DNA of 34,462 nucleotides. Source: a virus. The stretch lies in IMG/VR virus record IMGVR_UViG_3300009176_000055, positions 1 through 34,462 of that record. The stretch is one strand, 5' to 3'. The notes under the pieces are model-generated. The model searched no databases and was not told where the DNA came from. It saw nothing but the letters and a program-made list of their open reading frames with translations. Shown piece by piece: positions 1 through 34,462 of the stretch. Position numbers and translations under genes: made by a program. Position 1 is the stretch's first letter. The number at the start of each line of letters is the position of its first letter.

Positions 1-105
1 CGGCAGAAGGCCCGAGAAAGGGGTAAGGCAATCGGTCGTAAGATCGATCAGACGGAACTCTGTTATAAGCAATACTCTCCCCCGCAGATTCAAAATGCAG
101 TTTAA
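1..105 (+). CDS. C-terminal end of an unknown protein (cut by window edge)
   Basis: An open frame runs from base 1 to a TAA at 103-105 and encodes about 34 residues, basic at first (RQKARERGKAIGRKIDQ) and ending QIQNAV. It overlaps the next start codon (95) by 11 nt, like other junctions in this module. The start lies outside the window and no family is recognisable. The frame could be chance, but its position and overlap suggest a real gene tail. Confidence 0.45.
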   Translation, partial: RQKARERGKAIGRKIDQTELCYKQYSPPQIQNAV

Positions 106-310
106 GCCGGGAGATCTAGTAAGGGTTCGGAATCAGCATAATTCAGATCTTCTAGTAGTTTTGCGAGTAGGATCTCTTCGTCCAGTTACAGAAGATACTT
201 ATGGAAGAGAATATGTTTGGGTTCATCCCCTAGATCCGGCAGACAATAGCTGTATATATGACGGAGTAAATGTAGAGGGATGGATTAAAGAAGAGGTTGA
301 ACATGCGTAA
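95..310 (+). CDS. Small GD-motif protein, paralogue 1
   Basis: A 71-residue protein starting MQFKPGDLVRV. It is a close relative of the next gene: both have a GDLV segment near the N-terminus, a Gly-Ser-Leu strand, and a Trp-Val-x-Pro-Leu-Asp-Pro block (WVHPLDP here, WVLPLDP in the neighbour). The short beta-rich pattern with an early GD turn suggests a small SH3/KOW-like barrel; this is inference. No clear Shine-Dalgarno precedes the ATG. The function is unknown. The end overlaps the next gene by 8 nt. Confidence 0.75.
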   Translation: MQFKPGDLVRVRNQHNSDLLVVLRVGSLRPVTEDTYGREYVWVHPLDPADNSCIYDGVNVEGWIKEEVEHA

Positions 311-536
311 TCTAAAAGTAGGAGATCTTGTTAGTTGTGATTATTATCCTGGATCTCTTGTTGTAATAGGAGAAGGAGAAATACACCCAACCACAGGACA
401 TAATTATTCAACTAACTACACTTGGGTATTGCCTTTAGATCCTTCTGCTTACGATTCGTGGCTAGAAAAAGATATCCGAGTTAACGGAATTCCAACTATT
501 TCTCTAAAGAAATTAGAAGAGGAAATTCCGTTCTAA
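303..536 (+). CDS. Small GD-motif protein, paralogue 2
   Basis: A 77-residue protein starting MRNLKVGDLVSC. The ATG at 303 is preferred over a TTG at 297 because a GAGG Shine-Dalgarno at 293-296 sits 6 nt before it. The ATG lies inside the end of the previous gene (stop at 310), so translation is probably coupled. The WVLPLDP block and the early GDLV turn mark it as a tandem paralogue of the gene at 95. No enzymatic motif is visible and the function is unknown. Confidence 0.78.
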   Translation: MRNLKVGDLVSCDYYPGSLVVIGEGEIHPTTGHNYSTNYTWVLPLDPSAYDSWLEKDIRVNGIPTISLKKLEEEIPF

Positions 537-553
537 TCTAACGGTGATCCCAA

Positions 554-742
554 ATGCCTAAATTCAAACCCGGAGATATCGTTATCTGTGTAGAAGCAGG
601 AGATAAGAGAAGTATTAATGTTCCCTGTATTTACACAGTCAAAGAGAATAAAAATGATATCAAGCCTCTTATCTCTCTAGTAGAGATTGATAATACTCTC
701 TTTTACTACGAAGATAGATTCAGATTGATTAAAAGTGCATAA
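554..742 (+). CDS. Small GD-motif protein, paralogue 3
   Basis: A 62-residue protein starting MPKFKPGDIVICVEAG. GGTGATC at 543-549 complements the 3' end of 16S rRNA and lies 4 nt before the ATG. The protein matches the first 60 residues of the next gene: KFKxGD at the N-terminus, a KENKNDIKP segment against KEYYKDVKP, and YYEDRF against YFEDRF. It therefore looks like a free-standing copy of the N-terminal domain of the MoxR-like ATPase, perhaps a competitor or subunit. That role is inference. Confidence 0.78.
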   Translation: MPKFKPGDIVICVEAGDKRSINVPCIYTVKENKNDIKPLISLVEIDNTLFYYEDRFRLIKSA

Positions 743-1985
743 GTTCAAAAAGGGAGACAAACTAATTGCAGTTAGGGTTACTCATTCTTCCGCTCTTAGG
801 AATGGCGGGGAATACACGTTTAAAGAGTATTACAAAGATGTCAAACCCTCAAGAGCATTGATTTATATTGAGGAAATTGACAAGGTTTACTTTGAAGATC
901 GTTTCGAGTTGAAAAAGGAGAAAGAATTGTCTTACACATGTGGTAACTGTGGTGAAGCCGGTCACAACGTCAGAACCTGTCCCTCAGCCGTGAAAGGAAG
1001 TGGAGAATTGCTAGTCAAGGAAACAATCAAGTCCGGAGATCGAGTTACCATCATCGATGTAGAGAAGGAAATGTATCGGACTAAGGAAGTCGAGCCTTAC
1101 TTCGGTCATACCTTTGAGGTAGTTGAGATTAATGATTACGTCGTAATTTGTAAGCCAGAAGACACGACTGGTAAAACTTTTGGCGAGGGGAATAACCTTC
1201 ACTTCCAAAAGTCAGTCTGGAAATTCGGAGCGGAGGATTCAGCTATGGCAGAGTTTAAGAAGCGGCTCAGCATTTGGGAGCTAACGGAAACGATCATTCC
1301 GGTTTCGCGTTTGACTTTGCTCTTTGGTCCTCCTGGGACTGGAAAGACAACGGCTGCAAACTTCGTGAAAGATCACAGCGGAGAAACCCCGAAGGTATAC
1401 AACATTACCTTGACGGAAGAGACCCCGGCCGCAGAGTTGAGGGGTCACTTTATTCCTAAGGGTCATGAATTTCACTGGATGGACGGCCCTGCACTTGCAG
1501 CTTTTAAGTCGGGTGCTCGTCTTGTCTTGAATGAGATCGACAAGGCATCTGGTGATGCATTGACTTTCTGCCATGCTCTTCTGGATGATCCTGGGATCGC
1601 AAGAATCACGTTGCCTTACAAGGACGAGAATGGCGATCCTGTAACTGTTATGCCGCATGAGGATTTCCGTGTGATTGCAACAATGAACGGACACCCGGAC
1701 GATCTTCCGGAAGCATTGCGGGATAGGTTCGCAGTTCGGATTAACATCGACCAACTTCATCCTGAGGCAATTAAGTCTTTGCCCTCTGACTTGAGAAATG
1801 CAGCGAAGAAGGGAATTAGCAGGGATACGGAAAGGTCAGTCAGTGTTCGTGGCTGGAAAGCCTTTGCATCTTTGCGTGATATCGTAGGGGAGGAAGAAGC
1901 TGCACTTGCTGTCTTTGGTGAAAGAGCAGAAACTGTGCTGAACACCATTAAGATTTCAAGGGCTGGTGGTAAGGGAAAAGTCTAA
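735..1985 (+). CDS. MoxR-like AAA+ ATPase with N-terminal GD domain and CCHC zinc knuckle
   Basis: A 416-residue protein starting at GTG 735, 8 nt inside the previous gene. Residues 1-60 are a GD-motif domain homologous to the preceding small protein. Residues 69-82 form a CX2CX4HX4C zinc knuckle (C69, C72, H77, C82). Residues 98-160 look like a second small beta domain (KSGDRVTI). The AAA+ core follows, with Walker A GPPGTGKT at 198-205, a Walker B-like LVLNEID at 263-269 (Asn where Asp is usual) and sensor-1 TMN at 316-318. MoxR ATPases remodel partners, often VWA proteins; the VWA gene two positions downstream is the likely partner. The knuckle suggests nucleic-acid binding (inference). 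Confidence 0.9.
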   Translation: MHKFKKGDKLIAVRVTHSSALRNGGEYTFKEYYKDVKPSRALIYIEEIDKVYFEDRFELKKEKELSYTCGNCGEAGHNVRTCPSAVKGSGELLVKETIKSGDRVTIIDVEKEMYRTKEVEPYFGHTFEVVEINDYVVICKPEDTTGKTFGEGNNLHFQKSVWKFGAEDSAMAEFKKRLSIWELTETIIPVSRLTLLFGPPGTGKTTAANFVKDHSGETPKVYNITLTEETPAAELRGHFIPKGHEFHWMDGPALAAFKSGARLVLNEIDKASGDALTFCHALLDDPGIARITLPYKDENGDPVTVMPHEDFRVIATMNGHPDDLPEALRDRFAVRINIDQLHPEAIKSLPSDLRNAAKKGISRDTERSVSVRGWKAFASLRDIVGEEEAALAVFGERAETVLNTIKISRAGGKGKV

Positions 1986-1996
1986 CCACCCAATGG

Positions 1997-2446
1997 GTGA
2001 AGAAAGAAAAAACCTCTGACTTTAAGGTTGGAGATATTTTTAAATACAAGGGTAAGGATAAAAATTCAGACCAAAGTGGAACTGCTTGTGTTACTTCTCA
2101 GAATGATAAGTATGTAGAAGCAAAAGGTATAGATGGTTTTTACAACGAACATGCAGGTCTAGGTTTCTTCCTAGAACATTACGATCTCTTCCTAGAAGAA
2201 GAAGTCTGGGTAGAAGATCTTCCAGAAGTAGAAGTCAGAGAACCTGGAGTATTCCGAGTAGGAGATATCGTTGAGATAAAGCATGATGGTGAATCTCACT
2301 GGCTTGGAGAAATAGAAGTAACGGGAGTCAAGGACGGAAAGATTATAAATGCTAAGAACATTTCAGCAAGTCCCTGGAGTCCTGGTACAGGATTGGGATT
2401 CATGACAACAGCAATTCATTACGGATTCAAGTTGAAGGAGGTGTAA
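1997..2446 (+). CDS. GD-motif protein with two tandem domains
   Basis: A 149-residue protein from GTG 1997 with two related halves. The first begins DFKVGDIFKYKGKD and the second begins FRVGDIVEIKHDG; each is followed by a segment containing Gly-Leu-Gly-Phe (AGLGFFLEHY and TGLGFMTTAIHYG). This looks like a domain duplication in the same family as the genes at 95-742. No good Shine-Dalgarno is present. The start lies within a small inverted repeat (CACCC-AAT-GGGTG, 1987-1999) that could mask it. It sits between the ATPase and the VWA gene, which suggests a shared pathway. The function is unknown. Confidence 0.75.
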   Translation: MKKEKTSDFKVGDIFKYKGKDKNSDQSGTACVTSQNDKYVEAKGIDGFYNEHAGLGFFLEHYDLFLEEEVWVEDLPEVEVREPGVFRVGDIVEIKHDGESHWLGEIEVTGVKDGKIINAKNISASPWSPGTGLGFMTTAIHYGFKLKEV

Positions 2447-2447
2447 T

Positions 2448-3869
2448 ATGGGATTCCTTAGACGAACTTACCGCGCCAGGCCTATTCCTGAATTGCTTGA
2501 CGGAGAGAACTGGGAGGTAAGAAATTCCAATGATGTGAGCAGGGCTTACGTTGATTTCGATAAACGTGAGTTCGTAGTTCCATTTGAGGAAAGTCCGGCA
2601 GGAGAACTCACAAGAGCGCATGAAGCTATGCATGTGAAGATTTCTCCTAGGGATTACGTCCGTCCCGATGATATGGGATTTACAACCTTGCAATCGGTTG
2701 AAGATTGCCGTGTCTGGCAGGGACTCCGTGTTTGTGGAATCGAAACGAATAACAAAAGAGCAAGAATCTTTGACGATGAAAGACTAAAAGAGGCTTTCTC
2801 TAGTCCACAAATGCAGCATCCCATGAAACACGCGGAAGCTTTGTTTGCGACAAGAGGGACAGCGGAAGAAAAGACCTGTCGTGAATTGTCTGATAACAGG
2901 GCTGTCGAAATCGTTGACAAACTTGCAGAGAAGTATTTTAATCCCGATGAACGTAATGGGAAGATTACTTCTTTCGAGGACGCAATGGCCTGCGCCAAGG
3001 AGTTAAGAGAACTAATCCAAGAAGCAACTCCAGAAATGGAAATGCCTGAGCCTGATGGTGACCCCAGGGCAGAGCCGGGTGAAGAAGGAGATCAGAACGG
3101 GAATATCACTTATTCCTGGGAGCCTGCTCCTGAAAGTCCAGAGCAGACTTCTATTTCCAATTTGACAGAGGAGGAAAAACAGGAAGCAAAAGATATGGGT
3201 CTAGAGCATATTCCTGAGAACGAGATAACTTCATTCAAGTATCCGAATGACTTTTCTGACCCAGGAAAACTTAGGCCTATTGAGCATCCCAAGCTCGATC
3301 ACGCAATTAAGTTTAAGATGACTGACAGCGTAAAAATGACGCCCTCAGACGAAGGAGTTATTCCAGTCAGAATGCATCGATATGCAACTGATATGAAACT
3401 CTTTTCTAGAAAAGGAAGAAGACGCGCTGGAGCCGCTGTTCTAATTGATGTAAGCGGTTCAATGTCATTGAGCAATGAGATGATTCTGGATATTATCAAA
3501 CAGTGTCCAGCATCTATTGTTGCTATCTACTCGGGCTTTAGAACTGATGGTATTCTCCGTATCGTTGCAGAGAACGGAAGATACAACACAGATCTAAAGC
3601 GTGGAATGGGTGGAGCTAACGTAGTGGACGTTCCTGCACTGCATTGGCTTGCTAAAAGAAAGGAAAAGAAGAAGCTCTGGATTTCAGACGGTTGGATTAC
3701 CTGTCAGAATGAGAATATGGCTTATGAGGAAGAGATTCGTAAGCTAACTAATCTCATGAGAGAAAAGAAGATAGAGAGAGTAGGAAATGTCCGTGAGCTT
3801 TTAAAGTCCGGTAAACTCATTGACCATGCCTTCGATGATGGTCACGAACTCGGAAGGGGAACGAAATAA
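2448..3869 (+). CDS. VWA-domain protein with N-terminal zincin motif (CobT-like)
   Basis: A 473-residue protein with a strong AAGGAGGTG Shine-Dalgarno directly upstream. The N-terminal region carries an HExxH zinc-protease motif (HEAMH, residues 58-62) with a possible third ligand in SVEDCR (83-88). A long acidic linker rich in Glu and Pro follows (about 190-245). The C-terminal VWA domain has the MIDAS signature DVSGS at 333-337 and SDG at 412-414. This architecture resembles phage CobT-like proteins paired with CobS/MoxR AAA+ ATPases, here the gene at 735. The pair probably acts as a metal-dependent, ATP-driven remodelling or protease machine; its target is unknown. The cobalamin label used in databases is probably misleading. 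Confidence 0.85.
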   Translation: MGFLRRTYRARPIPELLDGENWEVRNSNDVSRAYVDFDKREFVVPFEESPAGELTRAHEAMHVKISPRDYVRPDDMGFTTLQSVEDCRVWQGLRVCGIETNNKRARIFDDERLKEAFSSPQMQHPMKHAEALFATRGTAEEKTCRELSDNRAVEIVDKLAEKYFNPDERNGKITSFEDAMACAKELRELIQEATPEMEMPEPDGDPRAEPGEEGDQNGNITYSWEPAPESPEQTSISNLTEEEKQEAKDMGLEHIPENEITSFKYPNDFSDPGKLRPIEHPKLDHAIKFKMTDSVKMTPSDEGVIPVRMHRYATDMKLFSRKGRRRAGAAVLIDVSGSMSLSNEMILDIIKQCPASIVAIYSGFRTDGILRIVAENGRYNTDLKRGMGGANVVDVPALHWLAKRKEKKKLWISDGWITCQNENMAYEEEIRKLTNLMREKKIERVGNVRELLKSGKLIDHAFDDGHELGRGTK

Positions 3870-3871
3870 AT

Positions 3872-3991
3872 ATGGATGAGTTAAAACAGCTTATCCATGA
3901 TGGATTCAAACTTAGAAACAAGTACCCTGGTATTCGACTTACTCTTAGATCTTTGATTCGTCTTGCAAAGCAAAGAAGAGGAGAGAATTAA
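3872..3991 (+). CDS. Small basic protein, 39 residues
   Basis: ATG at 3872 is 2 nt after the VWA gene stop, with AAGGGG upstream in the end of that gene. The product starts MDELKQLIHDGFKLRNK and ends in the basic run AKQRRGEN. It is predicted to be helical, with no recognised family. The stop at 3989-3991 is 3 nt before the next ATG, and its last codons supply the GAGGAG Shine-Dalgarno of the next gene. That tight fit supports a real gene. Confidence 0.6.
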   Translation: MDELKQLIHDGFKLRNKYPGIRLTLRSLIRLAKQRRGEN

Positions 3992-3994
3992 ATA

Positions 3995-4420
3995 ATGGAT
4001 GCGATTCCACTTAGCGGTCTATATGGGGCCATGGCCCTTGCTGCAAAGATCGTTTCAGCGCATGACGCAACAGAGAAAGACAATCCCGAGAGCATTGGAT
4101 TGATTAATGGGTTGCGAGAAGCACTGCAAACATTAGTCTTGACTTCTGCTCTCATCACTTATATACAGGATGAGGATAATCCTGTTATGAAGATGAATGA
4201 GGGAGAGACTGCGATGGACTGTACTCCTGCGGATATTCTGAGAAAGCTTGCAGATGCGTGGGAGGAAGGTCCTGCCGCCTATTGGGATGACGACGTGGAG
4301 CAATTCAAGACTACGTTTAATTCCACAATGGCTGAGGTCGCAGCAGACAAATTCAATGCTGACTTTCCTGATGACATTTCTGTAAGTGATGTTCTCGGTG
4401 AGAATAAGAAGGAGGACTAA
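3995..4420 (+). CDS. Acidic protein of unknown function
   Basis: A 141-residue acidic protein starting MDAIPLSGLYGAMALAAK, with a GAGGAG Shine-Dalgarno upstream. It has an N-terminal helical region, a central Asp/Glu-rich part and an acidic tail (GENKKED). No motif I can name is visible. The stop overlaps the next gene by one base (TAATG), so the two are probably translated together. Confidence 0.78.
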   Translation: MDAIPLSGLYGAMALAAKIVSAHDATEKDNPESIGLINGLREALQTLVLTSALITYIQDEDNPVMKMNEGETAMDCTPADILRKLADAWEEGPAAYWDDDVEQFKTTFNSTMAEVAADKFNADFPDDISVSDVLGENKKED

Positions 4421-4665
4421 TGGAATACGGAGAAGCACTTGCCAAGATTCTTAAGGCACAAATGGGTATCAAAGAATCTGTCATTGAGCCAGCAACTCCA
4501 GAAGAGCTTAGGATTATTTCTCAAGCATTCGATATTCTGATTTTCTGTTGCAAAACCAAGACGGACTTTCCATGTGCAGACGGAAAGGGAATTCAGGAAT
4601 ACACTGAGATGCGAGATTCACTTCGCGCTCTTGCAGACAAAATGGAAGAGGAGGAAAAGTCATGA
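4420..4665 (+). CDS. Unknown small helical protein
   Basis: An 81-residue protein starting MEYGEALAKILKAQMG. It has a GGAGG Shine-Dalgarno in the end of the previous gene, with which it shares the TAATG junction. It is mostly helical, with two adjacent Cys (FCCKTK) and an acidic tail (KMEEEEKS). Its stop overlaps the next ATG by 4 nt. No family is recognised. Confidence 0.75.
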   Translation: MEYGEALAKILKAQMGIKESVIEPATPEELRIISQAFDILIFCCKTKTDFPCADGKGIQEYTEMRDSLRALADKMEEEEKS

Positions 4666-4856
4666 AATCCTTGCTTAACGTTGCCGCAGTAATTATCTCT
4701 CTAGAGGTTGGAATCTATCTAGGAGAGCACAAGCATAGCGCTTGGTGGGTGAGTCTTTTGGTTAGCATGTTTAATGCAATCGTCTGTCTTACCTTGATTG
4801 ATGTTTATGCAAACGACAAAATGCGAAGGAAGATTTATGACCGATATTCTCGGTAA
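4662..4856 (+). CDS. Small membrane protein with two predicted helices
   Basis: A 64-residue protein starting MKSLLNVAAVIISLEVG. Two hydrophobic stretches (about residues 3-20 and 28-48) are joined by a short loop with EHKHSAWW, followed by a basic tail (KMRRKIYDRYSR). The Shine-Dalgarno GAGGAGGAAAA lies upstream, and the ATG overlaps the previous stop. The basic tail would be cytoplasmic by the positive-inside rule. A role in modifying the host envelope is possible but not shown by sequence. Confidence 0.72.
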   Translation: MKSLLNVAAVIISLEVGIYLGEHKHSAWWVSLLVSMFNAIVCLTLIDVYANDKMRRKIYDRYSR

Positions 4857-5106
4857 GATCGATAGGACTCTGGAATTATCAGAGAAGATTGAAAACTCCA
4901 CGACTCTTGAAGATACTCAGGAGGTTGCTATTGAGTTGTATAAGACTCTTGGCTTTTGCCACGGATTCCTAGGTAAGGAAGAGATGGATTTTCCTAATCC
5001 AGAGAGCAGAGATTTTCCTTGGAGCGAATATGTTCTTGCACAATGCAACGTTGTTTATGGTGCTGAATATAAAGAGGGAATTAAGTTCCGAAAGGAGATG
5101 GAGTAA
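4837..5106 (+). CDS. Unknown protein, 89 residues
   Basis: The start is placed at ATG 4837 (MTDILGKIDRTLELSEK) because GAAGGAAGATTT gives a Shine-Dalgarno there and the overlap with the previous gene is then only 20 nt. An upstream in-frame ATG at 4798 would extend it by 13 residues without a ribosome site. The protein is helical and acidic, with an FCHGFLGKEE segment and a C-terminal KFRKEME. No family is recognised. Confidence 0.72.
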   Translation: MTDILGKIDRTLELSEKIENSTTLEDTQEVAIELYKTLGFCHGFLGKEEMDFPNPESRDFPWSEYVLAQCNVVYGAEYKEGIKFRKEME

Positions 5107-5304
5107 TTGAAGCCCAGTAATGCATGGATGTTTCTTGCTGTTGCAAGTACATATCTTTCCGCTGCATTTGGTTTTGGTGTAGGCGGTTCAGTTGGTCTTG
5201 CTCTAGGAATTGTCTACGGAGTATTTGCAGCGTTCTGTGTTCTAGGTTCTTATGTCTCAGAGGGAAAGGATTGGAATAATGCGCGATCTAAGACAAGAAG
5301 CTAA
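5107..5304 (+). CDS. Small membrane protein, Gly/Ala-rich
   Basis: A 65-residue protein beginning at TTG 5107 directly after the previous stop, with AAGGAGATGGAG upstream as Shine-Dalgarno. Two hydrophobic segments cover about residues 6-25 and 27-50, the second rich in Gly and Ala with GxxxG-type spacing. A basic tail follows (NNARSKTRS). The topology is holin-like in length, but the gene sits far from the recognisable lysis genes, so I do not call it a holin. Confidence 0.68.
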   Translation: MKPSNAWMFLAVASTYLSAAFGFGVGGSVGLALGIVYGVFAAFCVLGSYVSEGKDWNNARSKTRS

Positions 5305-5434
5305 AGAACTTGCCGAAGAAACTCCATACGTAGAGTCAGATATTGAAGAGCACTACAAGTTCGTAGAAGAATACGAAAAGATTCATGGTAAGGGATCTTG
5401 GAACAAGTCAAAAGATGGAGGAGAATTCACTTGA
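5279..5434 (+). CDS. Small acidic protein, 51 residues
   Basis: ATG 5279 (MRDLRQEAKELAEETPY) is chosen over an upstream TTG at 5252 because GGGAAAGGATTGG supplies a Shine-Dalgarno there. It overlaps the previous gene by 26 nt. The product is charged and helical, ending KDGGEFT. The stop is shared in a TTGA overlap with the next start. No family is recognised. Confidence 0.65.
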   Translation: MRDLRQEAKELAEETPYVESDIEEHYKFVEEYEKIHGKGSWNKSKDGGEFT

Positions 5435-5784
5435 GAGATCTAACAGCACTCATTAAGGACGCAGTTAGTCCAAAAGATAAGAAGCCGCCGCTTCCTGAGA
5501 TCTTTAAGCGGATTAGGAAGCATTGGCTGTCGTTTCAAAAGAGAGATCCCAATCCAGTTGTATGGTCTAAGGAGGAAGGACTTGAGGGTTTGTGTCCTCC
5601 TAATTCCCTAAGCGAGAAGTGGGACAAGGCGGTTGCAGTTCAGGCATTGGATGAAATCATTGCTTGTTTGCCTACGAGTCCTGCTGAGTTTGAAGCATAT
5701 GACAGTGATACGCAGACGTATCTTATTGCATCATTGCTGTTGGGTATCCGTCTAGGTAATGCACTCGGAAAGGAAAGCAAGTGA
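5431..5784 (+). CDS. Unknown protein, 117 residues
   Basis: TTG 5431 is the likely start. GGAGGAG lies about 8 nt upstream and the codon overlaps the previous stop (TTGA). An upstream TTG at 5398 would add 11 residues but lacks a site. The N-terminal half is basic (KDKKPPLPEIFKRIRKHW). The C-terminal half is helical, ending in a hydrophobic LIASLLLGIRLGNALG segment. The function is unknown. Confidence 0.7.
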   Translation: MRDLTALIKDAVSPKDKKPPLPEIFKRIRKHWLSFQKRDPNPVVWSKEEGLEGLCPPNSLSEKWDKAVAVQALDEIIACLPTSPAEFEAYDSDTQTYLIASLLLGIRLGNALGKESK

Positions 5785-5861
5785 CGTGGTTTTTGATTAC
5801 CTTGCTTTTTGCAGTAGTAGTTTTCATTGTGTTTGGAATCTTCGCTCTTAAAAGGATGTAA
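5781..5861 (+). CDS. 26-residue single-span membrane peptide
   Basis: GTG 5781 overlaps the previous stop (GTGA). The 26-residue product is almost all one hydrophobic helix (FLITLLFAVVVFIVFGIFAL) followed by KRM. AAAGGAAAG upstream serves as Shine-Dalgarno. The codons before its own stop (AAAAGGATG) form the Shine-Dalgarno of the next gene. The position between two coupled genes supports translation. The function is unknown. Confidence 0.55.
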   Translation: MTWFLITLLFAVVVFIVFGIFALKRM

Positions 5862-5867
5862 TGCTTA

Positions 5868-6032
5868 ATGGAAACAATTCAGATTTTCTGGAAGACCTAC
5901 AAAGCCAAAAACAAAGACCTCTATGTAAGAGTGTCAGAAGTAAAGCAAGCCCTTTTGTGGCTTGAGAATGATGTAGGAGCAGCTAAGACCTTGCTAGATG
6001 CAATGATTAAACTAGAAAAGGAGAATCAGTAA
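5868..6032 (+). CDS. Small helical protein, 54 residues
   Basis: ATG 5868 is preceded by AAGGATG with 9-10 nt spacing. The product starts METIQIFWKTYKAKNKD and is predicted to be one long amphipathic helix. The stop TAA overlaps the next ATG (TAATG at 6030-6034). A competing ATG at 5861 in another frame gives 34 codons but no coupling to the next gene, so it is less likely. Confidence 0.6.
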   Translation: METIQIFWKTYKAKNKDLYVRVSEVKQALLWLENDVGAAKTLLDAMIKLEKENQ

Positions 6033-6592
6033 TGAAAGCATCAGAAGTCTTGCAGGCCAGCATTGATGATATCGAGGCTGGTAAGTGGGTATGCAATTTG
6101 CTGCATGAGAAGGACTATGAAGGCAATAGTCCTAACCCGAAGGAGATGGGCTGTGCAGTAGGGCTTGTCAGCCTGAATTCCGGAGATACAAAGACAGTTA
6201 AAATCCAAAAGAAGCACATTCCATATTTCTATGGACTAGAAGAACCTTCTTCAGTAGAAGGGAGTTTTGAACTGAACATAGAGAGTGGTCCTAACGCAGG
6301 AGCTAGCTGCTCTATTAATAAGGAGGTAATTAAGGTCGGAGATACCTTTGAGGTTGCTAGGTATCCCAAGTCTGGTAGCCCTAAGGAGACCAAGGACGCC
6401 ATTAAGTATCTTTATCAGGAAATTCCTGAGGATCTTAGGTATGAAGATTTTGATAGTAAGAAGAACTCTTTGCAATTGCATACCAATGCAGTCGTGAATT
6501 ACAACGACAGAGATGTAAAGCATCTTGGTGCCGCTGGTGCTAAGAAGTGGTTTGAGGCTGCTAGGGATAGGGCTATTGCAGATGGTAATTGA
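6032..6592 (+). CDS. DUF6197-like phage protein with inserted domain
   Basis: A 186-residue protein. The N-terminal segment (ASEVLQASIDDIEAGKWVCN) and the C-terminal segment (NAVVNYNDRDVKHLGAAGAKKWFEAA) match the pattern of the small phage DUF6197 family, in which an AxxxYNDR-like block precedes a helix. Family recognition is from memory and moderate. Between these, residues about 50-115 contain a beta-rich KVGDTFEVARYP stretch resembling the GD-motif proteins at the left end, possibly an insertion. GAAAAGGAG upstream is the Shine-Dalgarno. The biochemical role is unknown. Confidence 0.72.
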   Translation: MKASEVLQASIDDIEAGKWVCNLLHEKDYEGNSPNPKEMGCAVGLVSLNSGDTKTVKIQKKHIPYFYGLEEPSSVEGSFELNIESGPNAGASCSINKEVIKVGDTFEVARYPKSGSPKETKDAIKYLYQEIPEDLRYEDFDSKKNSLQLHTNAVVNYNDRDVKHLGAAGAKKWFEAARDRAIADGN

Positions 6593-6689
6593 TTGGAAGA
6601 AGTGGGGATTTGGGTTCTCTGTTGAGTTCCGTAATCCTTTCTTCTTGCGTCTGTGGATAGGCCCTGTAAGACTAGGTATTAAGTATTAA
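6582..6689 (+). CDS. Small aromatic protein, 35 residues
   Basis: ATG 6582 lies 11 nt inside the end of the previous gene, with AGGGATAGGG upstream. The product is rich in Trp, Phe and Gly (WKKWGFGFSVEFRNPFFLRLW) and ends RLGIKY. Such short aromatic proteins are common in phage early regions and probably sit at the membrane face. The family is not named. It is the last gene before a 204-nt gap. Confidence 0.55.
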   Translation: MVIDWKKWGFGFSVEFRNPFFLRLWIGPVRLGIKY

Positions 6690-6893
6690 CTACTAATACA
6701 TATAGATGGCCTCGTTTCCCTCGGCCATCCTAATATAGACGGCCCATTTCTGTTGTGGTCGCTATTGCCCTCGGCTCCTTCCTCGAAGCCAATTATGAGA
6801 GGTTTGGGAACAGTGGAGCGCTGCCTGTTTCAGAGAGGGTAAGAACAGAGAGAAACAGTGGAGACAATCTCTGTTAATTATATTGGAGGATAA
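6690..6893 (+). promoter_or_regulatory. Leader region with two inverted repeats and a direct repeat
   Basis: No convincing gene is present here. GATGGCC (6705-6711) and GGCCATC (6723-6729) form a 7-bp stem with an 11-nt loop and no U tail. AACAGTGGAG occurs twice (6809-6818 and 6854-6863). AACAGAGA (6844-6851) pairs with TCTCTGTT (6868-6875), an 8-bp hairpin that encloses the second repeat and ends about 10 nt before the GGAGG of the next gene. That position suits control of translation or an operator, but this is inference. Confidence 0.4.
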
Positions 6894-7016
6894 ATGAAAC
6901 TTAAGATAGTAGGATCTGATTTTGATCCAAACATTGGATGGGAAGCTGCTCAGCTAATCCAGGAGTGGCTTATGGAGCTTGGAATTGATCTAGAAGTTCT
7001 GTACGAATCTGAATAG
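6894..7016 (+). CDS. Small acidic protein, 40 residues
   Basis: ATG 6894 follows a strong TTGGAGGATAA Shine-Dalgarno. The product starts MKLKIVGSDFDPNIGWE and continues as an acidic amphipathic helix to VLYESE. It is isolated by gaps on both sides and preceded by an RNA hairpin, so it may be separately regulated. No family is recognised. Confidence 0.6.
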   Translation: MKLKIVGSDFDPNIGWEAAQLIQEWLMELGIDLEVLYESE

Positions 7017-7069
7017 TCCTATCCGTTCTTCTATCCGTGGTAAAGGGCAATTCCTCTTTTCAAGTGAGT

Positions 7070-7207
7070 ATGAAGATTGAAGTAGGGGAATTGACCTTTG
7101 TTTACGGATTGAAAGATACATGCGGAAAATTAACTGGTCTATTAAATTTCCGAATGGTTAGACTTCGGGTTTTGTGGGAATATGTCCCTACAGGACATAG
7201 GTCGTAA
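7070..7207 (+). CDS. Possible small protein, 45 residues
   Basis: ATG 7070 opens a 45-codon frame starting MKIEVGELTFVYGLKD, with alternating hydrophobic residues that suggest beta strands. The ribosome site is poor (AGTGAG only); an in-frame GTG at 7064 is an alternative. It could be another relative of the small beta proteins at the left end or a chance frame. It ends just before an 8-bp inverted repeat. Confidence 0.4.
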   Translation: MKIEVGELTFVYGLKDTCGKLTGLLNFRMVRLRVLWEYVPTGHRS

Positions 7208-7209
7208 CG

Positions 7210-7236
7210 CGGTAGCTGCCGAGTGATTAGCTACCG
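7210..7236. other. 8-bp inverted repeat at the edge of the GC-rich block
   Basis: CGGTAGCT (7210-7217) and AGCTACCG (7229-7236) form a perfect stem with an 11-nt loop. There is no T-run on either side, so a standard intrinsic terminator is unlikely. The repeat marks the point where base composition rises sharply. The rest of 7237-7344 is GC-rich, with short GAGCGCGGG/AAGCGCGGG repeats and no supported gene. Confidence 0.4.
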
Positions 7237-7344
7237 GCACCGAATTAGGAACTGCCCTTTTGTGCCGAGCGCGGGAGCGCCAAGCGCGGGGAGTCCGAAA
7301 GGCGAAGAACCTTTTCTAGTCAAATATCTAGCAGGAGGAATATT

Positions 7345-7824
7345 GTGGGAATGAATATCACGAAAACAATCCTTCCGCCGTCCAACGTCGGCCGCAAGGC
7401 AATCCCGGTGGACGCAGAAGCGGTTGACTTTTTTGTTAAGTCTTTCCGCGAGTGCCCTATCGAAGAAATGGACGAGGACTTCCGCCCGGCAGCGTATGGG
7501 CCGGAGGATCATCTGTTCACGAAAGACACTGCGGCGCAGGCGGAAGGTCGTAGGTACTCCAAGGCAGTGATGGAAAAGCTTGGAGTGACGGTTCGGGTTC
7601 GGGTCGATGACAACGGCGTCGGCGAGCAGTTGGACGAAAACGGAAAGGTCATAAAGCCTTCGGCAGATTCGGTCGATGCCGATGGAAACAAAGTCCAGGG
7701 TACGCGGTATCTGTGGAGGCTGTACGTTCCCCTCAGCGTAGGGATGGAACTGGCCCCCGTCGAAGACACCGCAGGGCAGGAGGAAGCTTCTGAGAGCGAT
7801 ACAGAGGCATCCGACGACGAGTAG
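7345..7824 (+). CDS. Unknown acidic protein in GC-rich block
   Basis: A 159-residue protein. GTG 7345 is chosen because AGGAGGAATATT gives ideal spacing; ATG 7351 is further away. It begins MGMNITKTILPPSNVGRKAIPVD and ends in a very acidic, low-complexity tail (EEASESDTEASDDE). Codon third positions are clearly more G/C than in the genes on either side, which suggests separate ancestry. It lies a few genes before the capsid gene, so a virion-assembly role is possible, but no scaffold or protease motif is visible. Confidence 0.75.
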   Translation: MGMNITKTILPPSNVGRKAIPVDAEAVDFFVKSFRECPIEEMDEDFRPAAYGPEDHLFTKDTAAQAEGRRYSKAVMEKLGVTVRVRVDDNGVGEQLDENGKVIKPSADSVDADGNKVQGTRYLWRLYVPLSVGMELAPVEDTAGQEEASESDTEASDDE

Positions 7825-7900
7825 CAGGAGCTAGCCGAGGAGCGGGGGAGGGTGATCGGGTTCCCTCCCTCGTTCAACCTTCAAGGAAAGGATCGCGGAA

Positions 7901-8170
7901 ATGATGATGGGAAGCGCAGGAAACGAGAAAGCGAATAGAGTCGGTTCCGGCCGGTACGCTTACGGCATGGGCTTTCGCCAAGGGAAGTACGAAATGGCGA
8001 AGATACTCACGCCGAACGAAGTCGAAGCTTTCGAGCGGAAAGCTAACGCCATGAGGGGAGAACCTACTGGCGATCCCTGCGACTGTGGGACGGCTTTCGG
8101 GGTCGGAGGATTCTACGCGGTTCACGCGGTCGGGAATCACCCCGACTGTACGGGTGACGAATCATGCTAA
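7901..8170 (+). CDS. Unknown Cys-containing small protein in GC-rich block
   Basis: An 89-residue protein with AAGGAAAGGATC upstream as Shine-Dalgarno. The N-terminal half is rich in Gly, Arg and Tyr (RVGSGRYAYGMGFRQGKYE). The C-terminal part holds a cluster of potential metal ligands (DPCDCG, HAVGNHPDCTGDESC), suggesting a small zinc site. Codon use is GC-rich like the flanking two genes. It overlaps the next gene by 7 nt. Confidence 0.68.
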   Translation: MMMGSAGNEKANRVGSGRYAYGMGFRQGKYEMAKILTPNEVEAFERKANAMRGEPTGDPCDCGTAFGVGGFYAVHAVGNHPDCTGDESC

Positions 8171-8379
8171 GCGCTGCGAGAGCGGAATACGCGGCTAGAC
8201 TTCTGCGGTGGAGCGCGGGAGGAATCACAGCGGGGTACAACGAGGAAGACTGGCAGAAGCTTAGCCCGGAGGAGCGGGCTATCGCGGTGCGCAGGGAAGT
8301 AGCGGTTTGTAGCTGCGAGCGGTGCAAGCAGGCCCGAATGGATGCGGCAATCATCATCGAGAAAGAGCGGGCACAGTAG
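8164..8379 (+). CDS. Unknown small protein with CxCxxC motif
   Basis: A 71-residue, mostly helical, Ala/Arg-rich protein with AVCSCERCKQAR near residues 47-58, a compact Cys cluster that may bind zinc with a partner. The ATG overlaps the previous gene by 7 nt, with GGGTGA upstream. It is the last gene of the GC-rich block. The function is unknown. Confidence 0.65.
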   Translation: MLSAARAEYAARLLRWSAGGITAGYNEEDWQKLSPEERAIAVRREVAVCSCERCKQARMDAAIIIEKERAQ

Positions 8380-8413
8380 CGCCAACAGCAACAATCACGC
8401 AGGCGGAAAAGTC

Positions 8414-8449
8414 GGGGGTAATTGCAGAGAGAAATTGCCCCCGGCAATT
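8414..8449 (+). promoter_or_regulatory. Pair of mutually exclusive hairpins
   Basis: GGGGGTAATT (8414-8423) can pair with AATTGCCCCC (8433-8442), 10 bp including one G-U pair. Part of that second arm (AATTGCC, 8433-8439) can instead pair with GGCAATT (8443-8449) across a CCC loop. The two structures cannot coexist, as in attenuators or switches. No T-run follows, so termination is not assured. It lies between the GC-rich genes and the pre-capsid genes. Confidence 0.35.
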
Positions 8450-8539
8450 CCAATATGTCAAAAGAAATTAGAGGGGCTGAGATTTTTGCCCACGGGACGA
8501 ACGTAGTGAGTCCTACCCGCTACAAATTCTGGGGGGTAT

Positions 8540-8564
8540 AAAACCGCTGTGCTATAGTGGTTTT
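8540..8564 (+). promoter_or_regulatory. Inverted repeat overlapping a -10-like TATAGT
   Basis: AAAACCGCT (8540-8548) and AGTGGTTTT (8556-8564) form a 9-bp stem with one G-U pair and a 7-nt loop. TATAGT at 8553-8558 lies across the loop and second arm, 11 nt before the next ATG. This could be an operator on a promoter or, in RNA, a weak terminator. It precedes the late gene region, a plausible control point. Confidence 0.35.
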
Positions 8565-8569
8565 GCCGC

Positions 8570-8770
8570 ATGGATAAAGAGATTGACTACCTGGCCGTGT
8601 TTATGCCAGAGGGACAATGCGCTCGCTGCGGAACCTCTGTCCCACTGCACCAGCACCCATTCAAAACGTTGTCAGGCCAGAAAATAGAATTGGGTTTTTG
8701 CACTCGGAAATGCGAAAACGACTTTGTGCAAGGAATCGAAGCAGTCAACCATGCTGCTGAAAGAAGATAA
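8570..8770 (+). CDS. Small zinc-ribbon/TRASH-like protein
   Basis: A 66-residue protein with two Cys pairs: CARC at about residues 18-21 and CTRKC at about 44-48 within GFCTRKCENDF, the FCxxxCxxxF pattern of TRASH/MYM-type zinc fingers. Family assignment is by motif only. There is no Shine-Dalgarno; TATAGT lies 11 nt upstream. It probably mediates protein or nucleic-acid contacts. It is one of four small Cys-rich genes before the capsid gene. Confidence 0.68.
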   Translation: MDKEIDYLAVFMPEGQCARCGTSVPLHQHPFKTLSGQKIELGFCTRKCENDFVQGIEAVNHAAERR

Positions 8771-8784
8771 CACAATTTGTAAAG

Positions 8785-8928
8785 ATGGCATCTTACACCC
8801 GATATGAGTCTTTAGCCCGTCCTTGCGAGAGGTGTTCTCGGGATATGCAGAAGAGAAAAAACGAGTCTATTCCCAACTGGCAGAAGCGCCGCTTCTGTTC
8901 CCTCACATGTGCTAGGCTGAAGCACTGA
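8785..8928 (+). CDS. Small basic zinc-finger protein, 47 residues
   Basis: ATG 8785 encodes a 47-residue basic protein with Cys pairs PCERC (residues 13-17) and FCSLTC (37-42), again a TRASH-like FCSxxC pattern. The stop TGA overlaps the next ATG (TGATG at 8926-8930), which supports translation. The spacing of the Cys pairs resembles the preceding gene, so the two may be distant paralogues. No clear Shine-Dalgarno. Confidence 0.62.
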   Translation: MASYTRYESLARPCERCSRDMQKRKNESIPNWQKRRFCSLTCARLKH

Positions 8929-9206
8929 TGAAGCTCTTGATGATTGAGTGGCATGATGCCTTTACACATTGCGAGCAGCCTTGGTATACCAAGGAGGAAT
9001 TAATGAAGGAAACTACGGGGCATCAAACATGCTTTTCTGTAGGGTGGCTTTTTAGAGAGCAGGAAGATTACATTACTCTTACCATGACTAAGGGAGATGG
9101 TTCTTCTGACGATAATGGAGAGGTGGGATTAGCCTTGACAATTCCGAAAGGAATGATCGTAAGGATTGAAGAACTAAATGTGTTGCAGGCTTCTATTATT
9201 CAATGA
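8928..9206 (+). CDS. Unknown phage protein upstream of capsid gene
   Basis: A 92-residue protein coupled to the previous gene by TGATG. It starts MKLLMIEWHDAFTHCEQPWYTKEEL and contains an SVGWLFREQEDYITLTM segment typical of a widespread, unnamed family of small phage proteins. It is mostly beta with an acidic Gly/Asp turn (GDGSSDDNGE). Its stop is adjacent to the capsid GTG. The function is unknown. Confidence 0.72.
   Translation: MKLLMIEWHDAFTHCEQPWYTKEELMKETTGHQTCFSVGWLFREQEDYITLTMTKGDGSSDDNGEVGLALTIPKGMIVRIEELNVLQASIIQ
9194..9199 (+). promoter_or_regulatory. -10-like element of the capsid gene
   Basis: TATTAT ends 7 nt before GTG 9207. No Shine-Dalgarno lies in the gap (TCAATGA), which supports a leaderless start. 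Confidence 0.5.
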
Positions 9207-10397
9207 GTGACCGCCGAGACTACTACCTCTCTATCTAACTTCCTTACGGATATGATCGCCCCTCTTCAGGAGTCCTTTCCGAAGAGGACTGTTCTTTCTG
9301 ATGAGTTGAAGAGAAATACGCGGAGGGAGAACTTCCGTGGTCTTCAGGTTCGCGTTCCGCTGCTTCTTACTCCTAAGCAGGGTACGGGTGGAATTGCACA
9401 GACGGGTACGCTTAACGTCGCTAGGCAGTTGGATGACAAAGCAGCCTTCATTACGATGGCGCGTGTCACCCACGCTATTGAGCTTTCAGTTGACCTTATT
9501 AAGGCGGCTGAAGGAAATAACTTTGTTGCTGCGGGTTCCGCTCTTAAGCTCCACATGGAGCAAGCAGAGGTTGGCCTGAGCCGAGTTGAGAACGAGATGC
9601 TGGTGGGCGATGGTACTGGACTTCTCGCCGGGCCGGTTACTTCCGCTACGACCAACACCACTCTCGTTGTCCTCGGTACTACGGCTAACTATTACCCTCT
9701 GTATCCGGGCCGGATTGTGGATATCTTCCAGACGGGCGGCACTTCAGTTTCAGCTTCCCGCACGATTGTCTCCGCAACTTCTACCTCGGTGACTCTGGAT
9801 GCTGCTGTGACCGCCACTACGGGGTCTGCGGTTTACATCGAAGGAACTTTCGGTAATGCTACCCAGGGGCTGAGGCAGCCTTTCGCTACCACGGGTACAT
9901 TTGAAGGTATTGACCTCGGTACGGTGGTTGGGTTTAGATCTATTGACGGGCGTGGTGGCTCAACTGCTGCTGACCTTTCGATGTCGATCCTTGACGGTTC
10001 TTTCCGCCGAGTTATGCAGGCTTCGGGTAAAGCTCCGGACTTCTGGATCGGAGATCCTGCTGCAATTGATAAGTTCGGCCAGGGTCTGGTTTCTCAGTTC
10101 CGCTGGCAGCCTAAGATCACCCGACTTGATACGGGTTGGGAAGGGATTGACTATCGCGGCACTCCGCTAATCCCTGAATTCGATATCGCTCCTGGAGAAC
10201 TATATGGCATTAACAAGAGCGCCATTACTCTCTACGGATTTGGGAATGGGCCTTCATGGGATGACATGGACGGCAATAGGTTCCGAAGGTTTAACCGCTC
10301 TCTGCCGGTAGAGGCTTGGCTTGTTGACTTCCTCCAGATGGGAATCCATCAGCCTAACGCACTCGTCAGAATGCAGGGTCTGAACCAGGCAGTCTAA
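9207..10397 (+). CDS. Major capsid protein (HK97-fold type)
   Basis: A 396-residue protein recognised as a tailed-phage major capsid protein. It has an N-terminal helical arm (about 1-45), a conserved beta-rich region with VPLLLTPKQGTGGIAQTGTLN, a central Ser/Thr/Ala-rich insertion (about 150-215) that reads as an extra surface domain, and a C-terminal A-domain-like part ending in VEAWLVDFLQMGIHQPNALVRMQ. The length suits the family. No protease, scaffold, portal or terminase gene is adjacent, which is unusual. GTG 9207 directly follows the previous TGA and lies 7 nt after TATTAT. Confidence 0.85.
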   Translation: MTAETTTSLSNFLTDMIAPLQESFPKRTVLSDELKRNTRRENFRGLQVRVPLLLTPKQGTGGIAQTGTLNVARQLDDKAAFITMARVTHAIELSVDLIKAAEGNNFVAAGSALKLHMEQAEVGLSRVENEMLVGDGTGLLAGPVTSATTNTTLVVLGTTANYYPLYPGRIVDIFQTGGTSVSASRTIVSATSTSVTLDAAVTATTGSAVYIEGTFGNATQGLRQPFATTGTFEGIDLGTVVGFRSIDGRGGSTAADLSMSILDGSFRRVMQASGKAPDFWIGDPAAIDKFGQGLVSQFRWQPKITRLDTGWEGIDYRGTPLIPEFDIAPGELYGINKSAITLYGFGNGPSWDDMDGNRFRRFNRSLPVEAWLVDFLQMGIHQPNALVRMQGLNQAV

Positions 10398-10400
10398 GAT
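10395..10400 (+). promoter_or_regulatory. -10-like element
   Basis: TAAGAT ends 6 nt before ATG 10407. It overlaps the capsid stop codon (TAA at 10395-10397). No Shine-Dalgarno is present. Confidence 0.6.
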
Positions 10401-10406
10401 ACTTAG

Positions 10407-10676
10407 ATGGCAGTTAAGCGAATGTATACCGGGTCGGGTAGGACTGAATCTTCCTCACCTGCTAAGGGCAGCAAGACTGCTGAAGATGTTCATACCCTTC
10501 ACAGGATTGCCGATAGTCTTCATTCTGACTACGAAGATCACGCCAATACGATTCGCCATGTAGCCAAAGCCCTTTCTATGGGAGATTCCAAGTCAGGAAA
10601 GGCTGGAGTTAAAGAACATAGAACTAATCGTGGTGGCAGCGGCCAGAAAAAGACCAATGCTGCTCTGGGAGGCTAA
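10407..10676 (+). CDS. Unknown hydrophilic protein downstream of capsid
   Basis: An 89-residue protein with low-complexity ends: MAVKRMYTGSGRTESSSPAKG at the start and a Gly/Lys/Asn-rich tail. A central helix contains several His (VHTLHRIADSLHSDYEDHANTIRHVAKAL). It is probably a minor capsid-associated or head-completion protein by position only. The start is leaderless-type (TAAGAT, 6 nt). The stop overlaps the next small start (TAATG). Confidence 0.7.
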   Translation: MAVKRMYTGSGRTESSSPAKGSKTAEDVHTLHRIADSLHSDYEDHANTIRHVAKALSMGDSKSGKAGVKEHRTNRGGSGQKKTNAALGG

Positions 10677-10729
10677 TGGCAGGCCCCTTCCCCACAACTG
10701 CAACTAAGCCAGTAAGGATCAGACGATGA
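10676..10729 (+). CDS. Possible 17-residue peptide bridging two genes
   Basis: ATG 10676 overlaps the previous stop (TAATG), and its own stop overlaps the next ATG (ATGA at 10726-10729). The peptide is MAGPFPTTATKPVRIRR. GGGAGG lies 4 nt upstream. The double coupling is exact, but the frame is short, so it may be only a coupling device or chance. Confidence 0.35.
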   Translation: MAGPFPTTATKPVRIRR

Positions 10730-10869
10730 ATCCCTGGACTGACATTAATACTTGGAAGGAATTCCTTTGGGATATGCGACATCCGGGACAACTTTGGCAT
10801 CGCATGAAAGAAGGAACCCGCGTGGCTATGAACGATTGGGTATCATACCTGAATGCCAAGAAGCCCTAA
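10726..10869 (+). CDS. Small Trp-rich protein, 47 residues
   Basis: ATG 10726 has AAGGATC as Shine-Dalgarno with 5-nt spacing. The product starts MNPWTDINTWKEFLWDMRH and is rich in Trp, Met and basic residues, suggesting an amphipathic helix. It overlaps the glycosyltransferase start by 17 nt. No family is recognised. Confidence 0.55.
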   Translation: MNPWTDINTWKEFLWDMRHPGQLWHRMKEGTRVAMNDWVSYLNAKKP

Positions 10870-11686
10870 GAAGCCAAACCCCACTAAGAGCATTCCTCAT
10901 GAGGTGGCAGCCCTGCCGCCCAGGATCTATGAGTTTGACCCTAATACTCCTCTAATTAGAGAACTACAGGAGAAACTACCCGGAGGTATGGTGGCAATCT
11001 TGGCTAACGAGAGCGCCAGATATACGGTCTTCCAGGCCGCTTGTATGGCAATGATCTTGCCGACTGGCTCTAGGTATGGCTTTCATACCGGCTGTTATGT
11101 CACCGATAGCTGCAACCGAGCTACGGCCTCAATGCAGCCAGAGGAAGACTGGATCATGTTTATGGGAGACGACCATAACTTCCCCCCAAATCTTGTCCTT
11201 AAACTCCTGACCAACATGTATAAGGACGATCTAGATATCATCGTTCCGGTTTGCTTTAAGCGGGACTTCCCGCCTACGCCTGTTCTTTACAAGTACGGTG
11301 TCGCTGAGCCAGGAGTTGATTACTCCAAGTACGCTTATGAGGAGAACGACAATACCTTCCTTTGCCCCATAAATCTCAACGCCTTCCCAGAAGGAGGTTT
11401 GATCGAGGTAGACGGAGCCGGTAGTGCTGGTATGATTGTACGCCGTCGTGTAATGGAAAAACTGGAGCCGCCATGGTTTAGGCTTGGCGTTGGTATGTGG
11501 GGAGAAGATCTTGATTTTTGTCGTAGGGCGCAGAAAGCCGGGTTTAAAATCCACGCAGATCTGGATATGTCTCTTGGGCACATCATCAATACTACTATCT
11601 GGCCCGAGCAAACTGATGAGGGACAGTGGGGTTGTCAATACGACCACGGTAATAAGGGAGGGCTTTTCCTAACACTATGCGAATGA
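10853..11686 (+). CDS. GT-A type glycosyltransferase
   Basis: A 277-residue protein resembling family-2-like GT-A glycosyltransferases. An acidic metal-binding triad GDDH at 105-108 (MFMGDDHNFPPN) takes the place of the DxD motif. The later GEDLDFCRRAQKAGFKIHADLDMSLGHI block is the usual acceptor-side ED motif followed by the C-terminal strand and His. It probably transfers a nucleotide-activated sugar to a phage or host acceptor in the cytoplasm. It overlaps the following epimerase gene by 10 nt, so the two probably work in one sugar pathway. Substrate unknown. Confidence 0.8.
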   Translation: MPRSPKKPNPTKSIPHEVAALPPRIYEFDPNTPLIRELQEKLPGGMVAILANESARYTVFQAACMAMILPTGSRYGFHTGCYVTDSCNRATASMQPEEDWIMFMGDDHNFPPNLVLKLLTNMYKDDLDIIVPVCFKRDFPPTPVLYKYGVAEPGVDYSKYAYEENDNTFLCPINLNAFPEGGLIEVDGAGSAGMIVRRRVMEKLEPPWFRLGVGMWGEDLDFCRRAQKAGFKIHADLDMSLGHIINTTIWPEQTDEGQWGCQYDHGNKGGLFLTLCE

Positions 11687-12555
11687 TTGTAACTGGAAGC
11701 GAAGGATTCATTGGAAAGAACCTCGTAGCGCGATTAGAACGTTCTGGTCACTGGGTCTACAAAATGGACACAAAACGGGGTCTAGATATGTTCACTTCTC
11801 TAGCAACTGTGGACGTTATTTATCACTTAGCCTGCATTAATCAGGAAGAAGCGCTTAATAAACCCCTGGAGAATTTAAAAGTAAACGCATATGGCGCGAA
11901 ATTCATGGCCGAAGCAGCTAAAAGAATGGATGCGAAGCTTATTTACACCTCTACAGCCTCTGTTTACGGCGCTTCAGAGCGCATTCCGACACCTGTGGAC
12001 GCAGACATTAACCCCCAGACGGATTATGCGGTGGCAAAACTCGCTGGTGAGCACTTTATTCGCAATTCTGGCTGCGATTACAAGATTTTGAGGCTAAGTA
12101 ATGTTTATGGACCCGGCCAAACCACTGAAAATCCCTATTGCGGGGTGATTGGAAGGTTTATTGAGCAAGGAATGGCTGGAGAACCTCTGACAATGATCGC
12201 TCCAGGCACCCAAACCCGCGATTACACCTACATTGACGATGTAATTGACGTAATTACGACCACCGAAGCTGATAATACGACCAAAAACGTGTCTTCTGGC
12301 ACAGAAACTTCTGTATCCTGGCTAGCGGGGGAGATTATTAAGCTAACTGGAAGTAAATCAGGACTTGTTGTTATCCCAGAGAGAGGAATTGACGGAATTA
12401 TGCGCCGGAGGCTAATTACGGACTATCGCTGTCCCACTGCTTTGAGCGAAGGACTGGCAAGAACTGTAGAATGGTACCGTGTTACAACAGGAGAAGGAAG
12501 TCCAGCAAGCCTTGCACCACTTAGACCCGGATCTCTTTCTGGACAAACTCTATGA
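11677..12555 (+). CDS. NAD-dependent nucleotide-sugar epimerase/dehydratase (extended SDR)
   Basis: A 292-residue extended short-chain dehydrogenase. Rossmann motif GSEGFIG (G7, G10, G13), a Ser/Thr catalytic strand YTSTASVYG (90-98) and the catalytic pair Y117/K121 in YAVAK are all present. The LRLSNVYGPGQ and RDYTYIDDVIDVI blocks are typical of GalE/RfbB-type enzymes. The length is slightly short, and the C-terminal tail after TVEWYR is Ser/Pro-rich. It would make a sugar donor for the adjacent glycosyltransferase. The start could be ATG 11677 or ATG 11683, which forms ATGA with the previous stop. The exact reaction is not readable. Confidence 0.88.
   Translation: MRMIVTGSEGFIGKNLVARLERSGHWVYKMDTKRGLDMFTSLATVDVIYHLACINQEEALNKPLENLKVNAYGAKFMAEAAKRMDAKLIYTSTASVYGASERIPTPVDADINPQTDYAVAKLAGEHFIRNSGCDYKILRLSNVYGPGQTTENPYCGVIGRFIEQGMAGEPLTMIAPGTQTRDYTYIDDVIDVITTTEADNTTKNVSSGTETSVSWLAGEIIKLTGSKSGLVVIPERGIDGIMRRRLITDYRCPTALSEGLARTVEWYRVTTGEGSPASLAPLRPGSLSGQTL
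12467..12472 (+). promoter_or_regulatory. -10-like element inside the epimerase gene
   Basis: TAGAAT ends 6 nt before GTG 12479. It lies within the epimerase coding sequence, so the next gene would be transcribed from inside its neighbour. Confidence 0.5.
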
Positions 12556-12868
12556 CGCTGACGGCCAGTATGTTTATTACGCAGTACGTTATCCTGCCGC
12601 TCCTGGTCTTGAGCCTCTTACTTGTGTTCATTGGAGAACTACTGATGGTCCTCTGCCTCTTTCGTTGGATTTGGTTGGGGTTGTTAGACGTCAAGAAGGC
12701 GATATCCGCGAGGCTATCAAAGAAGCCACAATCAATAACGCCCTAAAGAAGCAAGCTCATAACCAGGACCTTCATGATGATATTGATGAAAGACTTCGAT
12801 GGATGGAGAAATCGAGAAAACGCTTGGGTCTTTATGGTCCTTGGACCAATAAGGCAAACCTACGCTAG
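12479..12868 (+). CDS. Unknown virion-region protein, 129 residues
   Basis: GTG 12479 lies 6 nt after TAGAAT and overlaps the epimerase gene by 77 nt. The first part (LDPDLFLDKLYDADGQYVYYAVRYP) is beta-like, and the last 50 residues form a charged helix (DERLRWMEKSRKRLGLYG). No family is recognised. Its TAG shares CTAG (12865-12868) with the stop of the convergent minus-strand gene. A second frame inside it, starting ATGA at 12552, encodes a hydrophobic peptide and is treated under findings. Confidence 0.68.
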   Translation: MLQQEKEVQQALHHLDPDLFLDKLYDADGQYVYYAVRYPAAPGLEPLTCVHWRTTDGPLPLSLDLVGVVRRQEGDIREAIKEATINNALKKQAHNQDLHDDIDERLRWMEKSRKRLGLYGPWTNKANLR

Positions 12869-13173
12869 GTTTTCTTTGATTCCATATAGGCTCTTAAGCC
12901 TGGGCTGAGCAAATGAAGTCGGGATGACTGTGATCTTTGACTTCTGCCTCTCTTCTCCTTGAGCCAGTCCTCTAGTTCATGAATCCTTCCAGAAGGATCT
13001 GCCTTCTTGTTGTATTCAGCAGCCTTATTTAGGATTACTTTAATCTCCAGTGTTGAAACAGAGAACTCCCTGGACGCATTTTCAATAGCTTTATCCCAAC
13101 CTGAGATCATCGCGTTCTTAGCCACTTCATTAGCAACTTCTCTTTCTCGGCTAGAAATCGTGCTGTCATCCAT
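12865..13173 (-). CDS. Inverted single gene: helical charged protein
   Basis: A 102-residue protein read on the minus strand inside the plus-strand virion region. It starts MDDSTISSREREVANEVAKNAM, is helical throughout and has a basic stretch (KEKRGRSQRSQSSR). No domain is recognised. The ATG has no Shine-Dalgarno but lies 6 nt after CATAAT on its own strand. Its start is only 9 nt from the divergent plus start, and its stop shares bases with the convergent gene. A regulatory or assembly role is possible but unsupported. Confidence 0.75.
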   Translation of the reverse strand: MDDSTISSREREVANEVAKNAMISGWDKAIENASREFSVSTLEIKVILNKAAEYNKKADPSGRIHELEDWLKEKRGRSQRSQSSRLHLLSPGLRAYMESKKT

Positions 13174-13185
13174 AATTACATTATG
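13171..13185. promoter_or_regulatory. Divergent back-to-back leaderless starts
   Basis: The 15-bp sequence CATAATTACATTATG contains both start codons (minus ATG at 13173-13171, plus ATG at 13183-13185) and both -10-like hexamers. Read from either strand it is CATAAT, 6 nt, ATG. Each hexamer overlaps the opposite start codon. There is no room for a Shine-Dalgarno between the starts and none is seen in the flanking codons. Confidence 0.65.
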
Positions 13186-13926
13186 GCAGACCAGATTAGA
13201 CCGGGATCTGAATTTAATGTTCCACCCCGAAAATTCAAAGATCTAGGAGATGGATCTTTTGCTGAAACCCTTGCTCTAGAGCCTGGATCTATTGGGGGCG
13301 GGGGAGGCGGCGGAGGTCTTACTGACACTCAGCTAAGGGCAACTCCAGTGCCTGTAACAATCCCAACTCCTACCCCTGTGTCTGATAACGGAGGGTCTTT
13401 GACCGTGGACGGCACCGTGGCTATCTCTAACCCTACGGCCAACCCTGAGACAGGCCTAGCCAAGGACGCCACGCTTACTACAAGGCTCCCTGCGGCCCTG
13501 GATGCCGATGGTGGCCTCAAGGGTCACATTCAGAACTTCCCGGCCTCACAGGCCGTTACAGGGCCTCTCACGGACACTCAGCTACGCGCTACGCCGGTGC
13601 CCATCAGCGGCACCGTAACAGCTACCGGGCCGCTAACCGATACACAGTTAAGGGCCTCTGCGGTTCCAGTTTCAGGAACGGTTACTGTCTCAAACCCTAC
13701 TACGAACCCTGAAACGGGACTGGCAAAAGATGTAACTTTGGCCGCTCTTTCTGCCCTGGTAGGGACTGCTGTTGATTCTCCTGGGGCTTACACCCTTCTA
13801 GATAGACTTAGCAAGCTTCAGTCGATTAATAACCAGCAGCTTACGGCTCTTAAAACCCTGGTAGCCAACTCTGCTCCCAAGGTTATTCCTAAATATCAGA
13901 GCACTCTTCTACATCGCTCCCTCTAA
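13183..13926 (+). CDS. Fibre-like structural protein with internal repeats
   Basis: A 247-residue protein with a poly-Gly linker (about 33-45), then three copies of LTDTQLRA(T/S)(P/A)VP(V/I) and two copies of an NPETGLAKD block. Low-complexity Pro/Thr/Ala spacers separate them. The C-terminal part is helical (SKLQSINNQQLTALKTL). This repeat is common in phage tail or virion surface proteins and suggests an elongated beta structure. It is probably a virion fibre or decoration protein. The start is leaderless-type (CATAAT, 6 nt). Confidence 0.75.
   Translation: MADQIRPGSEFNVPPRKFKDLGDGSFAETLALEPGSIGGGGGGGGLTDTQLRATPVPVTIPTPTPVSDNGGSLTVDGTVAISNPTANPETGLAKDATLTTRLPAALDADGGLKGHIQNFPASQAVTGPLTDTQLRATPVPISGTVTATGPLTDTQLRASAVPVSGTVTVSNPTTNPETGLAKDVTLAALSALVGTAVDSPGAYTLLDRLSKLQSINNQQLTALKTLVANSAPKVIPKYQSTLLHRSL
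13318..13671 (+). repeat. Three protein-level repeats (LTDTQLRATPVPV type)
   Basis: Copies begin at 13318, 13567 and 13633. The peptide is conserved but the codons differ at many synonymous positions, so the repeats are old and kept by selection on the protein rather than recent DNA duplications. Confidence 0.7.
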
Positions 13927-13929
13927 AAT
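13924..13929 (+). promoter_or_regulatory. -10-like element
   Basis: TAAAAT ends 8 nt before ATG 13938 and overlaps the previous stop codon. AAGGA abuts the ATG directly, too close to act as a Shine-Dalgarno. Confidence 0.5.
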
Positions 13930-13937
13930 GAGAAGGA

Positions 13938-14294
13938 ATGGCACAGCAGACCGCAGTTAAGAGATCCTCAGTAGCCGCAGGCGCTAACACGGATACCATT
14001 GTTTTTACCCCCGCAGCAGGCGTTAAGTGCAAGCTTCTGACTTTTCATGTGGTTAATGAGGCTGCTGCTCAGGCCGCTGGTATGGCTTTTGAGCTTCGCT
14101 ATGGATCAAATATCATCGCCCTTGTGGGTTTTGATACTGCTACAGCAAACATTGGGGCTATGACTAAGCAGGCAGTTATTGCACATGAATTTATTGGAGA
14201 TGGAGTAACGACGGTAGTGGGTCGTAATTTAACGGCTCTGGCTGCTTCTTCCACCGCTGGCTACGTTGTAGCCTTTGATTCTAACTACGTTTAG
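13938..14294 (+). CDS. Small beta-rich virion protein
   Basis: A 118-residue Ala/Val-rich protein starting MAQQTAVKRSSVAAGANTDTIVF. Alternating strands fit a jelly-roll decoration or fibre-head fold. It resembles the genes at 14311 and 17400 in style, with early Ala/Gly/Thr strands and a C-terminal strand (TAGYVVAFDSNYV). No family name is certain. It is monocistronic in appearance, with a -10-like element before it and another before the next gene. Confidence 0.72.
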   Translation: MAQQTAVKRSSVAAGANTDTIVFTPAAGVKCKLLTFHVVNEAAAQAAGMAFELRYGSNIIALVGFDTATANIGAMTKQAVIAHEFIGDGVTTVVGRNLTALAASSTAGYVVAFDSNYV

Positions 14295-14298
14295 GCTC

Positions 14299-14304
14299 TA
14301 AGAT
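14299..14304 (+). promoter_or_regulatory. -10-like element
   Basis: TAAGAT ends 6 nt before ATG 14311; the gap is AAAGAG. No spaced Shine-Dalgarno. Confidence 0.6.
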
Positions 14305-14310
14305 AAAGAG

Positions 14311-14724
14311 ATGCCCATTTCTGGTGAATCCATTACCACTCAGATTCTTACGTCTCCAGATCCAGCCGCTGGATCCCAGATTACCTTTACAGCACCTGAT
14401 GATCTGGTTGTTCATTCATTGATATTTTCTTTTACTACTTCAGCCACTGTGGCTAACCGTCTAGTTGGGCTAACTGCTGATGATGGAACGACTATTTGGT
14501 GGAGAGGACAGCCTTCTATCTCAAACCAAGCAGCCTCTCTGACTTTTATTTACACAGCCTGGGAGGGGGCAGTTTTGTCTCCTACATCCTTCGGCGTTCA
14601 GATGCCTCTTCCAATCAATGGATTGAGACTTAGAAAGAATGATCGTATTGTTACCGTTTGTACGGCTTTCGATGCGGGAGATAACTATACGGCTATGACT
14701 GTGGCTGCTGAATTCCTGACCTAA
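14311..14724 (+). CDS. Small beta-rich virion protein
   Basis: A 137-residue protein starting MPISGESITTQILTSPDPAAG. Beta-strand pattern with TAPDDLVVHSLIFSFTTSATVANR and a C-terminal RKNDRIVTVCTAFDAGDNYTA. It is likely a jelly-roll decoration or fibre component by position and composition. No specific family is recognised. Confidence 0.7.
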   Translation: MPISGESITTQILTSPDPAAGSQITFTAPDDLVVHSLIFSFTTSATVANRLVGLTADDGTTIWWRGQPSISNQAASLTFIYTAWEGAVLSPTSFGVQMPLPINGLRLRKNDRIVTVCTAFDAGDNYTAMTVAAEFLT

Positions 14725-14726
14725 TC

Positions 14727-14732
14727 TAAAAT
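14727..14732 (+). promoter_or_regulatory. -10-like element
   Basis: TAAAAT ends 6 nt before GTG 14739; the gap is GAAGAG. Confidence 0.6.
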
Positions 14733-14738
14733 GAAGAG

Positions 14739-15182
14739 GTGGCTACGGAAACTGTCTCAATCAAGGGGAAGCTTCGGCTTGTCCTCAGGGATTCTCATGG
14801 AAACATAAAGGTAACGAGGACTTCTAATCTTGTAGTTACTGCCGGGAAGAACCATATTGCCGATCAACTTTCTTCGGCTCCTGGCGGTGGCGCTATGTCT
14901 CATATGGCTCTAGGCACCGGAACTACGGCCCCTGCTCTTGGGGATACAGCACTAGGAACTGAGATTGACAGGAATGCTCTTACCTCCAGAACTGACAACA
15001 ACAATGTCGTGACCTATATCGGCAACTGGGCAGCCGGTGATGCCACCAATGCGGCTATCGCAGAAGCCGGAATCTTTAATGCGGGAGCAGCAGGGACAAT
15101 GCTGGCTAGAGCAACTTTCACTCCTATTAACAAGACGGCCGGTGATACGTTGCAGGTCACTTGGACCGTAACGATTGGCTAA
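14739..15182 (+). CDS. Phage tail/fibre domain protein
   Basis: A 147-residue protein of a widespread phage type: a GKLRLVLRDSHGNIKVTRTSNLVVTAGKN beta-hairpin start, a central MSHMALGTGTT segment, and a C-terminal strand pair ending LQVTWTVTIG. This pattern is common in tail-associated and fibre-associated proteins. The start is leaderless-type. The stop forms TAATG with the next gene, so it leads a three-gene unit (14739, 15183, 16666). Confidence 0.75.
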   Translation: MATETVSIKGKLRLVLRDSHGNIKVTRTSNLVVTAGKNHIADQLSSAPGGGAMSHMALGTGTTAPALGDTALGTEIDRNALTSRTDNNNVVTYIGNWAAGDATNAAIAEAGIFNAGAAGTMLARATFTPINKTAGDTLQVTWTVTIG

Positions 15183-16666
15183 TGGACAGCATTCCGGATC
15201 TCACGGATCAAATGTGGGATGCTCTGATGCAGACCACCATTACAGGAAAGGAATACCTAAGGAAAGGTCAACCAGACACAGGCAAATGGGGCGAAGCTAA
15301 AGCATTGAGAGATAGGATCAAGAAACCTGTCCCTCTGAAACTCTCTCTTTCAGACAGTCCAACTATTATTGACAAAGTGGTTACTACACAAACAACAGTT
15401 CCAGTTGGTGGTGGGGGAGTTGTTCTCCCCAATCCAGGCAGCTTTTATGCACTCAAGTATTCAAATGATACTTGGCCGGTATCTGAGTTTGTTCATTACC
15501 CTAAGGCAGTTATTGATGCTGCAACTTACCCTAGTCTTACGACTATTAGAAATGCAAATCCAAATATTAAGCTCTATACCTACTGTCAGTTTATGTTTTG
15601 TAGGAATCCACAGCTTGCAGGTGTTCCTGCTGGAATTGGAAATGCTTCATTTGTTACTTTTGACGCAGCTCTAGCACACGACAACGCTAACCCTGGGGAT
15701 TTGTGGCTAATTAGAGATTCTGCTGGAAATCCTAAGCTAAGAAGCACTACTGGATATCTTCTCAATCTAGCTTCCGCAAGTCTAAGAACGCAAGCAAAAA
15801 CAAATCTAATGGCGATCATTAATGCTTACGCTGTAGATGGATTTTTCTTTGACGATGTAAATGGTCAAATTTCAGACCTAATTACCCTTCCGCCAGGATA
15901 TACAAATGCCACCTGGACAGATTTGATGATTGACTGGATGGATGATGTGCAAGATTTTCTGAGATCACAGGGCGTATATTGCCTTATGAACGCTGGTATG
16001 AGTGCAAATCCAAATGTTCCTGAAAACCCTGCCGGTGATTCTGCCTACTGGCCGCGTGTAGCTCCTCATGCAGATGGAATTATGGTTGAATACGCTTATT
16101 CAATTCAGGGACTTCCCACTCCTAATCCTCCGAACGGAGAGCCTGGAGGAATAGAAAATCCCTTAATGAATGTAGACCCAACTGCTTGGACAGGTCATTG
16201 GGATTCTTGGTATAAATCAGTAAAATTAATTCAAGACTTAAACCTAGATGTTTACACAATTATCTACGGATCTCAGGCTCTTGTTAATGGAACTGTTGAT
16301 TATGACAATCAAAAAATGCTCTATGGAAAAGCTTCTTATTTGCTGATAAGAAATAATATTAATGCAGGAGGATTTGCTTTTATTCAAAGCCCTAGAGGAG
16401 GAGCTAATAATGCGTCTCCATTTAGCCCACTCTGGACTACTGATATAGGTGTTCCTGAAGCACCAACCCTAGATCCGATTCTATCTCCCAACGAAGGGGT
16501 TGGATATAAGAGATACTTCACCAAGGGGGTAGTAGTAGTCAATCCTCATAAAGACACCCCTCAGTTGTTTAATCTTGGAGCGCCTTATACCTCTCTATAT
16601 GACAGTCTTCCTTATAGCCAGATCACTGTGGCTCCGCGCAGGGCTAGAATATTGACTAAACCCTAA
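15183..16666 (+). CDS. Glycoside-hydrolase-like (GHL15-type) virion protein
   Basis: A 494-residue protein starting at ATG 15183 within TAATG. The N-terminal 50 residues are a linker, then a Gly/Val stretch. From about residue 80 a TIM-barrel-like domain follows, with FYALKYSND, IKLYTYCQFM, an Asp-rich DGFFFDDVNG strand end (a likely acid/base or nucleophile site), YCLMNAGMSANP and DGIMVEYAYS. The C-terminal beta-sandwich (YFTKGVVVVNPHKDTPQLF) is typical of hypothetical glycosyl hydrolase families such as GHL15. It could degrade host surface polysaccharide as a depolymerase; activity and substrate are inference. Confidence 0.75.
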
Positions 16667-17385
16667 TGGCTAGCCCTCCTTTCGCAAATACGTTTGAAGG
16701 TGGCTCAGATGGAGTCACAATTTCCGGAGCAAACTCCGGAGGTGCTAGCGGCAACGCATTTAACCAGATCAATGGCTCTCCTACTTTCTCAGTAGACCAT
16801 CCTGCCCATGGAACTCTTGGTGTTAAATTTACTGATCCAGTTGCCCAAATGCTAGTTAGATGGATTGTTTGGGATGCTCCTGTTACTACTGATGTTTGGG
16901 TAAGAGGATATATCTGGATACCGGGGATTCCAACAGGACAGAGGTTAAGAGCAATAAATGTATCGGATAGCGCGGGTGGATCTTGCGCCTCTTTCCAGAT
17001 TACTACTGGTGGAGTAGTAGAAACTTTTCCGGCTCTTGGTACTGGAGTGCAAGGAACTCTACAGTTTCCCACTCAGGCAATTGTTCGCGTGGAAATGAGG
17101 GTTTTGCCTCACAATACTCTAGGACAAATTGAAATTCGCTGGTGGAGCACTCCGGACAGCCTGGGAACTCCCACTGAAACCGTATTGCAGACCAATTGCA
17201 ATACCTCAACTGGCACAGGAGCAAATCAGGGAAACTTTGGTGCCGGTGGATTCTTTCCTACCGTTCCATTTACTTGGTATTTGGATGATGTTGCCGTAAG
17301 CACTACGGGATGGATTGGTCCTTCTCAGGCCCCTCCTGCGGCTCCTACGCTCAGGGTTCTTAGAAGTCCTTATCGGCTGAACTAA
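16666..17385 (+). CDS. Concanavalin-like lectin-fold virion protein
   Basis: A 239-residue protein coupled to the previous gene by TAATG. The pattern suggests a laminin-G/concanavalin-like sandwich: an opening NTFEGGSDGVTIS, a central DVWVRGYIWIPGIPTG strand pair, VRVEMRVLPHNTLGQIEIRWW, and an FTWYLDDVAVSTTGWIGP closing strand. This fold often binds glycans, which fits its position behind the glycoside-hydrolase-like gene. It is probably a receptor-binding or surface protein. The family is inferred from pattern only. Confidence 0.7.
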   Translation: MASPPFANTFEGGSDGVTISGANSGGASGNAFNQINGSPTFSVDHPAHGTLGVKFTDPVAQMLVRWIVWDAPVTTDVWVRGYIWIPGIPTGQRLRAINVSDSAGGSCASFQITTGGVVETFPALGTGVQGTLQFPTQAIVRVEMRVLPHNTLGQIEIRWWSTPDSLGTPTETVLQTNCNTSTGTGANQGNFGAGGFFPTVPFTWYLDDVAVSTTGWIGPSQAPPAAPTLRVLRSPYRLN

Positions 17386-17387
17386 TC

Positions 17388-17393
17388 TATAAT
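17388..17393 (+). promoter_or_regulatory. -10-like element
   Basis: A perfect TATAAT ends 6 nt before GTG 17400. The gap CCCTTT has no Shine-Dalgarno and no -35 hexamer is apparent. Confidence 0.65.
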
Positions 17394-17399
17394 CCCTTT

Positions 17400-17831
17400 G
17401 TGGCCCGTTTTAGAAGCTCATTTAGAACCTCAGCAGGTTCTTCAACTCTGCCTATCGCTTCCCTATACGCACCTGCCGGTGGATCTGTTTATCTGAGGGA
17501 AATCTGGGTTACTAATACCACAGCTACAGACGTAGGAATAAGAGTTATCAGGCTTACTACTACGGGAACACAGGGTGCCGCTCAGACAGTCGCAGAAGAT
17601 GAAGATGGATCTGTTGCGGCTACCGCGTCTCCAAGAACCACTCATTCAGTAGCCCCTACTACGGCTGATGAAATTGGAAGAATCACTATTGGAGCAGCTA
17701 TTGGTGGTGGCGCAATTCTTCCTTTTGGTGAGCGTGGAATTAGAATCCCCGCAGGCACATCTAACGGAATCGGCCTTCTGCCTGTGGGAACCGGGCAGGT
17801 CTGCGATGTAACTCTGGTTTGGGACGAATAA
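17400..17831 (+). CDS. Beta-rich virion decoration-type protein
   Basis: A 143-residue Thr/Ala/Gly-rich protein starting MARFRSSFRTSAGSSTLPIASLYAPAGG. The strand arrangement, with YLREIWVTNTTATDVGIRVIRL and a closing VCDVTLVWDE, resembles jelly-roll phage decoration domains. Position and composition suggest a virion surface role. The start follows a consensus TATAAT. Confidence 0.72.
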   Translation: MARFRSSFRTSAGSSTLPIASLYAPAGGSVYLREIWVTNTTATDVGIRVIRLTTTGTQGAAQTVAEDEDGSVAATASPRTTHSVAPTTADEIGRITIGAAIGGGAILPFGERGIRIPAGTSNGIGLLPVGTGQVCDVTLVWDE

Positions 17832-17834
17832 ACT
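17829..17834 (+). promoter_or_regulatory. -10-like element
   Basis: TAAACT ends 6 nt before GTG 17841 and overlaps the previous stop codon. Confidence 0.5.
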
Positions 17835-17840
17835 AGAGAT

Positions 17841-18551
17841 GTGCCGCTTTTAGTCTCAGGAGGTAATCAAAGGCTTCTTCAAAGGCCTCCATCTTACGAG
17901 GCTAAACAGTATTACCCGACTTATCCAATCCTGCTAAACGCCCTAGCAGTTCTTTTCAACGTCAATATTGACGACTCAATTACTACTAGTGATGTATTGG
18001 CTAGCGGTTTTCAGATAGATGACACAGTTTCTGTATCGGATAATCTAACTAAGGACGCGATTGGAATCGCAGATTCAGTAGGCATTGCAGATAACCACTC
18101 AGAGCTTGGGGTTGCAATTGTCCCCCCAGGGATGGGATACCTTCTGGTTAGAGAGCCTGGAGGAATTGATCGCAAGGCATTGCTAGGCCCTTATCCACAG
18201 CTTATTGGTCCTGTTAAATTCCTGGTCGGTGTAAATAGATTTGATCTAGAAACCGATGCTGTCCCTCTTGCAGACCAGCCCTTCCTAGATAGACATCCAA
18301 ATACGGATGATGACATTCTTACGATGTCTGACAATATTGTGATCTCTACTACTGGGGCTAGAACTCTTGCTGATTCTCTAACCCTTGCAGATTTGATTAA
18401 TTTCCAGACTAGTTCTGGTAATAATCTCACTCAGGACATTACAGATTCTGTTGCCCTCGGAGACGCAGTTTCTATTTCAATCGGCGGGAACGTCTTTGAA
18501 CCGGTGTATGTTGCGCCGAGCCAGCAGGGTCCATACATGCGTTTGACATAG
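17841..18551 (+). CDS. Structural protein with D-S-V-x-x-x-D type repeats
   Basis: A 236-residue protein. After an N-terminal region with QRPPSYEAKQYYPTY, it contains degenerate short repeats with Asp flanking Ser/Thr/Val strands (DSITTSDVL, DTVSVSDNL, DSVGIADNH, and later DSLTLADLI, DSVALGDAV). Such repeats are typical of elongated, possibly calcium-binding, phage fibre or surface proteins. A middle segment (about 95-150) is non-repetitive. The binding role is inference. Confidence 0.7.
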   Translation: MPLLVSGGNQRLLQRPPSYEAKQYYPTYPILLNALAVLFNVNIDDSITTSDVLASGFQIDDTVSVSDNLTKDAIGIADSVGIADNHSELGVAIVPPGMGYLLVREPGGIDRKALLGPYPQLIGPVKFLVGVNRFDLETDAVPLADQPFLDRHPNTDDDILTMSDNIVISTTGARTLADSLTLADLINFQTSSGNNLTQDITDSVALGDAVSISIGGNVFEPVYVAPSQQGPYMRLT

Positions 18552-18554
18552 CCT

Positions 18555-18560
18555 TATAAT
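18555..18560 (+). promoter_or_regulatory. -10-like element
   Basis: TATAAT ends 6 nt before GTG 18567. The gap is GGAGGA, which touches the GTG with no spacing and so could not act as a normal Shine-Dalgarno. Confidence 0.6.
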
Positions 18561-18566
18561 GGAGGA

Positions 18567-18974
18567 GTGAACCCTGCCGTAATTATCGCTCTAATAGCGG
18601 CTTTTCTAGGCCCTCTTGTTACCTATCTAGTAACTGCCAGGAAGTTTTCTGGAACTATCACTACTTCTGCCGCAGAAGACCTGTGGGCTGAGTCTAAATC
18701 CATTAGACAGGACTATCAGAGGCGAATTGAGGAGCTAAATCATGTTGTAGCTAGCTGTCAAAAGCGTATTGGGATTCTTGAGAAGAGAAATGATGAACTT
18801 TATCTAGAAAACGGCAACCTTAAGAGAATGATTGAACAGCATGAAGAGACTATTTCTGAACTGAGATCTCTTGTTCATGATCTTTCAGATGAAAACAAAG
18901 CACTTAAGCTTGAGAACACCAATTTGAAGGCCCGAGTCCTAGAATTAGAGGAAGTAAACAATGGAAGAGCTTAG
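18567..18974 (+). CDS. Membrane-anchored coiled-coil protein
   Basis: A 135-residue protein with one N-terminal membrane helix (about residues 3-24, PAVIIALIAAFLGPLVTYLV), then a long heptad coiled coil from about 40 to the end (ELYLENGNLKRMIEQHEETI). It overlaps the next membrane gene by 14 nt, so the two are probably made together. Topology resembles phage spanin-like or membrane-tethered lysis accessory proteins, but it sits in the tail region, so an envelope-penetration role is equally possible. Confidence 0.7.
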   Translation: MNPAVIIALIAAFLGPLVTYLVTARKFSGTITTSAAEDLWAESKSIRQDYQRRIEELNHVVASCQKRIGILEKRNDELYLENGNLKRMIEQHEETISELRSLVHDLSDENKALKLENTNLKARVLELEEVNNGRA

Positions 18975-19329
18975 GAATGCATTTAAATGGCTTGCTGCGG
19001 CTACTGTTTTCTTATTTGTGGCCGTAGTTATTGCTGCTTCAGTTGCCTTTCTATCACTACAGCACAGATCTCAAGAAATTCAGGCTCTAGCCAAGCAGGG
19101 AGAGCAGGCTCATAAAGGAGAATGTGTTCTTAAAGAGGATCTAAGAGATAGAATCCAGACCTCAATTATTGACATTTCCAATGCAGAGCTTTATTTGGCT
19201 AAACATCCAGACGGAGTAGGGGGAATTACAAGGACAGACATTATCACTGCCCTCAATGTCAAAAAGGATCTACTCAAGAGCCAGAGGAGAACTCTCAATG
19301 CTCTATCAGTTGTAAAATGTGATGGATGA
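18961..19329 (+). CDS. Membrane protein with helical ectodomain
   Basis: A 122-residue protein. One strong membrane helix (about 13-33, AATVFLFVAVVIAASVAFLSL) is followed by a helical soluble part with two Cys (GECVLKEDL and VVKCDG). GAGGAAG upstream in the previous gene serves as Shine-Dalgarno, unlike most late genes here. With the gene at 18567 it forms a membrane pair. Its last codons contain the TAAAAT that precedes the next gene. Confidence 0.7.
   Translation: MEELRNAFKWLAAATVFLFVAVVIAASVAFLSLQHRSQEIQALAKQGEQAHKGECVLKEDLRDRIQTSIIDISNAELYLAKHPDGVGGITRTDIITALNVKKDLLKSQRRTLNALSVVKCDG
19313..19318 (+). promoter_or_regulatory. -10-like element within a coding end
   Basis: TAAAAT ends 7 nt before ATG 19326 and is read in the previous gene as part of Val-Lys-Cys. 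Confidence 0.5.
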
Positions 19330-19925
19330 ACTTCCTGGAACTCCAGAATGAGGTAATTTCAGACCGCTTTGATGAGGGGCGGAGGGACAGTATCAAGTCC
19401 TGGATCAACTACAGATATGGCCGGATCTGGGCGGCGGCAGACTGGACCTTCAAGCTTCAGACGGATCTTTTGTCAGTTGACCAAGGCACTCAGAATATTT
19501 CCAGAGGAACCAGAGGAGATATTCTCTCTATCTCAGACGGAACCTATGGCACTGGGTTTGATCCCATGTATGCCAACAGGCCTGAGGAGTTCTTTGATAA
19601 GTCAGTCCAGACGGCGGCCAGGCCCATTGGCTACACCATTATTGGGGATCTTATTTGGTTCAATGCTCCCCTGGATGTAACCCGTTCTTATCGGGTTATG
19701 AGCGAGACTAAGTTTGTGTTGCTCTCAGCAGACAGTGATATTCCAGCTATTCCAGAAGAGTTCCATTACATGCTTGTCCACGCTGCGGCTTCTGAGGGCT
19801 TGCTGAAAGAGAATGATCCATCTTGGCAGGGAGAGGAGCAACAGTACGAGGCTGCTCTGGACGGAATGAAAGAGGAATACCTCTCAAATGCTGTCTATTA
19901 CGATCATTTGCCCTCATGGCCCTAA
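19326..19925 (+). CDS. Head-tail adaptor (P22 gp4-like)
   Basis: A 199-residue protein starting MNFLELQNEVISDRFDEGRRDSIKSWINYRYGRIW. This opening is characteristic of short-tailed phage head-to-tail adaptor/connector proteins, whose helices pack under the portal. The middle is beta-rich (SISDGTYGTGFDP), and the end is helical with AASEGLLKENDPSWQGEEQQYEAAL. It is directly followed by the nozzle-like gene, the order expected in P22-like tails. Assignment is by pattern and context. Confidence 0.72.
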   Translation: MNFLELQNEVISDRFDEGRRDSIKSWINYRYGRIWAAADWTFKLQTDLLSVDQGTQNISRGTRGDILSISDGTYGTGFDPMYANRPEEFFDKSVQTAARPIGYTIIGDLIWFNAPLDVTRSYRVMSETKFVLLSADSDIPAIPEEFHYMLVHAAASEGLLKENDPSWQGEEQQYEAALDGMKEEYLSNAVYYDHLPSWP

Positions 19926-19928
19926 AAT
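19923..19928 (+). promoter_or_regulatory. -10-like element
   Basis: TAAAAT ends 6 nt before GTG 19935 and overlaps the adaptor stop codon. Confidence 0.6.
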
Positions 19929-19934
19929 AAAACT

Positions 19935-21407
19935 GTGGCCGCTAAAGACCTTATCTATAGAGATTTCTCCGGGGGAACCAATGCAAGGGACTGGCCTTCT
20001 GAGCTTTCTCCCAATGAATTTCCATATTCTCTTAACGTAACAATTGACGAGCGCGGTTACGCGCAGAAGCGCCTGGGATATGAGGATCGCATCGGCTCTG
20101 CCGTGGGAACTGGCCTAATCAGCAATCTATTCTACTGGGCTACTAATAACTCTGTTGTTTCCCAGATTGGGGTAAACCTTCACAAGGACGGAAATACCGC
20201 CTTCCATACCTTTACAAGCACAGATAGATGTGGTCTTTGCGAATTTGCTGGCAATCTTTTCATTACCCATCCTCTAGACGGCTGTTTTGTCTATGACGGC
20301 TCTACGGTAACTGCGGTTGCCTCTGGCCCTCGGGGGAATTCCTGCGCCACCTGGCAGAACAGGGTTTGGGTTAATGATCTTACCGCGCCCCCGCGTCTGT
20401 GGAGGAGCGACGTAGGGGTATCTACTTCCTTCGGGGCTACGAACTTTGTAGACATCAGAGAAAAGGACTCATCTCAAATTCGCTGCATTACAGGATCTTC
20501 TGGACTGGACATCGCAGGCCGTCCTGGTTTGCTGGTCTTCAAAGATTCCTCTGCCTACCGAATTAACGATCCATCTACTGGCGGATATCAGACGATTGAT
20601 CCTTCTGTCGGCTGCGGAAGCAATATTGGAGCTGTTACAGCTTATGGCCGAACTTATGTAATTTCCACACGGGGGATTTACTCCACGGATGGTCTTGACC
20701 CATGCCGAGAGGAGAGCCGACTTATGGAGCCGCTTTTCAATAAGTTGCAAATCAATCAGTCACGCCCAGATCTTTACTGCGCCGGTAGATACCAGGACAG
20801 GCTCTGGTTCTCCTTGCCTAGGGCAGGACAGAGCGCAAATTCAATTGCACTGGAATATCACCCAGAGAGTAAGTGGATTGTTGCTCACACTAATGCCGCC
20901 TCCGCTTATGCGGTTCTTACGCAGACTACAGATCTTGTTTTTGGATCTCCTACCACAAATAGGCTTTATAACTTGGCAAAGGGAGGTTCTGATGCAGGTG
21001 TTCCAATCACCTCTGCATTTCAGACGAGATGGGCAGAGCCTTCTGATGGAAGGAAGTCACGACTTCGTAAAGCCCGATTTGTTGGTCGTGGAACTTTCCA
21101 GGCTGACTATTTCAAGGACTATCAGAATGGTGCTTCTCAAACTGCTAGCCAGATCAATATCAATCCTGGTGGACTAATTTGGAACGAGGCTAACTGGAAT
21201 GAGGCTGAATGGGGACCTCTTTTCTTCCAGTCTTATCAGACCTTTTGGAGCCTTGGAACTTGCCGGGCTTTGTCTGTGTATATATCAGAAACTTCTTCTA
21301 TTTCTACCTCGGGGCTGACGGTGGCAGGAGGAGTGGTCCCTACAGAGATTGGTGCCTGGGAATTGGCTTATATTGATTTCCTGACTTATGACTTAGGCAC
21401 CGTTTAA
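19935..21407 (+). CDS. Tail nozzle/hub protein (P22 gp10-like beta-propeller)
   Basis: A 490-residue protein. The opening LIYRDFSGGTNARDWPSELSP followed by a KRLGYED segment is typical of short-tailed phage nozzle proteins, in which the chain lists a gridded set of propeller blades. Repeating blade-like strands include CEFAGNLFITHPLDGCFVYDG and RVWVNDLTAPPRLWRS, and TAYGRTYVISTRGIYSTDG follows. The length is close to P22 gp10 (about 470). It would extend the tail below the adaptor. Family level is inference from pattern. Confidence 0.75.
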   Translation: MAAKDLIYRDFSGGTNARDWPSELSPNEFPYSLNVTIDERGYAQKRLGYEDRIGSAVGTGLISNLFYWATNNSVVSQIGVNLHKDGNTAFHTFTSTDRCGLCEFAGNLFITHPLDGCFVYDGSTVTAVASGPRGNSCATWQNRVWVNDLTAPPRLWRSDVGVSTSFGATNFVDIREKDSSQIRCITGSSGLDIAGRPGLLVFKDSSAYRINDPSTGGYQTIDPSVGCGSNIGAVTAYGRTYVISTRGIYSTDGLDPCREESRLMEPLFNKLQINQSRPDLYCAGRYQDRLWFSLPRAGQSANSIALEYHPESKWIVAHTNAASAYAVLTQTTDLVFGSPTTNRLYNLAKGGSDAGVPITSAFQTRWAEPSDGRKSRLRKARFVGRGTFQADYFKDYQNGASQTASQININPGGLIWNEANWNEAEWGPLFFQSYQTFWSLGTCRALSVYISETSSISTSGLTVAGGVVPTEIGAWELAYIDFLTYDLGTV

Positions 21408-21410
21408 ACT
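21405..21410 (+). promoter_or_regulatory. -10-like element
   Basis: TAAACT ends 7 nt before ATG 21418 and overlaps the nozzle gene stop. Confidence 0.45.
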
Positions 21411-21417
21411 GTAAAGA

Positions 21418-22230
21418 ATGCCAACTGTCTCTCTTACAGATCCCTCTCCGCATACTAATGCGGACGCAGGGCTAATTGCCACCAATAACGGGAACCTGAG
21501 AACACTTCTTAACGGAGGACTAGATGGCGCAAACCTTCTAGGAACTCCCGCTCTAGTTTCTGGAGAAGTTCCTGTTTGGAATGGATCTCAATTTGTTAGG
21601 TCTTCTGTTACAAGGGTTGGGGCAACAAGCCTTGGTTCTGGCACTCCAGATGCAACTAAGTTTCTTCGCGGCGATGGATCTTGGCAGGTAGTTAATCCTG
21701 GGCCAACTTTTACTTATGCAACAACACCTCCTGGCTCTCCTACCAATGGAGATATTTGGTATTTCGTGGACTCCACTTCTGCCCCTACATATCAGTGGAC
21801 AATGCGCTACAACTCTTCAGAGGCTACAAATAAATGGGAGTGTGTTGGTGGAAGTCCTGTCCAGTTGACCGTTGCCGCTGATGTAAATACTGCAAGTGCA
21901 ACTTTTGTTGACCTTGCTGGTGGACCTACATTTACCGTACCCAGGGCAGGAGATTGGTCTTGGAGAATTGAACATGAAGCTTGGAATGCAACAGGAAACT
22001 CTGTTGCTGTATCTGCGGCAAAAAACGGAGCAGTTGCTACAGCAGAAGCAGATGCTGTAAAAACGCTTAATACTTCAGCAGGCAACCCAGGAATTACTGG
22101 ACATTGGAGTGGGTCATTTACAGGAATGGCTGCTTCAGATGTTATTAAGCAACAGTATCGAGCGGGTGCTGGTGGTACTCAGCACTTCTTGAATAGGAAG
22201 CTCTTTGTAATTCCTATTAAGGTTGCTTAA
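21418..22230 (+). CDS. Tail fibre-like protein
   Basis: A 270-residue protein. The N-terminal part includes NNGNLRTLLNGGLDGANL and SLGSGTPDATKFLRGDGSWQ, the FLRGDGxW block common in phage fibres. A Gly/Pro-rich segment with PTNGDIWYFVDSTSAP and QWTMRYNSS follows. The C-terminal 130 residues look like a jelly-roll (FTVPRAGDWSWRIEHEAWN). It is probably receptor-binding. Its TAA shares TTAA (22227-22230) with the convergent minus-strand gene. Confidence 0.75.
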   Translation: MPTVSLTDPSPHTNADAGLIATNNGNLRTLLNGGLDGANLLGTPALVSGEVPVWNGSQFVRSSVTRVGATSLGSGTPDATKFLRGDGSWQVVNPGPTFTYATTPPGSPTNGDIWYFVDSTSAPTYQWTMRYNSSEATNKWECVGGSPVQLTVAADVNTASATFVDLAGGPTFTVPRAGDWSWRIEHEAWNATGNSVAVSAAKNGAVATAEADAVKTLNTSAGNPGITGHWSGSFTGMAASDVIKQQYRAGAGGTQHFLNRKLFVIPIKVA

Positions 22231-23276
22231 CCAATTCCATATCCACCGAGAACATGCTTTATGTTGATCTGATTGGAATCCGAAGGATCATTTTTAATCA
22301 TATTAATCAAGTCAGCCTCAGTGGGAGGCGCTGTAGACACTGAAGGGACAGGGGCAACTGGAGGCGCTGACTGACTGTTATCAACCTTTACCCAATAGGT
22401 ATCAGAGAATCCTGCTGCATTCTGTGGCCCCTTAATTGGGGTGTATTGTCCAGGACCTGTCCAGTGAACTCCCCAACCTCCTGAAGTATCAAGTTGGTCT
22501 GGGCTTGACGCAGTTTTAACTTCTCCGTTACCGGCAGGCCTTGCTCCTGGAATTCCCATGTAGTCCTCAACTCCAGTGGTATTAACTTGCTCAGCGTAAT
22601 GTTTTGCCAATGCAGCCTGAGTTGCAGCATCCAAAGCCTGCTGTCTAGCGGTCTCCTGAGAAGTAAGAAGACCAGTATCAATCCCTGCTAGCATATCCCT
22701 CAATCGTGAACCAATACCACCTTCAGCAGAAGCTCTTCCCTGATTCAATAGAGAAAGATTATTTGCGTACTCACCGGAATACAGCAAATTCTGAGCAGAC
22801 ATTGCCTCCTCAAGCTGCTTCTGACGAGCCGCAAATTCCCTCTGAAGCTGAGCATACTCAGACTCGGGATTCTGTCCCGCTGCCGTAAGAGTATTGTCAT
22901 CAAACTTCAGTTCTTTTCCTACAGAAGTCAATCCAGAGGAAATAAGGGCATCCTTTCTTAGCTGCGCGGCATTAGTCGTGGCATTATTGACTGTCTGAGA
23001 AGCCAAAGCTTGGATCTTGCTCAGAATGGGGTCATAGTCAAAGCTAGAGTCGAAATTAGTTTGGGGAACTGAGGCCGCATTTACCTGCTTCTGTTGTAAT
23101 AGAGCAGAAGCCAAATCCTGTCCTCCGAAGGGAGATGAGGTTTCAATCCCAGAAACACCCCTCCTGGGCACGTTGTACGGCTGATAGGCCTTGGGATATG
23201 TGTATGCAGTCCCATAGGTTCTCTTGCTCCCTGATGGAGAAGACTTGGAACTCAGGTAATTAGATAGGTACGCCAC
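22227..23276 (-). CDS. Inverted gene: candidate internal virion/ejection protein
   Basis: A 349-residue protein on the minus strand between plus-strand tail genes. The N-terminus is Ser/Tyr/Pro-rich (SSKSPSGSKRTYGTAYTYPKAYQP). The central part (about 65-215) is a Gln/Ala-rich coiled coil with the virion-type block YSGEYANNLSLLNQGRASAEG. The C-terminal third is Pro/Gly-rich. It resembles the next gene in its low-complexity start and long Ala/Gln helices, so both may be ejected internal proteins. GTG start; TAGAAT lies 8 nt upstream on its strand. Confidence 0.72.
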   Translation of the reverse strand: MAYLSNYLSSKSSPSGSKRTYGTAYTYPKAYQPYNVPRRGVSGIETSSPFGGQDLASALLQQKQVNAASVPQTNFDSSFDYDPILSKIQALASQTVNNATTNAAQLRKDALISSGLTSVGKELKFDDNTLTAAGQNPESEYAQLQREFAARQKQLEEAMSAQNLLYSGEYANNLSLLNQGRASAEGGIGSRLRDMLAGIDTGLLTSQETARQQALDAATQAALAKHYAEQVNTTGVEDYMGIPGARPAGNGEVKTASSPDQLDTSGGWGVHWTGPGQYTPIKGPQNAAGFSDTYWVKVDNSQSAPPVAPVPSVSTAPPTEADLINMIKNDPSDSNQINIKHVLGGYGIG

Positions 23277-23293
23277 CTAGAATTATTCTAGTA
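23277..23293. promoter_or_regulatory. Divergent intergenic palindrome
   Basis: The 17 bp between the minus GTG (23276) and plus ATG (23294) consist almost entirely of CTAGAATTATTCTAG (23277-23291 plus TA), an inverted repeat with 7-nt arms around one T. Each strand carries a TAGAAT hexamer, 8 nt before the minus start and 10 nt before the plus start. It could be a shared divergent promoter or an operator. No Shine-Dalgarno is present. Confidence 0.5.
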
Positions 23294-24673
23294 ATGCCTT
23301 GGGGTGTATATAAGCCAAAGAAGAAGCCATACGTCGTTGGAGGGTTCTCAGTTGTCTCCAAGCCCAAAAAGCCGAAGAAGTATTCGGTTGGGGGCTTTAC
23401 CCAGGTTTCTGGCTCAAAGGGTGTTAGTAAGCCCTCAGGCGGCGTAGGAGCGTCTTCTGTAGTTAATAAACTTCTGGGTAATCAGGCCGGAGCGGTTGCT
23501 CCCGATTCAGGGTTTGACCCATATCCCGCCTATAATGATCCCTTCTCTGGAATGCTCGCAAATCTTGCGAGACAGGAAGTCGCTGCCGAAGGACAGCTTC
23601 GGGGAGATCTAACGGGCCGTGAAGCGGCCATTAAAAAGCTCTACGCAGACCAGGCTCCCCTAGTTGACGCAAATTACAACCAGGCAATCAAGGAGTCTGC
23701 TGCCGTCAATGACGCAGTTGCTAATCAGCTTCACGCTCAAGGAAATACTGCAAATGCAGATCTTCTTTCCCGACTTGCTGGAATTAACGCACCGCAGGGC
23801 GCTACAGATCAGGCTGCTCAGCAGGTAAAGGATTATTACGGAGGCCTGAGTAATGCCAACTACGCAATGGACGCGGGAGACGTGCAGCGTCTTATTGGTG
23901 CTCTATCAGAGGCTCAGAATTACTTGGCTAAACAGCCCGGAGTTATTGCTCAACAGCTTGAAAGTGAATACGCACAGGCAATTGCAGAGCTTAAGTCCAA
24001 CTTTATGAATAGTCAGACTGATCTTCAGGGCCAGCAGGCCTCTGGTCTTAACGATTACAATCTAGCTAAATTTGGCTACGAGCAGGATCAAAAATCAAAG
24101 GCTGCTGACACTAAGGCTTCCATTGCCAAGGATGCTGAAGATCGCTATTGGGATAACTACTGGAAGCAGCGTGATTACCAACAGAAGCGTTATGAGCTTG
24201 CTGTGGCTACCAATAACAAGAAAATGCAGCTTGCAGCGCAGGCAGAGATGAAAAGACTGGATAGAGCTAAGGACATTGACCTTGCGAAGATCAGGTCACA
24301 AACCTCTATTCAGAATAATCAGAACACGGTCAATCAATCCGATATCAACAACCAGAGAACTACTCAGACCTCTGCGGCTAACAATGCTGCAAATAACGCC
24401 GCAAAAGGTAAGAAAGTTGTAACTGGAGCTACGGTAGTTAAGGCTAAGCAGGCATCTCTAAATGCAGTCTTTAACGGAACCTTCGTAAGAGATGGAATTG
24501 TTAACGATGGTAATGTTCAAGCCAAAGTCAATAACCAACTTCGTGCTTACGGCATTGATCCATACTCGACTCAGGGCACAGCAATTAGGAAATGGGTGTT
24601 TTCTCAGCTAAACGGCAAGAAGAATCGACAGGGCCGTGTGTGGAAGTCTGGCAAAGACCGGCTGCCTAAGTAA
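23294..24673 (+). CDS. Candidate internal virion/ejection protein, Ala/Gln-rich
   Basis: A 459-residue protein. Its N-terminus has a tandem repeat, YKPKKKPYVVGGFSVV then SKPKKPKKYSVGGFTQV. Residues about 85-370 are long Ala/Gln/Asn helices (AAIKKLYADQAPLVDANYNQ). An Asn/Ala-rich linker follows, then a small basic C-terminal domain (RKWVFSQLNGKKNRQGR). This composition fits short-tailed phage ejection proteins or a tape-measure-like protein. Given the P22-like adaptor and nozzle, the ejection role is preferred. The assignment is inference. Confidence 0.72.
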   Translation: MPWGVYKPKKKPYVVGGFSVVSKPKKPKKYSVGGFTQVSGSKGVSKPSGGVGASSVVNKLLGNQAGAVAPDSGFDPYPAYNDPFSGMLANLARQEVAAEGQLRGDLTGREAAIKKLYADQAPLVDANYNQAIKESAAVNDAVANQLHAQGNTANADLLSRLAGINAPQGATDQAAQQVKDYYGGLSNANYAMDAGDVQRLIGALSEAQNYLAKQPGVIAQQLESEYAQAIAELKSNFMNSQTDLQGQQASGLNDYNLAKFGYEQDQKSKAADTKASIAKDAEDRYWDNYWKQRDYQQKRYELAVATNNKKMQLAAQAEMKRLDRAKDIDLAKIRSQTSIQNNQNTVNQSDINNQRTTQTSAANNAANNAAKGKKVVTGATVVKAKQASLNAVFNGTFVRDGIVNDGNVQAKVNNQLRAYGIDPYSTQGTAIRKWVFSQLNGKKNRQGRVWKSGKDRLPK

Positions 24674-24674
24674 C

Positions 24675-24680
24675 TAAGAT
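24675..24680 (+). promoter_or_regulatory. -10-like element
   Basis: TAAGAT ends 6 nt before ATG 24687; the gap is ATAGCT. No Shine-Dalgarno. Confidence 0.6.
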
Positions 24681-24686
24681 ATAGCT

Positions 24687-26546
24687 ATGGGACTTGGCCC
24701 CGCTCCTAAAGCAACAAAGAAGAAGTCCAAACACCGAGGCTTTTTCGGATCTATAGGCCATGCTATTGGAGGAACCTCTCGGGGCATCTACCACGGAGTA
24801 ACTGGATTCCCCACCGGGGTCTATATGACCGGCAGGGCCTTGGGCCATGACCTGGCCCATCCAGATATCCATCATCCTCTGAGTTTTGGTAAGAAATCTC
24901 ACTTCGCTCCCATTGTCAAAGGACTAGCTAAAAGCGAGTATGATGCCTATAGACATTTCGGCCGTGGAGGAGATTATTCCACCCCTATTTTCGACGCTCT
25001 AGCGTTTCTCTCAGGGGGTGGAGCAGTCGTAGGTAAGGCAGGGGCTGCATCTAGGGCTTTGAGGGCGGGAGAAGGGCTTACAGGGGCAAATAGAGCTATT
25101 CTGAGGAGCTACCCCCACAGCCGCCAGATCCCTGGACAGCCTTATCGTATCCCTGCTTCCCCTAACCCTCTTATGAGGGGTATTCAGGTAGCTGCTTTGA
25201 AGAACCCCAAAATAGCCGGAAGAGCATTGGAAAGGCGAAATTGGCAGGCTGAAAGATTTCAGCGCCAGCTTACCCAAGGAGAGAAAGAAGTTCCATACAA
25301 GGGCAAGGTGGAATTGCCTCCTGGAGTAAAGGTTGCTGCTCATGAGGCTAAGAATAAGCCAAATAGGAAAAGTCCACTATGGCAGAAGACCCTAGATGCT
25401 CCTATGGACGCACTTAGGCTTGGAATGTGGCTGCGGCCTAGATATTACACACAAAATATTACTCAGACTGGGCAGATGCTTGGGACTAATCCTTTTGCTG
25501 CCTCTAAAGCAGTTGGAAGAATGTCAAAAGTTAGGAAGAGTAATACCGGACTTTATAAAGATCTTCAAAATGTAACTGGAGAGGGACAGGCCCTTGCTTC
25601 TCAAGCTGGTCGCCTTTCTAGGTCTAAGAGAATGGAAAAGGCGGGAAAGTGGGCCAATGCGCCCGAGGCTCATATTAGGGTCATCTCGATTATGAAGGAA
25701 CTGGACAGAGAAGGATTTAAGACTGAGAAACAAATGATGAGAGCAATGAAAGAGCTTAGGAGCGGAAAGCCAAGCTCCAAGGTTCTTAACGCGGCAATTA
25801 GGGCTAATGAAAACGTAGGAGACTTCGGGCGGCTTAGCAAAACAGAGCGCCAGTTTATGAAGGCTCAGATTCCAATCTTCTACCCAATGTTTAAGGCTTT
25901 GACTCGATATGGATATCGCTTCCCGTTTGAGCATTCCATTCAGGCTGCTGCCATTCAAAAGGTGGGGCGAAAGGGCAAAGAAGAACAGAAAAGATTGCTT
26001 GGAGATCTTCCCTTCTGGGCACAATACTTGGTTCCTAAGGGGGCTGGAGATCCCAATGCAAAGAAAGGCCCTAGACAGGCCGTGTTTAATCCTGGGAACA
26101 TTTATAACTTGCAGCCTGGTACTGATATCACTCGTCAGGCAATTGAAGCTCCTACTAGAAAGGGTGGTCCTATTCCTGGTATTAATCTTTTGCAGGAAAT
26201 TGCTCCTGGTATTCAGATTGGTTATGGAGGGATTACGGGTAAAGATATCCAGACTGGATACCCCATTCCTGGACCTACGCACAGAGCAGGGCCTGATGCA
26301 ATTCTGAATTTCATTGCCAGCTTGCCATTGTCTGATCTAATTGCTCTATCAAGGGGAGCGCCGCCTACTCATGTTCGATCTTATTTCCCAGGAAGTTCCT
26401 GGGACCGAATTGTCAGGGAACTTGGGCCTGGACCTTGGGCGGTTCCAAGAGATCTTAATATCAAGGAAACCACAAAGCAGTCTAAAAGAGAAGCAAGAAT
26501 TGGACAAGGACGCAAGAAGAGGAAGCATAAGGCTCCTAATTTCTAG
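24687..26546 (+). CDS. Large candidate internal virion protein
   Basis: A 619-residue protein, very basic at both ends (KATKKKSKHRGFFG and GRKKRKHKAPNF). Residues about 100-125 are Gly/Ala-rich and possibly membrane-active (ALAFLSGGGAVVGKAGAAS). The middle contains LRLGMWLRPRYYTQNITQTGQMLG and MKAQIPIFYPMFKALTRYGYRFP, patterns seen in large phage internal proteins. It is the last gene before the late terminator. A DNA-ejection role, like the largest ejection protein of podoviruses, is likely but not proved. A long antisense frame within it is rejected. Confidence 0.72.
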   Translation: MGLGPAPKATKKKSKHRGFFGSIGHAIGGTSRGIYHGVTGFPTGVYMTGRALGHDLAHPDIHHPLSFGKKSHFAPIVKGLAKSEYDAYRHFGRGGDYSTPIFDALAFLSGGGAVVGKAGAASRALRAGEGLTGANRAILRSYPHSRQIPGQPYRIPASPNPLMRGIQVAALKNPKIAGRALERRNWQAERFQRQLTQGEKEVPYKGKVELPPGVKVAAHEAKNKPNRKSPLWQKTLDAPMDALRLGMWLRPRYYTQNITQTGQMLGTNPFAASKAVGRMSKVRKSNTGLYKDLQNVTGEGQALASQAGRLSRSKRMEKAGKWANAPEAHIRVISIMKELDREGFKTEKQMMRAMKELRSGKPSSKVLNAAIRANENVGDFGRLSKTERQFMKAQIPIFYPMFKALTRYGYRFPFEHSIQAAAIQKVGRKGKEEQKRLLGDLPFWAQYLVPKGAGDPNAKKGPRQAVFNPGNIYNLQPGTDITRQAIEAPTRKGGPIPGINLLQEIAPGIQIGYGGITGKDIQTGYPIPGPTHRAGPDAILNFIASLPLSDLIALSRGAPPTHVRSYFPGSSWDRIVRELGPGPWAVPRDLNIKETTKQSKREARIGQGRKKRKHKAPNF

Positions 26547-26556
26547 TATCATACTG

Positions 26557-26620
26557 AAGAGCCGTTTTTAGACTCGCCGGGCTACGGCCTATAAAAGGGA
26601 GTCGCGGCTCTTTTTATTTT
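26557..26620 (+). terminator. Structured late-operon terminator
   Basis: AAGAGCCG (26557-26564) pairs with CGGCTCTT (26605-26612), followed by the T-rich tail TTTTTATTTT (26611-26620). Inside the loop, GACTC (26571-26575) pairs with GAGTC (26599-26603) and GCCG (26576-26579) with CGGC (26585-26588), giving a three-step stem. It closes the plus-strand virion region. The A-rich mirror image suggests it may also act weakly on the opposite strand. Confidence 0.75.
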
Positions 26621-26692
26621 CTAAAGCCTTCCCGCTGCTCCCGCTTTAGAAGATGCCTGCGAGGAACCACCTCGACTTACATGGCCTCCCAC
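26621..26692 (-). CDS. Possible 23-residue Gly/Ser-rich peptide
   Basis: A minus-strand frame from GTG 26692 encodes a Gly/Ser/Ala-rich peptide (GGHVSRGGSSQASSKAGAA) directly downstream of the holin-like gene. AAGCAAGG abuts the GTG without spacing. Its stop lies next to the terminator tail. The DNA also has inverted repeats (CTAAAGC/GCTTTAG and CGAGG/CCTCG), so the stretch may be only a structured 3' region. Confidence 0.22.
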   Translation of the reverse strand: MGGHVSRGGSSQASSKAGAAGRL

Positions 26693-26699
26693 CCTTGCT

Positions 26700-26939
26700 T
26701 TAGCGCTTAATTGACTCGGGAAGAACACCGACACTCGGAACTGGTGTTACTCCCTTGGTCAGAAGGTCCACTACAGCCTTCACAGCCGCAGACGCCCCTG
26801 CAACCACCGCTGACACCGCTAGAGCTTTCACTCCGTCGAAGTTCGGTGCGGCTCCGATTCCGGAAAGGGTAGCGATAAAGACCGGGACGAATGCGAATAC
26901 AAATACTCTAGCAACTTCCTTAAGAAAGGTTTTATTCAT
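26700..26939 (-). CDS. Holin-like membrane protein
   Basis: A 79-residue protein with a short charged N-terminus (MNKTFLKEVAR), a hydrophobic helix (about 11-30, VFVFAFVPVFIATLSGIGAA), a short polar turn, and a second Ala/Val-rich helix (about 38-60), then KGVTPVPSVG. Size and two-helix topology match small phage holins, and lysozyme-like and amidase genes lie nearby. GGGGGAAGATT upstream acts as Shine-Dalgarno. It overlaps the end of the previous minus gene by 8 nt. Holins form inner-membrane pores that release or activate endolysin. Confidence 0.65.
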   Translation of the reverse strand: MNKTFLKEVARVFVFAFVPVFIATLSGIGAAPNFDGVKALAVSAVVAGASAAVKAVVDLLTKGVTPVPSVGVLPESIKR

Positions 26940-27132
26940 AATCTTCCCCCATTGTATCAGAAAGCTTCCAGTGCTCTTCGATAAGGAATTGGCAAATAGC
27001 TTTCCCTGCCAAATCGTGCAATTCTAGGTCTGCATCAGGGGCTACAAGCATGGTGAATTCAATGGGGTGTTTTTCGGGGCCAGTAAATGTCATGAATGAG
27101 AATTCCCCCTGAAATGTGTAACAATTCAGCAT
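26932..27132 (-). CDS. Unknown acidic small protein before the holin
   Basis: A 66-residue protein starting MLNCYTFQGEFSFMTFTGPE and ending in the acidic EEHWKLSDTMGEDYE. It has two or three predicted strands then a helix (DLAGKAICQFLIEE). GAAAGG abuts the ATG and GATTAT lies 6 nt before it. It overlaps the holin gene, so it may be co-regulated with lysis. No family is recognised. Confidence 0.6.
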   Translation of the reverse strand: MLNCYTFQGEFSFMTFTGPEKHPIEFTMLVAPDADLELHDLAGKAICQFLIEEHWKLSDTMGEDYE

Positions 27133-27137
27133 CCTTT

Positions 27138-27143
27138 CATAAT
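27138..27143 (+). promoter_or_regulatory. -10-like element
   Basis: CATAAT ends 6 nt before GTG 27150 (gap CATATA). It lies in the 17-nt space between divergent genes and supports choosing GTG 27150 over an upstream in-frame ATG. Confidence 0.5.
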
Positions 27144-27149
27144 CATATA

Positions 27150-28016
27150 GTGGCTACGAATAGATCGGGATTAATTCTCTCTTTGGCTAGAAGTCTCGGT
27201 ATTCGAGATCCTCGGGCTGTACTATCAGTAGCCGCTCAAGAAGGACTTGGTGGAGGCATTGGAGATAGAGGCACGTCTTTCGGCCCATTTCAACTTCATG
27301 TAGGAGGGGCATTCCCTGCTGGCATTCAGGGCAATAGACATCAATGGGCATGGAGTCGTCCTGGTCTTCTTTATGCATTAAATCGTATTAAAGCAGTTGC
27401 GGGTAATAGACAGGGCGCTGATGCCATTGCGAATATCGTAAATAGGTTTGAAAGACCTGCTAACGCGCAGGGAGAAATTGCAAAAGCTCTGGCATATTAT
27501 CGTGGCGGGAGTTCCGCAGGGAGCGGTATTGCTACATCTCCTGCTCCCGCCGGTGGGAATGATAACAAAGCGCTTCTGATGGCAATCATTAATAATCAGA
27601 GCCTTATTCCTGCAATTACTCAGATGCAAGCCTCTTCAGGGCCTCAGGAAACTTTCTCACCGCAAGCCGCGCCCCAAATCCAGGGATCTGTCCCTGCTGA
27701 ATTGTTCTATCGGGATCAAGCTCTGAAGTTTGGCAAGCACATCGGGGCGGTAAAGGGTCACTATGACCATGTTCACGTTGCAGAAACCAACCCTCAGGCA
27801 ATGCTCGCCGCAATCGCGTTGGCACATAGACTAGGCCTTCGGGTAGGAGAGAATCCTTATGAGGGAGGGGTTGATCCTGTTCATGTGAAGAATTCATATC
27901 ACTATCGTAGCTTTAAAGAAAAATACCACGGCAAGAGGCTAGGAGAGGCAATTGATGTTTCTGGTTCTCCTAAACTTATGGGACAGTATTACAGACTACT
28001 GGCAGGAGGACGATGA
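27150..28016 (+). CDS. Lysozyme-like / peptidase-like muralytic protein
   Basis: A 288-residue protein from GTG 27150 (MATNRSGLILSLARSLG). An in-frame ATG at 27096 would run through the divergent gene, so it is rejected. Residues about 10-115 look like a soluble-transglycosylase/lysozyme domain with a candidate catalytic Glu in SVAAQEGLGGGIGDRGTSFGPFQLH. After a Pro/Gly linker the C-terminal part has HYDHVHVAET and SYHYRSFKEK...GEAIDVSG, a pattern seen with D-Ala-D-Ala peptidase-like domains in phage tail lysins. It probably cleaves peptidoglycan, as endolysin or a virion lysin. Confidence 0.72.
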   Translation: MATNRSGLILSLARSLGIRDPRAVLSVAAQEGLGGGIGDRGTSFGPFQLHVGGAFPAGIQGNRHQWAWSRPGLLYALNRIKAVAGNRQGADAIANIVNRFERPANAQGEIAKALAYYRGGSSAGSGIATSPAPAGGNDNKALLMAIINNQSLIPAITQMQASSGPQETFSPQAAPQIQGSVPAELFYRDQALKFGKHIGAVKGHYDHVHVAETNPQAMLAAIALAHRLGLRVGENPYEGGVDPVHVKNSYHYRSFKEKYHGKRLGEAIDVSGSPKLMGQYYRLLAGGR

Positions 28017-28552
28017 GAAGAATAGACCGAAATAGCAACAGTGGGACAGCGGCCTCTCGGAGAAGTCATGCCGGGGCTGCTCAAATTCTTAGACCTAAAT
28101 CCCCGACTCCCCATATCTCAGGCAAACACCTTTTAATTCAGTTGGCAGATATTGCCACAGGATTGCCCACAATCATTAATGCAGCCAGACAGGTTCATAG
28201 GGGTGGCGGGGGAAGGGCACAGCTTGCGCTTGCTGCTGGAACTCCGTTTGGAGCTATGGGAGAGCCTAAATTGCCGGGATGGATGATGAAGCCTGTAACC
28301 AGAGACATTGATGCTCTTGGTATGGATAAAGACAGGCTTCTCTTTCATAGAGAAATAGGCGGAGTAACAGCATTCGATAGAGCACATCCTCGCCTTAATC
28401 CTGGATACCCAATTGCCAAAGAACGGAAGTTGCTTGGTTATGGTCCTCCTGGTGGAGATTTTCTAAGTCATCTAGCTAGACTCCAAGACCCAGAAGCAGG
28501 CAGAGCCTTTGTTCAGTGGATGATGCTTCACCATTACAAGAATCCTAATTAG
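28013..28552 (+). CDS. Unknown basic protein, 179 residues
   Basis: ATG 28013 overlaps the previous stop (ATGA), and GGAGGA lies just upstream. The first 40 residues are basic and low-complexity (MRRIDRNSNSGTAASRRSH). A His-rich middle follows, and the C-terminal helix ends in VQWMMLHHYKNPN. It is coupled to the muralytic gene, so a virion or lysis role is likely. The stop shares TTAG (28549-28552) with the convergent gene. Confidence 0.68.
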   Translation: MRRIDRNSNSGTAASRRSHAGAAQILRPKSPTPHISGKHLLIQLADIATGLPTIINAARQVHRGGGGRAQLALAAGTPFGAMGEPKLPGWMMKPVTRDIDALGMDKDRLLFHREIGGVTAFDRAHPRLNPGYPIAKERKLLGYGPPGGDFLSHLARLQDPEAGRAFVQWMMLHHYKNPN

Positions 28553-28875
28553 AAGTTAATTCTAATAATCTGACCTGTAGCAAAGCCGAAGCTTCTGCAT
28601 CCCCATCCAGATGCACATGCAGTTCCCCAACCAGATCCAGACTGCGAGAAGTACAAAGTACAACCGTATCCACCGCAACCTGCCGACTGTCCAGTGTTTC
28701 CTAGGGTTCCAGAAACATTGCAATATAGAGCAGGACTACCATGCGTACAGTAGACATATACAGACGCAGATTGAGCCTTTCCCTTTACATCAGCACCATC
28801 ATGAGGTCCTGCCGAAGCAGAGACAGAAAACGACAGTGCAGCGATAATAGTAAGCAGTAGAATAAGTCTTTTCAT
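28549..28875 (-). CDS. Secreted six-cysteine protein
   Basis: A 108-residue protein. It has a textbook signal peptide, MKRLILLLTIIAALSFSVSASA, with a likely cut after ASA. The mature part is rich in Gly, Ser and Tyr and has six Cys in three pairs of motifs (YCTHG/YCNVS, GCGG/GCTLY, ACASG/GCRSF), suggesting three disulfides. ATG 28875 is chosen because TATAAT lies exactly 6 nt upstream; a GTG 15 nt earlier lies within that element. An exported, disulfide-bonded phage protein may act at the cell surface, for example in exclusion or virulence. Function unknown. Confidence 0.75.
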   Translation of the reverse strand: MKRLILLLTIIAALSFSVSASAGPHDGADVKGKAQSASVYVYCTHGSPALYCNVSGTLGNTGQSAGCGGYGCTLYFSQSGSGWGTACASGWGCRSFGFATGQIIRINF

Positions 28876-28881
28876 AATTTG

Positions 28882-28887
28882 ATTATA
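28882..28887 (-). promoter_or_regulatory. -10-like element
   Basis: On the minus strand a perfect TATAAT ends 6 nt before ATG 28875. It overlaps the stop codon of the upstream amidase gene. Confidence 0.65.
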
Positions 28888-29428
28888 CACCTTTCTCTAG
28901 TTCTTTGTAATACTTTCGTACTAGGCCCATAAACAAAGGACGCGGCCAACCCCTGCCAGGATCGGTGTGATCGCCACCAAAAGCCTTAGAACACTCGGCA
29001 TGGGTTGTCACCCCTTTTAGGCCTTTCTTGAGCAGATCTGACGTGAGGAAGACAGGAGGGACATTGAACTTGTGACAATGTAACGCTGTTTTGTAGGCCG
29101 CTCTTTGTAATGTTTTGTAATGAGACTTCCAGATAACGAAAGACCACTTCGCAAACCCGCATTGCTCGATATGAAAACCGTGCTCATTAGCGCCGGGAGC
29201 GCCACGCGGAATGTCGTCGTTGGTAAGGCAGCGGTAACAGTCGGAATCGTCAACGACAAGGTGGGTGTATCCAGCAGTGCTTGTATGAAAATAGTGAGCG
29301 ATGGCACGGGCCGTTCCACCTTCTGTATCGTGTAGGACGATATACCGGATCTCTTCCGGATTCCTGTGACCATCCAGGGGTTCTCTGAGATATTCTCGGT
29401 TGCAGGGTGCATTAATTGGAGTTGGCAT
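28883..29428 (-). CDS. N-acetylmuramoyl-L-alanine amidase (endolysin)
   Basis: A 181-residue Amidase_2/PGRP-type enzyme. Zinc ligands are readable: H33 in YIVLHDTEG, H143 in TTHAECSK, and D156 in GGDHTDPG. The segment ARAIAHYFHTSTAGYTHLVVDD is the usual substrate-cleft helix and strand. It hydrolyses the amide bond between MurNAc and the stem peptide. The protein is a single catalytic domain with no obvious wall-binding domain. AGAGGAA lies just upstream of the ATG, with TAAACT 8 nt before it. With the holin-like gene it makes a lysis pair. Confidence 0.88.
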   Translation of the reverse strand: MPTPINAPCNREYLREPLDGHRNPEEIRYIVLHDTEGGTARAIAHYFHTSTAGYTHLVVDDSDCYRCLTNDDIPRGAPGANEHGFHIEQCGFAKWSFVIWKSHYKTLQRAAYKTALHCHKFNVPPVFLTSDLLKKGLKGVTTHAECSKAFGGDHTDPGRGWPRPLFMGLVRKYYKELEKGV

Positions 29429-29837
29429 TTCCTCTTAGTTTAGCACGATACCGAGCATTGCTTTCTTTTCTTTTCTCTGATTTATTCCTGCGGTAATCAG
29501 CAAGCCTTTTAGCCTCTTTGCAGACATTACATCGGCATCCTCTGTTGTTATAGGAGGCTATTCCGTGCTTTCTCTCCTGCTGCCTACTTCTGGGCTTTCT
29601 TCCGTCAGGTCTTACCTTGGGCTTATCTTCGTATTCCTCCAGAAGATGAAAATCAGCAATGCGATCTAGGCCTACGCAGATCTTGTCTGCTAGGTAATAA
29701 TCAGTAAACTCAGTCCTCTCAGCCTTGATGCTCCACATTCGCTTATGTGGAACGCCAGTAAGATACTCCAACTCTTTGGAGTTAAGAGTTTTGGGGATTA
29801 ACTTCTTAAGGTCTGCTGTTTTAACATAGCTTGCCAT
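29412..29837 (-). CDS. HTH plus zinc-binding phage protein
   Basis: A 141-residue protein. The N-terminal 65 residues include a helix-turn-helix-like TGVPHKRMWSIKAERTEFTDYYLADKI segment. The C-terminal 50 residues contain HGIASYNNRGCRCNVCKEAKRLADYRR, the HGxxxxYxxGCRCxxC block found in many actinobacteriophage small DNA-associated proteins. A GGAGGTAGATC Shine-Dalgarno precedes the ATG. It is probably a DNA-binding regulator. It overlaps the amidase gene by 17 nt. Confidence 0.75.
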   Translation of the reverse strand: MASYVKTADLKKLIPKTLNSKELEYLTGVPHKRMWSIKAERTEFTDYYLADKICVGLDRIADFHLLEEYEDKPKVRPDGRKPRSRQQERKHGIASYNNRGCRCNVCKEAKRLADYRRNKSEKRKESNARYRAKLRGNANSN

Positions 29838-30459
29838 GATCTACCTCCACTAGGGTAACAAAGTTTTCAATGTCTACTCGCCACTCAGCCGTTTTGCTTC
29901 TGTTCCTGAGGATGTAGGCGGGGTGCCAGATGGGAAAGACGAATGCATCTCCCAACCAAGATCGGTTAATCTGACCACGAATCTCAGAGATTTTGTACGA
30001 GGGTAGTAATGCCCTGAGCGCAGTTGCGCCCACGGCGAGTATGTAATCTGGGCGAAAAGTTGATATTTCTTTCCGAAGATAGTTCTGCGAACAAATATTT
30101 GCTTCGTCATTTGTTGGAGTTCCTTTCGGATAGCACTTCACTGTATTTGTCAGGTAACATTTCTTTAGTGGTAATCCGGCTTTTAACAACTCACTTCTTA
30201 GGAGCTTTCCTGAAGCGCCCACAAAAGGACGCCCACGATGATCTTCCTCCTGGCCCGGTGCCTCACCCAAAATCATCACGGGTAATCGTCCGGAACCTTC
30301 ACCGAATACGCATACCGTCGAAGCTTCTTTATGAAGAGGACAAAGATCGCAATTAGGGTTTCTTAGGCTCTTCAAGGAGCTTAAGCGCCCTGCCGGTAGC
30401 GATCTCTCGACCGATCTTACGGCTCCAATTATCTCGTTTTCCACACTTAGCCTCTCCAT
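29821..30459 (-). CDS. Family-4 uracil-DNA glycosylase (iron-sulfur)
   Basis: A 212-residue enzyme. Active-site motif GEAPGQEED at 65-73, then RGRPFVG and the WHPAYIL motif at 178-184. Four Cys (37, 40, 109, 123) with CX2C and CX13C spacing fit the 4Fe-4S cluster of family-4 UDGs. It removes uracil from DNA, as part of base-excision repair or control of modified genomes. The start is uncertain: ATG 30459 overlaps the previous gene by 107 nt, and GTG 30444 has a better GGAGAGG site. Neighbouring nucleotide-pool genes support a DNA-base role. Confidence 0.88.
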   Translation of the reverse strand: MERLSVENEIIGAVRSVERSLPAGRLSSLKSLRNPNCDLCPLHKEASTVCVFGEGSGRLPVMILGEAPGQEEDHRGRPFVGASGKLLRSELLKAGLPLKKCYLTNTVKCYPKGTPTNDEANICSQNYLRKEISTFRPDYILAVGATALRALLPSYKISEIRGQINRSWLGDAFVFPIWHPAYILRNRSKTAEWRVDIENFVTLVEVDHGKLC

Positions 30460-30619
30460 AGGAAACTAGCTTACCCTCTTCGTCAAAGATCCAGGCCTCA
30501 GTTAGTCCCGCGTTAGGACGCGGCTGATGCCCGTTCATGTTGTCTCTGTGCTGATACCCACTCACTCCCTTATACCTTCGGAAGTGAACGATCTTGACCG
30601 AATAGCCGTTAGGAACCAC
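30353..30619 (-). CDS. Unknown basic protein
   Basis: An 88-residue protein from GTG 30619, where AAGAAG lies 6 nt upstream and the overlap with the previous gene is 11 nt. GTG 30643 is an alternative adding 8 residues. It reads VVPNGYSVKIVHFRRYKG, then a conserved-looking block TEAWIFDEEGKLVSYGEAKC and GREIATGRALKLLEE. It may be a small nucleic-acid-binding protein given the charge and operon. No family is named. Confidence 0.65.
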   Translation of the reverse strand: MVPNGYSVKIVHFRRYKGVSGYQHRDNMNGHQPRPNAGLTEAWIFDEEGKLVSYGEAKCGKRDNWSRKIGREIATGRALKLLEEPKKP

Positions 30620-30875
30620 TCGGGTCTTCTTCAAGTTTCTCACCTCTTTCAATGGCTCTGAGCATTTCTTGTGCGTGTTTATCTGGATTGTTTCTAAGCT
30701 CGGCTGCATAAGCCTGTGCTGTTTCAGTTCCAATGGATTCATCCTTTCTGTTTTCTGGAAATTCTTTAAAGACTGATGGAACAAATAATTCGTCTGCTAT
30801 ATCGGATGTTTTAACATCTGGATACTTCTGCTTTTGGTCAAGTATTGCTCTACCTATAGCTTCTTGTCTAGTCAA
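30609..30875 (-). CDS. Unknown helical protein
   Basis: An 88-residue charged helical protein starting at TTG 30875, which overlaps the previous stop by 8 nt. It begins TRQEAIGRAILDQKQKYP and includes ETAQAYAAELRNNPDKHAQEMLRAIERGE. No domain is recognised. The TTG start has only a weak upstream GGGAC. Confidence 0.62.
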   Translation of the reverse strand: MTRQEAIGRAILDQKQKYPDVKTSDIADELFVPSVFKEFPENRKDESIGTETAQAYAAELRNNPDKHAQEMLRAIERGEKLEEDPSGS

Positions 30876-31056
30876 AGCCGTGTCCCATCTTCTCTACGAT
30901 CTGCTCAAGCGCAGTTGCAATTCTTACCAACTGACTAAGAACCTGAGGATCTACTTGTAGATTTACGTTGGTTATGGGGCCTGGAGCAGTAGGGACAGAC
31001 GGAAACAGCGGGTATGTGCTTGTCCCTGGCGCAGTATACGAAGGTCCAGTAGACAT
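30868..31056 (-). CDS. Small protein with Pro/Thr-rich N-terminus
   Basis: A 62-residue protein whose first half is Pro/Ser/Thr-rich (TAPGTSTYPLFPSVPTAPGP) and second half a helix (VLSQLVRIATALEQIVEKM). It starts within TAATG at the end of the HD gene and overlaps the next gene by 8 nt. The arrangement suggests a flexible tether plus an oligomerisation helix. Function unknown. Confidence 0.6.
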   Translation of the reverse strand: MSTGPSYTAPGTSTYPLFPSVPTAPGPITNVNLQVDPQVLSQLVRIATALEQIVEKMGHGFD

Positions 31057-31604
31057 TACATTACCTCAAAAGACCTAACGATAAACTCACCATAGGCCTG
31101 TCGTGGATTCCAGCAGATGATTGGATTAGATGCTGTCTCTCCGGGGTATACCGGGAATGTATTCGGCATAAGATCACGCGCCTCCATGCGAAGAAGCATA
31201 TCATCAGCTTCTTTCACAGAAGCAGGCATTTCCAACTCCATTTCAAACTTCTCACAGATAGCATTCATAACGCGCTGCTCTGCTTCCAAATAGAACGGGC
31301 CAAAGTCAGGGTGCTTCTTAATCGGACGTGCAATATCGCTCAGATATGCCTCAGAAGCATCATGTAGAAGACCCCACTTAGCATCAGATGAAAGGCAATA
31401 TTGGCTGACCAACACACTATGTTCAGCAACCGAATAGAATTCCTTAACATGGCCTGTGAATCGACACTGATTTGCCAACGCATGAGCAATGTCCTTTAGT
31501 TCGATATCGTCTGGATTGGGTTTAAATACATTGAACCACTTACCAGAAGCCAGAATAATCTCTCCAGCTTCACTTACATGAGTGAGTTCTTCTTCTTTAA
31601 TCAT
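31056..31604 (-). CDS. HD-domain nucleotide phosphohydrolase (YfbR/DatZ-like)
   Basis: A 182-residue protein from ATG 31604, with GAGAGGAG upstream; an earlier TTG at 31628 lacks a site. The HD signature is complete: H62 in SVAEHSVL, H81-D82 in GLLHDASE, and a later Asp in KEADDMLL, which would bind a metal ion. The DIxxAL...CRFTGH block (38-52) is the usual phage form. Relatives remove phosphates from dNMPs or dNTPs; DatZ of 2-aminoadenine phages belongs to this group. It is ATGA-coupled to the MazG/DUF6378-like gene, so a nucleotide-pool role is likely. Confidence 0.85.
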   Translation of the reverse strand: MIKEEELTHVSEAGEIILASGKWFNVFKPNPDDIELKDIAHALANQCRFTGHVKEFYSVAEHSVLVSQYCLSSDAKWGLLHDASEAYLSDIARPIKKHPDFGPFYLEAEQRVMNAICEKFEMELEMPASVKEADDMLLRMEARDLMPNTFPVYPGETASNPIICWNPRQAYGEFIVRSFEVM

Positions 31605-31948
31605 CCGTTTACTCCTCTCATATCCCAATCTCTAGGATTTTCTTCTTCAGTGAGAACAATGTTTCCTCCGTCTGTAAAGTCATGCTTTTCCTCTCTTTCT
31701 AGGACCATTTCATATGTTCTTGCATAGCCTGCAATATCTACAATTGAATCGTGGTGTGTTGGAGTCTGCACCAGTCTGGAAATCTTCACCAACACCATGT
31801 AGAGGGAATGGTGCAAGGGACCGGAAAGGGGGTTTACGCCTAAGGCATTAGCAGCACCTACAACCTTTTGAAAGTCATCTGCGGGATGCCCATAAGCCTC
31901 TCCCCTGTCTCCCCCTACGGCTTTATTTGCCTCTTCAAGAATGTTCAT
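31601..31948 (-). CDS. DUF6378/MazG-type small all-helical protein
   Basis: A 115-residue protein. The N-terminal GGDRGEAYGHPADDFQKV and the central VKISRLVQTPTHHDSIVDIAGYA match the phage DUF6378 pattern, a MazG-superfamily-like helical fold with acidic metal ligands. Related small MazG-type enzymes hydrolyse (d)NTPs to monophosphates. ATGA coupling to the HD hydrolase gene downstream suggests joint control of a nucleotide pool. Activity is inference. Confidence 0.72.
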   Translation of the reverse strand: MNILEEANKAVGGDRGEAYGHPADDFQKVVGAANALGVNPLSGPLHHSLYMVLVKISRLVQTPTHHDSIVDIAGYARTYEMVLEREEKHDFTDGGNIVLTEEENPRDWDMRGVNG

Positions 31949-32091
31949 TCTTCTTCAAGAGATAGTTGCATCAAAACGATTGCAGCTTGAATACGATCTG
32001 CCGCAGTAATAGCAACATCGTTGTGCGGGATACCGGCAGCAACTTCAGCCAGTGTGTCTAGCGCTCTTGTTCTCATTTCTTCGTTAGTCAT
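31945..32091 (-). CDS. Small helical protein, 48 residues
   Basis: ATG 32091 overlaps the metallophosphoesterase stop (ATGA), and its TGA overlaps the next ATG. The product reads MTNEEMRTRALDTLAEVAAG and continues as a second helix (AADRIQAAIVLMQLSLEEE). It is probably a small helical accessory protein. Double coupling makes translation likely; no family is named. Confidence 0.65.
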   Translation of the reverse strand: MTNEEMRTRALDTLAEVAAGIPHNDVAITAADRIQAAIVLMQLSLEEE

Positions 32092-32843
32092 ACTGTGAAC
32101 TCCTTTCCGGCTACTACGCATGAGTAGCCCTTTGAATTTACGATTGGTACTCCTTGAATGTGCGTTGTTCCATTTTCAGGGTTTTGGAAACCTACTCCAA
32201 ACCCTAGGCTCCAGCTTCTACGAAGCTTAATCTTGTGCATGTAATCGACCTTCTCGATATCTCCTAACCAGCCGAATGACCAGGCCGGGTAGTGCTTACC
32301 GAGGGCATCTCCCTCAATGGTAGCAGCGTAGCGATGGGTATGGCCGGTTACTATTGGATGCTGAAATGTAGAGGCTGCGCGGAAGATTGCGTAGGGGCCT
32401 GTAGAGCCAACATCGTGAGTCATGTAAAGCTTTCCTACCTTGATATGTTCTTTGTAGGGAACGTATTCCCATCCCCTCAATTCCAAGTTAAATAGCCGAG
32501 GGACAGTTACGGTTTCAAATAGCTCGGGGGCTGTATCCATGAGATAACGAGCAAGTCTGTCTTCATGGTTTCCTCCGATAAAAATCTTCCGTTCTGCGCC
32601 AAGACTATCCAGTTCATCAAGGGCCTTGTTGTCTTGTTCGATTTCTTGGTCAAAAGTATTCTCCCTTGTTGGGTCCTTCTGAAAACGTGAGATCTTATAG
32701 AAGTCAGCCAAATCACCCAGGCATACCAATACGTCCGGTTTAAAGTCTTCCATTGCTGTCAGGAATAAACTCCAAGCCTTACGATGATGATATGGGTGAT
32801 GACTGTCTCCGAAGAATGCGAATTTCTTAAGCGTTGTCTGCAT
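32088..32843 (-). CDS. Calcineurin-like metallophosphoesterase
   Basis: A 251-residue enzyme from ATG 32843; an earlier in-frame TTG is 15 nt upstream. The full dimetal motif set is visible: GDSHHP (D13, H15), VCLGDLADF, IGGNHEDR, MTHDVGS and VTGHTHRY. Such phage enzymes include phosphodiesterases and nucleases. Here it lies between an HTH gene and the nucleotide-pool genes, which suggests nucleic-acid or nucleotide metabolism. The substrate cannot be read. Confidence 0.88.
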   Translation of the reverse strand: MQTTLKKFAFFGDSHHPYHHRKAWSLFLTAMEDFKPDVLVCLGDLADFYKISRFQKDPTRENTFDQEIEQDNKALDELDSLGAERKIFIGGNHEDRLARYLMDTAPELFETVTVPRLFNLELRGWEYVPYKEHIKVGKLYMTHDVGSTGPYAIFRAASTFQHPIVTGHTHRYAATIEGDALGKHYPAWSFGWLGDIEKVDYMHKIKLRRSWSLGFGVGFQNPENGTTHIQGVPIVNSKGYSCVVAGKEFTV

Positions 32844-33057
32844 ACACTTTCTGAGCAAGACGGTTAAGAGCTTCTTTCCTCACGGCTGTCTTTGGCTCAG
32901 GACCGAACGAAAGACTACCAAGCCCATGACGCTTCCACCAGCGGCTTAGCGTAGTTCGGTCTGCACCTCCAATCTCTGTAGCAATAAGGTCGAATGAACC
33001 ATACTCTTCATACGCTGCTCTGAGCAGCTTTGGGTCTTGATACCATCTTGATTCCAT
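32827..33057 (-). CDS. Helix-turn-helix protein
   Basis: A 76-residue protein from ATG 33057 (MESRWYQDPKLLRAAYEEYGS). A TATAAT at 33065-33070 lies 7 nt before this ATG. An in-frame start at 33099 would place that promoter inside the gene. The core FDLIATEIGGADRTTLSRWWKRHGLG is a clear helix-turn-helix. It is probably a DNA-binding regulator or small-terminase-like protein. The end overlaps the phosphoesterase gene. Confidence 0.72.
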   Translation of the reverse strand: MESRWYQDPKLLRAAYEEYGSFDLIATEIGGADRTTLSRWWKRHGLGSLSFGPEPKTAVRKEALNRLAQKVYADNA

Positions 33058-33064
33058 AGGTGAG

Positions 33065-33070
33065 ATTATA
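33065..33070 (-). promoter_or_regulatory. -10-like element in the minus operon
   Basis: TATAAT on the minus strand ends 7 nt before ATG 33057. It lies between the HTH gene and the end of the upstream gene at 33080, so it may start a transcript for the distal genes. Confidence 0.5.
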
Positions 33071-33079
33071 GCACAATCG

Positions 33080-33403
33080 TCAGCCATAGTAATACTCACT
33101 CAGCGGGTCATCGAACCAGTGATGAGTCATATCCATAGCTGTGAGTAGTTTGTCTGCTATGTCAAACGAAATGCAGAAATCATCGTCATCAAGCATCTTC
33201 ATGATGACCTTCTTAGAGATTCCAGATCTTTCAGTGAGAACTTTATGGTGTGGGATTTCAGTGGAACTGAGGAGAGGACGTATTGATCCAGAGATGTCAT
33301 GACGGACAGTGTTATTCCCATAAAGCGGAAATGTCTTTCCGTAATTAACGACCCATTCTTGATATATTTTCCTGAAGTAAACTGCTGGAATTTTATCATT
33401 CAA
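33080..33403 (-). CDS. HTH-domain regulator-like protein
   Basis: A 107-residue protein from TTG 33403; TGA three codons earlier rules out a longer form, and GAGGTGAT sits just before the TTG. The C-terminal half reads KVLTERSGISKKVIMKMLDDDD then FDIADKLLTAMDMTHHWFDDPL, an HTH layout common in actinophage proteins. An ATG at 33399 in another frame gives a less convincing peptide. It is probably a small DNA-binding protein. Confidence 0.72.
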   Translation of the reverse strand: MNDKIPAVYFRKIYQEWVVNYGKTFPLYGNNTVRHDISGSIRPLLSSTEIPHHKVLTERSGISKKVIMKMLDDDDFCISFDIADKLLTAMDMTHHWFDDPLSEYYYG

Positions 33404-33413
33404 ATCACCTCAA

Positions 33414-34136
33414 CTATACACGATGAAATACAACTTGTGTTTTATCTAGCTTTACATCTAGCGGGGGATGTTTAGCCCCGAATCTATTTTTGACCGTCCA
33501 AACCTGAGCGTAATCAGAATGTTCGTCCTCCCGATAAATACTAAGAAGGACAGCACCCTTCTGCTCAAAAACACCCGACTCTTTAAAGTCATGCATAGAA
33601 GGTTCTTTCGGGAACTGGGGATCGGGTCTCCGAAGTTGGGCAAGGGCCAAGAGTGCCACGTTATGTGCAGGGGCCATTGCGAGGAGTCTTTTAACTTCTC
33701 TTTCAAGCCCCATACGGTCTTCATATTGGAGTTCATGTAAGTGGTCAATGATAACAAGATCGTGTCCCTCTTTCATTATCAGTTCGATTTCAGGTGCTGA
33801 GATATAGCTCTCAGTTACCTGAGCATCATTATCTCTAATCCACTGCTTGCATTGTTCTTCGTTGTCGAATTGTCTCGCATATCTTTCAAATAGATCAGAT
33901 GGAGTCATTTCCAGGGTTACAAAGATGGCATTCTTTCCGCACTCAATTACATGCCGCCATATTTGTAGCGCCAGGGCTGTCTTACCGCCGCCCGGAGGAC
34001 CGCCTAGGAGCATGGCCCGTCCCTTCGTGAGAGGCGGCAGGAAGCCATCGAACAGGTTGGGCAAGGCCTCACCACTATCTCCAGATTCCACCTGATCTAG
34101 CCATTCCTGCGCTGTTAGTAGAGGAATCGAAGTCAC
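33414..34136 (-). CDS. DnaB/RecA-like replicative ATPase
   Basis: A 240-residue RecA-fold ATPase. Walker A GGPPGGGKT at 45-53, Walker B LVIIDHLHEL in the middle, then LLALAQLRRP and a VKNRFG motif near the end, the order seen in DnaB-type helicase C-terminal domains. The DnaB N-terminal domain is absent, so it may be a minimal helicase or a KaiC/RadA-like ATPase. It begins at GTG 34136; TAGGCT lies 7 nt upstream. It probably drives phage DNA replication or recombination. Confidence 0.82.
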   Translation of the reverse strand: MTSIPLLTAQEWLDQVESGDSGEALPNLFDGFLPPLTKGRAMLLGGPPGGGKTALALQIWRHVIECGKNAIFVTLEMTPSDLFERYARQFDNEEQCKQWIRDNDAQVTESYISAPEIELIMKEGHDLVIIDHLHELQYEDRMGLEREVKRLLAMAPAHNVALLALAQLRRPDPQFPKEPSMHDFKESGVFEQKGAVLLSIYREDEHSDYAQVWTVKNRFGAKHPPLDVKLDKTQVVFHRV

Positions 34137-34140
34137 TCGA

Positions 34141-34170
34141 CATAGCCTAGCGAACGTGTGCTATGCTAGG
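34141..34170. promoter_or_regulatory. Interleaved inverted repeats upstream of the ATPase gene
   Basis: CATAGC (34141-34146) pairs with GCTATG (34160-34165), and CCTAGC (34146-34151) with GCTAGG (34165-34170). The two repeats are interleaved just upstream of GTG 34136, covering the likely promoter region. This looks like an operator with two half-site pairs. Confidence 0.4.
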
Positions 34171-34187
34171 AGAGCAGAGGGACAGAG

Positions 34188-34208
34188 CCGCAAGTGATGC
34201 GGTCTTTT
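34188..34208 (+). terminator. Small hairpin with T tail (plus direction)
   Basis: CCGCA (34188-34192) and TGCGG (34198-34202) form a 5-bp stem, followed by TCTTTT. It is short and only weakly terminator-like alone, but the stronger hairpin lies 12 nt downstream. Confidence 0.4.
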
Positions 34209-34213
34209 GCAGA

Positions 34214-34239
34214 GGGGGCCTTTCGGCCCCCTTCTTATT
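34214..34239 (+). terminator. Intrinsic terminator (plus direction)
   Basis: GGGGGCC (34214-34220) and GGCCCCC (34225-34231) form a 7-bp GC stem around TTTC, followed by TTCTTATT. The tail is on the plus strand, while both flanking genes are minus, so it must end some other transcript. On the minus strand the loop reads GAAA, a stable tetraloop, but without a T tail. Confidence 0.6.
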
Positions 34240-34255
34240 GCCCTTGCAAGGAAAC

Positions 34256-34462
34256 CTAATACTCAAGATTCTCAAGGCTCTCTTTGGTGACAATTTCCAT
34301 ATCAACACCGTAGGCCTTATTTATCTTCAGTCGGTCAGAAGTCTTTTTAGAGTTTCCATTAAGAGTGCATTGGAAGACCCTAAACTGCCCGTCTTTAACT
34401 GCCCAAACATCAACTGGAGATTTACTAGAAGCGCTTCGTGCGGCCATATAACCGTTAGCACG
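34256..34462 (-). CDS. Hjc-like Holliday junction resolvase, C-terminal fragment (cut by window edge)
   Basis: The frame is open to the window edge, giving RANGY before MAARSASSKSPVDVWAVKDG. The RSxxSxSPVDV block, followed by a FRVFQC strand, matches archaeal-type (Hjc) resolvases of the PD-(D/E)XK superfamily, in which the Asp of the FDV-like motif binds metal. The usual catalytic Lys after Gln-Val/Cys is Thr here (QCT), so activity may be altered. An ATG at 34447 lies inside the conserved block, so the true start is probably outside the window. It lies upstream of the DnaB-like ATPase gene. Confidence 0.62.
   Translation of the reverse strand, partial: RANGYMAARSASSKSPVDVWAVKDGQFRVFQCTLNGNSKKTSDRLKINKAYGVDMEIVTKESLENLEY

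Follow-up and report, generated by a model that had tools for sequence, protein, structure and literature searches.

A 15-bp inverted repeat as a predicted bidirectional, doubly leaderless promoter between two late phage genes

Two divergent gene starts within 15 bp

Can two phage genes that diverge from start codons only 9 bp apart both be transcribed from the few nucleotides around those codons? The question is raised by positions 13171-13185 of a viral contig of 34,462 nucleotides (IMG/VR record IMGVR_UViG_3300009176_000055), which was analyzed over its full length and is called the window here. An earlier note on this DNA had described a 15-bp element in which both strands read CATAAT-N6-ATG, each hexamer overlapping the opposite start codon, and this description proved exact. 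The element is a perfect 6-3-6 inverted repeat, CATAATTACATTATG, comprising two overlapping predicted leaderless promoters together with the start codons of a minus-strand ORF (12865-13173) and a plus-strand ORF (13183-13926). The predicted -10 hexamer of the plus gene occupies 13171-13176 on the plus strand, with a spacer of 6 nt to the ATG at 13183, and lacks the usual T at -12; that of the minus gene, also CATAAT, occupies 13180-13185 on the minus strand, again 6 nt from its ATG at 13173. The start-to-start distance on opposite strands is 10 bp, the opposite gene's start codon lies inside each hexamer, and no Shine-Dalgarno (SD) sequence is present upstream of either start.

The minus gene, with a product of 102 aa, lies inside a plus-strand late cluster and is convergent with a late gene upstream coding for 129 aa (12479-12868, plus strand). 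The plus gene codes for a tail-fibre-like protein of 247 aa with LTDTQLRATPVPVSG repeats. Five relatives of the phage, L083 to L087, were identified by the similarity of their major capsid proteins (99 to 62% identity). L084, L086, and L087 have the 102-aa gene at the corresponding place, again on the opposite strand, and L083 lacks it. A sister contig (IMGVR_UViG_3300005544_000069) is 97.7% identical to the window and has an identical 15-mer. Relative to it, the minus ORF carries 18 substitutions, all 18 at third codon positions (p ~3e-9); the plus ORF and the 9-bp gap carry none. No in-frame start codon lies upstream of either ORF, and each N-terminus aligns with its relative in L084 from the same start. 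Because no upstream extension is possible and the N-termini align, the starts are sound as annotated. Real starts further downstream, by which the earlier note's layout would have failed, are not indicated. As judged by sequence comparison, both ORFs are real genes.

Some features of these genes are recorded in their own right. The substitutions in the minus gene (window 12946-13144) amount to 5.8% relative to the sister contig, with 0-0.3% in the flanks, and this gene looks as if it had been exchanged singly by recombination. Each of the two minus-strand late genes shares 4 bp with the stop codon region of the plus gene before it (12865-12868 and 22227-22230), so there is no space for a terminator. 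The tail-fibre-like protein (gene 13183 in the window, 5415 in L084) keeps its N-terminal 41 residues in L084 and has a different sequence thereafter, as would an anchor with exchangeable tips. The 102-aa protein had no Pfam hit, and its best PHROG match reached only E 0.053. Its predicted model (pLDDT 75) is all-helical and gave no fold match below E 0.4; the best, nonsignificant structural matches include many helix-turn-helix domains.

One reading of the locus is that a small inverted repeat lies by chance between two close start codons and has no promoter function. Irrespective of sequence, the window contains 17 perfect 6-3-6 repeats versus 8.4 expected, so the symmetry of the 15-mer by itself is ordinary, and a 17-mer, CCATAATNNNATTATGG, is present in many unrelated viral contigs away from divergent starts. 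In shuffled versions of the window, the expected count of the exact 15-bp pattern was 0.00. Against chance, the probability that both hexamers score as well as CATAAT, given CAT-N9-ATG, is ~3e-4, and the adjacent late genes obey the same -10/N6/start grammar, as detailed below. We find coincidence hardly credible. The repeat has its 6-3-6 form because two -10 elements and two start codons are superposed at a start-to-start distance of 10. Its arms, each made of the 3 bases of a start codon plus AAT or ATT, are two -10 ends laid over two start codons, and a separate operator is unnecessary.

Upstream signals of late genes in the phage and its relatives

Late and early regions were assigned by position, and upstream signals were counted in all fetched sequence of the window and its relatives. 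TANNNT was located 6-7 nt before the start of 54 of 106 late genes, and an SD sequence preceded 3 of 106. The other genes had leaderless-type starts in 6 of 134 cases and SD sequences in 42 of 134. The difference in leaderless signals (54/106 versus 6/134) corresponds to a Fisher p of ~2e-17, a value that overstates the evidence because the sequences are related. In the window, TANNNT at spacer 6 was found at 10 of 22 late starts (12 of 22 with C allowed at -12) and at none of 29 early starts; it preceded 0.6% of the non-start RTG codons used for comparison. A scan that does not depend on start choice gave a sharp peak at spacer 6, with 13, 6, 7, 4, 8, and 8 occurrences in the window and L083 to L087, respectively. 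Alignment of 45 starts, themselves selected for a TANNNT-type pattern, yielded the consensus C-13 T-12 A-11 n-10 A-9 A-8 T-7 and no signal for a -35 element. Across window positions 9207-26546 and the five relatives, initiation type splits by gene class: about half of the late genes have TANNNT-N6-start and almost none has an SD sequence, and the others show the reverse tendency.

The grammar recurs in the window as TAAGAT, TAAAAT, TATAAT, or TAAACT followed by exactly 6 bases and ATG or GTG, without an SD sequence. Predicted leaderless promoters on the plus strand read TAAGAT-N6-ATG at 10395-10409 (gene 10407), 14299-14313 (gene 14311), and 24675-24689 (gene 24687); TAAAAT-N6-GTG at 14727-14741 (gene 14739) and 19923-19937 (gene 19935); TATAAT-N6-GTG at 17388-17402 (gene 17400) and 18555-18569 (gene 18567); and TAAACT-N6-GTG at 17829-17843 (gene 17841), where TAA is also the stop of the previous gene. 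Elsewhere, a minus-strand gene at 28549-28876, coding for a small protein with a signal-peptide-like N-terminus, is preceded by TATAAT-N6-ATG; the sequence there, CATAATTTGATTATA, is one base off the 15-mer pattern and is located at a single gene start only. A MoxR/CobS-like AAA ATPase (735-1985) is followed by a 473-aa protein (2448-3869) similar to PHROG 33218, of unknown function, and the two are a possible ATPase and partner pair.

The late promoters are probably read by the RNA polymerase of an actinobacterial host. The only lead is Microbacterium phage Shocker, whose portal protein is the nearest cultured counterpart of that in L083's contig (28%), whose capsid protein is also related (24%), and which has TANNNT-N6-ATG at a few late genes. 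This likeness is a hint that agrees with an actinobacterial host without proving it. Scans of genome contigs with the capsid alignment and with the minus protein returned no relative, no near phage record was found, and the window holds no tRNA genes. L087's contig has 23 tRNAs, 22 of them in an array (L097 10832-12690) that is absent from the window.

With the -10/N6/start grammar found ahead of roughly half of the late genes in the phage and its relatives, two divergent promoters are the best reading of 13171-13185, and this part of the earlier note's proposal stands. We consider it likely that the element is a bidirectional, doubly leaderless promoter for two late genes and one instance of a family-wide scheme. 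With CATAAT exactly 6 bases before each ATG, RNA polymerase would start at or within one base of the A, and both mRNAs would lack a leader and an SD sequence. The transcription start sites would be 10 bp apart. If both coincide with the A of ATG, arithmetic places the melted DNA of either open complex (-11 to +2) on the same 13 bp (13172-13184), with strand roles swapped. More generally, about half of the late genes would be served by a leaderless C-TA(A/G/T)AAT signal without a -35 box, the other genes using SD sequences more often.

One promoter, two promoters, or a switch

The hexamers of the element occupy exactly the position of a leaderless TANNNT signal, but both are CATAAT, with C replacing T-12. 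CCATAAT scored 3.4 bits versus a training-set mean of 7.3, a weak match to the family consensus; 0.9% of all late 7-mers score as high, and with any spacer from 5 to 10 allowed the junction had a p of 0.05 on both strands. A higher-scoring heptamer, CTAATCT (5.9 bits), occupies minus-strand positions 13193-13199. It lies 19 bp ahead of the minus start, and a transcript of the minus gene begun from it could have a leader of 12-13 nt. The element might then hold only one promoter. Transcription of the other gene would begin elsewhere, at CTAATCT for the minus gene or, for the plus gene, in the upstream late genes, whose nearly gapless plus-strand cluster could be read through. However, the short leader from CTAATCT contains no SD sequence, a transcript reading through into 13183 would run antisense to the minus gene and meet a plus start devoid of an SD sequence, and both hexamers lie at the spacer of 6 preferred by the family. 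A single promoter is thus an unlikely explanation, if one to keep in mind.

The two-promoter reading can be set against other close divergent junctions, of which ten were found in six phages, with starts 10-23 bp apart. In every one of these, the best-scoring hexamers of opposite strands either overlap or are separated by 0-3 bp; at three junctions (L084 11743/11764, L085, and the second junction of L087), one strand scores no higher than random positions do (p 0.05 to 0.37). The 13171-13185 pair, with symmetric elements of opposite strands 3 bp apart, is the tightest of the ten and among the weaker in sequence because the T at -12 is missing. In the window, a second divergent junction at 23277-23291, between genes 22227-23276 (minus) and 23294-24673 (plus), has starts 18 bp apart and the palindrome CTAGAATTATTCTAG; the corresponding junctions of L083's contig and of L085 have near copies, CTAGAATATTCTAG and CTAGAATGATTCTAG. 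The palindrome, CTAGAAT-(0-1 nt)-ATTCTAG, is kept at window 23277-23291, L093 2424-2437, and L085 11028-11042, although the identity of the flanking proteins falls to 33-47% in the more distant relatives.

At the junction of the 102-aa gene, the starts are 21 bp apart in L086 and 17 bp apart in L087, with differing sequences; in L084, where the 102-aa gene has a second minus-strand gene next to it, the distance between the divergent starts is 23 bp. The exact 15-mer was not conserved beyond the sister contig in the relatives and viral contigs scanned. Among 80 sites read in the viral-contig scan, CCATAATNNNATTATGG lay between clean divergent ORFs of at least 60 aa only in the sister contig. 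A conserved operator was rejected on this result and on the differences in sequence and spacing among relatives. Conservation of the 15 bp in related phages, which the earlier note had named as a check, thus failed for the exact sequence outside the sister contig; what the relatives keep is a divergent, overlapping promoter-like junction with other sequences and spacings.

Between relatives, late genes differ singly in orientation: 18567 and 18961 are inverted in L083, and 14311 in L084. Relative to the window order, the inverted segments lie at L083 12051-12915 and L084 4736-5140, as if these genes were independent transcription units. Promoters placed gene by gene would let single late genes be turned round, and the promoter of an inverted gene would merge with that of its neighbor.

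The argument for exclusion rests on the geometry and on what is generally known of the sigma-70 -10 element. Since the predicted melted bases are identical for both directions, one orientation would exclude the other, and 13172-13184 would hold one polymerase in one orientation at a time. Steric exclusion, and with it the mutual exclusivity put forward in the earlier note, follows from this predicted geometry. The same note had gone on to suggest a phage switch. In a true two-state switch, exclusive firing would choose between the minus protein and the tail-fibre-like protein, or the repeat would be an operator for this small minus-strand protein acting as an autoregulator. Physical exclusion would be in keeping with this, as would the modeled all-helical fold of the minus protein with its nonsignificant helix-turn-helix matches, and Cluster O mycobacteriophages also have a leftward DNA-binding gene among structural genes. 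However, the sequence and spacing of the junction vary freely among relatives, no structural match had an E of <0.001, one partner is tail-fibre-like, and bidirectional promoters of Escherichia coli fire too rarely at basal level for competition. A small all-helical protein and a tail-fibre-like repeat protein are not mutual antagonists of the cI/cro type, and conserved operator sites, as expected of such a system, are lacking at this junction. The proposal of a switch was accordingly not sustained, and we rate it as highly improbable.

We think that any regulatory role for exclusion is unproven and minor. Because the hexamers are weak matches, exclusion would be a by-product of packing, although a late phage promoter might be strong; its weight depends on the firing rate of the promoters.

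The promoter reading of 13171-13185 is probably right. If so, the element is close to the smallest possible divergent control region, with two start codons, two -10 elements, and one melted region in 15 bp. It would also point to a phage group whose late genes mostly lack SD sequences and often carry leaderless signals, the others using SD sequences more, and would account for how a structural gene could change orientation singly and stay expressed. That late infection favors leaderless translation would become testable. A bolder and less likely reading is a phage lineage whose late regulon consists of leaderless promoters that lack a -35 box, serve one gene each, and work in either orientation, and in which the passage to late expression is also one from SD-led to leaderless translation and inverted neighbors share one melted region as a two-way promoter. 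The leaderless organization of late genes across the phage group is a more interesting result than the 15-bp element.

Relation to known divergent and leaderless promoters

Bidirectional promoters of E. coli have favored start-site distances of 18, 10, and 23 bp, and both directions cannot be occupied simultaneously; at five tested promoters, firing was too rare for competition unless one direction was activated (PMC12825309). If leaderless, the 13173/13183 pair falls into the 10-bp class, and distances of 18 and 23 bp also occur in its family. The symmetry of the -10 elements and the predicted exclusion of one polymerase by the other are further likenesses. Unlike the E. coli promoters, which usually have leaders, the element has start codons built into it and no -35 element, and its start sites are predicted only.

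Promoters of the leaderless TANNNT type serve ~20-40% of genes in Actinobacteria and Deinococcus-Thermus (PMC3160421, PMC3898074, PMC12340547). In Mycobacterium tuberculosis, 22-26% are leaderless, without a -35 element; close divergent promoters are common, and prpD/Rv1129c is a divergent leaderless pair (PMC3898074). The element shares with these promoters the position of its predicted -10 hexamers, ~12 bp before the start, and the lack of a conserved -35 element and an SD sequence. It differs in serving late genes of a phage, in having CATAAT rather than TANNNT, and in its starts being only 10 bp apart.

Cluster O mycobacteriophages (the Corndog group) have predicted divergent leaderless promoters, PL1/PR2 and PL2 (PMC4351075). 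There, too, both sides of a divergent pair would be leaderless, and a leftward gene with a predicted leaderless promoter lies among structural genes. Unlike at 13171-13185, the promoters are separate: in Firecracker, from which the spacings were taken in place of Corndog, 71 bp separate the starts of gp51/gp52 and 500 bp those of gp11/gp12. Restriction-modification systems offer overlapping divergent promoters of the EcoRV type and, in AhdI, a leaderless C transcript (PMC5333194). Overlapping divergent core promoters that are mutually exclusive, as predicted here, and leaderless mRNA both occur in that group, but in different systems, with a C-protein controller and longer spacing.

Within the part of the literature covered, we found no paper on two leaderless genes sharing one promoter at a 10-bp distance, nor one on gene-by-gene leaderless late promoters in a phage. 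The earlier note's view that the layout is undescribed is nevertheless not supported, as opposed start sites 10 bp apart form a recognized common class (PMC12825309) and divergent leaderless pairs are reported in M. tuberculosis (PMC3898074) and predicted in Cluster O mycobacteriophages (PMC4351075). As a promoter, the 13171-13185 element would belong to a known kind and stand out by its extreme compactness, not by novelty of kind.
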